DNA of 64,000 nt, taken from contig NZ_JAATJC010000001.1 in assembly GCF_011927725.1 (NCBI RefSeq), forward strand, positions 1,619,001 through 1,683,000. Reading direction: 5' to 3'. How positions within the stretch are numbered: the stretch's first letter is position 1; each line of letters opens with the position of its first letter. A model generated the notes under the pieces. The model ran no database searches. It had not been told where the DNA came from and was given only the letters and a program-made list of their open reading frames with translations. Made by a program: the position numbers and the translations under genes. This stretch comes from Sphingomonas kaistensis. Its GTDB lineage: Bacteria; Pseudomonadota; Alphaproteobacteria; Sphingomonadales; Sphingomonadaceae. Positions 1-64,000 of the stretch are shown in pieces.

Positions 1-2
1 AT

Positions 3-584
3 GACTGCGGCGGATATACCGTCGCCTCCACTTCCATGCTTACTGGAGTAGGCACGAAAACACGGCGTAAGGTGCTTCTCTGGAGCAGAACCCCTTGGTG
101 CGATGTAGACACCTCAGGGCCGCCCGGAATCCCCGAGGCGCGCTATGTGGCAGCTACCACCCAAACCTCACTCGGAGCCATTCGGATCGTGGGTGTCGTC
201 ATCCCTTACAGCTTCGCGGGCGTGCAGTACGGCGAGGTGAAGCTCCGCCCTTGGGAGTTGCACATTCAGTACCTGGACGCGCTAGATGCGTCAGTCTCCG
301 CAGAACCCACGCGTACTGTTCTCCTTGGCGATTTCAACCAGCGCGTACCTCGCAAGCATCAGCCGTCACGGGTCTTCAAGAGACTTGAGGAAGTGCTGAT
401 CAGTCGTTTTGAGCTCGCCACAGCCGGCGCCCTGCACCCGCTGAGACGGCAATCGATAGATCACATCTGTGTCAGCAAAGATCTCTCACCTGTAGAGGTC
501 AGCACAATAGATAACGAACGGCCTGGCGGCGGGCTAATTAGCGATCACTTCGGCGTCCGGACTCTCGTCAAGTTAGCGGCCTAA
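3..584 (+). CDS. Endonuclease/exonuclease/phosphatase family protein, 5' end outside window
   Basis: The reading frame is open from the window edge with no stop, so this is the C-terminal 193 residues of a longer gene. It carries the closing motifs of the EEP (DNase I/exonuclease III-like) superfamily: a WSRTPW segment near residue 27, GDFN (metal/active-site Asp and Asn) near 109-112, IDHI near 152, and a final SDHFGV with the catalytic Asp-His near 180. The family cleaves phosphodiester or phosphomonoester bonds in a metal-dependent way; the substrate cannot be told from this part. It is followed by a 139-bp gap and a NERD gene on the same strand. The first ATG in the frame, at 36, is probably internal because the frame continues upstream. 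Confidence 0.75.
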   Translation, partial: DCGGYTVASTSMLTGVGTKTRRKVLLWSRTPWCDVDTSGPPGIPEARYVAATTQTSLGAIRIVGVVIPYSFAGVQYGEVKLRPWELHIQYLDALDASVSAEPTRTVLLGDFNQRVPRKHQPSRVFKRLEEVLISRFELATAGALHPLRRQSIDHICVSKDLSPVEVSTIDNERPGGGLISDHFGVRTLVKLAA

Positions 585-723
585 GATGTTGCGTTTGCAC
601 GGGCGAGGGCAAACCAGAGGGAAAGCAGTTTCACTCTGTGCTATATCGAAGCTCAGAACAGGGAAGTCTTAAGCTTGGAATGACAATCGTCAGCTCTGAC
701 GTGTCGCGTAGGGTGGTAACAGC

Positions 724-1776
724 TTGATACTGAAGGAAGCAGACGATCGCAGCGGCGATCTAGCGGAGCTAGAGAGGCTGCACTCAGCATCCACCGACGA
801 GCGGCAAAGGATGGAGATCAGGCGCCAGATCTTGATGCTCCGAAGCGGGGTCTCTGGAGAACGGGACGCCGCTCACTTCCTCAATCGCGAGTTCGGTGAG
901 AGCGAAAACGTTCTGGTCGTCCATGATCTGCGCTTCGAGGTTGATGATGAATTCGCCCAGATTGATCACCTTGTACTGCATCGTATCCAGCGCTCCGCCT
1001 GGGTGCTGGAGACCAAGAACCATGCTGGCAGGCTGACCTGCGACGAGCATGGGGACTGGACTGTTTGGCGCGGCTCTAAGCCACAATCGATAGCCTCACC
1101 AATCAACCAGGCGCGCCGGCAATGTGAGTGGCTTCGCCTCTGGTTGGAACGGCATGGGATTAAGCCGCTTCGGAAGATTGAACCGGTGGTGCTTATATCT
1201 CCGACTTCCAGCATGAACCGAAAGCATCTTGGGCCTTCCGAGCACGTCGTGAAATCCGATAACTTTAGGGCTTGGTGGGATCAGCAGACTGATGCCATCG
1301 GTTTCGTCTCTGCCTTAGGCATGGTCGGCAAACATCTGACCAGCGGTATGTCGAAGGACGAGTTTTTCGCCCTTGGCCAGAGTCTGCTGAGCGCTCACGT
1401 AAAGCAAGATTGCGCCTGGACCGCACGCTTCACTGCGGAGGAAGGCTCCGCCTCATCCAAGAGTCCTGCGGCCGAGAAACAAAGGGTCGAGGGCACACGG
1501 GCAGCCGAGCAGACCTTTCCCCTGTCAGTGAAAACCGGTTTCGGGGTGGTCACAATCACTCGCGTGAGCGATGGGCTGCTTGCCTTACGCAACGAGAAGA
1601 ATCCCGAGCTGATCAAAGTGGTTCGTGGAGCATGCAAAGGAAGGGCTCGATGGCAGCCCAGATACAGAAATTGGCTCCTTCGGGAAGCTGACCTACCTAC
1701 TGTCCTGATGGGCTTGGAAGCTGTTGCTCACACGTCCCTATCAACTCAAAACTCAGTTCTGCCGCTCGGCCTGTAG
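724..1776 (+). CDS. NERD (nuclease-related) domain protein
   Basis: A 350-residue protein starting at TTG 724, with AGGGTGG about 8 nt upstream; ATG 811 is the alternative. Residues ~43-165 match the NERD domain, a restriction-endonuclease-like fold. It has the conserved G45-E46, D81 in QIDHLVL, and E96-x-K98 in VLETKN, which together make an intact PD-(D/E)xK-type core. The C-terminal ~180 residues have no domain I recognise. NERD proteins are predicted DNA-processing or nuclease proteins and often sit in mobile or defence regions. Its 3' end overlaps the convergent CoiA-like gene by 31 bp. Nuclease activity is inferred from the residues only. Confidence 0.75.
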   Translation: MILKEADDRSGDLAELERLHSASTDERQRMEIRRQILMLRSGVSGERDAAHFLNREFGESENVLVVHDLRFEVDDEFAQIDHLVLHRIQRSAWVLETKNHAGRLTCDEHGDWTVWRGSKPQSIASPINQARRQCEWLRLWLERHGIKPLRKIEPVVLISPTSSMNRKHLGPSEHVVKSDNFRAWWDQQTDAIGFVSALGMVGKHLTSGMSKDEFFALGQSLLSAHVKQDCAWTARFTAEEGSASSKSPAAEKQRVEGTRAAEQTFPLSVKTGFGVVTITRVSDGLLALRNEKNPELIKVVRGACKGRARWQPRYRNWLLREADLPTVLMGLEAVAHTSLSTQNSVLPLGL

Positions 1777-2753
1777 GCTTCGCAAGTTGCGGCTCGGTTC
1801 ACTCCCACCTCGCTGCGCTTGATCTTACAGAAGACCGGCTTCTCATAAGTTCGTGAGCCCGCATATCGACAGAAGGTGCAGCATTTGATGGGGGCACCGG
1901 CGCTCAACGCCTTCATTGCTTCAAGGTGGTAACCAGAGCCTGCCGCCAAGTGTGGGGTGATGATCCCATGCTCCGCATTGCCGATGATATGCGAATGCAC
2001 CGTCTTCTCTGCTCGCATAACGGCTGCAATCTCACGAGGCGTGCCGACCTTGATAAACGACTTGCCACTTTCGAACACGTGAAAGGCAGCGATATTCCTA
2101 TTGCAGCGCCCCCTGCATGACGCCTCAAGCGGCTTTTGAGGTTTGAAGTTGTGCTTCCTGTACCAGTACCTGCGAGTGTCAATTCCGGTCGGAAGCAGGG
2201 TAAGATCGACCTCTTCGTGAACACCAATCTCCAGGATGCGGAGGCCTGAAGCTACCTTCTCAGGGCTGCACTCATGGCTGACTACGATTTCTGCGAGCAG
2301 TCTGTCACCTGTTCGCGACGAGCTGAACAGAACATCAGCAACAAAGCCTTCTACACCAGCCTCAATGCGTGCTGTGTCAAAGTACCGCGTAAGGTCGACC
2401 CGCCGCATCCCCGATTCTCGTTCGCAGGTGAAGCCGAATTGTTTTTCCCAATGGCGGCATACCTGCTGGGCCTCGAGAATGAGCCAATAAGGCCGCTCTT
2501 CATTCATCGCCGCCCGAAAGCTCTCCGCGACCAAGGTCTTCGCCAGCCTGTGCAGATAAGTCTCTTTAGAGCACGTCCGGTCACCAGTCGCCTTGTGACG
2601 AAAGTGGCGCTCACGCGTGGCCCCGAGCACGGGCACAACCGTCCCGCTGCAACCGGCGCAAGCGAAGACGGGCATCGGCGCTCCTCGCCCTCGATCAAGG
2701 CTGAGCACATCGACAACAACGCCGTGCTGATCCGTCGCGTATCGGTATTGCAT
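1746..2753 (-). CDS. Competence protein CoiA-like nuclease family protein
   Basis: A 335-residue protein. The N-terminus has the CoiA-type pattern: C32-x2-C35 zinc-ribbon half, then H50-F-x-H53, then ETYLHRLAK (residues 64-72). A probable nuclease core follows, with D140 in ADVLF and E155 in AEIVVSHE, resembling the D...ExQ-type core of CoiA proteins. The last 45 residues hold a cysteine cluster (C291, C292, C295, C309, C324) that looks like a second metal-binding site. CoiA in Gram-positive bacteria acts during transformation, but proteobacterial relatives are mostly uncharacterised and may be nucleases in accessory DNA. The gene runs convergently into the NERD gene. Confidence 0.65.
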   Translation of the reverse strand: MQYRYATDQHGVVVDVLSLDRGRGAPMPVFACAGCSGTVVPVLGATRERHFRHKATGDRTCSKETYLHRLAKTLVAESFRAAMNEERPYWLILEAQQVCRHWEKQFGFTCERESGMRRVDLTRYFDTARIEAGVEGFVADVLFSSSRTGDRLLAEIVVSHECSPEKVASGLRILEIGVHEEVDLTLLPTGIDTRRYWYRKHNFKPQKPLEASCRGRCNRNIAAFHVFESGKSFIKVGTPREIAAVMRAEKTVHSHIIGNAEHGIITPHLAAGSGYHLEAMKALSAGAPIKCCTFCRYAGSRTYEKPVFCKIKRSEVGVNRAATCEAYRPSGRTEF

Positions 2754-2772
2754 GATTGCCCTCGGGGCGCGC

Positions 2773-3165
2773 TCAGCCTTTGATTGTAATCTCGATCTGA
2801 GTTGGATCGACTCCGAAGGTTGCAGCGAGCCCGGCTTTCGCCTCGGCGATTGTCAGCCTCTGAGCGCCGCTGCCGGTTCCGTTCGTTTGACCGTCTTTGG
2901 CTTCCTCGCTGCCTTCTTCATCACCTCCAACATATACAAAAGTGACCTGCTCATTTTTGAGATCAAGATCTACTGCCTTCCACCCGGCTAGCTGCCAGCT
3001 GAGGCTTTGCGACCGCATCTGGTTGGCCCACCACGCCTGATAAGTCCTCGCGCTTTCTGGGAGAGAAACGTCTGATACCCGTTCGATCTCCTGGAAGGTT
3101 GCTCGCCACCGGGTGTCGTCCAAATTCGCCAGATGCTTTGTAAGTTTATGATATTTCCGACTCAT
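2773..3165 (-). CDS. DUF7662-like small protein
   Basis: A 130-residue protein. Residues ~4-75 show a pattern I associate with DUF7662: KLTKHLANL, then a TF-x-EIE segment, LPESARTYQAWWAN, and SWQLAGWKAVDLDL leading to QVTFVYV. In other proteins this module is found alone or fused to GIY-YIG and other nuclease domains, and is thought to resemble a winged helix. The C-terminal ~50 residues are an acidic, Gly/Thr-rich linker and a short predicted alpha/beta segment. It lies 19 bp upstream of the CoiA-like gene on the same strand (stop 2773, next start 2753), so the two are probably co-transcribed. Function is unknown. Confidence 0.6.
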   Translation of the reverse strand: MSRKYHKLTKHLANLDDTRWRATFQEIERVSDVSLPESARTYQAWWANQMRSQSLSWQLAGWKAVDLDLKNEQVTFVYVGGDEEGSEEAKDGQTNGTGSGAQRLTIAEAKAGLAATFGVDPTQIEITIKG

Positions 3166-3529
3166 ACATCACCTCTATCAACGTAGATGTATAAGGGCAG
3201 GCACTTAGATATCAAATTCCGACACGCGAAGCGTTCGCTTGGGCCGCCGCCGACGCCCAGTTTTGCTAATTCGCACGCTTGCTCATGGTGGAAACCTGCC
3301 TGTCCGCTTTCGGGCAGTCGCATGGGAAGAGCAGACGTTCGTTCAGCTTGGAAGCCGAGATCCACTCAACGCCCATCGCGACCATTCGTTATTTCGGTGC
3401 TAACTTGCGGCTGGCTTGATCGTAAGCGCTCGTGCGCGAGGTCTCAATTCGATCCTTGAGCGACCTTCGCGAGGCAAGATTTCGACTTGGCCGCAGACAC
3501 GAGCGACTGAAAACGTTTAACTTGCTCGC
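3166..3529. other. Gene-free stretch with degenerate repeat fragment
   Basis: This is 364 bp between the start of the DUF7662-like gene and the stop of the K+ channel gene. Open frames here look non-coding (no domain pattern, no ribosome site). It contains TGTCCGCTTTCGGGCAGTCG at 3301-3320 and GCAGACGTTCGTTCAG just after it. These resemble boxes at 19145-19160, 19227-19245 and 4946-4967 and suggest decayed copies of a dispersed intergenic repeat. Confidence 0.5.
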
Positions 3530-4780
3530 TCACTGATCATCGCGAGAAGTCGCATCGGTCAAGCACCTTTCGGGCATGTCGCTTTCTGGCTGCCGGTATT
3601 TCGTAGCCGGCGTTTTGGTTGGCTTGGGAAGTCGACCTGTTTCCAAGAGCTCGCTGATGCATTTCTGCGCAGTCTTATTGGAAATACCGAGCTTCTTCGC
3701 GATCGTCTTATGGACGCCCTTTGACCATGTTGATGTCATGCCCCGTGGTGCTTCGGCGTAAACCCTTTCGACCTGCACCGGATTGTAAGTCGTCGCCACC
3801 CAACGTCGCGCCTCCGCTAATTGAGGCACCACCAAGTCCGAAATCCGCTCCAGGCGCAATTGCGCTCCTTGCTCCGCGCTTGTTATTGCAGGAGCGCTCG
3901 TTGGCCGAAAGCGTTTCAACAACACACGCCACAGGGGCCCCCGAGGTGGTGGTGCCTGATGCAAGCTCTTCATTCGTTCAACGACGCGCTGCAGCTCGGC
4001 CATACTCTTGAGCATGCGTTTCAACACCAATGCACGCTGTCGGTCGCCCGAGAGCGGAAGGAGCTTGACGGAGCGTGGAACGAGCGTTGCCAGCAGATCA
4101 AAGGAGGCCTTGATCTCAGTATAGAGACCAATCAGGGCGGTGAAGTTGCCAAACTCCAAAACGCTTGCATGGTGGGCGTTGAACGTAAGGTAATTGGCAA
4201 GCCCTCGAGTCAGCCTAAGCTGTCTGCCCAACTTGTCGAACAAAGCGGCAGTCTGGCCGCCACTGATATCGCCGGAGATCTGGTCGCGTAGGGACGCCAA
4301 CCGTTCGCCGAACTCTGCGATGCGCCGCTGCGTGTCACTCGTGTGAAGCAGCAGCAAAGTATTGGCTTGCCGCTCTGATGCGACTTTTCCAATTACCAAT
4401 GCGGTCAGCACCAAACCGAACGCCACGACCAGAGCTGCAACGATGCGGCCGAAGCCCTCAGGTGCGAGATCGCCATAACCAAGCGATGTGAACGTAACGA
4501 CCGAGAAATAGATGGCCCGGCCAAGCCCCTGCTCGGCTGGATCAGAGTGTAATTGGTCTGGCACAAGCCAGAAGTAGACAGACGACAGCAGCAAGACGGC
4601 CAGCGCCAGCAGCAGGAGATCTGCGTAGCTGGCTCGATTCACCAAAAGCCCGAACCGGCTGGTTAGCCGACGGACAGGTACATCGGGGTTGAGCAACCCG
4701 TGCTGATCATCCTCCTCCTTGTTTACGAGAGCAGGGGCGGTTCCGACGGGCTTGTTAAGGGTGTCAGTGTCGGTGGTCAT
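3530..4780 (-). CDS. Two-transmembrane potassium channel with C-terminal HTH-like domain
   Basis: A 416-residue protein started at ATG 4780, which has AAGAG about 6 nt upstream; an upstream TTG (4816) would add 12 residues. Transmembrane helices lie at ~53-73 and ~109-133. Between them sits a pore loop with the K+ selectivity filter TSLGYGD (residues 98-104), so it is an inner-membrane K+-selective channel of the Kir/KcsA-like topology. The cytoplasmic ~280 residues do not look like an RCK/TrkA-N domain: no GxGxxG nucleotide-binding motif is visible. Residues ~357-384 (KTIAKKLGISNKTAQK...) read as a helix-turn-helix. The N-terminus is a ~50-residue acidic, probably disordered segment. Channel identity is firm; gating ligand and tail function are unknown. 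Confidence 0.85.
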   Translation of the reverse strand: MTTDTDTLNKPVGTAPALVNKEEDDQHGLLNPDVPVRRLTSRFGLLVNRASYADLLLLALAVLLLSSVYFWLVPDQLHSDPAEQGLGRAIYFSVVTFTSLGYGDLAPEGFGRIVAALVVAFGLVLTALVIGKVASERQANTLLLLHTSDTQRRIAEFGERLASLRDQISGDISGGQTAALFDKLGRQLRLTRGLANYLTFNAHHASVLEFGNFTALIGLYTEIKASFDLLATLVPRSVKLLPLSGDRQRALVLKRMLKSMAELQRVVERMKSLHQAPPPRGPLWRVLLKRFRPTSAPAITSAEQGAQLRLERISDLVVPQLAEARRWVATTYNPVQVERVYAEAPRGMTSTWSKGVHKTIAKKLGISNKTAQKCISELLETGRLPKPTKTPATKYRQPESDMPERCLTDATSRDDQ

Positions 4781-5302
4781 TTTCACTCTTGAAGCGGCTG
4801 CCAAGCGGCGGTGCAAGACACTTTGCGAGCGCTCACGAGGGCGCGCCCAACCTTCTCAAGGTGTTTAGACGGGCTGCTGCGGTAGTAATCGCAAGCTTGA
4901 CCAATGGTACTTGCGAAGGGTCGGGGCGGCCTTCCGCGAGGCAGATCCGCTCATGGTGGGAAGCGGACTGGCGGATTGTGGCTCGCTGGTGCGGATAACT
5001 GACGTCCGTTCATGTGTTGCGGTGGCTTCGGCTTCGCGCCCATGCTGGACCTCAAGCACACGACTTTCCGCATTCACGATCAGGCACTCATTTAGTGCTT
5101 CTTTTGTTTCTACCTTGAGGCTCGTTGAAGGTCTCGAGCAACTCTGCAGTTTCAATAAGCTGCTGCCGCGCTTCTGCGGTTCGGACGGTTTCAGCCTTGC
5201 GTCGGAGTGTGGTTGCATTGTCAGGTACAGGGCACACTCGGAGTGGATGTTTGGCGCGCATCGCGAGCTTACCACCCCTTAGCCGCATGAAGGGAAGCCA
5301 GC
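4781..5302. other. Intergenic region with inverted repeat fragment
   Basis: There is no convincing gene over ~520 bp apart from the weak small ORF at 5088-5306. At 4946-4967 a 6-bp inverted repeat, TCCGCT...AGCGGA with 10 nt between, resembles the GTCCGCT-containing repeats seen at 3301 and around 19145-19245. Overlapping frames on both strands lack ribosome sites and recognisable domains. Confidence 0.4.
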
Positions 5303-5306
5303 TCAT
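5088..5306 (-). CDS. Possible small helical protein, weak
   Basis: A 72-codon frame whose ATG overlaps the stop of the upstream DUF11 gene as ATGA (5303-5306), the arrangement expected for translational coupling. Residues ~30-65 (TTLRRKAETVRTAEARQQLI...) form an amphipathic, Arg/Glu-rich helix. This is reminiscent of small sphingomonad proteins with an 'LRRRAEEAR...A' pattern, but no family can be named. The N-terminal ~28 residues look poor. It could be a real tail gene of the DUF11 operon, a degraded gene, or chance. Confidence 0.25.
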   Translation of the reverse strand: MSWLPFMRLRGGKLAMRAKHPLRVCPVPDNATTLRRKAETVRTAEARQQLIETAELLETFNEPQGRNKRSTK

Positions 5307-7651
5307 TGCACCAACGCTCGGAAGCGAATGCTAAAGGAGCCGTTGCTGACGAGCCGGTTCTTCAGCTTGAGGCGGAAGAAGGTTACTGCGGGATCGACAC
5401 CGTCGGCATTGGCGGTAGGGACATATCCCCAGTCAGAGGCAGTGGGAGCCGCGGCGGTGGTAAATTCGAGGTCATCGGCGGTGCTCGACAAGGCGACGTA
5501 GCTGTAAGCCAGCCCGCTCGCCGTTGCCCCATCGACGAATGAGATCGGGCCGCTGCCAGCCAAGCCGAAATCGCGCACCAGCATCTTGGTGTTGGCGGGA
5601 ATGGCATCGCTCAGCACCACGCTGTTGAGGTCGGTCTGCTGGCCGCTCGGGTTGGCCACGGTGATCGTGTAAGTGACGATCGCGCCGGGAATGTTCTTGG
5701 GGTTGGCGAAAAGGTTGATCGGGTCCCAGTAAACCTCGCCAGCCTTAGACGCGGTGAGCGGGGCGAGGACCTTCAGCGTGGCCGTGGCCGAACTGAGCGA
5801 GGCGACGGTCTGGGTTGCATAAGCAACCGTAAGGCCGCCTGCAGGAATTGTGTTGACCGCGTCGCCTGCCGTTTTGCCGGTTACATCGGCGGCGACCGTG
5901 CAGGTCGAGGCCGCGGCGACGCTTCCGCCGCTCAGGGCCAGCGAGGAACCGCTGGCCGAGGCCGAGACGCTTCCGCCGCAGCCCGTCGTTGCATTCGGCA
6001 GCACGGCGTTCGCGATGCTGGTCGGGTAGGTGTCGGTGAAGGCCACCGAGCTCATGGCGAGCGTCGGATTGCGGTTCTGGACGGTCACGGTCAGTCGCGA
6101 GCTTTGACCAATGCCGATCGGCGAGACCGAAAAGGCCTTGGTGATGACCGGGGTGCATTCCGCGCCCGACGACATGCCGGGAATGGCCGAGGTGACGATG
6201 GTCGCGCCCGCGCCGCCATTACCGCCCTGCGCTCCGTAAGAGGCACCGAACGTGCCGCCGTTGGCGGTGGTGCCGGCCGTTCCGCCTGTCACGTTGGCGC
6301 TCAGCGCGAAGCTGCTAGCGACGAATCCGCCGCCACCGCCGCCGCCCGGTCCATGCGCCGTACCGCCGCCGGTGTTGGTGCCGCCATTGCCGCCGCTGGC
6401 ATTGACCGTGACACTGGCACCGGCGGCGTCGAGAGCGCTGATGAGAGCGCTGCCGCCGGCGCCGCCACCGCCGCTGCCATCGTTGAGCACGCTGTTGTTG
6501 GCGCTCTCGCCACTGACGTTGATGGTGCCCGAACCGCGCAGCTTGTCCGCGCGCACAATGACGATGCCGCCGCCGTCGACGCCGCTCGACGCAAAGCCGG
6601 CGGCCGGGGTGCCGGTCGCGTTGTTGGTGCTTCCCGCGCCGCCGCCGCCGCCCATGATCAGGCGGTCGATCGCGAGGCTGGTGACCGCGCGGCCACCGAC
6701 ACCGCCGGTCTGCGGGCAGCCGATCGGTGCCGTGCCGCACCACGCATGGCCACCGAGCCCGCCTGCGCCATAGCCCGCGCCGCCGCCGCCGCCGGTGTTC
6801 TGGTCGTTAGCGCCGGGATTGCCGTCGGTACCGCCGCCGCCGCCAGTCGCCGGTGCGCCTCGGCCGTAGCTGCCATTTACATATCCTTCGACCCCGGTGT
6901 CGAGAAGGCTGTTGCTGGCGTTGAGGTAGCGCGGCGTGCCGGCGATGCTTTCGCCCTTGCTGGCGTTAGCGGCGTTGGTTGCGAGCGTGCGATAATCGGT
7001 GTTGAAGCCGGTGCCTCCTGCAAGCGCGCGTCCGCCGCCGCCACGGAAGCCGAGCGAGGCGGCGCTGATGGTCCCGCCATTGAGGTTGAGCGTGCCGGCA
7101 ACGTCGAGCACGACAACGCCGCCGCTGGTGCCGTTCCAGTCGGCGCCGGTGACCGTTCCTCCCAGCGTCAGGTCCGAATATTGCGGAACGCGGATCACCT
7201 GGAAGCGGCGTTGTCCGGAGGCGCCGTAAGCGGCGTTGGTGTAGGCATAGCTGAGCCCGGCTCCGCTACCGCCGACCAAAGTCAGCGTCCCGCCGGTCAG
7301 GGCGACGTTGCTGGCAGCGCGAACGAACTCATAGCGGCCACTGTTGTTGATGGTCGCGGCGCCGTAGCTCGCACCATTGGTGGTATCGATGGTCGCGTCC
7401 TGCATCTGGATGACGAGCAGGAGGTCGCCGGCAGCGATCGGGTTGGAGGCGCCTTGGGCCGCGCCGAGCGTGATGCTGGTCGCGCCGGCAGCGGCCGAGG
7501 CGGTGCCGGGATAATAGGTGTTCACGATCCCCGAAAGGGCGCTCACCGCGCCGGCGCGCGACGGGCTGGCGCAATTGTTGGCGATTGCTGTCTGCCCGAA
7601 GGCGATGACGACAAGTGCCAGGAACAGCCTGCTCAATCGAAGTCGGATCAC
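5303..7651 (-). CDS. Secreted Gly-rich DUF11 surface protein
   Basis: A 782-residue protein starting at GTG 7651, one base after the stop of the giant gene, so it is in the same transcript. Residues 1-24 are a signal peptide ending in TAIA. Residues ~190-490 are extremely Gly/Ala/Asn-rich with many GGGGGAG clusters, like bacterial Gly-rich surface proteins. Residues ~500-780 contain two DUF11-type beta-sandwich repeats (VITKAFSVSP..., then GEVYWDPINLFANPKN...). The last strand, FSIRFRALVQ, ends the protein, as in its neighbours. It is the last confident gene of the cluster. An extracellular or envelope location is predicted; adhesion or coat function is inference. Confidence 0.75.
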   Translation of the reverse strand: MIRLRLSRLFLALVVIAFGQTAIANNCASPSRAGAVSALSGIVNTYYPGTASAAAGATSITLGAAQGASNPIAAGDLLLVIQMQDATIDTTNGASYGAATINNSGRYEFVRAASNVALTGGTLTLVGGSGAGLSYAYTNAAYGASGQRRFQVIRVPQYSDLTLGGTVTGADWNGTSGGVVVLDVAGTLNLNGGTISAASLGFRGGGGRALAGGTGFNTDYRTLATNAANASKGESIAGTPRYLNASNSLLDTGVEGYVNGSYGRGAPATGGGGGTDGNPGANDQNTGGGGGAGYGAGGLGGHAWCGTAPIGCPQTGGVGGRAVTSLAIDRLIMGGGGGAGSTNNATGTPAAGFASSGVDGGGIVIVRADKLRGSGTINVSGESANNSVLNDGSGGGGAGGSALISALDAAGASVTVNASGGNGGTNTGGGTAHGPGGGGGGGFVASSFALSANVTGGTAGTTANGGTFGASYGAQGGNGGAGATIVTSAIPGMSSGAECTPVITKAFSVSPIGIGQSSRLTVTVQNRNPTLAMSSVAFTDTYPTSIANAVLPNATTGCGGSVSASASGSSLALSGGSVAAASTCTVAADVTGKTAGDAVNTIPAGGLTVAYATQTVASLSSATATLKVLAPLTASKAGEVYWDPINLFANPKNIPGAIVTYTITVANPSGQQTDLNSVVLSDAIPANTKMLVRDFGLAGSGPISFVDGATASGLAYSYVALSSTADDLEFTTAAAPTASDWGYVPTANADGVDPAVTFFRLKLKNRLVSNGSFSIRFRALVQ

Positions 7652-7652
7652 G

Positions 7653-10600
7653 TCACTTGCCCCCGGCCCGGCCGAACAAAGCGGCGGGCGTATCCTGGTC
7701 GAACTTGAGGCGCAGGGTCACAAAAGGACCAGCGCGGGTGTAGCGGGCATCCGAGAAGTCGCGATCGCGGAAGCCCTTGATGTTGTAACCGAGGCTCACC
7801 CAGCTGTTCTTGACGGGCGAGATCCCGACCGACGGGCCGACCAGGTAATCGACGGTGCCCGAAGAAGCGACATGGCGGACCGCGGCATTAAGGCTGAAGT
7901 CCAGCCGGTCGCTGAGGTCGCGGCGCACTTCGAGACCGATGAGGTTGCTGAAGCCGGCATAATCGTCGGCACCGAAGGTGTCGAAGACATACTTCGAACC
8001 CCAGTAGAGCGAGACCTGGTAGCGCTGGTACGCGCGCTTCGCCGTGTCGCGATCGTCGATGCCGGCCGCGCCGACGAGGTTGAGGGCGAGGTTGTTGACG
8101 ATCCGGCGAGTGCGGGCATCACCGACTACCGACAGGCCGTCGAAGCCGAGCAGGCCGCCGGGAGCGGTGATCGCTCTGGCGCCGCGACCGTTGGTGATCT
8201 CGTCCCAGCGCAGCTCGAGCTTGTCGAGCACGGCCCAGCGCGACCACAGCGGGCGCCAGGCGAACGAGCCATTGGCGAGGCCGAGCGTGGCGACCGTGCC
8301 ATCGGCGCTTCGAATGCGGCTGAAGCGAGCGGCGGCGGCCATACTGATGCCATCCTGGATCTGCCGCAGCAGCGCGGTCGACAGCGCGACCCGGTCGTCG
8401 AAGTCGCCGCGGCGAAGCTCGGCACGCGCGGTCCAGCTCAGCACTGGAGTGCGATAGGTAGCTCCAGCACTCACCGCCCAGAAGTCGTCGCTGATCGTCT
8501 TGCCCTCGTCGAGGTAGCCGCCGGCGGCAACCGGGTGATTCAGGTTGACGATGTTGTCGGCGGCAATTGCGCCCTTCAGCGTGCGGCTCCCGTCGACCGC
8601 GAGGTCCACGCTCCAGCGAGGGGTGAGGATCAGCGACTGGCTGATGCCATAGAGGCCGTAGGTGCGCCCGCCGAACTCGCCCATGCCCTGCTGGTTGACC
8701 GTGGTCGCCAGGCGCATGCCGCGCCACGGTGCCGCTTCGATGCCGAGGCTGGTGGTGGCGGTGTCGACCTTGGCGCCGTCGGTGATCTCGTGGCTGGCGA
8801 GCAGGCGGACATCGGGGCGGACCGCCCAGGATAGGCCGGCGCGGTAGCGGTTTGGGAAGTCGAGGCTCTCGCCCTTGCCGGCCAGGCCGACCGCGGCGTC
8901 GGCATCGAGCTGCAGGCGGTTGCCGAATAGCTGCTGCGAGCCGCCGAGGGTGACCTGCTGGCTGATCAGGGTCTCGCCCGAAGGCACTTCATCGCGAGCG
9001 AACTGATAGCCGGCGCGGATCGAGGTGCGGGGTGCTCGATATTCGACCTGGCTGCGCAGCGCGTCGCGGCTGGCGCCGGTTGCCACGATGTCCTCGTGCC
9101 AGCCGCCGACGGTTAGCGAAAAACCCTGTGCGCGGCCGAGGCGGACGTCGGCACCGAACTTGCGGGTGCCGGCTTCCGCACGGTTGAGCTGGCCAACCCC
9201 GAAGCCGAGGTCCTGCTGGCGGAAGTAGGCGAGGGCGTCGAGCGTCTCTCCGCGATGCTCGGCCTCGAGCAGATAGGCCTGGCCCTGGCGCTTCTCGCCC
9301 GCAGCGTTGGTGCGGCTGGTGGCGATCTCGGCGCGGACTTCGGTAGTGCCGCCAAGGCGGACCTTGGCATCGACGGCGGCCAGGTCGCTGGTTTGCGCCG
9401 GGTCGGCATCGCGCAGCACGGTCGCGCCGACTTCGGCACGCCCAGCGGCAACCCGCGCGACGGCGCGCAGGCCACCGTTCCAGCGACGCGTGCCTTCGCC
9501 GTGTGTTTCGTATTCGACGACGATGAAGATCGGATTGCCCTCGCCGTCCCGGCTGGCGATCGGCTGGCGGAAGTCGATGCTGCCGGCCTCGTAGCTGATG
9601 TCGTAATCGGCGTGGCGGGTCAGCTCGCGGCTCGACAGGATGAGGTTGGAGCGAAGGCGGTCGCGCACTTCGACCCACACCTTGTCCGAGTTGATGACGA
9701 TGTCGTTGCGGCTGAGGCGATAGAGCGAGGCAAGGCCAGAGCCCTGGATCTCGTCGCGCGCGAAGCGGAAGCCGGTGTCGGCGGCGAACGCTTGGACCGC
9801 CAGCTTGTTCGAGCGAAACTCGCTCTTGAGGCCGGTCAGGCTGCGGCTGTAGCGGGCCAGTTGCGTGTCGTTGAAGCCGGTTTCAAGGTCGCCGAACAGC
9901 GCGTAGAATTGTGGGCGCTCCAAGCGGAGGTAGACCTTGCGGCTGCTTGCGGCGTCATAGGCCTGCTCGGTGCCGTCGGCGTAGAGGTCGTAATAGCGCT
10001 GCGGATCGATCACGCCGCCGAGCGGACGGCGCGCGTCGCGGCCGGTCTTCTTGTCGGTGTCGTAGGCCATGGTCAGCAGCCACTTGCCGAGGATCCGGCC
10101 CTTGGCGAAAAAGGCGACCTGGCCGTCGGTGAAGCGCTTTGGCGCGCCCTTGCCGCCGAGCCGCTCGGCATGATCGTCCAGAACGTTGAAGCCCGCGGTA
10201 CCGGCGGCGAAGCCGACGACGACCCAAGGCTGGTCGCCCGGCGCCATCCAGCCACGCACGACCTCGCGGACCTGGCGGCGCTCGACCTGGTGAGTAAAGG
10301 CAAATTCGATCGACCCGGCCTGCGTGGTCGGGGCGAGCTCGATCAGCGCGACGCCATCGTCGGTCGACACCTGCCAGGTCGGCTGGGCGCGGTCGGCGCC
10401 GGATAGCTGGCGGGCCTGCTGCAGGTCGAGGTCGCTGGCGACGCGGTAAGGCGCAGTCAGCTGGAAGGTGCCGGTGACGCCCTTGCGGACCGGCTTGCCG
10501 GCACGGTCGGTAAGGCGCATCGCGACGATCGCGCGGGTGCGGCCATCGGCGATCAAGCGCGACTGGGAGGAAACCAGCTCGGCCCGGGCGACACTGTTGG

Positions 10601-12749
10601 CGTAGTGCAGCGTCTGCGCGAACTTCTCGAGCAGCGCACCACCGGCGCCGCGGACCTCGACCTCGAGACGGTTATCGCCTTCGTTCAGCGGCAAGCCCTG
10701 GTACTGAGTGACGAGAAAGCTCTTGTCCTTGCTCGCATCGCTGGTGTCGAGGTTGATGTCGGGCACCGTGACACCGTTCATGCGTAGCTTGAGGCTGCTG
10801 CCGGCGACATGCTTCACGACGACGCGGACGGCCGGCGATGCAGGATTGAAACCCTCACCAGGGAACAGCAGCGCATTGCCCGCCTGTTGACCGGCGAACC
10901 AGTCGACCGCCGGAGCCGCGGTGGGAGGCGCGATGGCCGGCTGAGCAGGGGCAGGGGCCGCAACTAGCGCGCCGGTGCGACGCAGGTGGAAGTTGGTGCG
11001 CCACAGAGTGCCGCCGCGCACTTCGGCGAATTGCGAGATGGCGCTGCCGCCGTGACGGGTGTCGCGAAGGCATTGCACCGGCTCATACCCCTCAGGCAGG
11101 CTGGCCACGTCGAGCTGGACGACGTGGGCGCCGGGACGGACGCCCTCGAAGTGGAATAGGCCTTCGCGGTCGGACAGGACGTAACTGCCGTCCTCCATCA
11201 GGATACGGATGCCGGGGACGCCCGCCATCTTGGTCTCGGGCGCATCGCAGCCTCCGTCGGAAACGCGGCCGACCAGGGTCGCGGCATCGCTCATCAGGAA
11301 CGGGCGGATGTCGACGATGGCGCGTGCCTCGTTGCTGGTGGCGATGCCGCCCGCGGTCGCGACGACCTTGTTCAGCGCTTCGCCGGTTGGGGCCGCTCCG
11401 GTGACCTGGACGACATAGGTGACGACGCGGGTCGAACGGGCAGCCACGCTGCCGAGCGCCAGGCGAAAGCCGTTGCCCGACGCGTTTAGGACCGGCTCGG
11501 CGGTCGCCTTGCCATCGACGCGCAGCGAACCGGACTTGTAGCGCAGCCCCATGCTCATGCTGTCGAGCAGGACCGTGGCGTTCAAGGCCACGGTCGCGTT
11601 GCTGTTCTCGACCGTCACGCGATACTGAATGAGATCGCCGGCGCTAGCCTCGCTGACTGAGGCGGTCTTGCGGACCTGCAGCGGCAGCTGGCGCGGGTCG
11701 AGCGGCACGTCGATGCGGAAGAGGGCAAGCCCGTTGACCACGAACGGCAGCAGGTAGGAGCCCTGGGCATCGATCTGGAACGGACCGGACGGGCCGCTCA
11801 GCTGGCGGAGCTGGTCGGCGGGAACCTGGCTCGCGGCAGTGTAGCCGGCAGGGGGCACGATCTTCAGCTGGTAATTGCCGGGCGCGACGACCGGGAATCG
11901 GAAACCGCCGACCGGTAGCTTGTAGGTCCGTCCAGCCGAGTCCGTCACTATACCGCCGCTGGTCACCGTGGCCGGGAAGCGGCTTGCCCCATCGTCGCCG
12001 AAGACGAGGGCCGGCTGGCCAGTAGCGCGGTCGATCAGGGTGATCTCGGCGCCATTGAGGAGCGCGCCGGTCTGACTGTCGAAGACATATTGGATCGGAT
12101 CGCTGACGACCGTCGCCTTGGACACGTCCGAGCTGTAGGCAGGGTCGGTGTAGCTCGCCTGCAGCGCCGCTCCGACATCCATCGACAGGATGCAATCGAA
12201 GCGGGTCGATGCCGGGGGCGTGCTTGCGGTCATGAACTCGGCGGCGAACAGGCCGGTATCCGGGCCGGTCTCACGGAGGCGGAGGAGTTCTTCATCGCCA
12301 TTGCTGCTGGTGAGCGTCACCTCGACCCACTCACGGCTGGTGGGATCGGTGTTGCGATTGGCATCGGTGAGAGAGACGATCAGCTTGTCGCCGGCGTGGG
12401 CGGCCGCGGTTTCGATCGCCATCTGCTGCTGACTGCCATCGGCGGCCACGCGCGCAGCGGCGCTCGACGAGAAGCTGCCCTTGGCGTCGCGGCACAGCCC
12501 GCCGTCGGTCGGGACGATCACCCCACCGCTGCTCGCGGTACGGAGGAACATGACCTTCGACGGCGAGGGCGGGAGCAGTCGGTCGGCGACCACGGTATTG
12601 GAAAAATAGGTCTGACGGGTCCCACCGAGCTGCAGCGATAGGCTGGCGCGGTTCTCGATCGGCGCTGCGATGGCCGGCCCGCTCACGCCAAGCAGTATCG
12701 CCGCGAGGGCGATCAGGCTGGCGAGGAAAAGGCGGGCTGAGCGGGTCAT
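7653..12749 (-). CDS. Giant DUF11/SdrD-like protein with C-terminal outer-membrane barrel
   Basis: A 1698-residue protein. Residues 1-28 are a signal peptide. In order: an N-terminal segment with ENRASLSLQLGG shared with its neighbours (~30-60); a LRLRETGPDTGLF beta repeat (~155-175); prealbumin-like/SdrD-B segments (~215-310); a DUF11 domain (~370-480); a second SdrD/carboxypeptidase-regulatory fold (GVPGIRILMEDGSYVLSDRE, ~510-560); an Ig/invasin-like segment (~690-830). From ~850 to the end come alternating amphipathic strands and arginine/tyrosine-rich turns (YYDLYADG..., RKVYLRLERPQF), typical of an outer-membrane beta-barrel, ending in FVTLRLKF close to the C-terminus. It could anchor or export the smaller DUF11 subunits; that is inference. 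It is not a TonB receptor: no plug or TonB box is visible. Confidence 0.75.
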   Translation of the reverse strand: MTRSARLFLASLIALAAILLGVSGPAIAAPIENRASLSLQLGGTRQTYFSNTVVADRLLPPSPSKVMFLRTASSGGVIVPTDGGLCRDAKGSFSSSAAARVAADGSQQQMAIETAAAHAGDKLIVSLTDANRNTDPTSREWVEVTLTSSNGDEELLRLRETGPDTGLFAAEFMTASTPPASTRFDCILSMDVGAALQASYTDPAYSSDVSKATVVSDPIQYVFDSQTGALLNGAEITLIDRATGQPALVFGDDGASRFPATVTSGGIVTDSAGRTYKLPVGGFRFPVVAPGNYQLKIVPPAGYTAASQVPADQLRQLSGPSGPFQIDAQGSYLLPFVVNGLALFRIDVPLDPRQLPLQVRKTASVSEASAGDLIQYRVTVENSNATVALNATVLLDSMSMGLRYKSGSLRVDGKATAEPVLNASGNGFRLALGSVAARSTRVVTYVVQVTGAAPTGEALNKVVATAGGIATSNEARAIVDIRPFLMSDAATLVGRVSDGGCDAPETKMAGVPGIRILMEDGSYVLSDREGLFHFEGVRPGAHVVQLDVASLPEGYEPVQCLRDTRHGGSAISQFAEVRGGTLWRTNFHLRRTGALVAAPAPAQPAIAPPTAAPAVDWFAGQQAGNALLFPGEGFNPASPAVRVVVKHVAGSSLKLRMNGVTVPDINLDTSDASKDKSFLVTQYQGLPLNEGDNRLEVEVRGAGGALLEKFAQTLHYANSVARAELVSSQSRLIADGRTRAIVAMRLTDRAGKPVRKGVTGTFQLTAPYRVASDLDLQQARQLSGADRAQPTWQVSTDDGVALIELAPTTQAGSIEFAFTHQVERRQVREVVRGWMAPGDQPWVVVGFAAGTAGFNVLDDHAERLGGKGAPKRFTDGQVAFFAKGRILGKWLLTMAYDTDKKTGRDARRPLGGVIDPQRYYDLYADGTEQAYDAASSRKVYLRLERPQFYALFGDLETGFNDTQLARYSRSLTGLKSEFRSNKLAVQAFAADTGFRFARDEIQGSGLASLYRLSRNDIVINSDKVWVEVRDRLRSNLILSSRELTRHADYDISYEAGSIDFRQPIASRDGEGNPIFIVVEYETHGEGTRRWNGGLRAVARVAAGRAEVGATVLRDADPAQTSDLAAVDAKVRLGGTTEVRAEIATSRTNAAGEKRQGQAYLLEAEHRGETLDALAYFRQQDLGFGVGQLNRAEAGTRKFGADVRLGRAQGFSLTVGGWHEDIVATGASRDALRSQVEYRAPRTSIRAGYQFARDEVPSGETLISQQVTLGGSQQLFGNRLQLDADAAVGLAGKGESLDFPNRYRAGLSWAVRPDVRLLASHEITDGAKVDTATTSLGIEAAPWRGMRLATTVNQQGMGEFGGRTYGLYGISQSLILTPRWSVDLAVDGSRTLKGAIAADNIVNLNHPVAAGGYLDEGKTISDDFWAVSAGATYRTPVLSWTARAELRRGDFDDRVALSTALLRQIQDGISMAAAARFSRIRSADGTVATLGLANGSFAWRPLWSRWAVLDKLELRWDEITNGRGARAITAPGGLLGFDGLSVVGDARTRRIVNNLALNLVGAAGIDDRDTAKRAYQRYQVSLYWGSKYVFDTFGADDYAGFSNLIGLEVRRDLSDRLDFSLNAAVRHVASSGTVDYLVGPSVGISPVKNSWVSLGYNIKGFRDRDFSDARYTRAGPFVTLRLKFDQDTPAALFGRAGGK

Positions 12750-12812
12750 CGAGTATCCGAATAGGAGGGGGAGAAAGACCCCGCCGGGCGCCGGTCAGGA
12801 GCGGCACCCAGC

Positions 12813-12824
12813 GGGGGGGGGGGG
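12813..12824. repeat. G12 homopolymer (C12 on the coding strand)
   Basis: Twelve consecutive G on the plus strand, 64-75 bp upstream of the ATG of the giant gene and just downstream of the stop and hairpin of the preceding gene. Tracts of this length slip during replication and in other bacteria underlie phase variation of surface proteins. Here it lies outside coding sequence, so any effect would be on transcript structure or promoter spacing. Confidence 0.85.
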
Positions 12825-12846
12825 CGCCTCGCCCAGAAGCGAGGCG
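12825..12846 (-). terminator. Intercistronic stem-loop before the giant gene
   Basis: A perfect 8-bp stem, CGCCTCGC/GCGAGGCG, with a 6-nt loop. It starts 7 nt after the stop codon of the upstream DUF11 gene and runs directly into the C12 tract on the minus strand. No U-tract follows, so it is more likely a partial terminator, processing site or mRNA stabiliser than a full intrinsic terminator. Confidence 0.6.
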
Positions 12847-12852
12847 GAACGC

Positions 12853-13932
12853 TTAGTTGATGGTCACGCGAAAGCGGATCGCCGAGGAGGCGCCGCCGTT
12901 GATCGTGCCGAGGTTCGAAGTGACGGTATTCGAGCTGAAGTTGCTCTGGTCGCCGTCGGCCGCATCGGTCTGTAGCGTGCCGTCGGTGTTGCAGGTGCCG
13001 CTGCTAACCGTCACGCCGGTGAAGATCGAACCGTTGAGGTAGGTCACGCCGCTGACGCTGGCGAGATTATCACTGATGATCGCCGAGTTGGCCGCACCGG
13101 CACCGGTGTTGGTGGCGACGATGCAATATTCGACGGTCGCGCCCGGGATGCGCTTCGGGTTGGTGGTGCCGTTGAACGGGTCGGAGATGATCTTGCTGCT
13201 CTTGGCGAGCACCAGGGTCGGGGCGACCACCTTGTACGTATCGTCGGCCGACGACTTGCCGTCGCGCAGCGCGTCGGTCTTGCCGGCGATGTCGGCGAAG
13301 ACGATGTCGACCACCGCCGGGTTGTCGGCGCCGGCCGACTGGACGAGGTCGCTGCCCTGCGCATTGGTCGTGCCACCTGCGGCGGCAGTGGCGGTCAGCA
13401 CGACGCCCGCGAGGCTGGCGTCAGCCTGGCCGGCCGGCGTGTCCGAGACGATGAATACGGTGCGGGTCGCGTCGGCGGCGAGCTCATCGACATAGGTCGC
13501 GACGTCGACGCCGGCGTCGTAGATACCGTTGTTGTTGCTGTCGACGAACACGCGAATGTTGTTCTGGTTGAAACTGTCCGTACCGCCAAACGCCACCGTC
13601 TGTCCGCTCGCCAGCTGGCTTGCCAGCAGCGAGAAGTCGAGCGTCGCGTTGGATGTGTTCGTGACGGTGAAAGTGGTTACGAAATTGAGGCCGCCGGGCG
13701 AGGTCGGCGAGACCAGGCCGCCGACTTCGGCGACGGTCAGGTTGACCTTCTGGTCGACCTTGAAAGTGGCGATGTTGGAATTGACGTTCGCTTGGGTGAC
13801 ACCGCCGGTCGCGTAACCGATGGTGGCCGTGTTGTTGACGTCGGTGCCGGCAGGCGTGCCGGCCGCCGTCACGGCGGTGGCGAACGACAGGGCCGAAGCC
13901 GTGCCGAGCGCTATGTAGAGTGCCTTCTTCAT
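12853..13932 (-). CDS. Secreted DUF11-type subunit
   Basis: A 359-residue protein with ATG and SD AGGGTAAG. A signal peptide covers ~1-23. The mature N-terminus reads AGTPAGTDVNNTATIGYATG, followed by GG...SN and a VDQKVNLTV strand, closely paralleling the first gene of the cluster. Residues ~128-137 (DSNNNGIYD) form a calcium-binding-like loop of the DxNxNGxxD type. A DUF11 domain (KSSKIISDPFNGTTNPKRIP..., ~245-359) closes the protein with the strand AIRFRVTIN. It is probably an exported structural or adhesive subunit. Placed between the small DUF11 gene and the giant barrel gene, it is followed by a stem-loop, which could make it more abundant than the downstream products. Confidence 0.75.
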   Translation of the reverse strand: MKKALYIALGTASALSFATAVTAAGTPAGTDVNNTATIGYATGGVTQANVNSNIATFKVDQKVNLTVAEVGGLVSPTSPGGLNFVTTFTVTNTSNATLDFSLLASQLASGQTVAFGGTDSFNQNNIRVFVDSNNNGIYDAGVDVATYVDELAADATRTVFIVSDTPAGQADASLAGVVLTATAAAGGTTNAQGSDLVQSAGADNPAVVDIVFADIAGKTDALRDGKSSADDTYKVVAPTLVLAKSSKIISDPFNGTTNPKRIPGATVEYCIVATNTGAGAANSAIISDNLASVSGVTYLNGSIFTGVTVSSGTCNTDGTLQTDAADGDQSNFSSNTVTSNLGTINGGASSAIRFRVTIN

Positions 13933-13997
13933 GATGATCTTACCCTGCTGTTACGATGGTGGTGGATGGGATGGATGGACCGGAGGAAATCGGGGTG

Positions 13998-14018
13998 AGC
14001 CGGTCCGGCGAACCGGCT
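13998..14018 (-). terminator. Intercistronic stem-loop overlapping a stop codon
   Basis: A perfect 7-bp stem, AGCCGGT/ACCGGCT, with a 7-nt loop. It overlaps the TAG of the 151-residue DUF11 gene and is 66 bp upstream of the next start. It lacks a U-run and probably attenuates or stabilises rather than ends the transcript. Confidence 0.45.
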
Positions 14019-14472
14019 ATTTTAGGCGCGCCTTGAAGAGCACGTGGCCGCTTGCCCCCGGGGCGATCGTGGCGAGGTTCCAGCGCACGTGAGTCACGTC
14101 CTTGGGCGCAGCGGGTCGCTGCGTGCCGTCGGCGTTGGCGACCTTGAGGGAAGTCAGGACGGCGAAAGTCTTGCCGCCGTCGACCGAGACCAGGGCGCTG
14201 TCGCCCGCGACATATTCGAGAGTCGCCGGGACCGGATTGGTCAGCACCACCTGCTCGGCAGGCTTGGCGCCGCCATTGGCGTAGCTCAGGTCATAGATGA
14301 CCTCCTGGCCCGGCGTGACGTTGCCGGCCGGGACCAGCACGACGCGCTTCACGCCGGCTTCCGCGACTGTCTTTTCCTGCAGCACGCGGGCCGTCAGGCT
14401 GACGCCTTGGGCTTGCGCAGCGCCGGCCAGCAGACTGCTGGCTACAAACGAAATGATGATCTTCTTCAACAT
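14017..14472 (-). CDS. Small secreted single-domain DUF11 protein
   Basis: A 151-residue protein. A signal peptide spans ~1-21, ending in GAAQA. The rest is one DUF11-like beta-sandwich: TARVLQEKTVAEAGVKRVVL, GQEVIYDLSYANGG, the domain signature NPVPATLEYVAGDS (~83-96), and a terminal strand HVLFKARLK. It starts 18 bp after the stop of the first gene of the cluster, so the two are co-transcribed. A single free domain of the same fold as the larger neighbours fits a minor subunit, cap or chaperone-like part, but this is speculative. Confidence 0.75.
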   Translation of the reverse strand: MLKKIIISFVASSLLAGAAQAQGVSLTARVLQEKTVAEAGVKRVVLVPAGNVTPGQEVIYDLSYANGGAKPAEQVVLTNPVPATLEYVAGDSALVSVDGGKTFAVLTSLKVANADGTQRPAAPKDVTHVRWNLATIAPGASGHVLFKARLK

Positions 14473-14490
14473 GATACAACTCTCCTGAGC

Positions 14491-15489
14491 TTAGCTGTTC
14501 ACACGCACTTGAAAGGAAATGACGGCGTTGGACTTGGCCGACAGGGCGCCGATGGCGACGCGGATCCCAGCCGTGCCGGCCTCGCCCGCATCGCCGTCCG
14601 CGGCGTCGGTGAGGCTTGCGCCGTTGAGCTTGAGCGAGCCGGCGACGTAGCTGGTGCCGGCCGGAATCGGATCTTCGACGAGCCCGCCGCTGGTGGGCAC
14701 CGCCCCCTGGTAGCTAGCCGTCAACGTGTAGGTGATGAGCGCACCGGGAAGCGCCGAGCTGCCGCCGTTCGGATCGACGATCTGCTGCGCCTTGGCGAGC
14801 TGTGGCACGGCTAGGCTAGCGACATAGCTGCCCTGGGTGATCGCGGTAGCGGTGGTGCCCCCGACGACGGCTTCGGTGCTGCCTTCACCGCGGCCGGCGA
14901 AGACGGTGCCGGGTGCGCCGCTGCCGGTCACCGCGGTCGCGCGCAGCGACGCAAGGCCGACCGCGGCATCCGCAAGGCCGGCGGGAACACCCCCAAGGAC
15001 GAAAACGGTGATGCTGGCGTCGGCCTTGAGCAGCGGATCGTCCGTGCCGGCACGATAGGTCTGGTCGACCCCCGGATCGAACAGGCCATTGCCGTTGGTG
15101 TCGAGGGCCAGGCTGGTGATCGCCGGGTCCCACTGGTCACCGCCGATCGCGCCGACGGCGCTGAGAACGAATGCCTCGGGTGCGTTGCCGGCGTTGACGA
15201 CGCGAAAGGACAGCACCCTGTTCTGGTCGCCGGCCGCCACCGGTACGCTGCCACCGTCGAGCGAGGCGACGGCGACGTCGATCCGCTCGTCGACCTTGAG
15301 CGAAGCTGCGTTGGACTGAACGGTGCGCTGCTCGCCGCCGGCGACCCAGCTCAGCTGCGCGACGTTGACGATCTCGCTGCCGGCGGGGGTGCCCTCGGCG
15401 TCGGCGGCCGTGGACGATGCAGCGCACAGGGCGAGCGACAGCGCAAGACGCGCCTGCCGTCCGATCCGTCCTGTCGTTTGCCTCGTCAT
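14491..15489 (-). CDS. Secreted DUF11-type subunit, first gene of the cluster
   Basis: A 332-residue protein started at ATG 15489, which has AAGGGAGC ~8 nt upstream; the longer frame to 15654 adds 55 residues without signal-peptide character. The signal peptide includes LALSLALCAASSTAADA. The mature N-terminus EGTPAGSEIVNVAQLSW...GG...SN and the calcium-loop-like DTNGNGLFD parallel the 359-residue neighbour, so the two are paralogues. The C-terminal DUF11 domain (KAQQIVDPNGGSSALPGALI...) ends in AVISFQVRVNS. It is probably transcribed from the promoter region that carries the TTTACA boxes at 15676-15752. Confidence 0.75.
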   Translation of the reverse strand: MTRQTTGRIGRQARLALSLALCAASSTAADAEGTPAGSEIVNVAQLSWVAGGEQRTVQSNAASLKVDERIDVAVASLDGGSVPVAAGDQNRVLSFRVVNAGNAPEAFVLSAVGAIGGDQWDPAITSLALDTNGNGLFDPGVDQTYRAGTDDPLLKADASITVFVLGGVPAGLADAAVGLASLRATAVTGSGAPGTVFAGRGEGSTEAVVGGTTATAITQGSYVASLAVPQLAKAQQIVDPNGGSSALPGALITYTLTASYQGAVPTSGGLVEDPIPAGTSYVAGSLKLNGASLTDAADGDAGEAGTAGIRVAIGALSAKSNAVISFQVRVNS

Positions 15490-15675
15490 TCCCGCGCGCT
15501 CCCTTGAAAGGATGCGCAGAACCGACCGTGAGGTCGCGACCGCAAGCTTGCAGACAATCAGCGAAAGGGGAACGCCGGCCGTCTGCGCACTGGTGGACTT
15601 GGTTGCACCCCGTGGGGGAAGCGACCGGCCCTGCGCGACACCCCCATTAGCCACGGCTTGCCGTTAACGCTCATC

Positions 15676-15752
15676 AACAGTTGTAAATTGCGCGGCTCCG
15701 GACCTGCTTTTACAACTGTTTACATCGCGTCCGCGCTTTACACTTGTTTACG
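15676..15752. promoter_or_regulatory. Array of TTTACA direct and inverted repeats (candidate operator)
   Basis: In the divergent gap between the DUF11 cluster and the DUF1508 gene, AACAGTTGTAAA (15676-15687) is a perfect 12-bp inverted copy of TTTACAACTGTT (15709-15720). A third, imperfect copy, TTTACACTTGTT, is at 15737-15748. Two pairs of hexamers are spaced exactly 10 bp start to start: TTTACA 15709 and 15719; TTTACA 15737 and TTTACG 15747. One-turn direct repeats are the usual layout of OmpR/PhoB-family operators, and such a regulator is encoded at 18328-19020. The link between the two is inference. Confidence 0.55.
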
Positions 15753-15787
15753 CGGCGCTGGCGACGAACCGTGTTAGCGGTCCGGTT

Positions 15788-15964
15788 ATGGTGTTTGAAA
15801 TCTACCTTGATTCCGACGACCGCTTCCGCTGGCATCTGCGTAATCAGAGCGGCCAGATCATCGCGCTCGCGGCCGAGGCTCATGTCGATCTCAACGAGGC
15901 CGTGCGCAGCCTGGCGGCGGTGCGCGACAGTAGCCGCGCAGAAATCCGCCACCCTCAGGATTGA
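15788..15964 (+). CDS. DUF1508 (YegP-like) mini protein
   Basis: A 58-residue gene, ATG 15788 to TGA 15964. The sequence begins MVFEIYLDSDDRFRWHLRNQ and continues with a SGQIIALAAEAH strand, the compact beta-beta-alpha unit of the DUF1508/YegP family. Family members usually carry two copies of this unit; here there is one. The function is unknown in the family. It is divergent from the DUF11 cluster and its start is 35 bp after the TTTACA array, so it may share that regulation. Its 3' end overlaps the convergent receiver gene by 10 bp. Confidence 0.7.
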   Translation: MVFEIYLDSDDRFRWHLRNQSGQIIALAAEAHVDLNEAVRSLAAVRDSSRAEIRHPQD

Positions 15965-16341
15965 GCGTTACGGAAGCGCGCGCGTAATTCGTCGGCAAGC
16001 GTCAATGGGTCGAAAGGCTTAGCAATGACGTCCATCGCACCGGCCACCTTTAACGCTTTGATCCGATCCGGCATCAGGCTGGCCGTCATGAAGATCGCCG
16101 GGACTGCGGCGGATTGCGGATCCTCGCGCAGCCTGGCCAGCAGTTCCTCCCCAGTCATGTCCGGCAAGCGGTAATCGAGCAGGTAGAGGTCGGGCACGAT
16201 CGCCGCGCTGTCCTCCAGCAGGGCCGGGCCGGAGCCGTAGTGCGTAACCTCGAACCCGCCGATTTCCGTCAGCGCAAGCTGGGCCAGAATGGCGATGTCG
16301 GGGTCGTCCTCGACCAGGATGATGGTGCGCAGGTCGTTCAT
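15955..16341 (-). CDS. Single-domain response regulator (CheY-like receiver)
   Basis: A 128-residue stand-alone receiver: acidic pocket D12-D13, phospho-acceptor D56 in LLDYRLPDMTG, and the switch Lys in the AKPFDP motif (~108). There is no output domain, so it acts by protein contact or as a phosphate shuttle. Its ATG overlaps the kinase stop as ATGA, so it is translationally coupled to the kinase. With the kinase and Hpt gene it forms a phosphorelay operon. Confidence 0.92.
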   Translation of the reverse strand: MNDLRTIILVEDDPDIAILAQLALTEIGGFEVTHYGSGPALLEDSAAIVPDLYLLDYRLPDMTGEELLARLREDPQSAAVPAIFMTASLMPDRIKALKVAGAMDVIAKPFDPLTLADELRARFRNAQS

Positions 16342-17897
16342 GATGCGGGCAGTTCGATCCAGAAACAGGAGCCGCCGCCGGCGCGGGGCTCATAGCCGAT
16401 GCGGCCGCCATGCTGCTCGACGATGGCGCGACTGATGGCAAGGCCGAGACCCGTGCCGCCATGGCCGCGACGATTGGCATCGACCGCCTGGGAAAAGCGA
16501 TCGAACAGGCGGTCGACGAAGCTTTCCGGCACCCCGGAGCCGCAATCGCGCACCTCGACCCGAATCAAATGGTCGCGGCGCATCCCGGCCACCTCGACAA
16601 CGGAGCCGGGCGGGCTGTGCCGCGTAGCGTTGGAGAGAAGGTTGGTGAGGACCTGGAGCAAGCGTCCCGGGTCGCCGGTCAGCGACAGCGGCTCTCCGGA
16701 CACTGCTTCGAGGCGAACGTCCAGACGCTCGGCGAAGGGTTCATTCTGCTGCACCGCGTCGCCGATCACTTCGCTCATCTGCAGCGGCACCAGGATGTAG
16801 CCGGTCTGCCCGCGGGTAAGCCGCTCGATGTCGAGGATATCGTCGATCAGGGTGCTGAGCCGCGCGGCATTCTTCTGTGCCATGTCGAGCATCTGCCTGG
16901 CGCGGTCGTTGATTCCGGTGCCAAGACTGGCGCCGAGCAGGGCGATGGCACCGCGGATGGCAGTCAGCGGCGTGCGCAGTTCATGACTGATGGTCGAAAT
17001 GAACTCGTCTTTCGCGCGGTTGCTGATGCGCTCGGCGGTAAGGTCACGAACGGCGACGATGAACCCCTGGCCATCGTCGAGCCGCAGGCGGACCGAGTGA
17101 AGCGTCCGGCCTTCGCGGGTCGAGATCTCGGTTTCGGACCGGACGGTGTGGCGGATGGCCGCAAGCATGGCCGGCAGCATGGCTTCGTCCGCATCCGGTC
17201 CGAACAAGCCCCAGCGAAGGCTCTTCTCCAGCATCTCCGCGGCATCGGTGCCGCGCCGCTTCATTTCATCGTCAAATCCGTGTAGTTCGAAAAAGCGGTC
17301 GTTCCACAGCGCGAGTTTTAGGTCGGAATCGAAATAGGCGATGCCCTGATCGACGTTGTCGAGCATTACGCGCAGCAGCTGCGCCGTCCGCTTGAGCTCG
17401 AGCTCGCGCTTTTCGGCGACAAAGGTACCGAGACGCGTTTCGATGAGATTGGACGCGACCACCGCGAGGTCCGCCAGCTGCTGTCGCTGCGCGGGGGTGA
17501 TGGTGCGCGGCTTGGTGTCGATGATGCAGAGCGACCCGATCGCCACGCCGCTGATGGTGATCGGCGCGCCTGCGTAAAAGCGGATGAAGGGGGCTCCGGT
17601 GACCAGGTCGTTGTCGGCAAATCGCGGATCCGCAAGCGCATCCTCAACGACCATCGCCTCCGATTGACGAACGGTGTGGCCGCAAAAGGCGCTTTCGCGA
17701 TCGGTGCCGCCGGTAGTGAGGCCACAGACCCCCTGAAAGATCTGTCGATCGCGGCGAAGTACCGTCAGCAACGCGATCGGCACGTCGAATATGGTGGCGA
17801 CCGTCTTGCTAAGCTGGTTGAAGGCTTCCTCGTCGCTCTCGCCAAGGCCGTAGCGCGTGATGACGCGCTGGCGCAGTTCCTCCTGACTATCGATCAT
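16338..17897 (-). CDS. GAF-PAS sensor histidine kinase
   Basis: A 519-residue soluble kinase with no transmembrane segment. The GAF domain is at ~15-160 (FDVPIALLTVLRRDRQIF, CGHTVRQSEAMVVEDALADP), followed by a short coiled coil and a PAS domain at ~172-290. The HisKA domain has phospho-acceptor H305 in STISHELRTPL; the ATPase domain has the N-box around N423, DCGSG (451-455) and GGTGLGL (480-486). GAF domains of this subtype sense small ligands or redox state in the cytoplasm. ATGA overlaps join it to the Hpt gene upstream and the receiver gene downstream, so the three are made together. Confidence 0.93.
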   Translation of the reverse strand: MIDSQEELRQRVITRYGLGESDEEAFNQLSKTVATIFDVPIALLTVLRRDRQIFQGVCGLTTGGTDRESAFCGHTVRQSEAMVVEDALADPRFADNDLVTGAPFIRFYAGAPITISGVAIGSLCIIDTKPRTITPAQRQQLADLAVVASNLIETRLGTFVAEKRELELKRTAQLLRVMLDNVDQGIAYFDSDLKLALWNDRFFELHGFDDEMKRRGTDAAEMLEKSLRWGLFGPDADEAMLPAMLAAIRHTVRSETEISTREGRTLHSVRLRLDDGQGFIVAVRDLTAERISNRAKDEFISTISHELRTPLTAIRGAIALLGASLGTGINDRARQMLDMAQKNAARLSTLIDDILDIERLTRGQTGYILVPLQMSEVIGDAVQQNEPFAERLDVRLEAVSGEPLSLTGDPGRLLQVLTNLLSNATRHSPPGSVVEVAGMRRDHLIRVEVRDCGSGVPESFVDRLFDRFSQAVDANRRGHGGTGLGLAISRAIVEQHGGRIGYEPRAGGGSCFWIELPAS

Positions 17898-18175
17898 CGC
17901 GGCAGGGTACGAAGGGTCTCAGCCAGCGTCAAAGCGGCCAGTCGCACCTGCTCCGGCTCTGCGTCGCAGGCGCGTTCGAGCGCCGAGGCCATTCGCGCAG
18001 CATCGCCGAACCCAAAGCTGCCGAGCGTTCCGACCAGGCGGTGTCCGCATTGGCGAAGGGCGTCGCGATCGGACGGATCGGTGGCAATCAGCCAGTCTGC
18101 GGTACCTTGCATTCGTTCGATGCATGCCTCTTTAGCCTGGGCGAGGCGGAACTGCAGGCCTGTTTCGTTACGCAT
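17894..18175 (-). CDS. Histidine phosphotransfer (Hpt) protein
   Basis: A 93-residue helical protein with the Hpt signature GHRLVGTLGSFGF, phospho-accepting H45. It is the first gene of the Hpt-kinase-receiver operon and overlaps the kinase by 4 nt. Hpt proteins pass phosphate from a receiver to a final regulator. The only DNA-binding regulator nearby is the divergent OmpR-type gene at 18328, a plausible final acceptor. Confidence 0.88.
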   Translation of the reverse strand: MRNETGLQFRLAQAKEACIERMQGTADWLIATDPSDRDALRQCGHRLVGTLGSFGFGDAARMASALERACDAEPEQVRLAALTLAETLRTLPR

Positions 18176-18196
18176 GCCGTCGGTCTAGGCAGCAAA

Positions 18197-18215
18197 GGTT
18201 ACCAGAACGGTAACC
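18197..18215. promoter_or_regulatory. Inverted repeat GGTTACC-N5-GGTAACC
   Basis: A perfect 7-bp inverted repeat in the 152-bp gap between the Hpt gene and the divergent OmpR-type regulator gene. Its position suits an operator controlling one or both units. It does not resemble the TTTACA boxes. Confidence 0.4.
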
Positions 18216-18327
18216 ATGACTATCGACGAGCCGATGTGATCGCGCGGCCACAGCCAGCGACACACGTGCTCACCAAGCATGAAAAACAAGGGTTCTTCCG
18301 TTATGCGCCAGGAAGAAGGGAGTTCGT

Positions 18328-19020
18328 GTGCGCATCGCGTTGCTTGAAGACGATTCATCGCTCGCCGATCTGATAGGGGCCACCGTGGAAAGCGCCGGTC
18401 ACAGCTGCCACCATTACGCGGATTGCCGCTCGGCCAAGGTCGCCTTCCGCCAAGAAAGTTTCGACCTGCTGCTGATGGACTGGCACTTGCCGGATGGCGA
18501 AGGCGTTCATGTCCTTCGCTGGGCCCGCCAGAACCTCGATCCGTGTCCGCCGGTTATCATGGTCACGAGCCGCGCCGAGGACGAGGCGGTGGTCGCCGCG
18601 CTCGATGCCGGCGCGGACGATTATGTGGTCAAGCCAATCGTTCCGCAGGTGCTCCTCGCCAGGCTCACCGCATTGCTGCGGCGGACCTACAAGCCGGCCG
18701 CAACCGGCGACCGGGTGGAGACTCACTACGGCGTCGCCTTTGACCACGGCCAGTGCACCGTGACTATTGCCGGCGAAACGCTGACCCTCACCCACAAGGA
18801 GTTCGGCCTCGCGCTGCTGCTGTTCCAGAACATGCACCGCCCGCTCAGCCGGACCTATCTCCTCGAGGCCGTGTGGGGCCGTAACCCCGACCTCCCGACG
18901 CGAACGCTGGACGTCCATATCTCACGCTTGCGCTCGCGTCTCAGTCTGGGCGATGCAGGGTTTAAGCTGACCTCGATCCAGAGCTTCGGCTATCGGCTCG
19001 AGATGACCAGTCTCCAGTGA
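18328..19020 (+). CDS. OmpR-family response regulator transcription factor
   Basis: A 230-residue protein starting at GTG 18328 behind the strong site GGAAGAAGGGAG. The receiver domain is ~1-118, with phospho-acceptor D51 in LLLMDWHLPDGEG and the switch Lys in VVKPI. The C-terminal winged helix is ~130-228 (LTHKEFGLALLLF, RTLDVHISRLRSRL, SFGYRLE). It binds DNA, normally as a dimer on ~10-bp-spaced direct repeats. It is divergent from the Hpt-kinase-receiver operon and is the likely output. The TTTACA array 2.6 kb away has the expected layout for such a protein. Confidence 0.93.
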   Translation: MRIALLEDDSSLADLIGATVESAGHSCHHYADCRSAKVAFRQESFDLLLMDWHLPDGEGVHVLRWARQNLDPCPPVIMVTSRAEDEAVVAALDAGADDYVVKPIVPQVLLARLTALLRRTYKPAATGDRVETHYGVAFDHGQCTVTIAGETLTLTHKEFGLALLLFQNMHRPLSRTYLLEAVWGRNPDLPTRTLDVHISRLRSRLSLGDAGFKLTSIQSFGYRLEMTSLQ

Positions 19021-19491
19021 ATGGATGCCGCGCAATGCGTGCCGAGTTAATAGGGAAGGCTTCACCGTCCCTTATCTGATCTGACACCCTGAGATTCGAT
19101 ATGCTTCTAAGGGCCACGTGCCGGCGCTAACGCCGATGAACAATCGTCCGCTAACGGAAGGCAGGCAGCCACTGCTGAGCGACTGAGAGTGGGTCTCAGC
19201 GGCCGCTGCCGACCTAAATGAACGAACGTCCGCTCACGGGCAGCGTCGATCACGGTATGAACGCCTTAGAGTGGGTCAATTCAGACACGGGAATTTGCTC
19301 AGAGACCGTGCGAGCTAAGCACTTCCGGCGGCGGAGCCGACCAGTCTGCTCGTCTTAGAAAGTTGTTCTCTGTCTCTCGGTCCGCTTCGATCTCCATCCT
19401 GATAGCGAGGGCCAGCTTCTCCAAGCGCGCTGAGACGGTTGGGAGTGGTAGATTAGCTTTTGGCAGAAGCTCCTTAGTTTCAGAGGAAATC
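19021..19491. other. Gene-free region with repeats
   Basis: About 470 bp separates the OmpR-type regulator from the phosphatase gene. It holds the two tandem repeat copies listed separately. A minus-strand frame ending at 19299 could start at 19493, sharing the CATG of the phosphatase start, but it has no ribosome site and no recognisable domain. Confidence 0.5.
19137..19277. repeat. Two imperfect tandem copies with 82-bp period
   Basis: TGAACAATCGTCCGCTAACGG (19137-19157, 21 nt) recurs as TGAACGAACGTCCGCTCACGG at 19219-19239, and GAGTGGGTC at 19187-19195 recurs at 19269-19277. Both boxes are offset by exactly 82 bp. The core CGTCCGCT-ACGG also appears in altered form at 3301-3320, so this seems to be a dispersed intergenic repeat family, here present as a tandem pair. 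Confidence 0.65.
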
Positions 19492-19995
19492 ATGTTCGAA
19501 GTCCGAATTGAGAATGCGCCAGCGGCCCTCCGCCTGATGGAGGAAGGGTGGCCAACCTGCATCATAAGTCTCGTAGGCGACGACCTCCGCTTCGACTTGC
19601 CTCAATTCGGCCCGAAGCACTTCATCGCTCGCTTCCATGATGTTGAGGCGACGCTGCCAGGCTACGTACCTCCAAGTGGCGACATGCTGCGAGCTGCACT
19701 GAAGCATGCCGCGAATCTTAACGACGGCGATCGTCTCCTTGTGCACTGCCACGCTGGCAAGAGCCGGTCGCCGGCTATGGTCATAGGTATTCTTATAAGT
19801 GCGGGATTGTCGGCCTCGGAGGCCATGAGCCGGGTCAAGGCGCTACGTCCATTCGTTATCCCAAACCGATTGATGATCAGCATTCTTGACGACTTGCTCG
19901 GCCAAGGAGGCGAACTGGTGCGAGTTGTGGAAGACCATTACAAGTCGTTGCCTGCTGAGGCCGCTCTGCCCAATCGCGGTGGTTGGAACCTATGA
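19492..19995 (+). CDS. Tyrosine/dual-specificity protein phosphatase-like
   Basis: A 167-residue protein started at ATG 19492, with AGAGGA ~5 nt upstream; the frame upstream of it lacks support. The active-site loop is VHCHAGKSRSPA, i.e. C86-x5-R92, the cysteine phosphatase signature. The order (N-terminal sheet, then the P-loop, then helical SASEAMSRVKALRP) matches a compact dual-specificity-type fold. It probably dephosphorylates phosphotyrosine or another phosphate ester in the cytoplasm. Base composition looks lower in GC than the flanking core, and the gene lies in an accessory block. The substrate is unknown. Confidence 0.8.
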   Translation: MFEVRIENAPAALRLMEEGWPTCIISLVGDDLRFDLPQFGPKHFIARFHDVEATLPGYVPPSGDMLRAALKHAANLNDGDRLLVHCHAGKSRSPAMVIGILISAGLSASEAMSRVKALRPFVIPNRLMISILDDLLGQGGELVRVVEDHYKSLPAEAALPNRGGWNL

Positions 19996-20104
19996 TCCGG
20001 CTACATGAGCCAGCATAGGACGCGCTTTGTTCGCCTCTGACACAGCCCCTAGCACCAATACGCCGCCGCTGCCGGCGAGGATCGAGCTCGGTGTCTGCGT
20101 GGCT

Positions 20105-21250
20105 TCAGTAGCAGCGTCCGGAGACCGCTGAACTGAGCTCGGGGATGGGAGTGCGTCTGTAATTCGAGAGCAACCGCGCACACGCTTTAAGCCTCTGAAG
20201 CTCGCCATTTCTGAAGAGGTCTTTCTCAGCTGCTCTGCTCACCCTCTCAACCGTTTCTTGGTTCATCTGCATTGCGGATGCAGTGATAGACCTTTGCGCT
20301 ACCCTCTGGCCTTCAGAACCTTGGTTGTAGATATCTACGATGGTGGCGCCAAAAAGCGCCATCTCGGCTCCTGGGAGGGGGCCATCTAACGCGGCAGCCG
20401 GAAACCTTGGGACCGCTTTCTTGATCACACGGACCGCGCTGCCCTTCGCGAAGCGACTCATGTCCCTCGACGCGCGCATAGCTATGAAGCGCCCGAGCTT
20501 CGCTTGGATCGTAATCGACTCCGCTGATGTTGGAACTCCGAAGGTAGCTGTCCGCCCACTGGCCTGATGCACCAAAGCTCGAGCTTGCTGCGCGTAGCTA
20601 GCCTGGATTGTGGAGGTCCTCGTATCCACTGCCTGCGTCACGAGCTTGTCTGACGCCCCCGGATCCCCTCCGATCAGATCTGGGAGCCATTCGCGGCTCT
20701 TGGCGACATACAAACGACCCGCAAAAGCAGGCTTCGCCATTCGTGACGCGATCTGCTCGGCCTCACCGCGTAGCCTTCTTAATACGTCCGCTCGGGCAAC
20801 CGAGAGCTGTTCCCTGGCTCTGTGTAGCTTGGCTGCCCTAGTTCGCTCGTCAGCATCAAACTCTTCGATAGCTTCTCGTAGAAGCTTCCGATCATTGTTC
20901 GCTTTGATCGCCGCTTCTTCCGAAGGCGAAGGTGCCTTCGTCATGATTGGGGGTTTTCGCGGGTTTGGCACGGGCGCCAGGAATATTGGCAGCACCCAGG
21001 GCGCACTGATTACAGCACCGATCAAGAGCACCGCCAGTACCAGCGTGTAAGCACTGGAAGGTCGCAGCTTTCGTCGTTGTTCTCTATGCCGCTGGTCGGT
21101 CCTGATCAACGAATGGCCGCCTTCTATTCGCGTCAGTGACAAGGGTTTAGCCTCAACTAAAGCAAGGAATTGCATAAAGTTTTTGCGACGCAAAGGGGAG
21201 TGTCTCATCCGGACAGGGCGCTCGGTCGTTAGATGGGGTGCGCTTTCCAC
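20105..21250 (-). CDS. Unknown single-pass membrane protein
   Basis: A 381-residue protein of no family I recognise. Starts are possible at GTG 21250 (AGGA ~11 nt upstream), ATG 21208 or ATG 21175. One transmembrane segment lies at ~67-92 (AYTLVLAVLLIGAVISAPWV...), followed by a Pro-rich linker. Residues ~115-170 are a charged helix, probably coiled coil (KLLREAIEEFDADERTRAAK...). The rest is mixed helix, rich in Ala and Arg, with cysteines near the C-terminus. The stop of the upstream 109-residue gene is 15 bp before the GTG, so they form a pair. The gene is convergent with the phosphatase gene. Confidence 0.55.
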   Translation of the reverse strand: MESAPHLTTERPVRMRHSPLRRKNFMQFLALVEAKPLSLTRIEGGHSLIRTDQRHREQRRKLRPSSAYTLVLAVLLIGAVISAPWVLPIFLAPVPNPRKPPIMTKAPSPSEEAAIKANNDRKLLREAIEEFDADERTRAAKLHRAREQLSVARADVLRRLRGEAEQIASRMAKPAFAGRLYVAKSREWLPDLIGGDPGASDKLVTQAVDTRTSTIQASYAQQARALVHQASGRTATFGVPTSAESITIQAKLGRFIAMRASRDMSRFAKGSAVRVIKKAVPRFPAAALDGPLPGAEMALFGATIVDIYNQGSEGQRVAQRSITASAMQMNQETVERVSRAAEKDLFRNGELQRLKACARLLSNYRRTPIPELSSAVSGRCY

Positions 21251-21265
21251 CGAGCAGAATTTTCC

Positions 21266-21595
21266 TCAGGAGGAGCGGCCGGAATTCGCGCTGCTCAAGC
21301 ACCCTGCAGCTACACGATTCCTGAGGTTCGTACCGGCCACTCCGAAAGTGGCTTCACCTGCAGCAGTCTGGCGTTGAGAGGTTTCGAGAAAGACGACCTC
21401 CTCTCGAGCGAGGCGGATCAGCTGCTTAGAATGCAGTGGATATCGCTTTCCATTGTGGACGAGCCAGAGCCGTTCGCCTCCAGCTTTCTGAGCCCTCCGG
21501 AGCAGCGAGGTAGTTTCGATCACTTCAGCGTCGATGGCAAGCAGCTGACCATCGAGATCGACTAGATGTGCCAGCCCAACATCCCACAGACCCAT
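21266..21595 (-). CDS. Unknown small protein
   Basis: A 109-residue protein started at ATG 21595, which has a near-perfect AGGAGG ~7 nt upstream; the frame continues to 21643 without support. The sequence (GLWDVGLAHLVDLDGQLLAI..., ERLWLVHNGKRYPLHSKQLI) suggests a small beta-rich fold of about 80 residues and a variable tail. I recognise no family. It is probably the first gene of a two-gene unit with the membrane protein downstream. Close by, to the right, is the 3' end of tRNA-Glu. Confidence 0.5.
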   Translation of the reverse strand: MGLWDVGLAHLVDLDGQLLAIDAEVIETTSLLRRAQKAGGERLWLVHNGKRYPLHSKQLIRLAREEVVFLETSQRQTAAGEATFGVAGTNLRNRVAAGCLSSANSGRSS

Positions 21596-21805
21596 TGTGC
21601 GCCTCCTGCTAACGCGTGGCAGGTAGGCATCTGGGGACGTCAAAAAGCGTCACCTCCCCTCGAGGAGGTGGCAGGAACATCGGGTTCGCGGGTAGCGGAA
21701 ACTTGATCCGTGCACGTCCAGCGACGTCCAGGCGCATCCGGGCACGTTTATAACCGAGATATTACCGAAAACGGCAAAGCCAGCCCGCTAAGTGCTTGTA
21801 ATCGC

Positions 21806-21881
21806 TGGTGACCCCTACGGGACTCGAACCCGTGTTTTCGCCGTGAGAGGGCGACGTCCTAGACCGCTAGACGAAGGGGCC
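21806..21881 (-). tRNA. tRNA-Glu (anticodon CUC)
   Basis: A 76-nt cloverleaf with encoded CCA. On the minus strand it starts GGCCCCTTCGTCTAGCGG; the anticodon loop contains CTC; the T arm has GGTTCGAGTCC; the acceptor GGCCCCT pairs with AGGGGTC. The 3' end faces the accessory block at 19-21.8 kb, the usual side for island integration, but I see no duplicated 3' end. Confidence 0.95.
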
Positions 21882-21930
21882 GCGCGGTGGTGCGAGGCGC
21901 GCATATGGCGGGGCACAGGCGGTTCGTCAA

Positions 21931-23046
21931 TCAGGCGATCAGCGCTTGCTCGGCAGTCTGCTGGCGGGTCAGCCACTGGCGGCACAGCGCCGCAATGCGC
22001 GGAGCGGCCTTGCCGTCGCCGAACGGGAAGGCTGGAACCGCCATCGCCCGATAGGCTCTCTCGTCTTCGAGCAGGCGGCGGACATGGTGGACGATCTCGC
22101 CGCGCTCGTTGCCGACCAGCAGAGTGTTCCCGGTAGCGATGCCCTCGGGCCGTTCGGTGGTCGATCGCAACACCAGAAGCGGTATGCCAAGCGCCGGGGC
22201 TTCTTCCTGTATGCCACCGGAATCGCTTAGCAGGATATGGGCCGAGCGCATTGCCCCGACCATCGCCCGGTGGTCCATCGGCTGCAGGAGCCGGATGCGC
22301 GGGTTGCCGCCGAGCAGCAGGCGCGCGGCCGCCGCCATGGCGGGATTGCTGTGAAGGACGATCTCGATCCGCAGCCACGCAAACCGCGCGAGGTCGATCA
22401 GCGCCAAACCGATCGGGGTAAAGGCAGCGCCCCAATTCTCACGGCGGTGACAGGTGACGAGCAGCCGGGGAAGCCCCGGACCGTCGGATCCGGGGGGCAA
22501 TGAGGACACGACGTCGAACAAGGCGTCGATGGCGGTGTTGCCGGTGACGTGGACCTCGCCCGTCACGCCTTCTGCGGAGAGGTTGGCGGCATTGTCGCTG
22601 GTGGCGGCGAACAGCAATTGGGACAGCCGGTCGATCGCGACGCGATTGCCTTCCTCAGGCCAGGGCAGGGCGAGGTCATGGCTGCGCAGGCCAGCCTCGA
22701 CGTGGGCGAGCGGAACGCCGGCGGCAGTTGCGGCAAGCGCTCCGCCGAGCGCGCTGGAGGTGTCGCCCTGCACGATCAGCAGGCCGGGTCGCCCGGCTCC
22801 GCGTAGGAGCGATGCGATCGCATTGGCGACGGCTTCCGCATGCACGCGCGGATCGCCCGTGGCCGGGCACTGCAGCCTGGTGAAGCGATGCGCGGCCAGG
22901 CCGTAGGCGGATGGGTCCAACTGGCTGTGCTGGCCGGTGAGGACGATGTGGGGAAGAAGGCCTTGCGCCTGCAGTGCGCGTGCCACCGGCGCGAGCTTGA
23001 TCGCTTCGGGGCGCGTTCCAACGACGAGCATGATGACAGGGGACAC
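21931..23046 (-). CDS. wecB: UDP-N-acetylglucosamine 2-epimerase (non-hydrolysing)
   Basis: A 371-residue enzyme started at GTG 23046 (AGGGAGG ~6 nt upstream); ATG 23082 or ATG 23031 are alternatives. It opens with VGTRPEAIKLAPV, the family hallmark, and continues with HIVLTGQHSQL, GDTSSALGGALAA, HVEAGLRS, LLVTCHRRENWG and SDSGGIQEEAP, all characteristic UDP-binding and catalytic motifs. It interconverts UDP-GlcNAc and UDP-ManNAc for surface polysaccharide synthesis. No other sugar genes are adjacent. Confidence 0.92.
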   Translation of the reverse strand: MSPVIMLVVGTRPEAIKLAPVARALQAQGLLPHIVLTGQHSQLDPSAYGLAAHRFTRLQCPATGDPRVHAEAVANAIASLLRGAGRPGLLIVQGDTSSALGGALAATAAGVPLAHVEAGLRSHDLALPWPEEGNRVAIDRLSQLLFAATSDNAANLSAEGVTGEVHVTGNTAIDALFDVVSSLPPGSDGPGLPRLLVTCHRRENWGAAFTPIGLALIDLARFAWLRIEIVLHSNPAMAAAARLLLGGNPRIRLLQPMDHRAMVGAMRSAHILLSDSGGIQEEAPALGIPLLVLRSTTERPEGIATGNTLLVGNERGEIVHHVRRLLEDERAYRAMAVPAFPFGDGKAAPRIAALCRQWLTRQQTAEQALIA

Positions 23047-23133
23047 CGACGCCCTCCCTCTCAGGAGAAAGCGATCCGGCACCGTTACGACTATCCGAGT
23101 TGATCTGCCCTCGCAAGGGCGGCGGGACAGGCC

Positions 23134-23415
23134 CTAGCGGAAGTTGTCGGCGTAAGCCTGCAGCTTGAGCTTGACCGGCGGGGCAGGGACCACGTGATAG
23201 TCGAACCCCTGCTTTTCGGCGTAGGCGATCGCCTGTTCCTTGGTCTCGAAAGCGAGGCGGACCTGGGTCGCGGTGGTGGCATTGCCGACCCACCCGGTCA
23301 GCGGATCGTGGCGCTGCGCCCGGTCGCTGGCGAATTCGAGAGTCCACTTGCCGGCCTTGGCACGGCCGCTCTGGGTGGTCTTGCGATCGGTCTCGATGAT
23401 GCGGGCGGTGGGCAT
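23134..23415 (-). CDS. NADH dehydrogenase accessory subunit, NDUFS4-like (ETC complex I subunit family)
   Basis: A 93-residue protein from ATG 23415. It shows ARIIETDRKTTQSGRAKAGKW, then LEFAS, DPLTGWVGNATT and FETKEQAIAYAEKQGFDYHV, which match the alphaproteobacterial ETC complex I subunit family (homologous to mitochondrial NDUFS4/18-kDa). The family is an accessory subunit of respiratory complex I in the inner membrane, facing the cytoplasm. It lies 32 bp downstream of hrpB and may be read through from it. The nuo operon is not in the window. Confidence 0.85.
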   Translation of the reverse strand: MPTARIIETDRKTTQSGRAKAGKWTLEFASDRAQRHDPLTGWVGNATTATQVRLAFETKEQAIAYAEKQGFDYHVVPAPPVKLKLQAYADNFR

Positions 23416-23447
23416 GGCTGGCGAGGTGGCCGAACGCTTCGCCGAAA

Positions 23448-25889
23448 TCAAGAGCGTGGCTTTGCGCGAAGGGTCGGAACGGCGGCGGCGGGGTCGTCGG
23501 GCCAGGGGTGGCGCGGATAACGGCCACGCATTTCCTTGGCGACGTCGCGCCAGCTGCCCACCCAGAAGGACGGAAGATCGCGGCTGGTCTGGATTGGCCG
23601 GCCCGCCGGCGACGTGATGGCGAGGGTCAGTGGAACCTGGTCGCCGGCCACCATGGGATGGGTGGAAAGGCCGAACAGGGCCTGGGCGCGGACCTCCACC
23701 GTCGGTCCGCCGGGGGCTGCATAGTCAATCGGGTGCGCAGACCCGGCCGGCGAGCGGAAGTGGCTTGGAACCAGTCTGTCGAGCCGTTGCTGGCCGTCCC
23801 ACCCAAGCAGGTTCTGGAGCGCCTGGGTCAGCGCTCCGCCGCCGATATCGGACAGGCGGCGGCGACCTTCGGCAAGCGGTGCGAACCATTCGTCGAGCCT
23901 GTCGGCAAGCGCCCGATCGGAGAGATCGGGCAGAGTGGGATCGACCGCGGCGGCAAAGGCGGCGCGGGCCCGCAAGGCGCGGGCTTCCTCGTTCCACGGC
24001 AGCAGGTCGAGGCCATGTTCGGCGACGCCCTCCACCAGAGCGGCGGCGATCGCCTGGGGATCGGGACTGGGATCGGGACCGGAGGCGAGACGGATCGCCC
24101 CGAGGCGGCGACTGCGGGTGGGGGTGACACTGGCGCTGACGGGATCGAAGGCCCCGTCGTGGCGGGTTTCGATCCGATCCCCAAACAGGGCCAGGACGTC
24201 GGCCTCGTCGATCGCCACGGCCGACAGGATGCGCGCGCCCGATGCGGCGCCGGCGACCTCGGCCACCGCCAGCCATTGCGCCGAAGCGAGCGAGGAAGCG
24301 GGGTCGAGCCGGAAGCCGCGGCCGCCGACCGACTGCCAATGCTCGCCCGAAGGATCGCGGCGACGCGACAGGCGGTCGGGGAAGGCGATTGCAACGGCCT
24401 CGGCAAGGCGGTCGGCGCGGCCGGGAGGAGCATCGGTCAGCCTCAGCCAGCGCTTGGCCAGGCCGCGACCTCCCTCGGCCCGCTTGCCGCGGTCGCCGCG
24501 CCAGCGACGGTGGCGGAGTTCGAGATCGGGATCGTTGCCGCCGAGGCCTCGTTCGGTGAGGAGGACGGCGGCATCGGCGGCGGCTTGGCCGAAACCGCGG
24601 TCGGCGCTTTCGATCAGCATGTGGGCAAGCCGCGGTTCGAGCGGCAGCCGGGCGATGGCGCGGCCGTGGTCGGTCAGTCGGCCATCGGCGGCGATGGCCC
24701 CAAGCGCTTCGAGCCGGTGCCTTGCTTCGGCGATCGCGGCGGCGGGCGGAAGATCGAGGAACGGCAGCCGCGATGGATCGGCCTCGCCCCAGCCGAGGCA
24801 GGTGAGGAGGAGGCTGGAGAGATCGGCTTCGAGGATCTCGGGCGGGTCGTGAGCAGGAAGCGCGTTGAAGGCGGCTTCTTCCCACAGGCGATAGGCGGTG
24901 CCGGGACGCTGGCGGGCGGCGCGGCCGGCGCGCTGGGTGACGGCGGCGCGGGAGGCGCGCTCGGTGACCAGCCGGGTGAGGCCGGCCCCGCGATCGTAGC
25001 GCGGGCGGCGGGCAAGGCCGCTGTCGACCACCGCCGCGACATGATCAAGCGTGACGCTGGTTTCGGCGATCGAGGTGGCGAGGACCAGCTTGCGGGTGCC
25101 GGGGGCGGGAGCGGCAAGGGCGGCGCGCTGGGCGGCGGGATCGACCTGCCCGTGGAGGCGATGAAGAACGACGTCGGCGGGCATTGCTCCGAAGGCGTCG
25201 GCGGTCCGCTCGATCTCTGCGACCCCGGGAAGGAAGGCGAGGACCGAGGTGTCGGTGTCGGCGAGGGCCCGGCGGCAGGCGGCGGCGACCTGCGGCTCGA
25301 TCCGAGCGGCGGCGTCGCGGCCGAGGTGGACAAGGGTGAGCGGGTGCGAGCGACCCTCGGAGCGGATCAGCGGCGGCTGGCCGAGCAGGGCTCCGAACCG
25401 TTCGCTATCGAGAGTGGCACTCATGGCGAGGATACGAAGATCGGGGCGGAGCGCTTCGGCGGCGTCGAGGGTGAGGGCCAGCGTCAGGTCGCTGTCGAGG
25501 CTGCGTTCGTGGACCTCGTCGAATAGGACCGCCGAGACGCCTGCCAGTTCGGGGTCGGCCTGAAGTCGCGAAAGATAGACGCCGTGGGTCATGGCGATCA
25601 GGCGCGTGGTCTTGGTGACGCGGCTGTCGAGGCGCGTCTGGTAGCCGACCGTCTCGCCCGGCTGCTGACCGAGTGAGCGGGCGATGAACTCGGCGGCGGC
25701 GCGAGCGGCGAGGCGGCGGGGGACGAGCAACAGGATCTGGCCGGTGCACCAGGATTGGTCGAGCAGGGCCGGCGGCACGACGGTGGTCTTGCCGGCGCCG
25801 GGCGGAGCGACAAGCAGTGCGCGCGGGCCGGCGCGGAGGGCGTCCAGGAGGTCCGGCAGGACGGAATGGATAGGGAGAGCGGTAGTCAC
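23448..25889 (-). CDS. hrpB: ATP-dependent helicase HrpB
   Basis: An 813-residue protein if started at GTG 25889; a longer frame reaches 25928. It has Walker A APPGAGKTT (~27-35), motif II DEVHERSLDSDL, SATLDSERF (motif III), a C-terminal helicase domain with TSIAETSVTLDHV and QRAGRAARQRPG (motif VI), and the HrpB-specific C-terminal region ending near PWPDDPAAAVP. It is a DExH-box RNA helicase of the DEAH/HrpA class; its physiological role is poorly defined. It is transcribed towards the NDUFS4-like gene. Confidence 0.92.
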   Translation of the reverse strand: MTTALPIHSVLPDLLDALRAGPRALLVAPPGAGKTTVVPPALLDQSWCTGQILLLVPRRLAARAAAEFIARSLGQQPGETVGYQTRLDSRVTKTTRLIAMTHGVYLSRLQADPELAGVSAVLFDEVHERSLDSDLTLALTLDAAEALRPDLRILAMSATLDSERFGALLGQPPLIRSEGRSHPLTLVHLGRDAAARIEPQVAAACRRALADTDTSVLAFLPGVAEIERTADAFGAMPADVVLHRLHGQVDPAAQRAALAAPAPGTRKLVLATSIAETSVTLDHVAAVVDSGLARRPRYDRGAGLTRLVTERASRAAVTQRAGRAARQRPGTAYRLWEEAAFNALPAHDPPEILEADLSSLLLTCLGWGEADPSRLPFLDLPPAAAIAEARHRLEALGAIAADGRLTDHGRAIARLPLEPRLAHMLIESADRGFGQAAADAAVLLTERGLGGNDPDLELRHRRWRGDRGKRAEGGRGLAKRWLRLTDAPPGRADRLAEAVAIAFPDRLSRRRDPSGEHWQSVGGRGFRLDPASSLASAQWLAVAEVAGAASGARILSAVAIDEADVLALFGDRIETRHDGAFDPVSASVTPTRSRRLGAIRLASGPDPSPDPQAIAAALVEGVAEHGLDLLPWNEEARALRARAAFAAAVDPTLPDLSDRALADRLDEWFAPLAEGRRRLSDIGGGALTQALQNLLGWDGQQRLDRLVPSHFRSPAGSAHPIDYAAPGGPTVEVRAQALFGLSTHPMVAGDQVPLTLAITSPAGRPIQTSRDLPSFWVGSWRDVAKEMRGRYPRHPWPDDPAAAVPTLRAKPRS

Positions 25890-26223
25890 TGGAAGTCCGG
25901 CACCGAGAAAATGCCAGCTCGTCCACATCGTCTAAATGGCGCACTTTCAGGCACTTGCGCGGTTGCGCTGAACGTCGAACGACAAAGCGAGGCGGCCATC
26001 GCTTCGGCCAAAACATGCGACATCCTACTTTGCAAGTTTCAGCGTCGAGGAGAGCGCAGCGGTGGTTCCCCCCGGGGGCGTGACTCTTCGCGCTCGATGC
26101 GGGATCGTCAGCACTGACGAGGCTGAGTCGCGACGACGCCTTGGTGCAAAGCTGTATGATCAGCGAGCCGGCATGAGCGGCTCAGAGACCTCTCGTCGTG
26201 TGCGTCATCCAAGGAGGCTACAC
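25890..26223. other. Intergenic region before a small secreted protein
   Basis: A ~330-bp divergent gap between hrpB and the 85-residue secreted protein gene, which must hold both promoters. I see no gene, clear operator or structured RNA in it. Confidence 0.4.
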
Positions 26224-26481
26224 ATGACCAGGTTCAGCAAGCACCTGATGATTGTCACCGTCCTGATCGCAACTCCCGCGCTGGCGGGCGAGGTTACCGG
26301 AACGGGCGAATCGACTCCGATCCGTAGCGGGGCGGCAAGCTCGATTTGTGCCTATTCGGGCTTGAACGATGACGGGCTCGGGCCAAGCACGCTGGTGCAA
26401 TCCTATGGTCAGATCAGGGCCGCGTTCGGCGGGCCGGCGCCGTTCAGGGGCTCTCCGGGCACGTCCTGTCGCGGTAACTGA
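26224..26481 (+). CDS. Small secreted protein of unknown function
   Basis: An 85-residue protein from ATG 26224 with AAGGAGG ~6 nt upstream. A signal peptide covers ~1-21 (LMIVTVLIATPALAG). The mature part has two cysteines (in SSICAYSG and near the C-terminus, GTSCRGN) that may form a disulfide, plus a GLND...STLVQSYG segment. Similar short periplasmic proteins occur in sphingomonads as I recall, but I cannot name a family. It is followed by a strong bidirectional terminator. Confidence 0.6.
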   Translation: MTRFSKHLMIVTVLIATPALAGEVTGTGESTPIRSGAASSICAYSGLNDDGLGPSTLVQSYGQIRAAFGGPAPFRGSPGTSCRGN

Positions 26482-26520
26482 CGCCCGGTTCTCCGGATCC
26501 GTGAGACTGGCCCAGGCCAG

Positions 26521-26558
26521 AACAGGCTGGTCGGCCCGCAGGGGGCCGCCAGCCTGTT
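26521..26558. terminator. Bidirectional intrinsic terminator
   Basis: AACAGGCTGG pairs with CCAGCCTGTT, with an inner CGGCCC/GGGCCG stem, giving ~16 bp of pairing with one mismatch and T-rich ends. It lies between the convergent secreted-protein and alcohol dehydrogenase genes. Confidence 0.8.
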
Positions 26559-26576
26559 TGTCGAGGACGATCCGGG

Positions 26577-27692
26577 TCAGTCTTCGTCCGCTTCTTCCTT
26601 GGCGAGGCTGGCCATGTCGATGACGTAGCGGAAACGGACGTCGCCCTTTTCGATCTTCTTCATCGCCTTGTTGATGTCCTGGATCTCGATAACCTCGATC
26701 TCCGGTGCAATGCCGTGCTCGGCGCAGAAGTCGATCACTTCCTGTGTCTCGGCGATCGATCCAATCAGCGAGCCGGCAACCGACCGGCGGTGGAAGGCGA
26801 CCTGGCTGTTGTCGACGCCCGCCATCGGCTCGAGCGCGCCGACGATCACCAGCGTCTTGTCGCGCTTGAGGAGGGCGATGAATGGATTGATGTCGTGCTT
26901 TTCGGGAACGGTCGAGAGGATGAAGTCGAAAGTGCCGGGCAGCGCGGCCAGTTCGTCGGCCTTTTTCTTGACCTCCTTCTCCATCGCCACATGGCTCGCG
27001 CCGAGTGCTTCGGCTTCATCCTTCTTGTCCTCGGTGCGGGTAAAGACGGTGACCTCTGCACCGAGCGCCTTCGCCAGCTTGACCGCCATATGGCCAAGTC
27101 CGCCGAGGCCGATCACGCCGACCTTGTCGCCCTTCTTCACGCCCCAATGCTTCATCGGCGAATAGGTCGTGACGCCGGCGCAAAGGATCGGCGCGGCCGC
27201 CTCGGGCTTGAGCGCATCGGGGATGCCGATGACGAAATCCTCACGGCAGACGATGTTGGAGGAATAGCCGCCGTAGGTGTTGTCGCGACCGTACATGTTC
27301 TCGCCGGTCGCAGCCATGGCGGCGGGGATGAACGGGCCGTTGTAGGTGGCGAGGAAGCCGTTGGGGCCTTCGCAGTAATTCTCGTCGCCTTCCTTGCACG
27401 GGGCGCAGGACTGGCAGCTGTCGACCATGCAGCCGACGCCGACGATATCGCCGACCTTGTACTTGCCGTTGGTCGCCGCCTTGGCGACGCGGCCGACGAC
27501 CTCGTGGCCGGGGACGCAGGGGTAGATCGTGTTCGCCCACTCGTTCTTCACCTGGTGGATGTCCGAGTGGCACACGCCGCAATACAGGACGTCGATCAGC
27601 AGTTCGTTGGGCTTGGGGTCGTCGCGCTCGAAGCGGAAAGGCTTCATGCGGCTGAAACTATGCTTGGCGGCGTAACCGATCGTCTCGACCAT
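26577..27692 (-). CDS. NAD(P)-dependent zinc alcohol dehydrogenase (YahK/CAD type)
   Basis: A 371-residue medium-chain dehydrogenase. The catalytic zinc site uses the Cys in LYCGVCHSDIHQ and the His in PGHEVVG. The structural zinc lobe is CQSCAPCKEGDENYC. The Rossmann motif is GLGGLGHMAVKLAKALG. The sequence fits the NADP-preferring YahK/cinnamyl-alcohol dehydrogenase branch, which reduces assorted aldehydes in the cytoplasm. It stands alone, between a terminator and the prenyl synthase gene. Confidence 0.9.
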   Translation of the reverse strand: MVETIGYAAKHSFSRMKPFRFERDDPKPNELLIDVLYCGVCHSDIHQVKNEWANTIYPCVPGHEVVGRVAKAATNGKYKVGDIVGVGCMVDSCQSCAPCKEGDENYCEGPNGFLATYNGPFIPAAMAATGENMYGRDNTYGGYSSNIVCREDFVIGIPDALKPEAAAPILCAGVTTYSPMKHWGVKKGDKVGVIGLGGLGHMAVKLAKALGAEVTVFTRTEDKKDEAEALGASHVAMEKEVKKKADELAALPGTFDFILSTVPEKHDINPFIALLKRDKTLVIVGALEPMAGVDNSQVAFHRRSVAGSLIGSIAETQEVIDFCAEHGIAPEIEVIEIQDINKAMKKIEKGDVRFRYVIDMASLAKEEADED

Positions 27693-27758
27693 GGGGGATG
27701 CTTCTCTCGTCCTTGGGGGGAGCAGAAGAAGCCCGCGGCGGCGGCTTAGGTTCCCGTC

Positions 27759-28766
27759 TTAATAGGCCCGGGCGACAGCAAACTCGACCGCCTGGGTGAG
27801 GGCGGCCTTGGCCTTGCCGGCCGGGAAAGGCGCGAGGTTGTCGAGCGCGCGGCGAGCGTAGGTGCGAGCGCGTTCCAGCGTGTCGGCGATCGCGCCGGTG
27901 GCATGAAACAGGCTGATCGCGTGGGCGAGGTCGTCGTCACCGGTCCGCTCACCCGCGACCGCCTGCTTCCAGAAGGCGCGGTCGTCAGCCGAGCCGCGGG
28001 CATAGGCGAGGATGATCGGCAGGGTCATCTTGCCCTCGCGGAAGTCATCGCCGAGATCCTTGCCGCTGGTCTTGGCTTCGGAGGTGTAGTCGATTGCGTC
28101 GTCGACCAGCTGGAAGGCGATGCCGAGGTTGCGGCCGAACGCGTTGAGCGCTTCCTCGGCCTCTTCGCCGGCTTCGGCGACGACCGGCGCGATGTGGCAG
28201 GCGGCGGCGAACAGGGCAGCGGTCTTGGCCTCGATGATCGAGAGATAGGTGTCTTCCGACGTGCCGATCTGGCGCTGGGCGGTGAGCTGCGCGACCTCGC
28301 CCTCGGCGATCACGGCCGAGGCGCGGCTGAGGATCTTCAAGACCTTGAGGCTGCCATCCTCGACCATCAGCTCGAACGCGCGGGAGAAGAGGAAATCGCC
28401 GACCAGCACACTGGCGGGATTGCCCCAGATGAGGTTCGCGGTGCGCTTGCCGCGGCGGGTTCCGCTGCCGTCGACGACGTCGTCGTGGAGGAGGGTGGCG
28501 GTATGGATGAATTCCACCGCGGCGGCGAGCATGTGGTGGCGGCTGCCGGGATATTGGCACAGCGCGGCGCTGGCACAGGTCAGCATCGGCCGCATCCGCT
28601 TGCCGCCGCCGGCGATGAGGTGGCCGGCAAGCTCCGGAATGAGCGGTACTTCGCTCTGCATTCGAGCAAGAATGACCCGGTTCACCGCATTCATATCGGG
28701 CGCGGTGAGCGCTACGAGAGGATCGAGGCTGGGCGCCGGGTTGAGCGGGTGGACGGAAGCGGTCAT
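27759..28766 (-). CDS. Polyprenyl (octaprenyl-type) diphosphate synthase
   Basis: A 335-residue enzyme started at ATG 28766; a longer frame extends to 28823. It has GGGKRMRPML, the first Asp-rich motif LLHDDVVDGSGTRRGK, and the second FQLVDDAIDY. These define long-chain trans-prenyl diphosphate synthases, which make the side chain of ubiquinone from isopentenyl diphosphate. The product length cannot be read from the sequence; ispB is the usual name in proteobacteria. It is divergent from the hybrid kinase gene. Confidence 0.9.
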   Translation of the reverse strand: MTASVHPLNPAPSLDPLVALTAPDMNAVNRVILARMQSEVPLIPELAGHLIAGGGKRMRPMLTCASAALCQYPGSRHHMLAAAVEFIHTATLLHDDVVDGSGTRRGKRTANLIWGNPASVLVGDFLFSRAFELMVEDGSLKVLKILSRASAVIAEGEVAQLTAQRQIGTSEDTYLSIIEAKTAALFAAACHIAPVVAEAGEEAEEALNAFGRNLGIAFQLVDDAIDYTSEAKTSGKDLGDDFREGKMTLPIILAYARGSADDRAFWKQAVAGERTGDDDLAHAISLFHATGAIADTLERARTYARRALDNLAPFPAGKAKAALTQAVEFAVARAY

Positions 28767-28841
28767 CTCGCTCGGGTCGGTAGAAGCGGGCGCGGGGAAG
28801 GGCAAGCTTGACCGGCCCGGCAAGAGGCGGAACCATTTGCT

Positions 28842-30884
28842 GTGAGGCGACTTGGTGTCCGTGGGGATAACGGGGGCGAAACAATCCTGAAGAGTAGCCG
28901 ATCGACATGGCTGATCGTGGCATCGGCGCTGGTGCCACTGGTGCTATTCGCCATCTTCCAGGTTGGGTTCGCCGCGCGCGAGCAGCGCCGGACCGTGGAG
29001 GCGAGCGCGCTGAGCGTTGCCGACAAGCTGATTCTGGCCGCGGACGTCGAGACGGTACGCTATGGCGCGCTACTGGACGCGCTTGCGACCTCACGCGCCT
29101 TGCGGGAGCGCAACTGGGATCGGTTGGCGCAGCGTTTTGGTGAGTTCCAGGCGCTCAATCCCGACCTTCGCGGAATCGCGGTCGAGGACTCGGCGGGGGC
29201 GGGCGTTGCGAGCATCGGCCTGCCAATCGTGCGGTCGCTGTCGGTCGCGGACGGGACGCCGAACAGCAGGCCGCTGTTCACCGGCTATGTGCGGACCGGC
29301 AATTGCCTGTGCCTGATGTTCAAGCGGGCCGCCGTGTCCGACGATGGCCAGCGGCTGACCGTCACCCTGCTCACCGACAGCCGCCAGTTCGAACGCCTGA
29401 TGCCGGCCGTCAGCGACTATCCGGTGAGCGCGCTGGCCGGTCCAAAGGCCCGCTTCATCGCCCGTTCGGTAGAGAGTGAGAAACGGTTCGGAGCCCTGTC
29501 CTCCTCCTTCCTGCAGGAAGCGGTGGCAAACGGCGCGGGAGAGGGCATCTACCGCGGCGTGACCCTTGAAGGGTTTGAGAATTACACTGCCTTTTCGCGC
29601 TCCGAGCGGACGGGCTGGACCGCGCATGTGGCGCTCGGGTCGGATTATATCGACAATCCGGCGCGACGGTTCCTGGCGTCCCTGGTGGCGGCAGCTTTGC
29701 TGTCGCTGCTGCTGGCGGGATTGCTCATTGCCTTCGCGCTGCGCCAAATGGTCGAGGCGCGGCGGGTCGCCGAGCGGATGCAGCAGGCGCAGAAGATGGA
29801 GGCGCTGGGGCAGCTGACCGGCGGCCTGGCGCATGATTTCAACAACCTGCTGACCCCGGTGATCGGCGTCCTCGACCAGTTGACCCGCCGCGACAGCCTG
29901 GACGAGCGCGGCAAGAAGCTGGCGACGGGTGCGCTGACGGCGGCGCAGCGGGCGGCCAAGCTGACCCAGCAGTTGCTGGCTTTCTCCCGCCGCCAGCGGC
30001 TGACCGTGGGGCCGGTCGCAGTCGACATCTTGCTTGCCAACATATCGGGGCTGGTCGAGCGCACGATGAGCGGCAAGCATCGCTTCACGATCGAAGCCGA
30101 TCCCGATGCCGGGTGCGTTCGAAGCGACCTGACGCAACTCGAACTGGCGCTACTCAACCTTGCGATCAATGCGCGCGATGCGGCACCCGACGGCTGTCCG
30201 ATCATCCTGAGGGTCACGAGGGAAGCGGCCGCCGAGCCCGGCGGACAGGAATTCGTGCGCTTCGCGATGATCGACCGGGGCAGCGGCATGGACGAGGAAA
30301 CCCGGCTGCGCGCGCTGGAGCCGTTCTTCACCACCAAGCCCACCGGGCGCGGCACCGGACTCGGCCTGGCGCAGGTATTTGGCGTGGTCGAGCAATCGGG
30401 CGGAACGGTCGACATCGAATCGGTGGTCGGCGAAGGCACGGTGGTGACGCTTCGGCTGCCGGCTTGCGCGCCGGGCGATGAAATGGCGGTACGTGCGGCG
30501 ACCGAGGCGGCGGGGGACAGGCCGCCAAGCCCCCTGCGCCTGCTGGTCGTCGACGACGAGCCGGACGTCCGCGCGACGCTTGCCCAGATGCTGAGCGAAG
30601 CCGGGCATTCGGTGGATTCGGTGTCCAATGCCAAGAGCGCGCTGGCGGCCCTGCGCCACGAGAAGTTCGACCTCGTGGTGTCGGACTATCTGATGCCGGA
30701 GATGAACGGCGCGGAGCTGATCGCGCAGGCGCGCCAGCTGTGGCCGGAACAGCCCTTCCTCGTGGTGAGCGGCTATTCGGACAGCGACGAACTGGCGCGA
30801 AGCTGCCCGAATGCGATCCGGCTCGAGAAGCCGTTCACCGGTGCGCAGCTGATGGTCGGGGTAGAGCGGGCGCTGGACGCCTGA
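28842..30884 (+). CDS. Membrane hybrid histidine kinase with C-terminal receiver
   Basis: A 680-residue protein; GTG 28842 is the likely start. Transmembrane helix 1 is ~22-44; a ~230-residue periplasmic sensor follows (Cache-like by size and pattern); helix 2 is ~277-302. The HisKA domain has GQLTGGLAHDFNNLLTP with the phospho-His, in the form typical of hybrid kinases. The ATPase part has NLAINARDA, IDRGSGM and GRGTGLGL. The receiver is ~563-678, with acceptor Asp in LVVSDYLMPEMNG and Lys in EKPF. It autophosphorylates on an external signal; its output partner is not adjacent. Confidence 0.9.
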   Translation: MRRLGVRGDNGGETILKSSRSTWLIVASALVPLVLFAIFQVGFAAREQRRTVEASALSVADKLILAADVETVRYGALLDALATSRALRERNWDRLAQRFGEFQALNPDLRGIAVEDSAGAGVASIGLPIVRSLSVADGTPNSRPLFTGYVRTGNCLCLMFKRAAVSDDGQRLTVTLLTDSRQFERLMPAVSDYPVSALAGPKARFIARSVESEKRFGALSSSFLQEAVANGAGEGIYRGVTLEGFENYTAFSRSERTGWTAHVALGSDYIDNPARRFLASLVAAALLSLLLAGLLIAFALRQMVEARRVAERMQQAQKMEALGQLTGGLAHDFNNLLTPVIGVLDQLTRRDSLDERGKKLATGALTAAQRAAKLTQQLLAFSRRQRLTVGPVAVDILLANISGLVERTMSGKHRFTIEADPDAGCVRSDLTQLELALLNLAINARDAAPDGCPIILRVTREAAAEPGGQEFVRFAMIDRGSGMDEETRLRALEPFFTTKPTGRGTGLGLAQVFGVVEQSGGTVDIESVVGEGTVVTLRLPACAPGDEMAVRAATEAAGDRPPSPLRLLVVDDEPDVRATLAQMLSEAGHSVDSVSNAKSALAALRHEKFDLVVSDYLMPEMNGAELIAQARQLWPEQPFLVVSGYSDSDELARSCPNAIRLEKPFTGAQLMVGVERALDA

Positions 30885-32303
30885 TCAACCGAGCGGCAGG
30901 CTGAGCCGCGCCAGAAGGCCGCCAAGGTCCTCACTCTCCTCCAGCGCGATACGTCCGCCATAGATTTCCGCCACGTCGCGGACGATGGCGAGGCCGAGGC
31001 CGGTCCCGGGCTTGCCGGTGGTGTCGAGGCGCTTGCCGCGGGTGAACAATTCGGTGCGCTGTTCCTCGGGGATGCCTGGGCCGTCATCCTCGATCAGGAT
31101 GTCGACGAACGGAGCGGACTTCTCCACCGTCACGAACACCCGTCCGGACCCGTATTTTGCGGCATTCTCGACCAGGTTGCCGAGCATTTCGTCGAGATCC
31201 TGGCGCTCGACCCGAACCTGGCAGCCCTTGTCGCCGGCGATGTCCACGGTCGCGCCTTCGTGTATCCGGGTCACCGCGCGCTGCACCGCCTGCAAGCTTT
31301 CCCACACCGGCGCGCGGGCCTGGGCAGACGCGCGGCGGCCGATCGCACGGGCGCGGGCGAGATGGTGGTCGACCTGCCGGCGCATGGTGGTCGCCTCGCG
31401 GCAGACGGTGTCGTGAAGCTCGGGATCGCGGGCGGTGGCGGCATTGGTGATGACGGTCAGCGGGGTCTTGAGCGCATGGGCGAGGTTGCCGGCATGGCGG
31501 CGGGCCTCCTCCGCCTGCTCCTCGTTGTGGGCGAGGAGCTGGTTGATCTCCTGCGTCAGCGGTTGGATCTCGTCGGGGAAATCGTCGGAAATACGGGTCT
31601 TGGCGCCCGAGCGGATGGCGACCACCTCGTGCCGCACCCGGCGCAGCGGCCACAGGCCGTAGAAGGTCTGCAGCGCCGCCAGCATGACGAGGCCAAGGCC
31701 GAGCACCGCAAAGCTCCAGGTCAGCGTGGTGCGAAGCTCCTTCAGCTGCGAATCGAGGTTCTCGCGGCTTTGCGCCACCTGGAAGCGCCACTTGATCTCG
31801 CTTCCCGGGATGATGACGTCGCGCTCGACGATGCGCAGCGGCTCGCCCGAAAACTGGTAACTGTCATATTTGAACAGCTCCAGCCGCGAGACCTTGGGAT
31901 CGACGGCCAGGCGACGGTCCCACAGCGAGCGCGACGGAAAGTCGGCGACGTCCGGGGTTCGACCCGTTGCGTCGGGCAGGGGCGTGATCTGGAAGTAGCT
32001 GCCGGAATAGCTCTCGATGAATCGCTGGTCGGCGGGCGGGCGACTGAACTTGAGTTCACCCGTGGTGCCCAGTTCGGATGTCCCGATCATCGAGCGAAGC
32101 ACCAGCTCCAGGCTTTCGTCGAAGTTGCGGACCAGGCTTTCGGTCAGCAGGCGGTTAAGCGCGAAGCCGCCGACCGCGAGCAGGATCGAGATCCAGATCG
32201 CGGCAATAACGATCATCCGCCGCGTCAGCGAGCCGGTGCCGCGCTTGCGCCGGCCAGCAGCCCCGGCGGCGGGCACGCCCTTCGCCGGGACCACATGCTC
32301 CAT
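30885..32303 (-). CDS. Membrane sensor histidine kinase (PhoQ-like two-component system)
   Basis: A 472-residue kinase. Transmembrane helix 1 is ~30-52, a periplasmic sensor of ~145 residues follows, and helix 2 is ~198-220. HAMP-like linker, then HisKA with AGNLAHALKTPLTVI (phospho-His) and a catalytic domain with ENAAKYG, EDDGPGIPEEQ and GTGLGLAIV. The AHALKTPL form is typical of the PhoQ-type group. Its ATG overlaps the regulator's TGA, so the two are coupled, and both lie downstream of a PepSY gene. The signal is unknown; divalent cations or cationic peptides are suggested only by analogy. Confidence 0.92.
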   Translation of the reverse strand: MEHVVPAKGVPAAGAAGRRKRGTGSLTRRMIVIAAIWISILLAVGGFALNRLLTESLVRNFDESLELVLRSMIGTSELGTTGELKFSRPPADQRFIESYSGSYFQITPLPDATGRTPDVADFPSRSLWDRRLAVDPKVSRLELFKYDSYQFSGEPLRIVERDVIIPGSEIKWRFQVAQSRENLDSQLKELRTTLTWSFAVLGLGLVMLAALQTFYGLWPLRRVRHEVVAIRSGAKTRISDDFPDEIQPLTQEINQLLAHNEEQAEEARRHAGNLAHALKTPLTVITNAATARDPELHDTVCREATTMRRQVDHHLARARAIGRRASAQARAPVWESLQAVQRAVTRIHEGATVDIAGDKGCQVRVERQDLDEMLGNLVENAAKYGSGRVFVTVEKSAPFVDILIEDDGPGIPEEQRTELFTRGKRLDTTGKPGTGLGLAIVRDVAEIYGGRIALEESEDLGGLLARLSLPLG

Positions 32304-32965
32304 CAGGCAGGCTCCTCGAGGCTGTAGCCGAGGCCGCGGATGGTGGTGATGACGTCGGGTCCGAGCTTCTTGCGGATGCGCGTCACGAACACTTCGATGG
32401 TGTTGGAATCGCGGTCGAAGTCCTGGTCGTAGATATGCTCGATCAACTCGGTCCGGCTGACCACCTTGCCCTTGTGGTGCATAAGGTAGCTGAGCAGCTT
32501 GTATTCCTGCGCGGTCAGCTTGACCGGTTCGCCGTCCTTGGTGACCTTGCCCGAGCGGGTGTCGAGACGAATGTCACCGGCGTTGAGTTCGGAAGAGGCA
32601 TTGCCCGAGGCGCGGCGGATCAGCGCGCGCAGGCGGGCGATCAGCTCCTCGGTCTGGAATGGCTTGGCGAGATAATCGTCGGCCCCGGCGTCGAGCCCGG
32701 CGACCTTGTCCGACCAGCTGTCGCGCGCGGTCAGCACCAGCACCGGCATCCGGCGGCCTTCCTTGCGCCAGCGGTCGAGCACGGTCAGGCCGTCGACCTC
32801 GGGCAGGCCGAGGTCGAGCACGACCGCATCATAGCTTTCGGTCTGGCCGAGATAATGGCCATCCTCGCCGTCGGTGGCGAGATCGACCGCATAGCCGGCC
32901 CCTTCCAGCGTCGAGCGGAGCTGGCGGCCGAGCGAGGGTTCGTCTTCGACGATCAGGACGCGCAT
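32303..32965 (-). CDS. OmpR/PhoP-family response regulator
   Basis: A 220-residue protein. The receiver domain has E8-D9, acceptor D51 in AVVLDLGLPEVDG and Lys in LAKPF. The winged helix spans ~125-218 (LTAQEYKLLSYLMHH, SNTIEVFVTRIRKKLG, IRGLGYSLEE). It is the cognate partner of the downstream kinase by overlap and arrangement, and controls transcription. A 90-bp gap separates it from the upstream PepSY gene. Confidence 0.93.
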   Translation of the reverse strand: MRVLIVEDEPSLGRQLRSTLEGAGYAVDLATDGEDGHYLGQTESYDAVVLDLGLPEVDGLTVLDRWRKEGRRMPVLVLTARDSWSDKVAGLDAGADDYLAKPFQTEELIARLRALIRRASGNASSELNAGDIRLDTRSGKVTKDGEPVKLTAQEYKLLSYLMHHKGKVVSRTELIEHIYDQDFDRDSNTIEVFVTRIRKKLGPDVITTIRGLGYSLEEPA

Positions 32966-33055
32966 GAATGAATTCTCCCTTTGGGGAACCTTAACACGCG
33001 CGAAGATGAACGGTTGCTTTGGCGAAATGAAGAGGGGGCGGCAGAAAAGCCGCGA

Positions 33056-33352
33056 TCAGTCCCCGCTGCGCCCGACCACCCGACCGGTGGAAGCGTCGAC
33101 ATCGATCCAGATCACCCGCCCGCCACGCATGAACTTGAGGCGGTAGGTACGGCCGTTAAATTCAGGCCCGAGATAGTCGGCACCGCCCATGCTGGGGAGA
33201 ACCCGCCGCTCGATCATCGGCAGCGGCATGGAGCGCCCCTCGCGGGTCGCCTGGAACGCGCGATCCTGATCGCGCGGTCGTTCGGCCGCAGCGGGGGCTG
33301 CGGTCACGGCAGCGGCAACGGCCGCAAGCAACAGGGTGAAGGTGGTACGCAT
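33056..33352 (-). CDS. Periplasmic PepSY-domain protein
   Basis: A 98-residue protein from ATG 33352. The signal peptide is ~1-23 (LLLAAVAAAVTAAPAAA). The mature part ends YLGPEFNGRTYRLKFMRGG, then VIWIDVDASTGRVVGRSGD, the beta-strand/DxxTG pattern of a PepSY domain. Small PepSY proteins frequently sit directly upstream of PhoP/PhoQ-like pairs in alphaproteobacteria. It probably affects the sensor in the periplasm, but the mechanism is unknown. Confidence 0.8.
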   Translation of the reverse strand: MRTTFTLLLAAVAAAVTAAPAAAERPRDQDRAFQATREGRSMPLPMIERRVLPSMGGADYLGPEFNGRTYRLKFMRGGRVIWIDVDASTGRVVGRSGD

Positions 33353-33402
33353 GTCGAAGCCGCTTCTATCACAAGGTGTTGAATAGCTTGTGAACCGGAC
33401 TT

Positions 33403-33792
33403 TCAGGCCATGTTCGCAGGCTGCCACAGCTCGATCGGATTGCCTTCGGGATCGTGGACACGGGCGAAGCGGCCGACTTCGGGCATGGCGTTCCATTCTT
33501 CCTTGACCATCACCTCCACCCCCGCGGCCTCGAGCCTCGCGACCAGGGCGTCGAGAGCGGTCACGCGCAGGTTGATCATCGCCTGCTTGTCGGCCGCGAA
33601 ATAGTCGCTGTCGGCCTTGAACGGTTCGAACACCATTGGCCCGCCCTGCGTCTGCCACAGCCATTCATTGGTCTGGCCCGCGGCATCGGTGCCGCAGCCG
33701 CCGCCGACGCCGAGGTGATCGCGATACCAGGCCTTGAGCGCGGCGGGGTCTTTCGCCCGGAAGAAGTATCCGCCCATGCCGACCACCGTCAT
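33403..33792 (-). CDS. VOC (glyoxalase/bleomycin-resistance fold) family protein
   Basis: A 129-residue protein from ATG 33792. The opening VVGMGGYFFRAKDPAALKAWY and the closing RFARVHDPEGNPIELWQP are the two ends of a VOC beta-alpha-beta repeat pair; the last Glu is the usual metal ligand. The substrate cannot be predicted; relatives include glyoxalase I, dioxygenases and antibiotic-binding proteins. It is divergent from the ABC-F gene. Confidence 0.85.
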   Translation of the reverse strand: MTVVGMGGYFFRAKDPAALKAWYRDHLGVGGGCGTDAAGQTNEWLWQTQGGPMVFEPFKADSDYFAADKQAMINLRVTALDALVARLEAAGVEVMVKEEWNAMPEVGRFARVHDPEGNPIELWQPANMA

Positions 33793-33865
33793 CGCATTTC
33801 TCCGCGCGCTGCCTGTTGCCCGCCTGCATAGCCAAGATGATGACGAAGGGCGATGCACCCTCTAA

Positions 33866-35653
33866 GTGGCGGCGATGGCTCCTCCCATCCTGTCGTTCGA
33901 AGATCTTGGCCTGGTGCAAGGCGAAGGCTGGCTGTTCCGCCACCTCGACGTGCATGTCGGCCCGCGCGACCGGCTGGCGCTGATCGGCCGCAACGGGGCG
34001 GGCAAGACCACGCTGCTGAAGTGCCTGGCCGGGGTGATCGACACCGACGAGGGCAAGCGCAGCGTCGTTCCGGGGCGCAGGATCGTGCTGCTGGAGCAGG
34101 ACCCGCCGATGACCGGCCATGCGACGCTGGAGGAGTGGGTGCTGAGCGGCGCCGATGCCCCGCAGCCGCACGAGGCGGCAGCCATCGCCGACCAGCTGGG
34201 GATCGACCTCGGCCGTCCGACCGCGACCGCGAGCGGGGGTGAGCGGCGGCGGGCAGCGATCGTCCGCGCGCTGGCGCAGGAGCCGGACCTCTTGTTCCTC
34301 GACGAGCCGACCAATCACCTCGACCTTGCCGCGATCGACTGGCTGGAAAGCTGGCTGAACCGCTTCCAGGGAGCGTTCATCGTGATCAGCCACGACCGGA
34401 CCTTCCTGACCCGCCTGACCAAGAGCTGCCTGTGGCTCGACCGCGGGCAGATCCGGCGCGCGGAAGTGGGCTTCGGCGGATTCGAGGCGTGGACCGAGCG
34501 GGTCTATGCCGAGGAGGAAAGGGCGGCGCAGAAGCTGGACGCCAAGCTGGCGATCGAGCTCCACTGGCTCCAGCGCGGGGTGACCGCGCGGCGGCGGCGC
34601 AACCAGGGGCGTCTGGCGAAGCTGGGCGAGATGCGCGAGGCGCGCGCGGCGATGATCGGCGGGCCGGGGGTGTCGAAGCTGGGCCTCGCCAAGGACGACG
34701 CCAAGACCAAGACCGTGATCGACGCCGAGAAGGTCGTGAAGCGCTTCGGCGATCGCACCGTGATCAAGGACTTCACCCTGCGCATTCAGCGTGGTGACCG
34801 GATCGGCATCGTCGGGGCCAACGGGGCGGGCAAGACGACCTTGCTCAAGCTGCTGACCGGCGAGCTGGCGCCCGACGAAGGCAAGATCGTTCAGGCCAAG
34901 ACCCTGAACGGGATCGTGATCGACCAGCAGCGCAAGCTGATGAGCCCGGAAAAGAAGGTCCGCGACGTGCTTGCGGACGGCGGCGACTGGATCGAGGTGC
35001 GCGGCGTCAAGAAGCACATCAAGGGCTATCTCAAGGAATTCCTGTTCAGCCCCGAGCTGACCGAAGCGCCGGTCGGATCGTTGAGCGGAGGCGAGCGATC
35101 GCGGCTTTTGCTTGCGCGCGAGTTCGCGCGGGCGTCGAACCTGCTGGTGCTGGACGAGCCGACCAACGACCTTGACCTCGAGACGCTCGACCTGCTGCAG
35201 GAGGTCATCGCGGATTATGAGGGCACGGTGCTGATCGTCAGCCACGACCGCGATTTCCTCGACCGCACGGTGACGGTGACGCTGGGTCTCGACGGATCGG
35301 GCAAGGTCGACGTGGTCGCCGGCGGCTACGAGGATTGGGCCAAGCGGCGCGTCCCCGCCAAGGCAGTCGCCGCGCCAAGGAAGAAAGTCGACGAAGCGCC
35401 AAGGCCCGCGGCTCCAGCCAGGAAACTGAGCTTCAAGGACCAGCGCGATCTCGACCGCCTGCCGGGCGAGATCGAGACGCTGGAGGCGGCGATCAAGGCC
35501 GACGAGGCAGCGCTCGCCGACCCCGACCTTTACACCCGCGACCCCAAGCGCTTCGCTGCGCTGATGGCGAGCATTGACCGCAAGCGCAGCGACAAGGAAG
35601 CGGCCGAGCTGCGCTGGCTTGAAGTCGCGGAAATGGCCGAGGGGCTGGCTTGA
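33866..35653 (+). CDS. ABC-F ATPase, Uup-like
   Basis: A 595-residue cytoplasmic protein with two ABC modules: Walker A GRNGAGKTTLL (~44) and GANGAGKTTLL (~319), signature motifs TASGGERRR and SLSGGERSR, and Walker B LFLDEPTNHLDL and LVLDEPTNDLDL. An interdomain linker and a C-terminal coiled coil (LPGEIETLEAAIKADE..., ~530-590) are typical of Uup. The family acts on ribosomes or on replication/precise transposon excision rather than transport. GTG 33866 or ATG 33875 may be the start. The following membrane gene overlaps its stop. Confidence 0.9.
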   Translation: MAAMAPPILSFEDLGLVQGEGWLFRHLDVHVGPRDRLALIGRNGAGKTTLLKCLAGVIDTDEGKRSVVPGRRIVLLEQDPPMTGHATLEEWVLSGADAPQPHEAAAIADQLGIDLGRPTATASGGERRRAAIVRALAQEPDLLFLDEPTNHLDLAAIDWLESWLNRFQGAFIVISHDRTFLTRLTKSCLWLDRGQIRRAEVGFGGFEAWTERVYAEEERAAQKLDAKLAIELHWLQRGVTARRRRNQGRLAKLGEMREARAAMIGGPGVSKLGLAKDDAKTKTVIDAEKVVKRFGDRTVIKDFTLRIQRGDRIGIVGANGAGKTTLLKLLTGELAPDEGKIVQAKTLNGIVIDQQRKLMSPEKKVRDVLADGGDWIEVRGVKKHIKGYLKEFLFSPELTEAPVGSLSGGERSRLLLAREFARASNLLVLDEPTNDLDLETLDLLQEVIADYEGTVLIVSHDRDFLDRTVTVTLGLDGSGKVDVVAGGYEDWAKRRVPAKAVAAPRKKVDEAPRPAAPARKLSFKDQRDLDRLPGEIETLEAAIKADEAALADPDLYTRDPKRFAALMASIDRKRSDKEAAELRWLEVAEMAEGLA

Positions 35654-37137
35654 GCTTCGCCAGGTCGAACGCGGCGGCACTTGGCGGGATCGCCGGGCTG
35701 CTGCTGTGGGCGGCGCTGTTCTGGTCGGGGCCGCTGGTCAACGACGTCGCCTGGCAATTGTGGATCGGGCGCCAGATCAACGGCGGCGCGGCGCTTTACG
35801 GCGACATACTGGAGGTCAATCCGCCCTTGTGGTTCTGGATCGGCGCCGGCTTCGAGCGACTGGCGGCGACCACCGGGATTGCGGGCGAGCGGTGGCTCGG
35901 GCTGGCATTCCTTGCCTATGCGACCCTGTCGCTGCTGGTGACCGTTCGACTGTTGGAGCAGCCCCGGCGCCAGTGGGCGGCGGCGCTGGCATTGGTCGCG
36001 ACCCTCCTGCTGACCTCGCCCTACGCACACCTTCAGCGCGAGCAGTTCCTGCTGATGGCTGTCCTGCCCTGCCTGGCGCTTGCAGTGCGGCGCGCGGAGG
36101 GCGGGGAGGTGAGCCGTGGGCTGGCGCTGCTGGTCGGATTGATCGCTGCGCCGGGGCTGGCGCTGAAGCATCACTTCCTGATCTTTCCGGCGCTGATCGA
36201 GGCCTGGCTGTGGTGGCGGCGGAGGCGCTTCGAGATCCGGCCGGAGCATCTCTCGCTGGTATGCGCCGCGCTGCTCTACGCGGCGGCGGTGATGGCCTTC
36301 GCGCCGACCTATCTGTCGACCATGCTGCCGCTGCTGCGGGCGGGGTATCATGGCTACAACCCGTCGCTGTGGACCCTGTTGTTCCAGCCCGGCATCGTGG
36401 TCGGGCTGTTCGCGCTGGCGGCGGCGGGACTCGGTCGCGGTCGGCTGGGCGTGCTCGGTGAGGCGGCGGCAGTCGGGACCGCCGCATTCGTCCTGGTGTT
36501 CATCGTCCAGGGCAAGGATTTCCACTACCAGGCCATCCCGGCGCTGGGGATGGCGCTGCTGACCATGCTTGCGCTTCTGCTGGGCAAGGGGAGCGGCGGC
36601 GGGCGGCTGGTCGCCGCTGTCGGGCTGGCGGTGGCGCTGATGGTGCCGGTCAAGGCGGGGATGGCGCGCTACGACGTGTTCTTCCTGCAGGCGACGCGCG
36701 ATCTCGAGCCGGGCGAGGGAGTGACCCTTATCTCGCCCAGCCAGGCACTGGCATGGCCGGCCGTCTACGAGCGCGGGCTGCGGTGGGATTCGCGCACCAT
36801 GGGCCTGTGGATGGTGCTCTCGCCCTGGGCGGCCGAGAAAGAGGGAAGCCGCGATTCGCGGATGGCCGTGCTGGGCACTGCGGTCCGGCGTGAACTGGCG
36901 GCCGAGATCGCCTGCAAGCGACCGGCGATGGTGATCGTCGACACCTTCTACGACGAAGAAGCGCCGAACCGGGACGTCTTCGGATGGCTCAACGCCGAGC
37001 CCCGGTTCCGCGAGGCGCTGGCCGGGTACCGCGAAGTGGCGCCAGTGTTTGTCCTGCGCCGCTTCGTGCCCAAGGGGCCGACGGCGGCCGCCTGCGTTGC
37101 AGGCGACCTTTCCGCGGTTACCCGGCCATTGCCGTGA
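35650..37137 (+). CDS. Polytopic membrane protein, GT-C glycosyltransferase-like
   Basis: A 495-residue protein with TTG 35650 overlapping the ABC-F stop. It has about 10 transmembrane helices. Between helices 1 and 2 an acidic residue precedes NPPLWFWI (residues ~58-65), resembling the first loop of GT-C/ArnT/PMT enzymes, which transfer sugars from polyprenyl carriers. A C-terminal soluble portion is ~370-495. No close family is certain, and a flippase or transporter is possible. It is translationally coupled to the ABC-F gene but has no clear functional link. Confidence 0.55.
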   Translation: MSFARSNAAALGGIAGLLLWAALFWSGPLVNDVAWQLWIGRQINGGAALYGDILEVNPPLWFWIGAGFERLAATTGIAGERWLGLAFLAYATLSLLVTVRLLEQPRRQWAAALALVATLLLTSPYAHLQREQFLLMAVLPCLALAVRRAEGGEVSRGLALLVGLIAAPGLALKHHFLIFPALIEAWLWWRRRRFEIRPEHLSLVCAALLYAAAVMAFAPTYLSTMLPLLRAGYHGYNPSLWTLLFQPGIVVGLFALAAAGLGRGRLGVLGEAAAVGTAAFVLVFIVQGKDFHYQAIPALGMALLTMLALLLGKGSGGGRLVAAVGLAVALMVPVKAGMARYDVFFLQATRDLEPGEGVTLISPSQALAWPAVYERGLRWDSRTMGLWMVLSPWAAEKEGSRDSRMAVLGTAVRRELAAEIACKRPAMVIVDTFYDEEAPNRDVFGWLNAEPRFREALAGYREVAPVFVLRRFVPKGPTAAACVAGDLSAVTRPLP

Positions 37138-37143
37138 ACGTCC

Positions 37144-37620
37144 TTACGAGCTGAGGAACTTCACCAGTTCCGGCTGGCTGACGCTGCCGCTCTTGTCGGC
37201 GTCAGCGGTCTTGAACGCACCGTCCAGGTACGATTTGGTCGGCGCCTTCTGCCCGGCGGTGGTCTGCAGCGTCGTGACCCACTTGGTGAATTCGGTCCGG
37301 CTCAGCGCCTTGTTCTTGTTGGTGTCGTAGGTCGCCCAGTCGGCAGCCACGATCCCGGCGGTGTCGGTTGGCGGGGTTGCTTCAGCCTCGGCCTGCGTCG
37401 CCGGAGTGGCGGGAGTGGCGGGCGTAGCGGGAGTTGCCGCAGTGCCGGTCGCCGGGTCGGCCGGCGTGGCGGGGGTCGCCGGGGTTGCCGGCGTAGTGCC
37501 GCTCGGGGTCGTCATCGGGACGGCCGGGCTCAACGGGTCGGTCGCCGGCTGGGTCGTGGTCTGCGCCACGGCGGCGGTACTAGTGGCAACTAGCAGTCCG
37601 AAAAGGGCCTGTTTGATCAT
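37144..37620 (-). CDS. Secreted EF-hand protein with Thr-Pro-Ala repeats
   Basis: A 158-residue protein from ATG 37620 with GGAGAAG upstream. The signal peptide is ~1-19. Residues ~40-80 are a low-complexity linker of repeated TPA triplets. The C-terminal region has two EF-hand loops, DTNKNKALSRTEF (~100) and DADKSGSVSQPEL (~139), both with intact oxygen ligands, so it probably binds calcium. It is periplasmic or secreted. Its stop is 7 bp from the stop of the convergent membrane gene. Confidence 0.8.
   Translation of the reverse strand: MIKQALFGLLVATSTAAVAQTTTQPATDPLSPAVPMTTPSGTTPATPATPATPADPATGTAATPATPATPATPATQAEAEATPPTDTAGIVAADWATYDTNKNKALSRTEFTKWVTTLQTTAGQKAPTKSYLDGAFKTADADKSGSVSQPELVKFLSS
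37401..37497. repeat. 9-bp tandem repeats encoding Thr-Pro-Ala
   Basis: Imperfect 9-bp units such as GGAGTGGCG (minus-strand TPA codons) occur in two runs, ~37401-37438 and ~37461-37497, inside the EF-hand gene. They keep the reading frame, so unit gain or loss changes only linker length. Confidence 0.7.
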
Positions 37621-37765
37621 GTTCTTCTCCACGAAAAAGGGTTCCCGCCCGTGCGGACGGGGTGTGGAATAAGAACGAAATGGCGGAATTCCGGTGCCTT
37701 GGCCCAACCCCGCAGGCAAACAGGCCAACGTTAAGCGGCCTATCAACATGGATTAACGTTAACGA

Positions 37766-39136
37766 TCAGGCGTTGAGCTGATACTGCTTCAGCAGATCGT
37801 ACAGCGTCGGGCGGCTGATGCCGAGCAGCTTGGCGGCGCCCGAGATGTTGTGTTCGGTCCGGATCAGCGCCTGGTGGATGGCGCGGCGATCGGCCTTTTC
37901 GCGGGCGGCGCGAAGATTGATCGCGTCGAACGCTTCCTCCGACAGGCCGGGAAGGTCGAGGTCGAGCGCGCCGAGCAATTTGCCTTCGGCCATGATCACC
38001 GCTCGCTTGATGCGGTTTTCCAGCTCGCGGACGTTGCCGGGCCAGGCGTAGCCGTCGATCGCATCGACCGCGTCGGGGGCCAGGCCGGTGACCGGCGTTC
38101 CAAGTTCGCGGGCGAAGCGGCGGGTGAAGTGACGGGCGAGCAGAACCGCGTCACCCGGGCGATCGGCAAGCGCGGGGATCGCCACCACCATCTCGGCCAG
38201 GCGATAGTAGAGATCCTCGCGGAAACGGCCGTCAGCCTGCATCGCGCCGAGATCCTGGTGCGTTGCGCAGACGATGCGCAGGTCGACCGGGATGGTCTGC
38301 CGCCCGCCGATCCGTTCGATCACGCGTTCCTGGAGGAAGCGCAGCAGCTTGACCTGAAGCGGCAGCGGGACGTCGCCGATTTCGTCGAGGAACAGGGTTC
38401 CGCCCGACGCCATCTCGATCTTGCCGGTCGTGGTCTTGACCGCCCCGGTGAAGGCCCCGCGTTCGAACCCGAACAATTCGGCCTCGAGCAGATTCTCGGG
38501 AATGGCCGCGCAGTTGATGGCGACGAATGGGCCGGACGCGCGGCGGCTCTTTTCATGCACCGCGCGGGCGAGCAGTTCCTTGCCGGTGCCGCTGGCGCCG
38601 AGCAGCATGACCGAGACGTCGGCCGGAGCCACCCGCTCGATGGTGCGGGCGACTCGCAGCATTTCGGGCGATGCGGTGATGATGCTGCCGAGAACGGTTC
38701 CGCCGTCGGCCGCCTGCGCCTCCAGTCGGCGGTTTTCGGCCTCCAGCGCATGGAGGTGGAAGGCGCGGGCAACGATCAGGCCGAGCTGGTCGATGTCGAC
38801 GGGCTTGGCGCAGAAGTCGTAGGCGCCGAGCGCGATGGCGTGGAGCGCGCTTTCATGCGCGCCGTGGCCCGACGCCACGATGATCTTGGTGTCGGGCTTG
38901 AGGCGAAGGATGTCGGCCAGCACCGCGAAGCCCTCGGTGGTGCCGTCGGGATCTGGCGGCAGGCCGAGATCGAGGGTTACGACCGCCGGCTCATGCAGGC
39001 GCATCAGGTCGAGCGCTTCGGCCCGGTTGAGCGCGCTCACGACCTTGTAGCCGTCATAGGCCCATTTGAGCTGGCGCTGCAGGCCTTCGTCATCCTCGAC
39101 GACCAGCAGGACGGGAAGTGTTGCGGTGTCGGTCAT
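37766..39136 (-). CDS. prsR: PEP-CTERM-box response regulator PrsR (sigma-54 activator)
   Basis: A 456-residue NtrC-type regulator. Receiver ~1-125 with acceptor D56 in VVTLDLGLPPD. AAA+ domain ~150-380 with LLGASGTGKELLAR, the sigma-54 contact motif GAFTGA, LFLDEIGDVPL and the arginine-finger region. C-terminal Fis-type HTH (ISGAAKLLGISRPTLYDLL). The pattern is that of PrsR, the regulator of exosortase A (XrtA)/exopolysaccharide genes. Its ATG overlaps the kinase stop (ATGA), so the pair is coupled. Confidence 0.9.
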   Translation of the reverse strand: MTDTATLPVLLVVEDDEGLQRQLKWAYDGYKVVSALNRAEALDLMRLHEPAVVTLDLGLPPDPDGTTEGFAVLADILRLKPDTKIIVASGHGAHESALHAIALGAYDFCAKPVDIDQLGLIVARAFHLHALEAENRRLEAQAADGGTVLGSIITASPEMLRVARTIERVAPADVSVMLLGASGTGKELLARAVHEKSRRASGPFVAINCAAIPENLLEAELFGFERGAFTGAVKTTTGKIEMASGGTLFLDEIGDVPLPLQVKLLRFLQERVIERIGGRQTIPVDLRIVCATHQDLGAMQADGRFREDLYYRLAEMVVAIPALADRPGDAVLLARHFTRRFARELGTPVTGLAPDAVDAIDGYAWPGNVRELENRIKRAVIMAEGKLLGALDLDLPGLSEEAFDAINLRAAREKADRRAIHQALIRTEHNISGAAKLLGISRPTLYDLLKQYQLNA

Positions 39137-41223
39137 GCGCGCAGTCTTTCGGGAAGCGCGGCCGTCTCGGCGGCGCTCAGGGGAAGGGTGATGGTGAAGC
39201 GGGTGCCGGCGCCCGGGCGGCTGTCGACCGTCAGACGGCCACCCATCGCCTGGACCAGGCTGCGCGCTTCATAGGCGCCGATGCCGAAGCCGGTCTGCTT
39301 GGTGGAGGCGAAGGGGGCGAAGAGGCGGGTCGAGATGAAGTCCGCGTCCATGCCCGGGCCGGTGTCGCTGATCTCGATCCGGGCGGCGCCGGCGCCGTGC
39401 GACACGCGCACCGTGACCGGGTCCGCCGGCGGACTGGCCTCGACGGCGTTGGACAGCAGGTGGCCGATCGCCTGTTCCAGCCCGTGGGGGTCGGCGACCA
39501 CATCGATCCCGCCATCGCCGAGCAGGCGCACGTCGTGGCTGGTGCGGTGCGCGGCGATGCAGCTGGCGAGCAACGGGCGAAGCTCGACCGACCGCAGCGG
39601 CGGGCGGCCTCCCTGTGACGCGGCCGGAGCGAGGCGCGCGAGGAGGTCGTTCATCTTGCCGACCGAGGATTTCAGCGTCGCGACCATGTCGGCACGCCAT
39701 TCGGGATTGTCGGCATGACGCTCGGCATTGCGGGCGATGAGGGTGAGCTGGCTGACGAGGTTCTTCACGTCGTGCAGGATGAAGGCGAAGCGGCGGTTGA
39801 ATTCGTCGAAGCGGCAGGCCTCGCTGAGGCGCTGCTGGCCCGCGGCCTCACTGAGGCTGGCCGCCGCCTGCCGTCCGGCCGTGCGCAGCAGGTCGAAATC
39901 CTCCCAGTCGAGCGGACGGCGCAACTCGGGCGCGGCGAGCAGCACCAGCCCGACCGCCGTATCGCCGTGCACCAGCGGGACGCCCACCCACAGCGACGCC
40001 TCGTCCAGCATCCACGATGGGAGCGGCAAGGCGAGATTGGCGGCCGAGCCCCAGCGCTGGCGATGGGCATCGAGTTCGAGCACCCGGCCGTCGCCGAGGA
40101 GGGGCCAGAGCGCGTCCAGGTCGCGGCCGCCGACGGCCTCGTCGGCTAGCCGGGCGTCCCAGTGCCAGGAACCGGCGACGGTGAAGCGCCCGGTGTCGTC
40201 GGGCGCCAGCAACAGGCCGGCAGGGGCCTCGAGGATGTCGGCAAAGGCGCGGACGATCCGTGCCGACAGCGGCTCGTTGGACCCGCCGGTCCCGAGCGTC
40301 GCGGCGAAGCGCAGCCACTCGGTCCGGTAATCGTAACGATGTTCGAAGAAGTGCTTGGCGATCTTGACCCTGGTCCAGCTGCGGGCGCGGCGGCTGGGCA
40401 GCAGCACCGCAAGCGCCACCGTCATGGCTGCGAGGGCAAGCATCGCAAGGCCGCGCAGCCAGTCGAAGGTGCCGGTGCGAAGCACGGCCGCAAGCAGCGC
40501 CATCACCGCGAAATAGGAGCAGATGGCGAGCAGCGAGAGCGACTGGAAGGTGGCGGCGCGCGACAGCTTGGGGCGGAAGGCGGCGCTGTCGGCGCGAGTC
40601 AGCGCGAAGCAGGGGGCAGCGAGCGCGACCACCACGCCCTTGATGTCGCCCAATGTCGCGCCGAGCGGCAGGCCGAGCGCCTGCAGCGTGTAGAGGTTGA
40701 GGTCGTAGACCCACAGCAGCGCAAGGCCGAGCATTGGCAGGCGCATCGGGCCGCGGCTGGCGGCGGCGGCCTGGCCGTAGAAATTGTGGACCAGCACCAG
40801 CGCGCCGGCGGCGGTGATGGTGCGGAGGACGATCGCGGTCGCTTCAAGCGCCTGCCGGTCGGCGGTTCGCGCCAGGGGGGCGAGGCTGTCGACCAGTGCC
40901 TGGGCGCCGAGCACCAGCGCAACCGCGCCATAGACCAAGGCCACGCCCTGCTGGCGGGTGCCCTTTTCGTCGGCGCTGGACAGCATGAACAGCATCGCGA
41001 CCCAGATCAGGTTGCGGGCAGTCTCGGCGTTGTCGGCGAGCATGGTGCCGGCCATGACCCCGCCGAGCCAGGACGAGGCCGCGGTGGTAAGAAGCCCGCC
41101 GAGCAGCAGCTTCTGCGCGGGCCCTGCGGCCCATCCGCGCAATTGCCACAGCAGCACGGCGGCCATCGCCACCGCGCCGAGCGCGTGACCCCAGAAGGCA
41201 AGCAGGCTGTCCACGCCCCGCAC
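39133..41223 (-). CDS. prsK: XrtA/PEP-CTERM system histidine kinase PrsK
   Basis: A 696-residue kinase. The N-terminal ~280 residues contain about nine transmembrane helices, the hallmark of PrsK. A GAF-like domain follows (~320-450), then a HisKA-like segment with FAFILHDVKNLVSQL (the HDxKN phospho-His form) and an ATPase domain with SNAVEASPP, ISDTGPGMDAD and KQTGFGIGAY. It senses an unknown envelope signal and pairs with PrsR to control exosortase A-linked exopolysaccharide genes with sigma-54. No exosortase or EPS gene is in the window. Confidence 0.88.
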   Translation of the reverse strand: MRGVDSLLAFWGHALGAVAMAAVLLWQLRGWAAGPAQKLLLGGLLTTAASSWLGGVMAGTMLADNAETARNLIWVAMLFMLSSADEKGTRQQGVALVYGAVALVLGAQALVDSLAPLARTADRQALEATAIVLRTITAAGALVLVHNFYGQAAAASRGPMRLPMLGLALLWVYDLNLYTLQALGLPLGATLGDIKGVVVALAAPCFALTRADSAAFRPKLSRAATFQSLSLLAICSYFAVMALLAAVLRTGTFDWLRGLAMLALAAMTVALAVLLPSRRARSWTRVKIAKHFFEHRYDYRTEWLRFAATLGTGGSNEPLSARIVRAFADILEAPAGLLLAPDDTGRFTVAGSWHWDARLADEAVGGRDLDALWPLLGDGRVLELDAHRQRWGSAANLALPLPSWMLDEASLWVGVPLVHGDTAVGLVLLAAPELRRPLDWEDFDLLRTAGRQAAASLSEAAGQQRLSEACRFDEFNRRFAFILHDVKNLVSQLTLIARNAERHADNPEWRADMVATLKSSVGKMNDLLARLAPAASQGGRPPLRSVELRPLLASCIAAHRTSHDVRLLGDGGIDVVADPHGLEQAIGHLLSNAVEASPPADPVTVRVSHGAGAARIEISDTGPGMDADFISTRLFAPFASTKQTGFGIGAYEARSLVQAMGGRLTVDSRPGAGTRFTITLPLSAAETAALPERLRA

Positions 41224-41288
41224 TGTCGGAGATATTTACAAAGGAAGGGTGAAGAACGGCGTCGAGGGCGGAGCCGTCCCCGCTGACG

Positions 41289-42563
41289 TCAGCCCTTGAG
41301 GGCCTCCAGCGTCGCGGCTTCCATCGCCACCACGGCGGTCCCGATCACCTGTTCGGCGTCGGGCGCCCACAGCGGCGAATGGAGGCCGGGCAGCTTGGTG
41401 ACCTCGCCTCCCGCCTGGTCCCAGCGAGCCTGCGGCACGCCGCCCACCCAGAACAACAGGCTGCGGCCCTGCGGGTTGGCGATCAGGAAGCGGCTGAAGT
41501 CCTCACCGACCATCGCGGCGGGGACCATCCTGACCCGGTTCTCGCCGAACAGCCCGGTGAAGAGGGTGCGGGTTTCCGCGGTGAGGTCGGCGCTGTTGAC
41601 CGTGGCGGGGGTGTAGGGATCACGCACTGAGACCACCGGCATGCGGTCGTCGGGGACGCCGGCGGCGATCGCCTCGCCCCGGGCAATGCGGCGGATGCCG
41701 TCGAGGATGCTCTGCCGGACTTCGGGCGTGTAGCTGCGGACGGTGATCTGCAGCCTGGCCTCGTCAGGAATGATGTTGTGGGTGGCGCCGGCGTGGAAGC
41801 TGCCGACGGTCACTACCGCCGGATCGAACGGACTGCGTTCGCGGCTGACCAGGGTCTGGAGGGTCGAGACGATGCGCGCGGCGACCACGATCGGGTCGCG
41901 CCCGTTCTGCGGCGCTGCGCCGTGGCTGCCGACCCCGCGCACGGTGACATCGACGCTGTCGACATTGGCCAGCGCCGGGCCAGGCGTCAGGCCGATCGTT
42001 CCGGCCGGGAGTGACGCGCTGTTGTGGAAGGCGAGCATGGTGTCGGGCTTGGGAAAGCGAGTGAACAGGCCGTCCGACAGCATCGCCGCGGCGCCCTCGC
42101 TGGTTTCCTCGCCCGGCTGGAGGATCAGGACCAGCGTTCCCTTCCACCTGGCCTTGCTGGCGGCAAGGCGGCGGGCGGTACCGATCAGCGCGGTCATGTG
42201 GGTGTCGTGGGCGCAGGCGTGCATGACGCCGGTGTCGACGCCGGACCTAGCGGTGGTGCGGACCTTGGAAGCGAAGGCGAGGCCGGTCTTCTCCTCCAGC
42301 GGCAGGCCGTCCATGTCGGCGCGGACCAGCACGGTCTTGCCGGGGCCGTTCTTCATCACCGCGACGATGCCGGTCTTGCCGACCTTTTCGGTCACCTCAT
42401 AGCCAAGCTTGCGCAGTACGGGCGCGAGGCGGGCGGCGGTCCGGGTCTCGGTCATGGCCAGCTCGGGCGCGGCGTGAAGCTCGCGGTAGAGCGCCATCAA
42501 CGGCGTGAGCTCGGCCGGGGTCGGCTGGGCGGCGAGAGCGGCGGCGGCGAGAAGGGTCAGCAT
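41289..42563 (-). CDS. Secreted M20-family amidohydrolase/peptidase
   Basis: A 424-residue protein. The signal peptide is ~1-14 (MLTLLAAAALAAQP). The di-metal site motifs are present: ADMDGLPL near 83, HACAHDTHM near 113 and QPGEETSEGAA near 150. This is the M20D/IAA-aminoacylase-carboxypeptidase branch, which removes acyl groups from amino acids or dipeptides. A periplasmic location is predicted from the signal sequence. It follows a lipoprotein gene but 18 bp separate them. Confidence 0.88.
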   Translation of the reverse strand: MLTLLAAAALAAQPTPAELTPLMALYRELHAAPELAMTETRTAARLAPVLRKLGYEVTEKVGKTGIVAVMKNGPGKTVLVRADMDGLPLEEKTGLAFASKVRTTARSGVDTGVMHACAHDTHMTALIGTARRLAASKARWKGTLVLILQPGEETSEGAAAMLSDGLFTRFPKPDTMLAFHNSASLPAGTIGLTPGPALANVDSVDVTVRGVGSHGAAPQNGRDPIVVAARIVSTLQTLVSRERSPFDPAVVTVGSFHAGATHNIIPDEARLQITVRSYTPEVRQSILDGIRRIARGEAIAAGVPDDRMPVVSVRDPYTPATVNSADLTAETRTLFTGLFGENRVRMVPAAMVGEDFSRFLIANPQGRSLLFWVGGVPQARWDQAGGEVTKLPGLHSPLWAPDAEQVIGTAVVAMEAATLEALKG

Positions 42564-42580
42564 GGGCCGAGCCTAGCGCG

Positions 42581-43207
42581 CTAGGAGGAGGGCACAAGCT
42601 CCACCACGTCGATCAAACTTTCGTAGCGCGGCGAAGGGAGGATCAGCCGATAGGTGCGGGGGCCGATCCGCTCCACGAAGCCGGCGAGGTCGCGGTCGCT
42701 GTCGACGCCATAGGTGATGGCGCGCTGTTCGTCGCCGAGGACCAGGGTCCCGAGAAAGACCTGGCGCAGCTGGTCGTGCGGGAAGATGTAGCCGACCTGG
42801 CGCTGCGAACCGCTGAGCTTGGTGAAGGCCTGCAGCCGCCCGGACTGGGCGATGCGGCAATTGAACGCGGGGTAGGAGACGAAGGGGAGAAGCCCGGGCG
42901 AGCGGGCGCCGAGCTTGGTCACCCGGCAGCGATAGTCGCCGTTGGGGATGGTGCCGCCGATCGCCGCATCGGGCATGAGAAGCGATCCCTCGCGGGTGAT
43001 CGCCACGCCGTTTCCGGCGGCGCGGGCCTGCGCCAGGCCGTTCACGAAGGCGGTTCGCCATTCGCGCAGGCGGCGACGGTCCTCTTCGGTCGCGACGGTT
43101 TGCCACGACGCGGCCCTGGCCACCGGTCCGGCGGTCGGCCGCTCGTTCGGCGTGCAGGCTGCAAGCGGTGCGAGCGCAAGCAGCGCGGCGAGGCGGCGCA
43201 TCGTCAT
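42581..43207 (-). CDS. DUF4893-like lipoprotein
   Basis: A 208-residue protein from ATG 43207, overlapping the upstream dehydrogenase stop as ATGA. A lipobox is present (LALAPLAAC), so it is a lipoprotein with Cys near residue 17. The rest (DRRRLREWRTAFVNGLAQAR, GDYRCRVTKLG, TYRLILPSPRYESLIDVVEL) matches the DUF4893 pattern common in sphingomonads. Function is unknown. The translational coupling to 3-hydroxybutyrate dehydrogenase is notable but may only be operon packing. Confidence 0.7.
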   Translation of the reverse strand: MTMRRLAALLALAPLAACTPNERPTAGPVARAASWQTVATEEDRRRLREWRTAFVNGLAQARAAGNGVAITREGSLLMPDAAIGGTIPNGDYRCRVTKLGARSPGLLPFVSYPAFNCRIAQSGRLQAFTKLSGSQRQVGYIFPHDQLRQVFLGTLVLGDEQRAITYGVDSDRDLAGFVERIGPRTYRLILPSPRYESLIDVVELVPSS

Positions 43208-43989
43208 TGCGCGGTCCAGCCGCCGTCCATGCTGAGGTTGGCGCCGGTGATGCTTCCGGCTTCCGGGCGGCACAGGAACAGGGCGAGGGCGGCGACCTCC
43301 ACCGGCTCGACGAAGCGCTTGGTCGGCTGGGCGGCGAGCAGGACGTCGTTCATCACCTGCTCGCGGGTCATGTTGCGCGCCTTCATCGTGTCGGGGATCT
43401 GGTTCTCGACCAACGTGGTCCAGACATAGCCCGGGGAGATGCAATTGACGGTGATGCCCTCGCGTGCGGTTTCCAGCGCGACCGCCTTGGTGAAGCCGGC
43501 GACGCCATGCTTGGCCGCGACATAGGGCGCCTTGTTGGGCGAGGCGACGACGCTGTGGGCGCTGGCGGTATTGATGATCCGCCCGAACCCGCGCTGGCGC
43601 ATGGAGGGCAGGCAGAGACGGGTGGTGTGGAACACCGCCGACAGGTTCACCGCCATGATCCAATCCCACTTCTCGGGCGGGAAATCGGTGATCGGCGCGA
43701 CATGCTGGACGCCGGCATTGTTGACGAGAATGGACGGCGAGCCGAGCTCGTCGGTGCATTGGGCGACCAGGCCGTCGATTGCTTCGGGGTCGGCGAGGTC
43801 GGCCTCGGAAAAGCCGGCGCAGTCGTTCGACAGCGCGGCAAGCTCGTCCTTGAGCTGGAGGTTGGCTTCGCGGTCGCCGAAGCCGTGGAGCATGACTCGG
43901 GCGCCCTCGGCCGCGAGGGAGCGGGCGATGGCGAGCCCGATGCCGCTGGTCGAGCCGGTCACCAGCGCGACCTTGTCCTTGAGGATCAT
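43204..43989 (-). CDS. 3-Hydroxybutyrate dehydrogenase
   Basis: A 261-residue short-chain dehydrogenase from ATG 43989; GTG 44001 is unlikely as it overlaps the only SD-like GGAG. It has TGSTSGIGLAIA, LVNNAGVQHVAPI, KWDWIMAVNLSAVFH, catalytic Ser in NTASAHSVV and YVAAKH. These are the diagnostic features of the BdhA type, which oxidises (R)-3-hydroxybutyrate to acetoacetate with NAD+ during ketone-body or polyhydroxybutyrate use. No PHB genes are adjacent. Confidence 0.88.
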   Translation of the reverse strand: MILKDKVALVTGSTSGIGLAIARSLAAEGARVMLHGFGDREANLQLKDELAALSNDCAGFSEADLADPEAIDGLVAQCTDELGSPSILVNNAGVQHVAPITDFPPEKWDWIMAVNLSAVFHTTRLCLPSMRQRGFGRIINTASAHSVVASPNKAPYVAAKHGVAGFTKAVALETAREGITVNCISPGYVWTTLVENQIPDTMKARNMTREQVMNDVLLAAQPTKRFVEPVEVAALALFLCRPEAGSITGANLSMDGGWTAQ

Positions 43990-44123
43990 GCGTTGAGTCA
44001 CTCCAATTGCCTGACAATCTCAGAAGAAGAAGCCGGGCGCCGGGTCAAGCCCGCGGCGACGATGACGAGCCCTTGCAACCTCCGCGCCTCGCCGATCATT
44101 ATGGGTCCGCAAGGAGAACATGG

Positions 44124-45020
44124 ATGCGCCTCGGGGACGGCAACGACAATGACTTCATCGACGCTACCGGTCGGTCGGGCGGCGGCATGCCGGTGCTGGG
44201 CGGCGGTGGCGGCATCCTCGGGATGCTCATTCCGCTGGTGCTCAGCCGGTTCGGGATCGTCGGTATCCTGATCCTGGCGCTGGGCTATTGTGCGTTGAGC
44301 GGCCTTGGCGGCGGCGGCATCCTCGGCGGCGGCGGCAGCCCGACCCAGCAGGGTGATGGCGGCGGTGCGTCGCAGCTGTCGCAGGAAGACGGACGCGTGC
44401 TGCGGTCGGCGCTGATCTCTACCGACCAGGTCTGGGGCGCGTTGTTCCAGGCAGCCAATCGCTCCTACACGGAGCCGAAACTCGTCGCCTATCGCGGCGG
44501 TTATCAGACCGCCTGCGGGCAGGGCCAGGCGAGCTTCGGGCCTTTCTACTGCCCGGGCGACCAGAGCATCTATATCGACCCGAGCTTCTTCAACGAGCTG
44601 CGCACCCGCTTCGGGGCCAGCGGGGACTTCGCGCCTTACTACGTGATCGCGCACGAGGTCGGGCACCACATCCAGAAGCTCGAGGGGACGCTCGACCGGG
44701 CAAGCCGCGCGCAGGCGTCGCTCGGCAAGGCCGAAGGCAATGCGGTGCAGGTCGGGGTCGAGCTTCAGGCCGATTGCTATGCCGGGGTGTGGGCGGCGCG
44801 GGCCAAGGCACCCGACGGAACGCCCGCTCTCGATCCCGACGATCTGCAGGAAGGCATGACTGCGGCGGCGGCGATCGGCGACGACGCGCTGATGCAGCAG
44901 GCGGGCCAGGCAGTGCGGCCGGAAAGCTTCACCCACGGGTCGAGCCAGCAGCGCCAGGAAGCGCTTCGTCGCGGGCTGCAGAGCGGCGACCCGAGCGTGT
45001 GCAACTACAACCGGGTGTGA
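44124..45020 (+). CDS. YpfJ-type membrane zinc metallopeptidase
   Basis: A 298-residue protein from ATG 44124 with AAGGAG 7 nt upstream. The N-terminus RLGDGNDNDFIDATG is typical of the YpfJ family. A transmembrane segment lies at ~32-62 (LGMLIPLVLSRFGIVGILIL). The zinc motif HEVGHHIQ is at ~181; a Glu in ELQADCYAGVWA supplies a further ligand. It probably degrades or processes envelope proteins. It ends at a perfect bidirectional hairpin. Confidence 0.88.
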   Translation: MRLGDGNDNDFIDATGRSGGGMPVLGGGGGILGMLIPLVLSRFGIVGILILALGYCALSGLGGGGILGGGGSPTQQGDGGGASQLSQEDGRVLRSALISTDQVWGALFQAANRSYTEPKLVAYRGGYQTACGQGQASFGPFYCPGDQSIYIDPSFFNELRTRFGASGDFAPYYVIAHEVGHHIQKLEGTLDRASRAQASLGKAEGNAVQVGVELQADCYAGVWAARAKAPDGTPALDPDDLQEGMTAAAAIGDDALMQQAGQAVRPESFTHGSSQQRQEALRRGLQSGDPSVCNYNRV

Positions 45021-45026
45021 GGTAAC

Positions 45027-45051
45027 GCTCCCCCGGGCGACCCGGGGGAGC
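45027..45051. terminator. Perfect 11-bp hairpin terminator
   Basis: GCTCCCCCGGG pairs exactly with CCCGGGGGAGC across a 3-nt loop. It lies between the convergent YpfJ-type gene and CurA-like gene. There is no long U-run on either side, but the position and stability suit a shared terminator. Confidence 0.7.
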
Positions 45052-45059
45052 ATCGCCGC

Positions 45060-46052
45060 TTAGAGCTTGACCAGCATCTTGCCGGTGTTGGCGCCGGTGA
45101 ACAGGCCGAGGAAGGCTTCGGGAGTCTTGTCGAGGCCTTCTACCACCGTGTCGCGGCCCTTGACCGCGCCGCTTGCGACCCACGGGCCCATTTCGGCGTA
45201 GAATTCGCCGTTGCGGGGCAGATAGTCGGTATAGATAAAGCCCTTGAGGCTCATTCGCATCGCGATCACGCGCATCAGGTAGCGCAGGCTGGTCGGAGCG
45301 CCGCTGTTGTAGCCGTCGATCATCCCGCAAATGGCGAAGCGCGCATCCTTGCGGCCGAGCGCAAGGGCGGCGTCGAGATGCTCTCCGCCGACATTGTCGA
45401 AATAGACGTCGATGCCCTTGGGCGCGACTTCGGACAGCGCCTTCACCAGCGGCACGCCGGCCTTGTAGTCGATGCATTCGTCGGCACCGAGCGACTTCAC
45501 GAACGCGACCTTGTCGGCCCCGCCGGCCGAGCCGATCACGGTCATTCCCTTGGCCTTGGCGATCTGCACCACCGCCGAGCCGACCGCGCCCGCCGCGGCA
45601 GAGACGAACACGATGTCGCCGGCCTTGGCTTTGGCCGCATCGAGGAGGCCCCAGTAAGCGGTGCCGCCGGTCAGGCCGAGATTGCCGAGGAACGCCTGCG
45701 GTTCGACGCCGGGGATGGTCGGCAGCTTGTTCAGCGCCTGCGCCGGCAGCACCGCCTCGTCGCGCCAGCCCATCATGTGCATGACCGTGTCGCCGGGCTG
45801 AAAATCGGGCGAGCGGCTTTCCACCACTTCGCCGATCGCGCCGCCCTCGAGCGGCTCGCCGACCTGGAACGGAGGCACGTAGCTCTTCACGTCGTTCATC
45901 CGGCCGCGCATGTACGGATCGACCGACAGCCAGCGATTGCGGACATGGACCATCCCGTCCGCCAGTTCGGGCAGGGTGATTTCCTTGTGCTCGAAATTAT
46001 CGGCGGTGGGCAGGCCGCTGGGGCGGCTCTTGAGGTGCCAGGCGTGGGGCAT
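45060..46052 (-). CDS. NADP-dependent oxidoreductase, CurA-like
   Basis: A 330-residue medium-chain reductase without zinc, from ATG 46052. It has the MDR signature GLTGGTAYWGLLD and the NADP-binding AAAGAVGSAVVQIAKAKG. The N-terminal MPHAWHLKSRPSGLPT and the YMRGRM segment fit the CurA/leukotriene B4 12-hydroxydehydrogenase branch, which reduces C=C bonds of enones such as curcumin or alkenals. Cytoplasmic. Confidence 0.88.
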   Translation of the reverse strand: MPHAWHLKSRPSGLPTADNFEHKEITLPELADGMVHVRNRWLSVDPYMRGRMNDVKSYVPPFQVGEPLEGGAIGEVVESRSPDFQPGDTVMHMMGWRDEAVLPAQALNKLPTIPGVEPQAFLGNLGLTGGTAYWGLLDAAKAKAGDIVFVSAAAGAVGSAVVQIAKAKGMTVIGSAGGADKVAFVKSLGADECIDYKAGVPLVKALSEVAPKGIDVYFDNVGGEHLDAALALGRKDARFAICGMIDGYNSGAPTSLRYLMRVIAMRMSLKGFIYTDYLPRNGEFYAEMGPWVASGAVKGRDTVVEGLDKTPEAFLGLFTGANTGKMLVKL

Positions 46053-46078
46053 GGGTTCGGTCCTTGCTTGAAACGAAA

Positions 46079-46109
46079 AGGCCCGGACACCGCTGGGGTG
46101 CCCGGGCCT
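46079..46109 (-). terminator. Intrinsic terminator of the DUF2171 gene
   Basis: AGGCCCGG-CACC pairs with GGTG-CCGGGCCT with one mismatch; on the minus strand it is followed by TTTT. It lies 25 bp after the DUF2171 stop and in the leader of the CurA-like gene. Confidence 0.75.
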
Positions 46110-46133
46110 CCTCGTCAAGCTGCTGGGTGCAGC

Positions 46134-47561
46134 TTACTTCTTGGTCGAGCGACCGGTCGTCGACGTGTCGTCGTCGTAGGTGCCCGAGAAGCTCTTATCG
46201 AGCATGTGGGGGCCATCGCTCGTCGTGCCGGTGGTGGTGGCACCGGTGGTCGAGGTCGGGCTCATGGTCTGAGCGGTCGGCTGGTTGGTCGACGGCTGGG
46301 TCTGCCGATCGTCACGATCCGAACCGCTTCCGCCGAACAGGCCGCCGAGCATCCCGCGATCCTGCGAACGGCCCTGGTCGTCCTCACGCTCCTCGGTCAG
46401 GCGCGAGCGGATCGAATCCTTGGTGCCGGTCAGGAAGACCTTGCCGTCCTCGACGCGGTCGAGCAGCGAGCAGGTGAAGCTGCGGTGCACGCCATGCGCT
46501 TCGGGATCGTTCTTGGTCAGTATGACCTTGTCGCCGCGGACCTTGTCGACGGTGCCGATGCGCTGTCCGCTTTCGTCCACTACTTCGGCATGCTCCCGGA
46601 TGCTGGTCAGCATCTGGCGCTTGGTCTGCCGGGTCTGGCGGAAGCCCGAGAATTCATTCTCGAACCGGCTCTGATGCTCGCGGCAATATTCGTCATAATC
46701 GCGATCGAGATCCTCGATCTGGCGCTGGCGCCATGACGAATAATGCTGGTCGTGCGGGCTGCGCGTTTGACTACCGAAGGCCGACGAACGGCTGCTGTCG
46801 CCGAAGCCCGACGAGCCGCCAAAGCTGGTGCCCTGATCCTGGAAACGATCCTGGCTGCCATATTGCTGCTGGCTGTAGTTCTGGCTGCCGAGACCCGATC
46901 CCTGGCGGTCGAGCTCGTTGGAGCTGCGGCCATAGTCGCCGGTCATCGGACGATAGCGGTCGCTGCCCTGGCTTTGGTAGCCGCCACCCTGACGGTCCTG
47001 GCTGGCGCCGCGGTCGTTCCACGACGACTGCTGACTGTCGCGGGACGTTGTGCCCCCGGCCTGGCCGTAGCTCGAGGGGTAGGAGCGCGACGAACCGATG
47101 TCGCCATAGTCCTGGCCCTGCCGGCTCTGCCAGCTCTGGCCCTGGCTGCCATAATCGCCGCGCCCGAAGCCGCCGCTTTCACCGCCGCCGCGGCCATATT
47201 GCTTGCGATAGTCGCCCTCGTCACGGCCACGACCGTAGGTGGACGACTGCCCACCGCCGAACAGCGCGCCGCGCTCGCCGGTGCCGAAGCGGTTATCATC
47301 GCGGCTGCTGCGCCCGCGATCCTCCTGGTCATATGCGCGGGGCTCGTAGCTGCTGCGGTTGTAGCTGTTCGCCGCGCGATTATAGCCATGCCCGCGATCG
47401 CCGCGGCTGCCGCTTTCATCGTCGTTGAAGAAGTTCGACACGCTGTCGATGGCGCGGTCGAAGAAACCGCGTTCGTCCTGTCGTCCGCCACTGCGATCAT
47501 CGCGCAGGCGGTCGTCACGATAACCGCGGTTGTCGCGGTCGTCATACCGATCGTAAGCCAT
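46134..47561 (-). CDS. DUF2171 protein with long low-complexity N-terminus
   Basis: A 475-residue protein with a perfect AGGAGG SD. Residues 1-~270 are low complexity: Arg/Asp/Tyr/Gly/Ser/Gln-rich with repeats like YDDRDNRGYRDDR and a RGFFDRA motif. Residues ~290-320 are a charged helix (RQRQIEDLDRDYDEYCREHQ), and ~325-390 match DUF2171 (VVDESGQRIGTVDKVRGDKV...). The tail is Thr/Ser/Pro-rich. No signal peptide. DUF2171 proteins are thought to act in stress or storage; the function is unknown. The low-complexity part resembles phase-separating proteins, an inference. Confidence 0.8.
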   Translation of the reverse strand: MAYDRYDDRDNRGYRDDRLRDDRSGGRQDERGFFDRAIDSVSNFFNDDESGSRGDRGHGYNRAANSYNRSSYEPRAYDQEDRGRSSRDDNRFGTGERGALFGGGQSSTYGRGRDEGDYRKQYGRGGGESGGFGRGDYGSQGQSWQSRQGQDYGDIGSSRSYPSSYGQAGGTTSRDSQQSSWNDRGASQDRQGGGYQSQGSDRYRPMTGDYGRSSNELDRQGSGLGSQNYSQQQYGSQDRFQDQGTSFGGSSGFGDSSRSSAFGSQTRSPHDQHYSSWRQRQIEDLDRDYDEYCREHQSRFENEFSGFRQTRQTKRQMLTSIREHAEVVDESGQRIGTVDKVRGDKVILTKNDPEAHGVHRSFTCSLLDRVEDGKVFLTGTKDSIRSRLTEEREDDQGRSQDRGMLGGLFGGSGSDRDDRQTQPSTNQPTAQTMSPTSTTGATTTGTTSDGPHMLDKSFSGTYDDDTSTTGRSTKK

Positions 47562-47752
47562 TACTGTCCTCCTAGTGCATCCGCGAAGGGGGGCCGGGAT
47601 GCAAAAGGGTTAACGAGAGGCGAGGGCGGTCGTTCCGGACCTTCAGGTCAGGCGGGGCCGGACAGGGCCGAAACGCTGCGGCACGAAAAAGGCGTCGAAA
47701 AGCGCGTTGCATAGGGGGGAAAGCACCGCTAGAGGCGCGGTGCAACCGGTGC

Positions 47753-47828
47753 GGGGCTGTAGCTCAGATGGGAGAGCGCTGCAATCGCACTGCAGAGGTC
47801 AGGGGTTCGATTCCCCTCAGCTCCACCA
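47753..47828 (+). tRNA. tRNA-Ala (anticodon CGC)
   Basis: A 76-nt cloverleaf with encoded CCA: GGGGCTGTAGCTCAGATGGG at the 5' end, anticodon stem CTGCA/TGCAG around a 7-nt loop ATCGCAC (anticodon CGC, reading GCG), T arm GGGTTCGATTCCC, and acceptor GGGGCTG/CAGCTCC. Confidence 0.95.
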
Positions 47829-47887
47829 GCCGCACCGGTCGCTTCTAATCATTCGATTGTCAGCAACGTCCGCGTCGCGCGGAGCGG

Positions 47888-48226
47888 TTAGCGGCGCTTC
47901 TTGCGGGCGGCGTAGCGTGCGTCGCGTGCAGCCTTGCGCTCTTCTTCCGTCAGCTCGGGCTTAATCGCCGCGAGGCGGTCGGCCTCGGCCTGTTCGCTCG
48001 CCGCCTTCCGGTCACGCGCTTCCTGCTCGGCGGCAGCTTCGGCGGCCTTGCGCTGGGCCCGCTTTTCGGCCTGCGCGGCTTCGCGCTTCTGGCTGGCGAG
48101 CAAGCGGGCTTCCTCGGTGGCGGGGTCGACCTCGGGCTTGTCGCGCAGCTTCTCGATCAGGCGTTGCTTGGCCTTGGCGACTTGGTCGACGCGGTCCTGG
48201 AAACCGTTGTTCTTGTAGGCCTTCAT
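47888..48226 (-). CDS. DUF6481 family protein
   Basis: A 112-residue, mostly helical, highly charged protein starting MKAYKNNGFQDRVDQVAKAK, followed by Lys/Glu/Ala-rich coiled coil (residues ~40-90) and a basic C-terminus AARKKRR. This matches DUF6481, short proteins widespread in Sphingomonadales. It has no signal peptide and may bind nucleic acid, given the basic tail, but the function is unknown. Confidence 0.8.
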   Translation of the reverse strand: MKAYKNNGFQDRVDQVAKAKQRLIEKLRDKPEVDPATEEARLLASQKREAAQAEKRAQRKAAEAAAEQEARDRKAASEQAEADRLAAIKPELTEEERKAARDARYAARKKRR

Positions 48227-48352
48227 TGGTGATCTTTACCTTGGGTTTGCGGTTCTTCCGGACCCTTTAGGCTACGAAGGCACCAAAAAGCCACCGGCCA
48301 GGCCAATTGCTGCCCCGGAAGGGCACGGTCGGTGGCTGCTGGCGCGGATCGA

Positions 48353-51073
48353 TCAGAGCTTCAGCGACGCGCCGAGCGAGAAGGACCGGCCGACGTCATA
48401 GCGGTTGATGAAGATCGGGGTGCCGCGTACATCCTGCGTTTCATCATAGGCGGCGCCGGTGAGGTTTCGCGCCTCGAACTTCAGCTCGAGTTCCCGGCCA
48501 GCCAAGCGCAGCCCCTGCCGTGCGATCAGGTCGATGGTCAGGCCCGGCCGCTCGAAGATGTCGGACTGGCGGACCCCGCCGCTGGCAGGGCCGCGGCTGC
48601 TGACGCGCTTGGAGGCATAGTTGAGCAGCAGGGTCAGCTGCTGCAGCAACGCCGTATTCTCCACCCCGACCTGGGCGTTGGCGATGTGCTTCGATTGGCC
48701 GGTCAGCGGATCGCCGTCGAAGAACACCTCGCGGGCCGGGCGTGGACCGCGCAAGTCGTTGAGGATCGTGGTGTCGCCATCATCGACCTGGATCTCCGAC
48801 TTGGAAAAGGTGTAGTTCCCGATCAAGACCAGGCGGTGCTGGTCGAGGCCGAGACCGTTCAGCGGCACATACTTCTGCACCTCGACCTCGGCGCCATAGA
48901 GCCTGGCGCTGGGCGCGTTGCCGAAGGTGGTAATGAGAGCCGCGCCGCCGGTGAAAGTGGCGATCGCCTCGATCGGCTTGTTGATGCGCTTGTAGAAGCC
49001 GGCGAGGCTGATCCGCTGCTGGGTTCCGAAATACCATTCGAAACGCGCCTCGGCATTGGTCAGCGTGGAGTCGGTCAGGAACGGGTTGCCGAAGAACTGG
49101 CGGTCGCTTTCGGTGTCGAAATAGACCTGCGGCGCAAGCTCGCGGAACTGCGGGCGGGCGATGGTCTTGGAGCCATGCAGACGGACCTGCATGTCGGGGC
49201 GGAGGTTCCACGTCAGGGTCGCCGCGGGCAGCCAGTAGCTCTTCTCGATCGCGGGGATCTGGGTCAGCCCGCCTTGCGCGAAGAGGTCGACCAGCGTGAC
49301 CGATTGCTTGCCCTGTTCGTAGCGCACGCCGCCCTGCAGGCGGAGGCCCTCGACGATGTCGCCGGTCGCCTGTGCATAGCCGGCACTGACCGTGAGGTCG
49401 CCCTGGTAGCGCGCGGTACCGGCGAGGCCCGACGTTTCCACCAGCAGGATGTTGTAGGTGTAGACGTTATAGTCGGACAGCAGATAATCGGGGCGCTGCT
49501 CGGTGACTCCGCCGGGAAGGGCGCTGGCCGGGCGAAATGCAAAGTCGCGCCGGGTCGAGCTGCGCGTGGTGTCGAGATAGGCGCCGCCGGCGCTGAGCGT
49601 CAGGTTGCGCGCTCCGGGCACCTTGTAGTTGAGGTCGGCGCCGGCATTCCACACGTCCTCGTCGAGTTCGGAGAAGGTGATCCCGGCGCTCTGCGGATTG
49701 GTGGTGAGGTTGTTCACATAATCGCGGGCGGTCGTGTCGTAAACGTAGTTGAAGCTGCGCTCGTACGGCGCGTTGCGCTGGCTGTTGGCGTAGGCGGCGC
49801 GGAGGTCGAGATCGATGTCTCCGAAATCGAATTCGCCGACCAGCTGCGAGTTGAACAACTGGCGTTCGAACCAGGAGGTGCGCTGGTTGATCTGCTGGGC
49901 CGGGCCACCGGGCACGGGATCGCCGACCTGCACGTCGTAGCCGGCGGCCAGGCGACCGATCTTGAGCGTGTCGCGGATCAGCAGGTTGGTGAAGCGGATA
50001 TCGTGGGCGCCGATCTTGGCCGACAGGCCGAGCAGGCCGTTGGCGACGACGCGATTGTCGGTTCGCACGACCTGAAAGTCGGTGCCGATCAGGTCGCCGC
50101 CCTGGGTCTGCTGGGTCGCGTCGCGGGTCCGCCAGCTATTGCTGAAGCCGGCGGCGGCGATCACGCCCAGTTCGGCCCCTGCAAGCCCAAAGGTGGTGCC
50201 GCCCGACAGGTCGACGCCATAGTTGGCGGGGATGTTGCGATTGCGCTGCAGGACGCTGGTGCGGCTGTTGGTGAGGTCGGCGGTGATCGCCTGCACCTGC
50301 GCACGGGTGAAGTTGGTCCCTTCGCCGATCACCTTGTTGGATCGGAAGGCGTCGCCGAAGGCACCGTCGATCGCGCGGTCGCCGTTGTCGAAGCCGAGCC
50401 AGTCGGTGCTGCTGCCATAATAGGTATAGCCGAGCTTGCCGGTGGTTTCGGTATCGCCGCTGACGCTTGCACCGACCGTCAGGAACGGCTCTCGCGCCGC
50501 GGCGGTGGTGGTCAGGTTGATGACGCCGCCGCCGAACTCGCCCGGGTAATTGACCGAATAGCTCTTCTGGACGACCGCGCTTCCGATCACGCTGGTCGGG
50601 AAGATGTCGAGCGGCACCACGCGGCGGAGCGGCTCGGGGCTGGGCAGGGCGAGCCCGTTGAGCAGCGCCAGGCTGTAGCGGTCGCCGAGCCCGCGGACAT
50701 AGACCAGACCGTTGCCGACCACACTGAGGCCGGGAACGCGGCCCAGAGCGCCGGCGATGTCGCCTTCGCCGGTCCGCGCAATATCCTCGCTCGACAGGAT
50801 CGAGACGACTTCAGGGGTGGCCCGGACGATGTTGCGGCGTCCGCGAACGACGATGTCGGCAGGGGCCGTGTCGACGCCCGGCGCCGACACCTCGATGATC
50901 GGCTCCTCGGCGGCCTGCGCGTCGTCAGGCGCGGCGGCAGCCGGATCGGTGGCCCCACCGGTCGGCGGAGTCACCACGGGAGGGGCGGCACCACCGGCCT
51001 GTGCCAGCGCGGCGGCCGGGCAAAGGACGGTGGTGAGCAGCAGCAGCGATGCCAGGCGGGTGACGTTCGGCAT
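48353..51073 (-). CDS. TonB-dependent outer-membrane receptor
   Basis: A 906-residue protein. The signal peptide is ~1-25. A Pro/Ala/Asp-rich stretch (~26-70) precedes the plug domain (~72-190: IVVRGRRNIVRATPEVVSIL, VPGLSVVGNGLVYVRGLGDR, YPGEFGGGVINLTT). The barrel occupies the rest, ending GRSFSLGASLKL. It imports an unknown substrate across the outer membrane with TonB energy. The gene follows the beta-helix lipoprotein gene by 12 bp, so both are in one operon and the lipoprotein probably assists substrate capture. Confidence 0.92.
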   Translation of the reverse strand: MPNVTRLASLLLLTTVLCPAAALAQAGGAAPPVVTPPTGGATDPAAAAPDDAQAAEEPIIEVSAPGVDTAPADIVVRGRRNIVRATPEVVSILSSEDIARTGEGDIAGALGRVPGLSVVGNGLVYVRGLGDRYSLALLNGLALPSPEPLRRVVPLDIFPTSVIGSAVVQKSYSVNYPGEFGGGVINLTTTAAAREPFLTVGASVSGDTETTGKLGYTYYGSSTDWLGFDNGDRAIDGAFGDAFRSNKVIGEGTNFTRAQVQAITADLTNSRTSVLQRNRNIPANYGVDLSGGTTFGLAGAELGVIAAAGFSNSWRTRDATQQTQGGDLIGTDFQVVRTDNRVVANGLLGLSAKIGAHDIRFTNLLIRDTLKIGRLAAGYDVQVGDPVPGGPAQQINQRTSWFERQLFNSQLVGEFDFGDIDLDLRAAYANSQRNAPYERSFNYVYDTTARDYVNNLTTNPQSAGITFSELDEDVWNAGADLNYKVPGARNLTLSAGGAYLDTTRSSTRRDFAFRPASALPGGVTEQRPDYLLSDYNVYTYNILLVETSGLAGTARYQGDLTVSAGYAQATGDIVEGLRLQGGVRYEQGKQSVTLVDLFAQGGLTQIPAIEKSYWLPAATLTWNLRPDMQVRLHGSKTIARPQFRELAPQVYFDTESDRQFFGNPFLTDSTLTNAEARFEWYFGTQQRISLAGFYKRINKPIEAIATFTGGAALITTFGNAPSARLYGAEVEVQKYVPLNGLGLDQHRLVLIGNYTFSKSEIQVDDGDTTILNDLRGPRPAREVFFDGDPLTGQSKHIANAQVGVENTALLQQLTLLLNYASKRVSSRGPASGGVRQSDIFERPGLTIDLIARQGLRLAGRELELKFEARNLTGAAYDETQDVRGTPIFINRYDVGRSFSLGASLKL

Positions 51074-51085
51074 GTCTATCCCAGC

Positions 51086-52654
51086 TCAGGCCGGAACCGA
51101 ATTGCAGCTGCCGCCCGAGCCGAAGCTCGCGTAGCCGCTGTCGCAGGTCCAGCTGCGGTACCAGGTGTCGTTGGCGTCGCGGACGGCGCCGACGTAATTG
51201 GTCTGGGTGAAGTTGCCGGCGACGTAAGGCGCGGTGACGAAGCTCGTGTTGAGCAGGGTCGCATTATACGGCGTCGCGGCGGTCTCGTTGGCGCCGTTGA
51301 CGAACAGGCTGGTCAGCGTCGAGGTGTAGCCGAACAGGTTGTTGGTGTTGGTCGAAACCGCAAAGGCCTGCGCTTCGAAATCGTCGGAGTCGGCATCGTC
51401 GCGCGGAGTGCAGGCGAACAGCACCGAGCGGATGCTCGGGGGGCCCGCCTCGTCCGTGCCGGTGGCCTGAACGGTGGTCGCCTGATCGATGTCCAGGCAG
51501 GCCGAGGGGCTGACCACCACGCCGTTGACCAGCGCGTAATCGGTTCCGCCGCGCAGGTGGATGGCGCGGGTGCCGGTGCGGGTCTGGATGAAGGTGAAGT
51601 TGGACAGGCGGGTGAATTGGCGCGGCGTGAAGTCGTCGGCGCCGGTCACTTCGGGGTTGCTGTCGGCCTCGATCATCGTGTCGCCGTTGACGCCGAGCGA
51701 CTGGGGCCGCTGGATGGCGATGGCGAACTGGATAAAGCCCTTGTAGCCGAAGTCGGTGTCGATTCCGTCGTCGTCGGCGCCGGTGATCACCACGTTGCGC
51801 ATGTTGTGCGAGCCGCCGAAGATCTCGACGCCGTCGTCACCGCTGTTGTGGATGTGGATGTTCTCGATCCGCGTGCCGGCCCCGACGCCGCCGGTGGTCA
51901 GGCCCTGCAATTCGGCATTGGGCGACGCGCTGAAGCCGGTGAAGCGGATCTGCACGAAACGCAGCTGGCCGCTGTTGTCGTTGGGAAGGTTGCCGCCGTA
52001 CAGCGCCGGCGAGCCGGTGCCCTCGGCCTGCTGCTGGCATTGCGCGGAGCCGCCCGGAACGGCCGACAGGCAGTTGCTGATCGGCGCGCGGCCGAGCAGC
52101 TGGATTCCGCCCCACTGGTTTGAACTGGTGTCGGTCGCGCGGCCTTCCAGATTGTCGAGGCTGGTGAAGATGATCGGCGCGGTGCTGCTTCCGACCGCGT
52201 TGATCTGCGAGCCGCGGTTGACGACCAGGAAGCTCGCCTGGCTCTGGCCGATGACGATCACGCCGGGGTCGATCGACAGAGTGGCGGACTGGCCGCCGGC
52301 GGCGGCGCCGTCACCGCCGACGTCCGTGCCGACATCGACGCGGCCGTCGATCGAGTAGAACAGGCCGGCGACCTTGGGCAGCGACAGGGACGAGGCGATG
52401 CGGCTGGGGAGGCCGCAGTTGCGGCGGTTGACGACCGGGTTGACGCCGCGGTCGGTGGTGCCTGTCGGGCAGCTCGCGGCAGGGCCGGTGCTGGTCGGGG
52501 GAGGGGTGGTGCCGGTACCGCCACCATTGCCGCCGCCGCCCACGATCACGCCTTCGCCCGGCGAGGCGATGTCGTCGGCGCCGCCGCAGGCCGTGAGAAC
52601 GCTTGCTGCAACACCGACCATCAACAGCCGGCGACCCACCTGCACCATTTTCAT
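51086..52654 (-). CDS. Beta-helix lipoprotein paired with a TonB receptor
   Basis: A 522-residue protein from ATG 52654 (SD AAGGGG). The lipobox ASVLTAC puts the lipid-anchored Cys near residue 17. A Gly/Thr/Pro-rich linker is followed by repeated strand-turn units (~100-430: PIIFTSLDNLEGRATDTSS, NIHIHNSGDDGVEIFGG, VVITGADDDGID) typical of a right-handed parallel beta-helix. The C-terminus has a Cys pair (SWTCDSGYASFGSGGSCN). Surface lipoproteins with such folds often bind carbohydrate. It is the first gene of the operon with the TonB receptor; the ligand is unknown. Confidence 0.7.
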   Translation of the reverse strand: MKMVQVGRRLLMVGVAASVLTACGGADDIASPGEGVIVGGGGNGGGTGTTPPPTSTGPAASCPTGTTDRGVNPVVNRRNCGLPSRIASSLSLPKVAGLFYSIDGRVDVGTDVGGDGAAAGGQSATLSIDPGVIVIGQSQASFLVVNRGSQINAVGSSTAPIIFTSLDNLEGRATDTSSNQWGGIQLLGRAPISNCLSAVPGGSAQCQQQAEGTGSPALYGGNLPNDNSGQLRFVQIRFTGFSASPNAELQGLTTGGVGAGTRIENIHIHNSGDDGVEIFGGSHNMRNVVITGADDDGIDTDFGYKGFIQFAIAIQRPQSLGVNGDTMIEADSNPEVTGADDFTPRQFTRLSNFTFIQTRTGTRAIHLRGGTDYALVNGVVVSPSACLDIDQATTVQATGTDEAGPPSIRSVLFACTPRDDADSDDFEAQAFAVSTNTNNLFGYTSTLTSLFVNGANETAATPYNATLLNTSFVTAPYVAGNFTQTNYVGAVRDANDTWYRSWTCDSGYASFGSGGSCNSVPA

Positions 52655-52884
52655 TTCGACCCCTTTTGGCAATTTCTGTTCTGTTGTCCGAAGGGGCGCG
52701 TTGGACCCGCCCCGCTTGCAAGGGACGGCTAGTCGGGGCTCGCGACTCTCCCATGTAGAAACCGTGACAATCTCGGGTCGGCCGGAAGTTTGCGGCGGCG
52801 CTGATCGACGATTGCAGCAAGATGACAGAGATGTTACGTTTCGGCTTCAGTCCGATGACAGTCGACGGGCGGACAGGAGCCACG

Positions 52885-53241
52885 ATGAACGCTCTCCTCT
52901 TTGCAGCATTTCTCGCAACGGGTGCGGCCCAGCCCGCCGAACTCGACTATTCGACCGGCGCGCTCGCCTATCAGGCGCTGGTGACGGGCGACCTGTCGCT
53001 TGCCGAACGGCAGCTCGTCGGCTCGCAGGCGGCCAACCGGAACGATGGTGCGTGGCTGCTCAACTATGGCCAGCTGCTTGCCCGCCAAGGCCGGGTGAAC
53101 GAGGCCCGCGAGGTGTTCCGGCAGGTTGACCGCGCGCCCGACAGCGAAATCGTGCTCGCCTCGGGCGAAGTGATGGGGACGCGCGAAGTGTCGCGCATCG
53201 CCGCGCGCCGCCTGACCCAGCAGAGCCTCAGCGCGCGCTAG
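52885..53241 (+). CDS. Small exported TPR-like protein
   Basis: A 118-residue protein from ATG 52885 with AGGAG 5 nt upstream. A probable signal peptide covers ~1-15 (MNALLFAAFLATGAA). Residues ~25-75 form two helical hairpins of the tetratricopeptide type (LAYQALVTGDLSLAERQLVG, WLLNYGQLLARQGRVNEARE). TPR proteins mediate protein-protein contacts. It is divergent from the lipoprotein/TonB receptor operon and could share its regulation. Function unknown. Confidence 0.65.
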   Translation: MNALLFAAFLATGAAQPAELDYSTGALAYQALVTGDLSLAERQLVGSQAANRNDGAWLLNYGQLLARQGRVNEAREVFRQVDRAPDSEIVLASGEVMGTREVSRIAARRLTQQSLSAR

Positions 53242-53249
53242 GCTTACCT

Positions 53250-53265
53250 CGCCGGCAAACCGGCG
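53250..53265 (+). terminator. Short hairpin after the TPR-like gene
   Basis: CGCCGG-CAAA-CCGGCG, 6-bp stem, starting 9 bp after the stop. No T-run follows, so termination strength is uncertain. Confidence 0.35.
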
Positions 53266-53376
53266 GCTCGGTCAAGGATCAGCGCGAGGCCCTAGGCACT
53301 TAGGCCAGCCGGGGAACAACTGCACCGTTGGACCCGTTTCGTTCGCATATCCTATTGATCTGCGAGCAATATAGTC

Positions 53377-54279
53377 ATGGCCACGCGCTTCCGCTCGACC
53401 CTGTCCGGGTCGCAATTCTTCAACGACGTCTTTCAGCGCGCACTCAGCCACTGGAACCATGAACGGCTCGCCCCGGCTTTCCCGGGAGCGGCGGCTGCCT
53501 CGCGCATCGACCGCGACGCGCGGATGATGCGGCTGGAACTGGGATTCCTCGAGGATCTGCGGGCCGAGATTGCGGATGAGGCAGCGGCAGCGCCGACCGA
53601 TCCCGACGGTTTCATTGCCTGGTTCGAAGGGCTGGAGAAGACGGGCCCCGGTCAGCACCACCCCCTGTTCCACTGGCTGGAGGCCGAGGCGACCCTCGAC
53701 GATCTCAAGCTGTTCCTGACGCAGGAAGCGGCGGGGGAGGCGGGGTTCGACGACCTCGTCGCTATGACGCAGGTCCGACTGCCCGACCGGCCCAAGATGG
53801 AGCTTGCGCGCAACTATTGGGACGAAATGGGGCGCGGCAATCCCAAGGGGATGCACGGCCCGATGCTTCATTATGTGGTCGAGGCGCTCGGGCTGAAGCC
53901 CGCCATCGACGTCACATGCTGGGAAAGCCTGGCACTGGCCAATGCGATGACGGCGATGGCGTCGAAACGCAGCTATGCCTGGCACAGCGTCGGTGCGCTT
54001 GGCGTGATCGAGCTGACCGCGCCGGCCCGCTCGGCCGCCACCTCGCGGACCATGCGCCGGCTGGGCTTCGACGCCAAGCTGCGGCGCTATTTCGACCTCC
54101 ATGCCGTGCTCGACATCAAGCATAGCGAGGAATGGAACCGAGAAGCGATCCGCCCGGCGATCGAGGACGAAGCGGAGGGGCCGGCGAGGGCGCGCGCGAT
54201 GGCCGAAGGGGCGCTGATGCGCCTCACGTGCGGCGAGCGCTGCTTCAACCGCTACAGCGAGTTGCTTGGCATCGCCTGA
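53377..54279 (+). CDS. Heme-oxygenase-fold iron-containing redox enzyme
   Basis: A 300-residue helical protein matching the iron-containing redox enzyme family (HO-like diiron/heme-oxygenase fold). Key features are QHHPLFHWLEAEATLDDLKLF, FDDLVAMTQ and NYWDEMGRGNPKGMHG, with Glu and His residues placed as candidate metal ligands. The family includes CADD-like and natural-product oxidases, so the reaction is not predictable. It precedes a methyltransferase gene by 57 bp, and the two may be co-transcribed. Confidence 0.75.
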   Translation: MATRFRSTLSGSQFFNDVFQRALSHWNHERLAPAFPGAAAASRIDRDARMMRLELGFLEDLRAEIADEAAAAPTDPDGFIAWFEGLEKTGPGQHHPLFHWLEAEATLDDLKLFLTQEAAGEAGFDDLVAMTQVRLPDRPKMELARNYWDEMGRGNPKGMHGPMLHYVVEALGLKPAIDVTCWESLALANAMTAMASKRSYAWHSVGALGVIELTAPARSAATSRTMRRLGFDAKLRRYFDLHAVLDIKHSEEWNREAIRPAIEDEAEGPARARAMAEGALMRLTCGERCFNRYSELLGIA

Positions 54280-54336
54280 CCGCCGCCGGGCAAGCTGCGC
54301 TTGTCTTGTGACCCACCCCTGCTAACCGCGTCGGCC

Positions 54337-55266
54337 ATGACCTTTTCCCCCGAACCGCTCGCCGCGCTGCTCCAGGCCCTCGATCAGGAGGGCTATGCCT
54401 TCACCACCGTCACCCCGGCTACCCACCAGCGGGTGGTCGCACGGCGGCCGGGAGAGGCGGCACGCGATCTTCGCGACATTTTCGGGTGGAGCCTGTCCTT
54501 TGCCCGCGACACCTTGCCGGGCGACATGCTCGACCTGCTACGCGAGGGTGGAGCGCTGGAAGAGCGCAACGGCGTCCTCCGCAGCCTGGTGCGGGTGTCC
54601 TCGCTGTCCGGGCGGCTGTTCCTTCATTCGGCCTATCCGACCGAGGCCGAGGACAGCGTGTTCTTCGGGCCCGACACCTACCGCTTCGCACGCTTCGTCG
54701 AGGCCAGCGCGGAGGCCCTAGAAACGCCGAAGCATCTTGTCGATCTTGGCGCCGGTGCCGGGCCGGGCGGGATCAGCGCCGCCGGGCTGCTCGAGCCCGA
54801 GCGGATCAGCCTGGCGGACATTAATTCTCAAGCCCTGTCGCTCGCCTGCGCTAATGCGCTGGCCGCGGGTCTTGAGGTCGAGACGGTCGATGGCGGGCTG
54901 GAGGGCGTGACGGGCGAGATCGACCTGATCATCGCCAACCCGCCCTTCATCGCCGATGCCCAGCGCCGCAACTATCGCGACGGCGGCGACATGCTGGGCG
55001 CCGCGCTGTCGCTCGACTGGGCGCGCCAGTCGCTCGAACGGCTGAGCCCGGGCGGGACCATGCTGCTCTACACCGGAAGCCCGATCATCGCGGGCGAGGA
55101 CCGCCTGCTCGCGGCCTTGGCGGAACTGGCCGAGGACGCCGACGCCAGCCTGCGCTACGAGGAAATCGACCCCGACATCTTCGGTGAGGAGATGGACGGG
55201 CCCCCCTATGCCGAAGCCGGCGCCGAACGGATCGCGGCGGTGGGCGCGGTGTTGACCAAGGGCTAG
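54337..55266 (+). CDS. Class I SAM methyltransferase (PrmC-like)
   Basis: A 309-residue protein from ATG 54337. An N-terminal helical domain (~1-100) precedes the SAM-binding Rossmann core: VDLGAGAGPGGISAAG (motif I, ~143), LADINSQAL (motif II) and IANPPFIAD (motif IV, NPPF), as in N5-glutamine and N6-adenine methyltransferases. The target, protein or nucleic acid, cannot be decided here. It overlaps nothing downstream but converges with a histidine kinase gene. Confidence 0.85.
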   Translation: MTFSPEPLAALLQALDQEGYAFTTVTPATHQRVVARRPGEAARDLRDIFGWSLSFARDTLPGDMLDLLREGGALEERNGVLRSLVRVSSLSGRLFLHSAYPTEAEDSVFFGPDTYRFARFVEASAEALETPKHLVDLGAGAGPGGISAAGLLEPERISLADINSQALSLACANALAAGLEVETVDGGLEGVTGEIDLIIANPPFIADAQRRNYRDGGDMLGAALSLDWARQSLERLSPGGTMLLYTGSPIIAGEDRLLAALAELAEDADASLRYEEIDPDIFGEEMDGPPYAEAGAERIAAVGAVLTKG

Positions 55267-56300
55267 GCGGCGAGGAGCGGCAATTCGAGGCGGGCGATGG
55301 CGCCGCGGTCGGTGCCCGGGGTCAGTGAATAATGTCCGCCGATCTGCCCGGCCAGCATGGTCGCGATGCGAAGGCCCAGGCTGCCGCTCTGATCGAGGGC
55401 GAAGCCATCCGGCAGGCCGACGCCATTGTCTTCGATCTCGACCGCAAGCCGCTGCCGCTGAAGACCTTGGCCCAATCGGATTTCCAGTCGCGCATCGTCC
55501 TGCCCGGGGGCAAAGCCGTGCTCGATGGCATTTGCAATGCTTTCGGCGACGATCAACGCCAGCGGAATGGCCGCTTCGGGCCCGATCCGCGCGTCGCTGG
55601 TGGAGATCACCTCGTGCTTGATGGTCATGGTCGTACTCGACTCGATAACGTCGCGCGCCAGCTGATCGAGAAAGGAGCCGAGTGCCTGATCACCTCCAGC
55701 CGGATCGTAAAGCTGGCGACTGATCCGCCCGATCGTCTGAAGACGACGCGCCGCTTCATCCAGGGCTGACCGGGCGCTTTCATCGGCGATCTGGCGCCGC
55801 TGCACCGTCAGCAGCGCGGCAACCATCTGCAGGTTGTTGGAGACGCGATGCTGGAGTTCGCGAAACAGCAGCTCCCGCGTCTGGGCGAGCCGGGCGTTGG
55901 CCTCGCGTTCGATCACCAGCAGCCGGTTGGAACGCTGCATCCAGTGCACCAGCGCAATCTCGGTGCCAGTGATGAAGGCGTAGAAGGTGAGGGCGATCGC
56001 GCTGTTGTGGGTAAGCGAGAAATTGCTGCCGGGGGTGAGGAACCAGTACCAGCTTGCGAGGCCGCCAAACAGGGCGGCAAAGACGCCGGCGCGCAGCCCC
56101 AGGGTGAATGCGACCAGCAGGACGACCGGGAAGTAGGTGAGGAAGGGGAAGCCCGGGGGAAGTTGATCGTCGATCGTCAGGCGAACCAGCGTCGCGATCG
56201 CTATCCCCGCGAGCGCCGCGACCAGGTCGGCGGCGAAGCCGAGCTTGGCGAGGGGATAGCGCTCGGTCCAGCGACCAGCAGAAGGGTACGCACCTGGCAC
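55263..56300 (-). CDS. HisKA_2-type histidine kinase with DUF4118-like membrane sensor
   Basis: A 345-residue kinase starting at GTG 56300 with AGGTAAG upstream. Four transmembrane helices in the first ~125 residues form a DUF4118-like sensor. The phospho-His is in the HisKA_2 motif RELQHRVSNNLQMVAALL, typical of kinases acting on stand-alone regulators in the alphaproteobacterial general stress response. The ATPase domain has ESIANAIEHG, IEDNGVGLPDG and GLRIATMLAG. No regulator is adjacent. It is convergent with the methyltransferase gene, overlapping by 4 bp. Confidence 0.88.
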   Translation of the reverse strand: MPGAYPSAGRWTERYPLAKLGFAADLVAALAGIAIATLVRLTIDDQLPPGFPFLTYFPVVLLVAFTLGLRAGVFAALFGGLASWYWFLTPGSNFSLTHNSAIALTFYAFITGTEIALVHWMQRSNRLLVIEREANARLAQTRELLFRELQHRVSNNLQMVAALLTVQRRQIADESARSALDEAARRLQTIGRISRQLYDPAGGDQALGSFLDQLARDVIESSTTMTIKHEVISTSDARIGPEAAIPLALIVAESIANAIEHGFAPGQDDARLEIRLGQGLQRQRLAVEIEDNGVGLPDGFALDQSGSLGLRIATMLAGQIGGHYSLTPGTDRGAIARLELPLLAA

Positions 56301-56349
56301 GATCGCTTACCTAGCGTCCGGAGGCGGAAAAGGAAGCTGGGAGATGACA

Positions 56350-56380
56350 AAGGCCCCGCGGATCGCTCCGCGAGGCCCTT
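56350..56380 (-). terminator. Intrinsic terminator of pnp
   Basis: CGCGGA-TCGC-TCCGCG with flanking GGCC/GGCC pairing, followed by a short T run on the minus strand. It lies ~50 bp after the pnp stop. Confidence 0.7.
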
Positions 56381-56430
56381 GATCTTGGCTTCGACTTCAA
56401 TGGCTTTCCCTGACGACGCAGGGAGGCTTC

Positions 56431-58791
56431 TTAGTCGTCGTCGTTGTTGCCGCCGGTCAGGAAAGCCGGGGCGAACTCGGGCGCGGGGCCGTTGTCGTCG
56501 CGGTTTCCGCCTTCGCGGCGCGGGCCGCGATCGCCGCGGCCTTCGCCGCGCGGACCACGGTCGCCGCCGTCACGGCGCGGGCCACGGCCCTCGCGGTGAC
56601 GGTCGCCGCCACGGCCACCTTCACGGGGGCCACGATCGCCGCGCGGACCACGGTCGCCGCCTTCACGCGGCTCGCGCGGAGGACGGGTGTCCTCCAGCTC
56701 GGCGCCGGTTTCCTGGTCGACGACGCGCATCGACAGGCGGACCTTGCCGCGATTGTCGACCTCGAGCAGCTTGACCTTCACTTCCTGGCCTTCGGTCAGG
56801 ATGTCGCGGACGTTCTCGACGCGCTCGTTCTTGATTTCCGAGACGTGCACCAGGCCATCCTTGCCGGGCATGAAGGTCACGAACGCACCGAAATCGACGA
56901 TCGAGGCGACCTTGCCGGTGTAGATGGTGCCGGGCTCCGGCTCCTGAGTGATGCCCTGGATCCAGGCGCGGGCGGCCTCGATCTGCTTCACGTCGGACGA
57001 GCTGATCTTGATCAGGCCCTCGTCGTCGATGTCGACCTTGGCGCCGGTGGTGGCGACGATCTCGCGGATCACCTTGCCGCCGGTGCCGATCACTTCGCGG
57101 ATCTTGTCCTTGGGGATCTGCATCGTCTCGATGCGCGGCGCGTGAGCCGAAAGCTCGCCGCGGGTGCTGTCGAGCGCCTTGGCCATTTCGCCGAGGATGT
57201 GCGCGCGGCCTTCCTTGGCCTGGGCCAGGGCAACCTGCATGATCTCCTTGGTGATGCCGGCGACCTTGATGTCCATCTGCATCGTGGTGATGCCCTGGTC
57301 GGTGCCGGCGACCTTGAAGTCCATGTCGCCGAGGTGATCCTCGTCGCCGAGGATGTCGCTGATCACCGCGAACTTCTCACCCTCAAGGATGAGGCCCATG
57401 GCGATGCCGGCGACCGGACGCGCAAGCGGAACGCCAGCGTCCATCATCGACAGCGAACCGCCGCAGACGGTGGCCATCGACGAGGAGCCGTTGCTCTCCG
57501 TGATGTCGCTGAGGACGCGGATGGTATACGGGAATTCTTCCGTCGTCGGCAGCACCGGGTGAAGCGCGCGCCAGGCGAGCTTGCCGTGACCGACTTCGCG
57601 GCGACCGGGGGCGCCGAAGCGGCCCACTTCACCGACCGAGTAGGGCGGGAAGTTATAGTGCAGCATGAAGCGCTGGTAGGAGAGACCCTCCAGCCCGTCG
57701 ATCATCTGCTCGGCGTCCTTGGTGCCGAGCGTGGTGGTGCAGATCGCCTGCGTTTCGCCGCGGGTGAACAGCGCCGACCCGTGGGTGCGCGGAAGGAAGC
57801 CGACCATCGCCTCGATCGGGCGGACGGTGGTGGTGTTGCGGCCGTCGATGCGGCGGCCTTCGTCGAGGATGGCGTTACGGACGATGTCCGCTTCCAGCAC
57901 CTTGACGAGCTTGGCGGCGACGAGCTGCTCCTGCGGCTCGGCGTCGGCAAAGGCTTCCTTGGCCTTGGCGCGGGCGGCGTTGATCAGGTCCGAGCGCTCG
58001 CCCTTGGCAGTGACCTTGTAGGCCGCGGCGATGTCGGCGCCGATGAGGTCCTTGAGCTTGGCCTTGGTGGCGGCCTTGTCGTCGGCCTGCTTGAGGTCCC
58101 ACGGCTCCTTGGCGGCCTTTTCCGCGAGATCGCAGATCGCGTTGACGACCTTCTTGCAGGCTTCGTGCGCGAACACGACGGCGCCCAGCATGACCTCTTC
58201 CGACAGCTCCTTGGCTTCGGATTCGACCATCATCACGGCCCCGCCGGTGGCGGCGACGACGAGGTCGAGATCGCCTTCCTTGACCTGCTCGTTGGTCGGG
58301 TTGAGGACGTATTCGCCGCCGACGTAGCCGACGCGGGCAGCGCCGATCGGGCCCATGAAGGGAACGCCGCTGATGGTCAGCGCGGCCGAGGCGGCGCACA
58401 TTGCGACCATGTCGGGCTCGTTCTCACCATCGTAGGACAGCACCTGAGCGATCACGAGGACTTCGTTGTAGAAGCCTTCGGGGAACAGCGGGCGGATCGG
58501 GCGGTCGATGAGACGGCTGGTCAGCGTCTCCTTTTCGGTGGCGCCACGCTCACGCTTGAAGAAGCCGCCCGGGATGCGCCCGGCTGCGGAGAACTTCTCC
58601 TGATAGTGGACGGTCAGCGGGAAGAAGTCCTGGCCGGGCTTCACGCTCTTGGCGGCGGTAACGGCACACAGGACGACGGTTTCGCCCATGGTGGCAAGCA
58701 CGGCGCCATCGGCCTGGCGGGCAATTCGCCCGGTCTCGAGCTTCAGCGTCTTGCCGCCGAGATCGACTTCCACGGTGTTGATATTGAACAT
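56431..58791 (-). CDS. pnp: Polynucleotide phosphorylase
   Basis: A 786-residue protein with SD AAAGGA. Order: RNase PH domain 1, helical linker, RNase PH domain 2, KH domain ([20 protein letters not shown]), S1 domain ([20 protein letters not shown]). After ~710 comes a ~75-residue tail rich in Arg, Gly, Asp and Pro ([12 protein letters not shown]...), longer than in the E. coli enzyme. It degrades RNA 3'->5' phosphorolytically and is part of the degradosome in many bacteria. It follows rpsO, as is standard. Confidence 0.97.
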
Positions 58792-58918
58792 TTGAATTCC
58801 TTTGTCCCGCCGCCGGATGCGGACGGGTTCAGCTTGTGGCGGACAATCCGGTCTGCCAGCGGATGGAGCGTTCGTTTCAGCTCCTGGACGGCCCGCCGAA
58901 TTGCGGATTGTCCATAAG

Positions 58919-58945
58919 CGAAGGGCGCCGCTGGGGCGCCCTTCG
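58919..58945 (-). terminator. Hairpin after rpsO
   Basis: CGAAGGGCGCC pairs with GGCGCCCTTCG over a 5-nt loop, a perfect 11-bp stem, starting 7 bp after the rpsO stop. In rpsO-pnp operons a partial terminator here sets relative expression. Confidence 0.8.
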
Positions 58946-58952
58946 TATCTCG

Positions 58953-59222
58953 TTACTTGCGGAGGCCGAGGCGACCGATCAGATCGGTGTAGCGCTGGGC
59001 GTCTTCCTTCTTGAGGTAGGCCAGCAGGCTGCGGCGCTTGTTGACCATCATCAGCAGCCCGCGGCGGCTGTGATTGTCCTTGGCATGGCCCTTGAAGTGC
59101 TCGGTCAGCGTCTGGATCCGGTTGGTCAGGATCGCGACCTGGACCTCGGGCGAACCCGTGTCGTTCTCGTCGCGGCGATATTCCTTGATCACTTCGGCCT
59201 TGCGCTCGGCGGTAATCGACAT
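58953..59222 (-). CDS. rpsO: 30S ribosomal protein S15
   Basis: An 89-residue protein starting [20 protein letters not shown], then [20 protein letters not shown] and [20 protein letters not shown]: full-length S15, which binds 16S rRNA in the platform. The SD is AGGAG. It sits between truB and pnp as in most proteobacteria. Confidence 0.98.
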
Positions 59223-59232
59223 CGTGTTACTC

Positions 59233-60129
59233 CTATTCCTGAAGGTTGAACCCGCGAACGACCCGGTCCCCTTCGATCAGCGCGACGGGGGTGAGCCCAT
59301 CGACGGCGACGTGGAGACCGCTTGCGCGCGGAACCCGGGAAAGCCGCTGTCCGAACCGGAGCAGGCGGGCTTCATCGGGGGTGACGGGAAAGGCCGGGAT
59401 GTCGTCCAGCCCTGCTTGCAATGGCAGAAGTGCCCCGTCGAGCGAGCCGCCCTTAGCGCATTGGTCCAGAAAGTCCAGTGCTATCGCCTGATCGAGCGTG
59501 AACGGCCCGGCCTTGGTCCGCCTTAGCATGGTCACGTGCCCGACGGTGCCGAGTGCCAGCGCAAAGTCACGCGCGAGGCTGCGGATGTAGGTGCCCTTGG
59601 AGACGGTGGCGGAGAGGGTGATCTCCTCCAGCGGGCCGTCGGCTGTCTCCTCGGTCGTCAGCGCATGGATGGTCACGGCGCGGCTCTTGAGCTCGACCTC
59701 CTCGCCGGCGCGGGCGAGGTCGTAGGCGCGCTGGCCGTCGACCTTGAGCGCCGAATAAGCGGGCGGAACCTGCCCGATCGGGCCGGTGAAGGCGGGCAGT
59801 GCGGCCGCGACCCCGGCCAGCGTCGGGCGATTGGGGCTGCTGGCGATTTCCTTGCCCTCGAGGTCCAGCGTGTCGGTCTGCGAGCCGAAGCGGATCGTGA
59901 AGTCGTAGCCCTTCACCGCGTCGAGCATCCGCCCGGCGAGCTTGGTCGCTTCCCCAAGCGCGATCGGCAGGACTCCGGTGGCGAGCGGGTCGAGCGTGCC
60001 GCCGTGGCCGACCTTGGTCTTCGCTTCGCCCGCCTCGCGCAGGGCCCGCTTGACCGCGCTGACCGCCTGGGTCGAACCGAGGCCGAGGGGCTTGTCGAGG
60101 ATGATCCAGCCCGAAAGCGGGCGGTTCAC
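59233..60129 (-). CDS. truB: tRNA pseudouridine(55) synthase
   Basis: A 298-residue enzyme from GTG 60129, which overlaps the tdk stop as GTGA. It starts [20 protein letters not shown]; the catalytic Asp is in [33 protein letters not shown] and [13 protein letters not shown] follow. It makes pseudouridine 55 in tRNA. It is followed by rpsO. In related genomes it usually follows rbfA directly; here tdk intervenes. Confidence 0.96.
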
Positions 60130-60737
60130 GCCGCCGGTCCGACGGGATGCGCTTCTTCCGCCGAGCGCAGCCGGGCGAAGAAATGGCGGCGGCACAGCGC
60201 GACGTAGCGGTCGTTGCCGCCGATCTCCGTCTGCTGCCCTTGCGCAACGGCGCGGCCCTCGGCATCGACCCGCAGGTTCATGGTCGCCTTGCGTCCGCAT
60301 TCGCAGACCGCCTTCAGCTCGATCAGGGCGTCGGCCAGCGCAAGCAGCGACGCGCTGCCGGGGAACAGCGCCCCACGGAAATCGGTGCGCAAGCCGTAGC
60401 AAAGCACCGGCAGGTCCATCTCGTCGGCCAGGCGGCACAATTGCAGCACCTGCGCCTCGGTCAGGAACTGGGCCTCGTCGACCAGCACGCAGTGCAACCG
60501 TCGCCCGCTGAGCTCGGCCCCGACCGTCTCCAGCAGGTCGGTGGTCGGGTCGAAGGAGTGAGCGTCGGCGCCGATCTCCAGCCGGGAGGAGATGCGACCC
60601 TCGCCCGCGCGATCGTCCAGCGCCGCGGTCCACAGCATGGTTTCCATGCCCCGCTCGCGATAATTGAAGTCCGCTTGCAGCAGCGTGGTCGATTTGCCGG
60701 CATTCATCGCGGCATAATAGAAATAGAGCTTGGCCAT
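60126..60737 (-). CDS. tdk: Thymidine kinase (type II)
   Basis: A 203-residue enzyme from ATG 60737. Walker A is [13 protein letters not shown]; the DEAQFL motif follows Walker [10 protein letters not shown] and the zinc ligands CECGRKAT plus CRRHF are present, as is typical of type II TK. It phosphorylates thymidine in salvage. It is translationally coupled to truB, an arrangement outside the classical set. Confidence 0.95.
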
Positions 60738-60825
60738 TGCCGGCGCTCTTAGCGCAAACACCGGCCGCCGAGAAACTTGGCCTTCGGTCATTGCCGCGCA
60801 CGGCCGGGGCGGTCATCCTCGGCCG

Positions 60826-61641
60826 ATGCTGATCCTGTTGTTCGCGTCCCTCGCCATCGCCCCAGAACGGGCCCCGGTCCCCGGGCGCGTCCATCTGGTG
60901 CGAAGCAGCTACCAGACCCGCGAAACCGGGGAAGGCTCGAACAGCAGCTCGAATGGCAGCGACACGGTGGTGGAATGGCTGATCGACCGCCGCGGTGCTT
61001 CCGAGGTCGTCGAGCTCGACTATACGGCGGATACCCCGAAGGAAGCCCGCACCAGCTGGCAATTGCCGGTGCGCTTTCTTCGCACCCCGGGCGGCGAGGT
61101 CCAGCTCCTCGATCCGGCGGGGATGGAGGCGCGGGTCGACCCCTGGCTGCGGCGTGCCAAGCTGACGCGGGCGATCTGCGGGCGCACCATCTTCACCTGG
61201 AACGCCTTCACCATCCGCTGCGACCTGGATTCGGTGAAGGAACTGATCGCGAAATATGATCTTCGCTCCGTCACCCCCCGCGAGGGTGCTGCGTACAAGG
61301 CCAAGGGTGCAGCGACGGCGGCTCCCCTGAAGCGCCAGCAGGATGGGTCGGCGCAGCTACTGACGGCGACCAGTCAAATTGATCCGGAGCAGTTTCGCGA
61401 AGCGGCCGCGACGACCGCCATCCTCGTCGCCGAGATCAGCGGCAAGAAACTGGCCCCGGAGGAAGCCCGGGCACGATTTGCCGCCAATCGTTATGCGGGG
61501 ACGATCACGACCACCTTCACGCTCGATGCCGGCGGAGAGCCCATCCGGCGCGTCGAACAGCTCAAGCTTGAGTTGGTGGACGAGGGCGGGACGAGCGTCC
61601 GAGAGGAAACCCGCACGCTGGAGCGGCTTCCCGCCTCCTGA
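60826..61641 (+). CDS. Unknown secreted protein
   Basis: A 271-residue protein from ATG 60826; the frame continues upstream to 60730 without support. A short hydrophobic N-terminus (MLILLFASLAIAPERAPV) suggests a signal peptide. The body looks like a beta-rich domain (HLVRSSYQTRETGEGSNSSS, VVELDYTADTPKE, GRTIFTWNAFTIRCDLDSVK) and a C-terminal strand region (NRYAGTITTTFTLDAGGEPI...). I recognise no family. It is transcribed opposite to its neighbours and splits the rbfA-truB neighbourhood. Confidence 0.6.
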   Translation: MLILLFASLAIAPERAPVPGRVHLVRSSYQTRETGEGSNSSSNGSDTVVEWLIDRRGASEVVELDYTADTPKEARTSWQLPVRFLRTPGGEVQLLDPAGMEARVDPWLRRAKLTRAICGRTIFTWNAFTIRCDLDSVKELIAKYDLRSVTPREGAAYKAKGAATAAPLKRQQDGSAQLLTATSQIDPEQFREAAATTAILVAEISGKKLAPEEARARFAANRYAGTITTTFTLDAGGEPIRRVEQLKLELVDEGGTSVREETRTLERLPAS

Positions 61642-61646
61642 TCCCG

Positions 61647-61796
61647 CTACTTCTTGGCGGCGGCCTTGCCACCCTTCTTGCCGAGTTCTGCCTGCGCCGA
61701 CGCCGACTTGCGAGGGTTCGACTTGCCTTCCTTGGCGGCCTTGGCGTTGGCCTTTTGCGCAGTGGCGCTGCCATGGCCCTTCTTCTCGGTCATCAT
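61647..61796 (-). CDS. Tiny Lys/Ala/Gly-rich basic protein
   Basis: A 49-residue frame from ATG 61796 to TAG 61647, with AGGGAG a few nt upstream of the tandem ATGATG. The protein reads MMTEKKGHGS, then Ala/Lys-rich sequence and ends ELGKKGGKAAAKK. A KKGG pair resembles the KGG motif of stress-induced small proteins, but one copy is not diagnostic. It is highly basic, probably disordered, and might bind nucleic acid. It lies 50 bp downstream of the GNAT gene on the same strand. Confidence 0.6.
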   Translation of the reverse strand: MMTEKKGHGSATAQKANAKAAKEGKSNPRKSASAQAELGKKGGKAAAKK

Positions 61797-61846
61797 CTGC
61801 TCCCTGGAGATCGAGACAGGTCAACGCAGGGGAGCGGGCGGGTGCC

Positions 61847-62389
61847 TTACGGGCTTTCGGCCAGCCATTCGCCGGCGAGAAGGGAGAAGATCACGGTGTC
61901 GCGGACATGGCCCGTCCAGGTGATCGTGTCGGCCCTCAGCACGCCCTCGCGCGTCGCGCCGAGCTTGGCGACCGCCGCCTGCGAGCGGAGATTGCGGGCA
62001 TCGACCCGGAATTCGATCCTGCGAAACCCGGACGCGATGGCCCGGCAGATCATCATGTTCTTGATCCGCCGGTTGAATCCCGTTCCGCGCAGGGCAGGGC
62101 GGTAATAAGTGAACCCGATCTCCAGCACGCGGTGGCGCTGGTCGATCCGTAGAAAACTCGACATTCCGGCGAAGACGTCGCCATCGAACAGGACAAAGGT
62201 TTCCGCGTCCGGCCGGGCTAGCAGCGCGTCGATCGTGGCGTCGAAATGGGCGGGTCCGCAATCGACCGAGTAGATCGACCAGATGTCGCGATCCTCGGCG
62301 CAGGCGGCCTTGAGCGCCGCTCGATAATCCTCGGTGAAGGGAAGGGCGGAGCAGCCGTCGCCCGTCATCGGCGCGGCGAGGTCGCTCAC
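61847..62389 (-). CDS. GNAT-family N-acetyltransferase (RimJ/RimL type)
   Basis: A 180-residue enzyme from GTG 62389, overlapping the rbfA stop as GTGA. It has [20 protein letters not shown] and [29 protein letters not shown], the acetyl-CoA-binding and alpha-4 segments of the RimJ/RimL-like group, which acetylate N-termini or small molecules. Its coupling to rbfA hints at a ribosome-related substrate, but that is inference. Confidence 0.88.
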
Positions 62390-62778
62390 TCGTCGGTGAG
62401 GTCTTGGCTGACGTGCGGGGTGCGCAGGATCTTGTCGATCTTGCCGCCCTCGTCGAAACTCTCGTCCGCCAGGAATTTCAGCTTGGCGGCATATTTAGTG
62501 TTCACCCGCCGCGCGACTTCGCCTTGGAAGAAAGCGGTGTTGGTGCGGAGCGCCTTCAGCACCACCTCCTCGTCCTGCCCAAGCAGTGGCTTCACGAAGA
62601 CGGTCGCGTGGCGCAGGTCCGGGCTCATCCGCACCTCGGTGACGCTGACGAGATGGCTCTGCAGCGTGGCATCATGCACGTCGCCGCGCGCCAGCACTTC
62701 GCTCAGCACGTGGCGCACCTGCTCGCCGACACGAAGGAGGCGGACGGAGCGGCCTTCGGAGGACTCGGTTTTCTTCAT
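62386..62778 (-). CDS. rbfA: 30S ribosome-binding factor
   Basis: A 130-residue protein. [24 protein letters not shown] and [23 protein letters not shown] give the KH-like fold of RbfA, which matures the 30S subunit 5' end of 16S rRNA. It starts 36 bp after the infB stop and is translationally coupled to the GNAT gene. Confidence 0.95.
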
Positions 62779-62814
62779 AAGAATGTCCCCTCCCGCACGC
62801 GGGAGGGGTGTGAC

Positions 62815-64000
62815 TCAGAGGGTCCGGGCGCGCTCTTCAACCTCGAACACTTCGAGGTTGTCGCCCGCCTTGATGTCGTTGGTGTCGGCCAGCAGCACGC
62901 CACACTCCAGACCGGCGATGACCTGCGCCACGTCGTCCTTGAAGCGACGCAGCGAGCTGATCGTCGTCTTGGAGACGATGACGTCCTCGCGGGTGAGACG
63001 GGCGTGGAGGCCCTTGCGGATGGTGCCTTCGAGAACCAGCAGACCGGCGGCCTTGTCGCGCTTGCCGGCCGGGAAGACTTCCTGCACGCGGGCACGGCCG
63101 ACGACCGTTTCGATGATCTCGGGCCCAAGCTCGCCCGCCATCGCACCCTTGGCCCAGTCGGTCAGGTGATAGATGACGTCGTAATAGCGCAGCTCGGTCT
63201 TGTTCCGCGCCGCGACTTCACGCGCCTTGGCATTCGGACGGACGTTGAAGCCGATGATCGGCGCGCCGGTGGCCGAGGCCAGCGTGACGTCGCTCTCGGT
63301 GATCGCGCCGACACCCGAGTTCAGGATGCGGACCTTGATCTCGTCGGTCGACAGGCGGTTTAGCGCGTTGACGATCGCTTCGGCGGAGCCCTGCACGTCG
63401 GCCTTCACCACCAGCGGGAACTCGATCACGGTGGACGCCTTGTTGGCGAACATGTTCTCGAGGCTCATCGGCGCCGCAGTGGTGCGCTTGCGGTCGAGCA
63501 GACCCTGGCGATAGGCCGCGACTTCGCGGGCCCGCGCCTCGTTCTCGACAACCGTAAGCTGATCGCCCGCCGACGGCACCGAGCCGAGGCCGAGGACCTC
63601 GACCGGCATCGAGGGACCGGCGACCTTGACCTGCTTGCCATGATCGTCGGTCATCGCCCGGACCTTGCCCGAGGCGGCGCCGACCACCAGCACGTCGCCA
63701 ACCTTGAGCGTTCCGCGCTGGACCAGCACGGTCGCCAGCGGACCGCGGCCCTTGTCGAGCTTGGCCTCGATCACCGTGCCTTCGGCGGCGCGATCGGGAT
63801 TGGCCTTGAGCTCGAGGATTTCGGCCTGCAGCGCGATGGCATCGAGCAGCCCGTCGAGGTTGGTGCCTTTGAGCGCCGACACCTCGACGTCCTGGACGTC
63901 GCCGCCTAGCTGCTCAACCACGATCTCGTGCTGCAGCAGTTCCTCGCGGACCCGCTGGGCCTTGGCCTCGGGCTTGTCGATCTTGTTGATCGCCACGATC
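62815..64000 (-). CDS. infB: Translation initiation factor IF-2, C-terminal part (5' end outside window)
   Basis: The frame runs to the window edge. The visible ~394 residues start in the G domain: VAINKIDKPEA is the G4 NKxD motif, and VSALKGTNLDGL is the G5 region. They continue through domain II (GTVIEAKLDKGRGPLATVLV), domain III (FPLVVKADVQGSAEAIVNAL) and domain IV (AGLECGVLLADTNDIKAGD). The G1-G3 motifs and N-terminal region lie beyond position 64000. IF-2 brings fMet-tRNA to the 30S initiation complex. Confidence 0.97.
   Translation of the reverse strand, partial: IVAINKIDKPEAKAQRVREELLQHEIVVEQLGGDVQDVEVSALKGTNLDGLLDAIALQAEILELKANPDRAAEGTVIEAKLDKGRGPLATVLVQRGTLKVGDVLVVGAASGKVRAMTDDHGKQVKVAGPSMPVEVLGLGSVPSAGDQLTVVENEARAREVAAYRQGLLDRKRTTAAPMSLENMFANKASTVIEFPLVVKADVQGSAEAIVNALNRLSTDEIKVRILNSGVGAITESDVTLASATGAPIIGFNVRPNAKAREVAARNKTELRYYDVIYHLTDWAKGAMAGELGPEIIETVVGRARVQEVFPAGKRDKAAGLLVLEGTIRKGLHARLTREDVIVSKTTISSLRRFKDDVAQVIAGLECGVLLADTNDIKAGDNLEVFEVEERARTL

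Follow-up and report, generated by a model that had tools for sequence, protein, structure and literature searches.

Results

Layout and conservation of the locus

Five consecutive open reading frames, in the order A-B-C-D-E, occupy the minus strand at positions 5303..15489 of the window, that is, of the 64,000-nucleotide stretch of Sphingomonas kaistensis DNA analysed here; all features described below lie on the same strand. Gene A (14491..15489, with an ATG at 15489 in a reading frame open from a GTG at 15654) and gene C (12853..13932) each encode a secreted subunit with an N-terminal donor segment and a C-terminal acceptor domain, C being the proposed main shaft subunit. Gene B (14017..14472) encodes a single acceptor-like domain, the donor being absent. 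Gene D (7653..12749) encodes a giant protein consisting of a donor, an N-terminal half with Ig-like, DUF11 and carboxypeptidase-regulatory-like parts, and a barrel-like C-terminal half, while gene E (5303..7651) encodes a variable head followed by an acceptor, with the donor undetected, and is the proposed tip adhesin. The intergenic gaps are 18 bp (A-B), 84 bp (B-C), 103 bp (C-D) and 1 bp (D-E). The first-pass annotation had described five consecutive minus-strand genes with gaps of 1 to about 103 bp, one of them for a giant of 1698 residues, and the coordinates agree with this in every point; the signal peptides that it assigned to all five proteins were recognized by eye as hydrophobic, signal-peptide-like stretches at the start of each of them.

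No promoter-like site was found at the locus, therefore the operon structure is read from the gaps alone. A GC-rich hairpin with a T-rich tail lies between C and D (12779..12816) and may act as an attenuator or as a 3' stabiliser. Perfect stems of at least nine pairs, situated within 90 nucleotides 3' of the gene, were found behind C in 35 of 61 loci, behind A in 1/61, behind B in 3/60 and behind D in 0/60.

These are five real genes, and the system of which they are part is conserved. The A-B-C-D order was kept in all 60 fetched relative loci, a set which leaves out the D-match loci of genomes G105, G183 and G229, as well as two partial D matches, in G108 and in G205. A and C adjoin the giant in every one of these loci and B in 59, B being undetected in the remaining one; the giant thus travels together with the small DUF11 genes, the opposite of the finding that the first-pass annotation had named as fatal to its proposal. 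E is variable among the relative loci and often unlinked to A-D.

DUF11 content and the proteins B and E

According to the first-pass annotation four of the genes consisted mainly of DUF11 domains, and this was true only in part. The Pfam family PF01345 (DUF11) exceeds its cut-off in three of the proteins, with 28.0 bits in B, 26.8 bits in D and 27.8 bits in E. In A it reaches 19.3 bits, below the cut-off, with a match spanning 13-85 of the 114 positions, and in the whole C it is not listed, TIGR01451 being the only match at 23.7 bits (cut-off 24); the last 122 residues of C alone give DUF11 at 22.4 bits, and C was assigned to DUF11 via profile comparison. DUF11-like sequence, however, makes up just the C-terminal third of A and of C, and residues 36-444 of E match another family instead. 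This AgmC-N-like, glycine-rich head of E (6320..7546) was matched by NF047640 gliding_AgmC_N (E 7.5e-41, 140 bits, cut-off 275), and a DUF7933 domain match follows as a stalk (5768..6151). The heads of E proteins vary, CshA_NR2 and P-domain modules being among them; our literature search found no paper linking AgmC and gliding motility. B consists of a single DUF11-like domain, about 130 residues long, which resembles an acceptor with its catalytic residues lost.

A DUF11 domain split between proteins

In A, C and E the DUF11/CLIPPER domain lacks its last strand and stands at or near the chain terminus, and in A, C and D a segment matching this missing strand directly follows the signal peptide. 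The acceptor domains are located at 14494..14811 in A, at 12856..13218 in C (by profile alignment and triad residues) and at 5306..5761 in E (by the acceptor profile and triad residues), and the donor segments at 15271..15396 in A, near the mature N-terminus, at 13741..13866 in C and at 12561..12668 in D. On alignment with a broader DUF11 profile, the A and C acceptors, as well as B, ended at column 92, and the donors covered columns 95-111 (A and C) or 99-111 (D). As far as the sequences are concerned, the domain is split, and it is clear which protein carries which half. This division of one DUF11 domain over different proteins, with its triad divided likewise, had been missed by the first-pass annotation.

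The broader profile was seeded from the DUF11 domain of D and comprised 88 domains, taken from 53 proteins that belong to none of the families A-D; D proteins were kept out of the search set, and domains ending within 25 residues of the C-terminus were excluded. It was built after two tests that did not single out the donors: against the DUF11 domain of D alone, the donors of A and D aligned weakly to its right end (E 0.25 and 0.12) and that of C not at all, and in a first fusion test the donors were absent from the 14 best of 264 windows. Only against the broader profile did the donors stand out. Column shuffles reached the scores of the A, C and D donors in 0, 1 and 3 of 200 cases, respectively, and 17 of 332 other windows, chosen from the parts of A, C and D with neither donor nor DUF11 sequence, scored as high as the donor of D. 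When acceptor and donor were joined, the Pfam DUF11 score rose in 4/4 pairs and the end of the match shifted from 65-85 to 97-111 of the 114 positions, although one of the two hand-made scrambled controls likewise rose, by 1.9 bits, its match extending to profile position 114; one control acceptor was 5 residues shorter than its partner.

Of 39 donor rows 36 were aligned, those of L065 A, with a misplaced start, L087 A and L052 D being left out. A donor profile was derived from A, C and D, therefore its hits in these three families are partly by construction. This does not apply to the absence of donors from E and B, none of which carried one in the scanned loci, nor to the donor counts per genome. 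The chains end with a DUF11-like strand, as seen in the alignments by eye, and their last residue is N, D, E or Q in A 58/61, C 55/61 and E 52/63; the E proteins of loci L213 and L232 continue for 12 and 15 residues beyond the acceptor. Distant loci follow the same donor/acceptor grammar.

Since A and C each hold both halves, each donor might fold into the acceptor of its own chain, giving closed monomers and leaving only the D-E pair as a two-part anchored adhesin with no polymer. Sequence alone does not forbid such a closed ring, nevertheless the donor-only D and the acceptor-only E suggest pairing between chains, the presence of two dual-ended subunits in 60/60 loci would be left without explanation, and the hairpins behind C fit a high-copy subunit. 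We regard the closed monomers as distinctly unlikely compared to pairing between chains.

The isopeptide triad

The catalytic triad of the CLIPPER domains is divided in the same manner: Lys and Asp are on the acceptors and Asn is on the donors, almost without exception. In A the acceptor Lys and Asp are each kept in 61/61 sequences and the donor Asn in 59/61, in C all three residues are present in 61/61, and the donor Asn of D in 61/61. The acceptor of E has Lys in 61/63 (two gaps) and Asp in 63/63, in a set of 63 proteins with 61 distinct rows, which includes some overlapping loci and the B-E fusion of genome G172. B has Lys in only 3/60 and Asn instead of Asp in 57/60. Lys, Asp and Asn occur together within one domain in the complete internal DUF11 of D (11292..11681; 60/61, 61/61 and 60/61), and not in A, C and E, where the domain ends before the Asn position.

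In the crystal structure 9IFR the bond of the triad, formed by Lys715, Asp748 and Asn806, is inside one DUF11 chain, as described in the available part of the source (PMC12617251). The internal DUF11 of D aligns to this structure with exact fits of Lys and Asn, the aligned Asp being one position off (749). In PDB searches the D profile retrieved 9IFR and two partial matches, the D sequence alone gave no match, and the acceptor profile, A and B gave no convincing match, 9IFR not being retrieved by the acceptor profile.

The triad might also be kept for packing only, in a donor-strand fibre with no covalent bond. Donor-strand fibres of the chaperone-usher and type V kinds are indeed not known to be held by such a bond; the near invariance of the three catalytic residues, together with their loss in B, argues against packing as their sole role, which we consider unlikely.

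The giant protein D

The predicted outer-membrane barrel half of D (7656..10217, residues about 845-1698) was examined with a crude, uncalibrated amphipathicity measure, which gave 41 amphipathic segments, or 4.8 per 100 residues versus 3.5-3.7 in the rest of the protein. The barrel halves of distant relatives have C-termini of the GPFLNILGRF type, which we take to be beta-signal-like. The barrel-like C-terminal half of the first-pass annotation is thus weakly supported by these two observations. Its reading of the Ig-like N-terminal half as an adhesin was an assumption: an OmpA-type motif precedes the barrel in 26 of the 120 relatives listed, and in the four relatives checked the N-half is separated from the barrel by one to three OmpA domains, which suggests that the N-half is periplasmic.

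Closer to the picture of the first-pass annotation, D could alternatively be a barrel-anchored surface adhesin, to which the small DUF11 proteins bind as an S-layer-like coat with no strand exchange. The DUF11 domain in D and a weak match (29.6 bits, cut-off 1400) of its residues 94-210 to part of the model of an anammox S-layer protein point in this direction, but a coat does not account for the split domain, and the position of the OmpA domains in the relatives speaks for a periplasmic N-half; such a coat is in our opinion very improbable. Membership of the S-layer family itself was rejected, the match to the anammox model being only partial.

Distribution

The order sample comprised 247 genomes, given as raw counts regardless of relatedness. 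In this sample, with three weak partial-D genomes set apart post hoc, acceptors were found in 64/64 genomes with D and in 1/183 others, namely G172, which carries A followed by the B-E fusion and in which C and D were not detected; when the three genomes are included, 64 are shared, 3 have D only and 1 has the acceptor only. Donor matches, counted per genome wherever they were located, were present in 64/247 genomes, with three matches in 57 and six in the two with two loci. At the sequence level, acceptors and donors co-occur with D. The system is not special to sphingomonads, since Lysobacteraceae, Moraxellaceae, Asticcacaulis and further members of the phylum carry it as well. Beyond the family of the window, the acceptor profile matched 5 of 21 phylum genomes with a D match at E 1e-20; of the remaining 16 several have more diverged subunits beside D and others have partial D matches only.

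This distribution bears also on the possibility that the C-terminal domain serves to sort proteins for export via D, as in cargo of the type 9 secretion system, the N-terminal segment being an unrelated retention or docking signal. The domain stands at or near the C-terminus of E proteins which are diverse and in many cases unlinked, and within the order sample it was found, G172 excepted, in D genomes only. Nevertheless a sorting signal would explain neither the match of the N-terminal segment to the missing DUF11 strand, nor the keeping of Lys/Asp and Asn on opposite parts, nor the donor of D itself, and as a substitute for strand exchange it appears very unlikely. The two are compatible, in that an acceptor may double as an export signal.

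Discussion

From these features we infer a fibre with its covalent bond and polarity, its export through D and the role of B, and we consider it quite probable that the locus encodes an outer-membrane fibre system working by donor-strand complementation with an isopeptide lock, with E as tip, A and C as shaft, D as base and pore, and B as chaperone. The C-terminal acceptor of A and C, carrying Lys and Asp, lacks the last strand, which the N-terminal donor, carrying Asn, would supply; each donor would insert into the acceptor of the neighbouring subunit, and Lys, Asp and Asn, thus brought together again, would form an intermolecular isopeptide bond spontaneously. The product would be a covalent head-to-tail polymer, corresponding in nature to the engineered tag/catcher pairs. 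E would stand at the distal end as tip adhesin, since it has a head and an acceptor and no donor, and D would stand at the base, since it has a donor and no open acceptor; the fibre probably passes through the barrel of D, and B, as a chaperone or cap, probably protects the donor strands while they are in the periplasm. The idea in the first-pass annotation of a barrel protein which anchors or exports its neighbours to give a coat or fibre was partly supported, A and C lying beside the giant in all fetched loci and B in all but one; the split-domain mechanism was not part of it.

Chaperone-usher pili are built of Ig-like subunits without their last strand, the donor being supplied by the mature N-terminus of the subunit that follows, and possess a tip subunit with head and groove and no donor, an outer-membrane pore and a small periplasmic partner. 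The sequences of the present locus fit this plan in the split Ig-like subunits, and the proposed donorless tip, the predicted pore and the small partner would correspond as well. The proposed system differs in the DUF11/CLIPPER acceptor, in the predicted covalent lock, and in a pore protein which carries its own donor, to which some relatives add OmpA domains. Neither the usher family PF00577 in D (Pfam, NCBIfam) nor a PapD-type two-domain chaperone in B was matched up to E 0.1, and no fimbrial family appeared in the scans of the locus proteins.

Type 9 secretion likewise combines a giant barrel (SprA) with a conserved C-terminal Ig-like cargo domain, resembling the giant barrel-like protein and the conserved C-terminal domain found here, but the cargo end here is a truncated DUF11. 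Por_secre_tail and CHU_C had no Pfam match in A-E (to E 0.1) or in ten further E proteins (to E 0.01), the SprA family did not match D, and the matches of the D profile in the PDB included no SprA chain; TIGR04189 (SprA) had no match in the genome itself, but none in the control genomes either. The translocator of type 5 autotransporters is C-terminal and has about 280 residues; PF03797 had no match in D to E 0.1, and the barrel-like part of D has about 850 residues. A sortase LPXTG-type motif with a hydrophobic C-terminal tail was not seen by eye in the alignments.

Several other systems can be compared, cited here from the available parts of the sources. The intramolecular CLIPPER (DUF11) domains belong to the same family and have the same Lys-Asp-Asn triad, with the bond seen in 9IFR (PMC12617251), but in our system the domain stops short of its last strand, and Asn is found either on a different protein or at the opposite end of the chain. 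Natural autocatalytic isopeptide bonds between chains occur in phage capsids (Lys-Asn) and in an alpha-helical hairpin fold, which are likewise spontaneous covalent joints; neither is described in the accessible text as a split Ig-like domain (PMC12617251). In tag/catcher pairs (SpyTag/SpyCatcher and RrgA-derived ones) an isopeptide domain is also split into a strand and a remainder which rejoin covalently, but there the split is engineered, while here it would be a natural one serving polymerisation. The archaeal threads (Saci_0406) are a head-to-tail donor-strand fibre with proposed intermolecular isopeptide bonds, in which Asn57 is linked to the alpha-amino group of the N-terminal Asp24 in a subunit two positions away (PMC9715654); as described there, they differ in being archaeal, in a bond other than Lys-Asn and in having no outer-membrane barrel. 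Grappling-hook filaments (GhlA; GhpA-like) display DUF11 beads as surface filaments, but as one giant chain of 49 DUF11 domains versus the many short split-domain subunits here (PMC13319060). Two further candidates were set aside: a T11SS paper joining DUF11, outer membrane, barrel and Sphingomonas, whose "DUF11" is, in the text available, mostly DUF1194, and a preprint on spore appendages, the available part of which has DUF11 domains in an anchor protein and no donor-strand use.

With confidence only a little past an even chance, we propose that the locus represents a widespread and unnamed class of Gram-negative surface fibres, in which a naturally split isopeptide domain would give an enzyme-free, extracytoplasmic covalent head-to-tail polymer, a natural tag/catcher chain. 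It would be assembled through a giant outer-membrane barrel and welded to it; its tip adhesins would be exchangeable and encoded at various places in the genome, and B, catalytically dead, would act as donor-strand chaperone. The sequence rule of a C-terminal acceptor and a mature N-terminal donor would predict partners in unseen genomes, and natural covalent peptide/protein pairs would be on offer for protein engineering. If the proposal is true, many proteins annotated as "DUF11 domain-containing" or "TIGR01451 repeat" would be the shaft, tip and base of one machine, and many Gram-negatives (Sphingomonadales, Lysobacteraceae, Moraxellaceae, Caulobacterales and others) would make a fibre which, as far as tested, is neither of the chaperone-usher nor of the sortase kind, and the assembly of which would be an enzyme-free covalent weld.

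Results

The five open reading frames A-E occupy 15489-5303 on the minus strand of the window, in a source genome that forms a single 2.85-Mb contig. They encode proteins of 332, 151, 359, 1698 and 782 amino acids, respectively, separated by 18 (A-B), 84 (B-C), 103 (C-D) and 1 bp (D-E). A, C and E each finish in a DUF11-like region of 105-155 residues that runs to the C-terminus or close to it. This acceptor, a domain without its last strand, ends no more than 8 residues from the end of the chain in A and C of all 61 loci (60 fetched ones and the window), and two E proteins carry 12-15 residues more. When 37 C and E ends were aligned, K6, D13, P14, P21, P25, G26, A27, Y31, N37 and D50 were invariant. 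At the N-terminus of the mature protein, A, C and D have a short segment in common, the donor; in an alignment of 36 rows its sole invariant position is the Asn of the pattern I-x-N-x-A.

A broader DUF11 profile was built from 88 domains of other proteins, members of the A-D families and the C-terminal domains being left out. The A and C acceptors and B align with it up to column 92, and the donors correspond to columns 95-111 (A and C) and 99-111 (D), that is, to the missing strand. Among 200 column shuffles 0, 1 and 3 scored at least as high as the donor of A, C and D, respectively; among 332 other windows the figures were 0, 0 and 17. With the Pfam DUF11 model four acceptors scored 24.6, 25.4, 22.4 and 24.0 bits alone and 26.8, 30.3, 24.1 and 31.0 bits with a donor joined. 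One hand-scrambled control rose from 24.0 to 25.9 bits and also reached the profile end, and another fell from 24.6 to 21.7 bits. Eight DUF11 matches that lie inside the chain of a D or E protein extend to profile positions 95-114; the terminal ones end at or before 85. Two earlier tests of the donors against D's own DUF11 alone gave a weak or negative outcome.

Donor and acceptor occur together in C (61/61) and A (59/61, the donor being undetected in two), and D has only the donor (61/61). In 63 E proteins the acceptor was present and the donor undetected, and no donor was detected in any of 60 B proteins.

According to PMC12617251, DUF11, renamed CLIPPER, forms an intramolecular Lys-Asn bond with a catalytic Asp. 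The CLIPPER structure 9IFR aligns with the internal DUF11 of D, where the triad is retained in nearly all loci, the Lys and the Asn in 60/61 each and the Asp in 61/61. The split domains have the same residues shared out between them. The acceptor holds the Lys in 61/61 A, 61/61 C and 61/63 E proteins (the other two E being gaps there) and the Asp in 61/61 A, 61/61 C and 63/63 E; the donor holds the Asn in 61/61 C, 61/61 D and 59/61 A. B is acceptor-like, with the Lys in 3/60 and the Asp replaced by Asn in 57/60; since some distant B proteins have, as judged by eye, Asp or Lys near these places, this loss is firm only within the order.

When 247 Sphingomonadales genomes were searched with D, 67 of them, belonging to 25 of the 70 genera, matched at E 1e-20. 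Stretches of about 20 kb (15 kb once) were fetched around 60 D matches from 58 genomes, and in all 60 A and C adjoin D in the order A-B-C-D, B being detected in 59. The donor profile matched in 64 of the 247 genomes: three times in 57, six times in two (G018 and G121, each with two A-B-C-D loci), twice in four and once in G172. The acceptor profile matched in 65. After three genomes (G012, G135, G162) were left out, where the D match is weak, partial and to a different split barrel pair, the acceptor was present in 64/64 D genomes versus 1/183 others. This lone genome, G172, carries A followed by a B-E fusion, in which a B-like N-terminus is joined to an E-type acceptor domain (L227:7068-7850); C and D were undetected there, and the locus is apparently the remnant of an internal deletion.

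In a set of 80 loci from titled records the order A-B-C-D was found in 63, seven of them with a further C-profile match (an E-like end) behind; the remainder were mostly cut by contig ends or had no recognised A or B. Nine of the 80 carry labels other than Sphingomonadales: three are Lysobacteraceae, three Moraxellaceae MAGs, one Asticcacaulis and two doubtfully labelled MAGs. B, C and D were recognised in 9/9 of them and A in 5/9. Of 348 genomes sampled across the phylum, 31 matched D; 14 of these 31, and no others, matched the acceptor profile. Outside the window's family the acceptor matched in 5 of 21 D genomes. There many D matches are partial, and in several loci the B and A/C-like genes next to D have diverged further. 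Subunits of distant loci have an N-x-A start and a truncated DUF11 end. In Sphingopyxis sp. PET50 (L112:7878-12982) and in a MAG titled, doubtfully, Bordetella parapertussis (L115:6836-13012), D falls into several pieces; these are broken genes or sequencing errors.

Eight loci of order genomes (L221-L226, L229, L230) represent a second, distant family, in which the giant protein is divided between two genes, one for an N-half of about 740-1600 aa and one for a barrel half of about 1170-1480 aa, the latter mostly with GPFLNILGRF-type C-termini. The other subunits of the three loci read (L222, L223, L229) again have the N-x-A start and truncated DUF11 end.

Within the window's genus D is patchy, since it was matched in two genomes and unmatched in at least 20; its nearest named relatives come from Sphingomonas humi (98%) and S. 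rosea (81%). The G+C content is 56-60% at window 1-6000, left of and at the cluster start, versus 64-72% in most of the window. Together with the patchiness of the locus, this drop makes horizontal acquisition of the neighbourhood possible. The GAF-PAS histidine kinase upstream of A (16338-17897) is probably outside the system, since only one of the 60 other loci (L060) has a kinase match near the cluster, and a weaker one.

A protein with the E-type C-terminal domain lies within the stretch in 33/61 loci, usually directly behind D, and each of 20 unlinked regions fetched elsewhere in the genomes encodes at least one. The E head of the window (6320-7546) resembles the N-terminal domain model of the gliding protein AgmC (E 7.5e-41, below cut-off); the open-access literature covered gave no paper that treats AgmC together with gliding. 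Other heads differ: ten further E proteins included three with P-domains, one with CshA_NR2 and SpaA_3 and two with long DUF11/DUF7933 stalks, and four had nothing above cut-off (one no match, two weak DUF11, one weak Calx-beta). E would be a variable cargo or tip.

Discussion

The split domain and the split triad, as read from sequence, fit a donor-strand fibre. D, with its donor only, would stand at the base, A and C, with both parts, would build the shaft, and E, with its acceptor only, would occupy the tip; as the triad would be reunited at every joint, a covalent Lys-Asn bond is predicted there. The fibre, the bond, the polarity and the role of B are predictions. Perfect-stem hairpins of at least 9 pairs were found behind C in 35/61 loci, against 1/61 for A, 3/60 for B and 0/60 for D, which fits production of C in excess over D and E; the window's hairpin after C has a 15-pair stem and a T-rich tail.

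In four checked relatives of D, the N-half is separated from the barrel by OmpA domains, and the OmpA motif occurs in 26 of 120 relatives among the matches listed. This position suggests that the N-half and the donor of D face the periplasm, from which we infer that the fibre base might be held beneath the barrel, with the fibre passing through it. The predicted barrel half of about 850 residues has 41 crude amphipathic segments (a segment count, not a strand number), or 4.8 per 100 residues versus 3.5-3.7 elsewhere in D.

The predicted split-domain lock was not found in the open-access literature covered, nor was any description of such a DUF11 donor-strand or intermolecular isopeptide system; most subscription papers and preprints lay outside this scope. 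Two kinds of precedent come closest. The archaeal thread likewise uses donor strands, but its proposed isopeptide bond is of another chemistry (PMC9715654); phage capsids and an alpha-helical hairpin have autocatalytic intermolecular isopeptide bonds, as mentioned in PMC12617251. On the basis of these precedents we would call the A-E system a putative member of the donor-strand fibres, built from unrelated parts.
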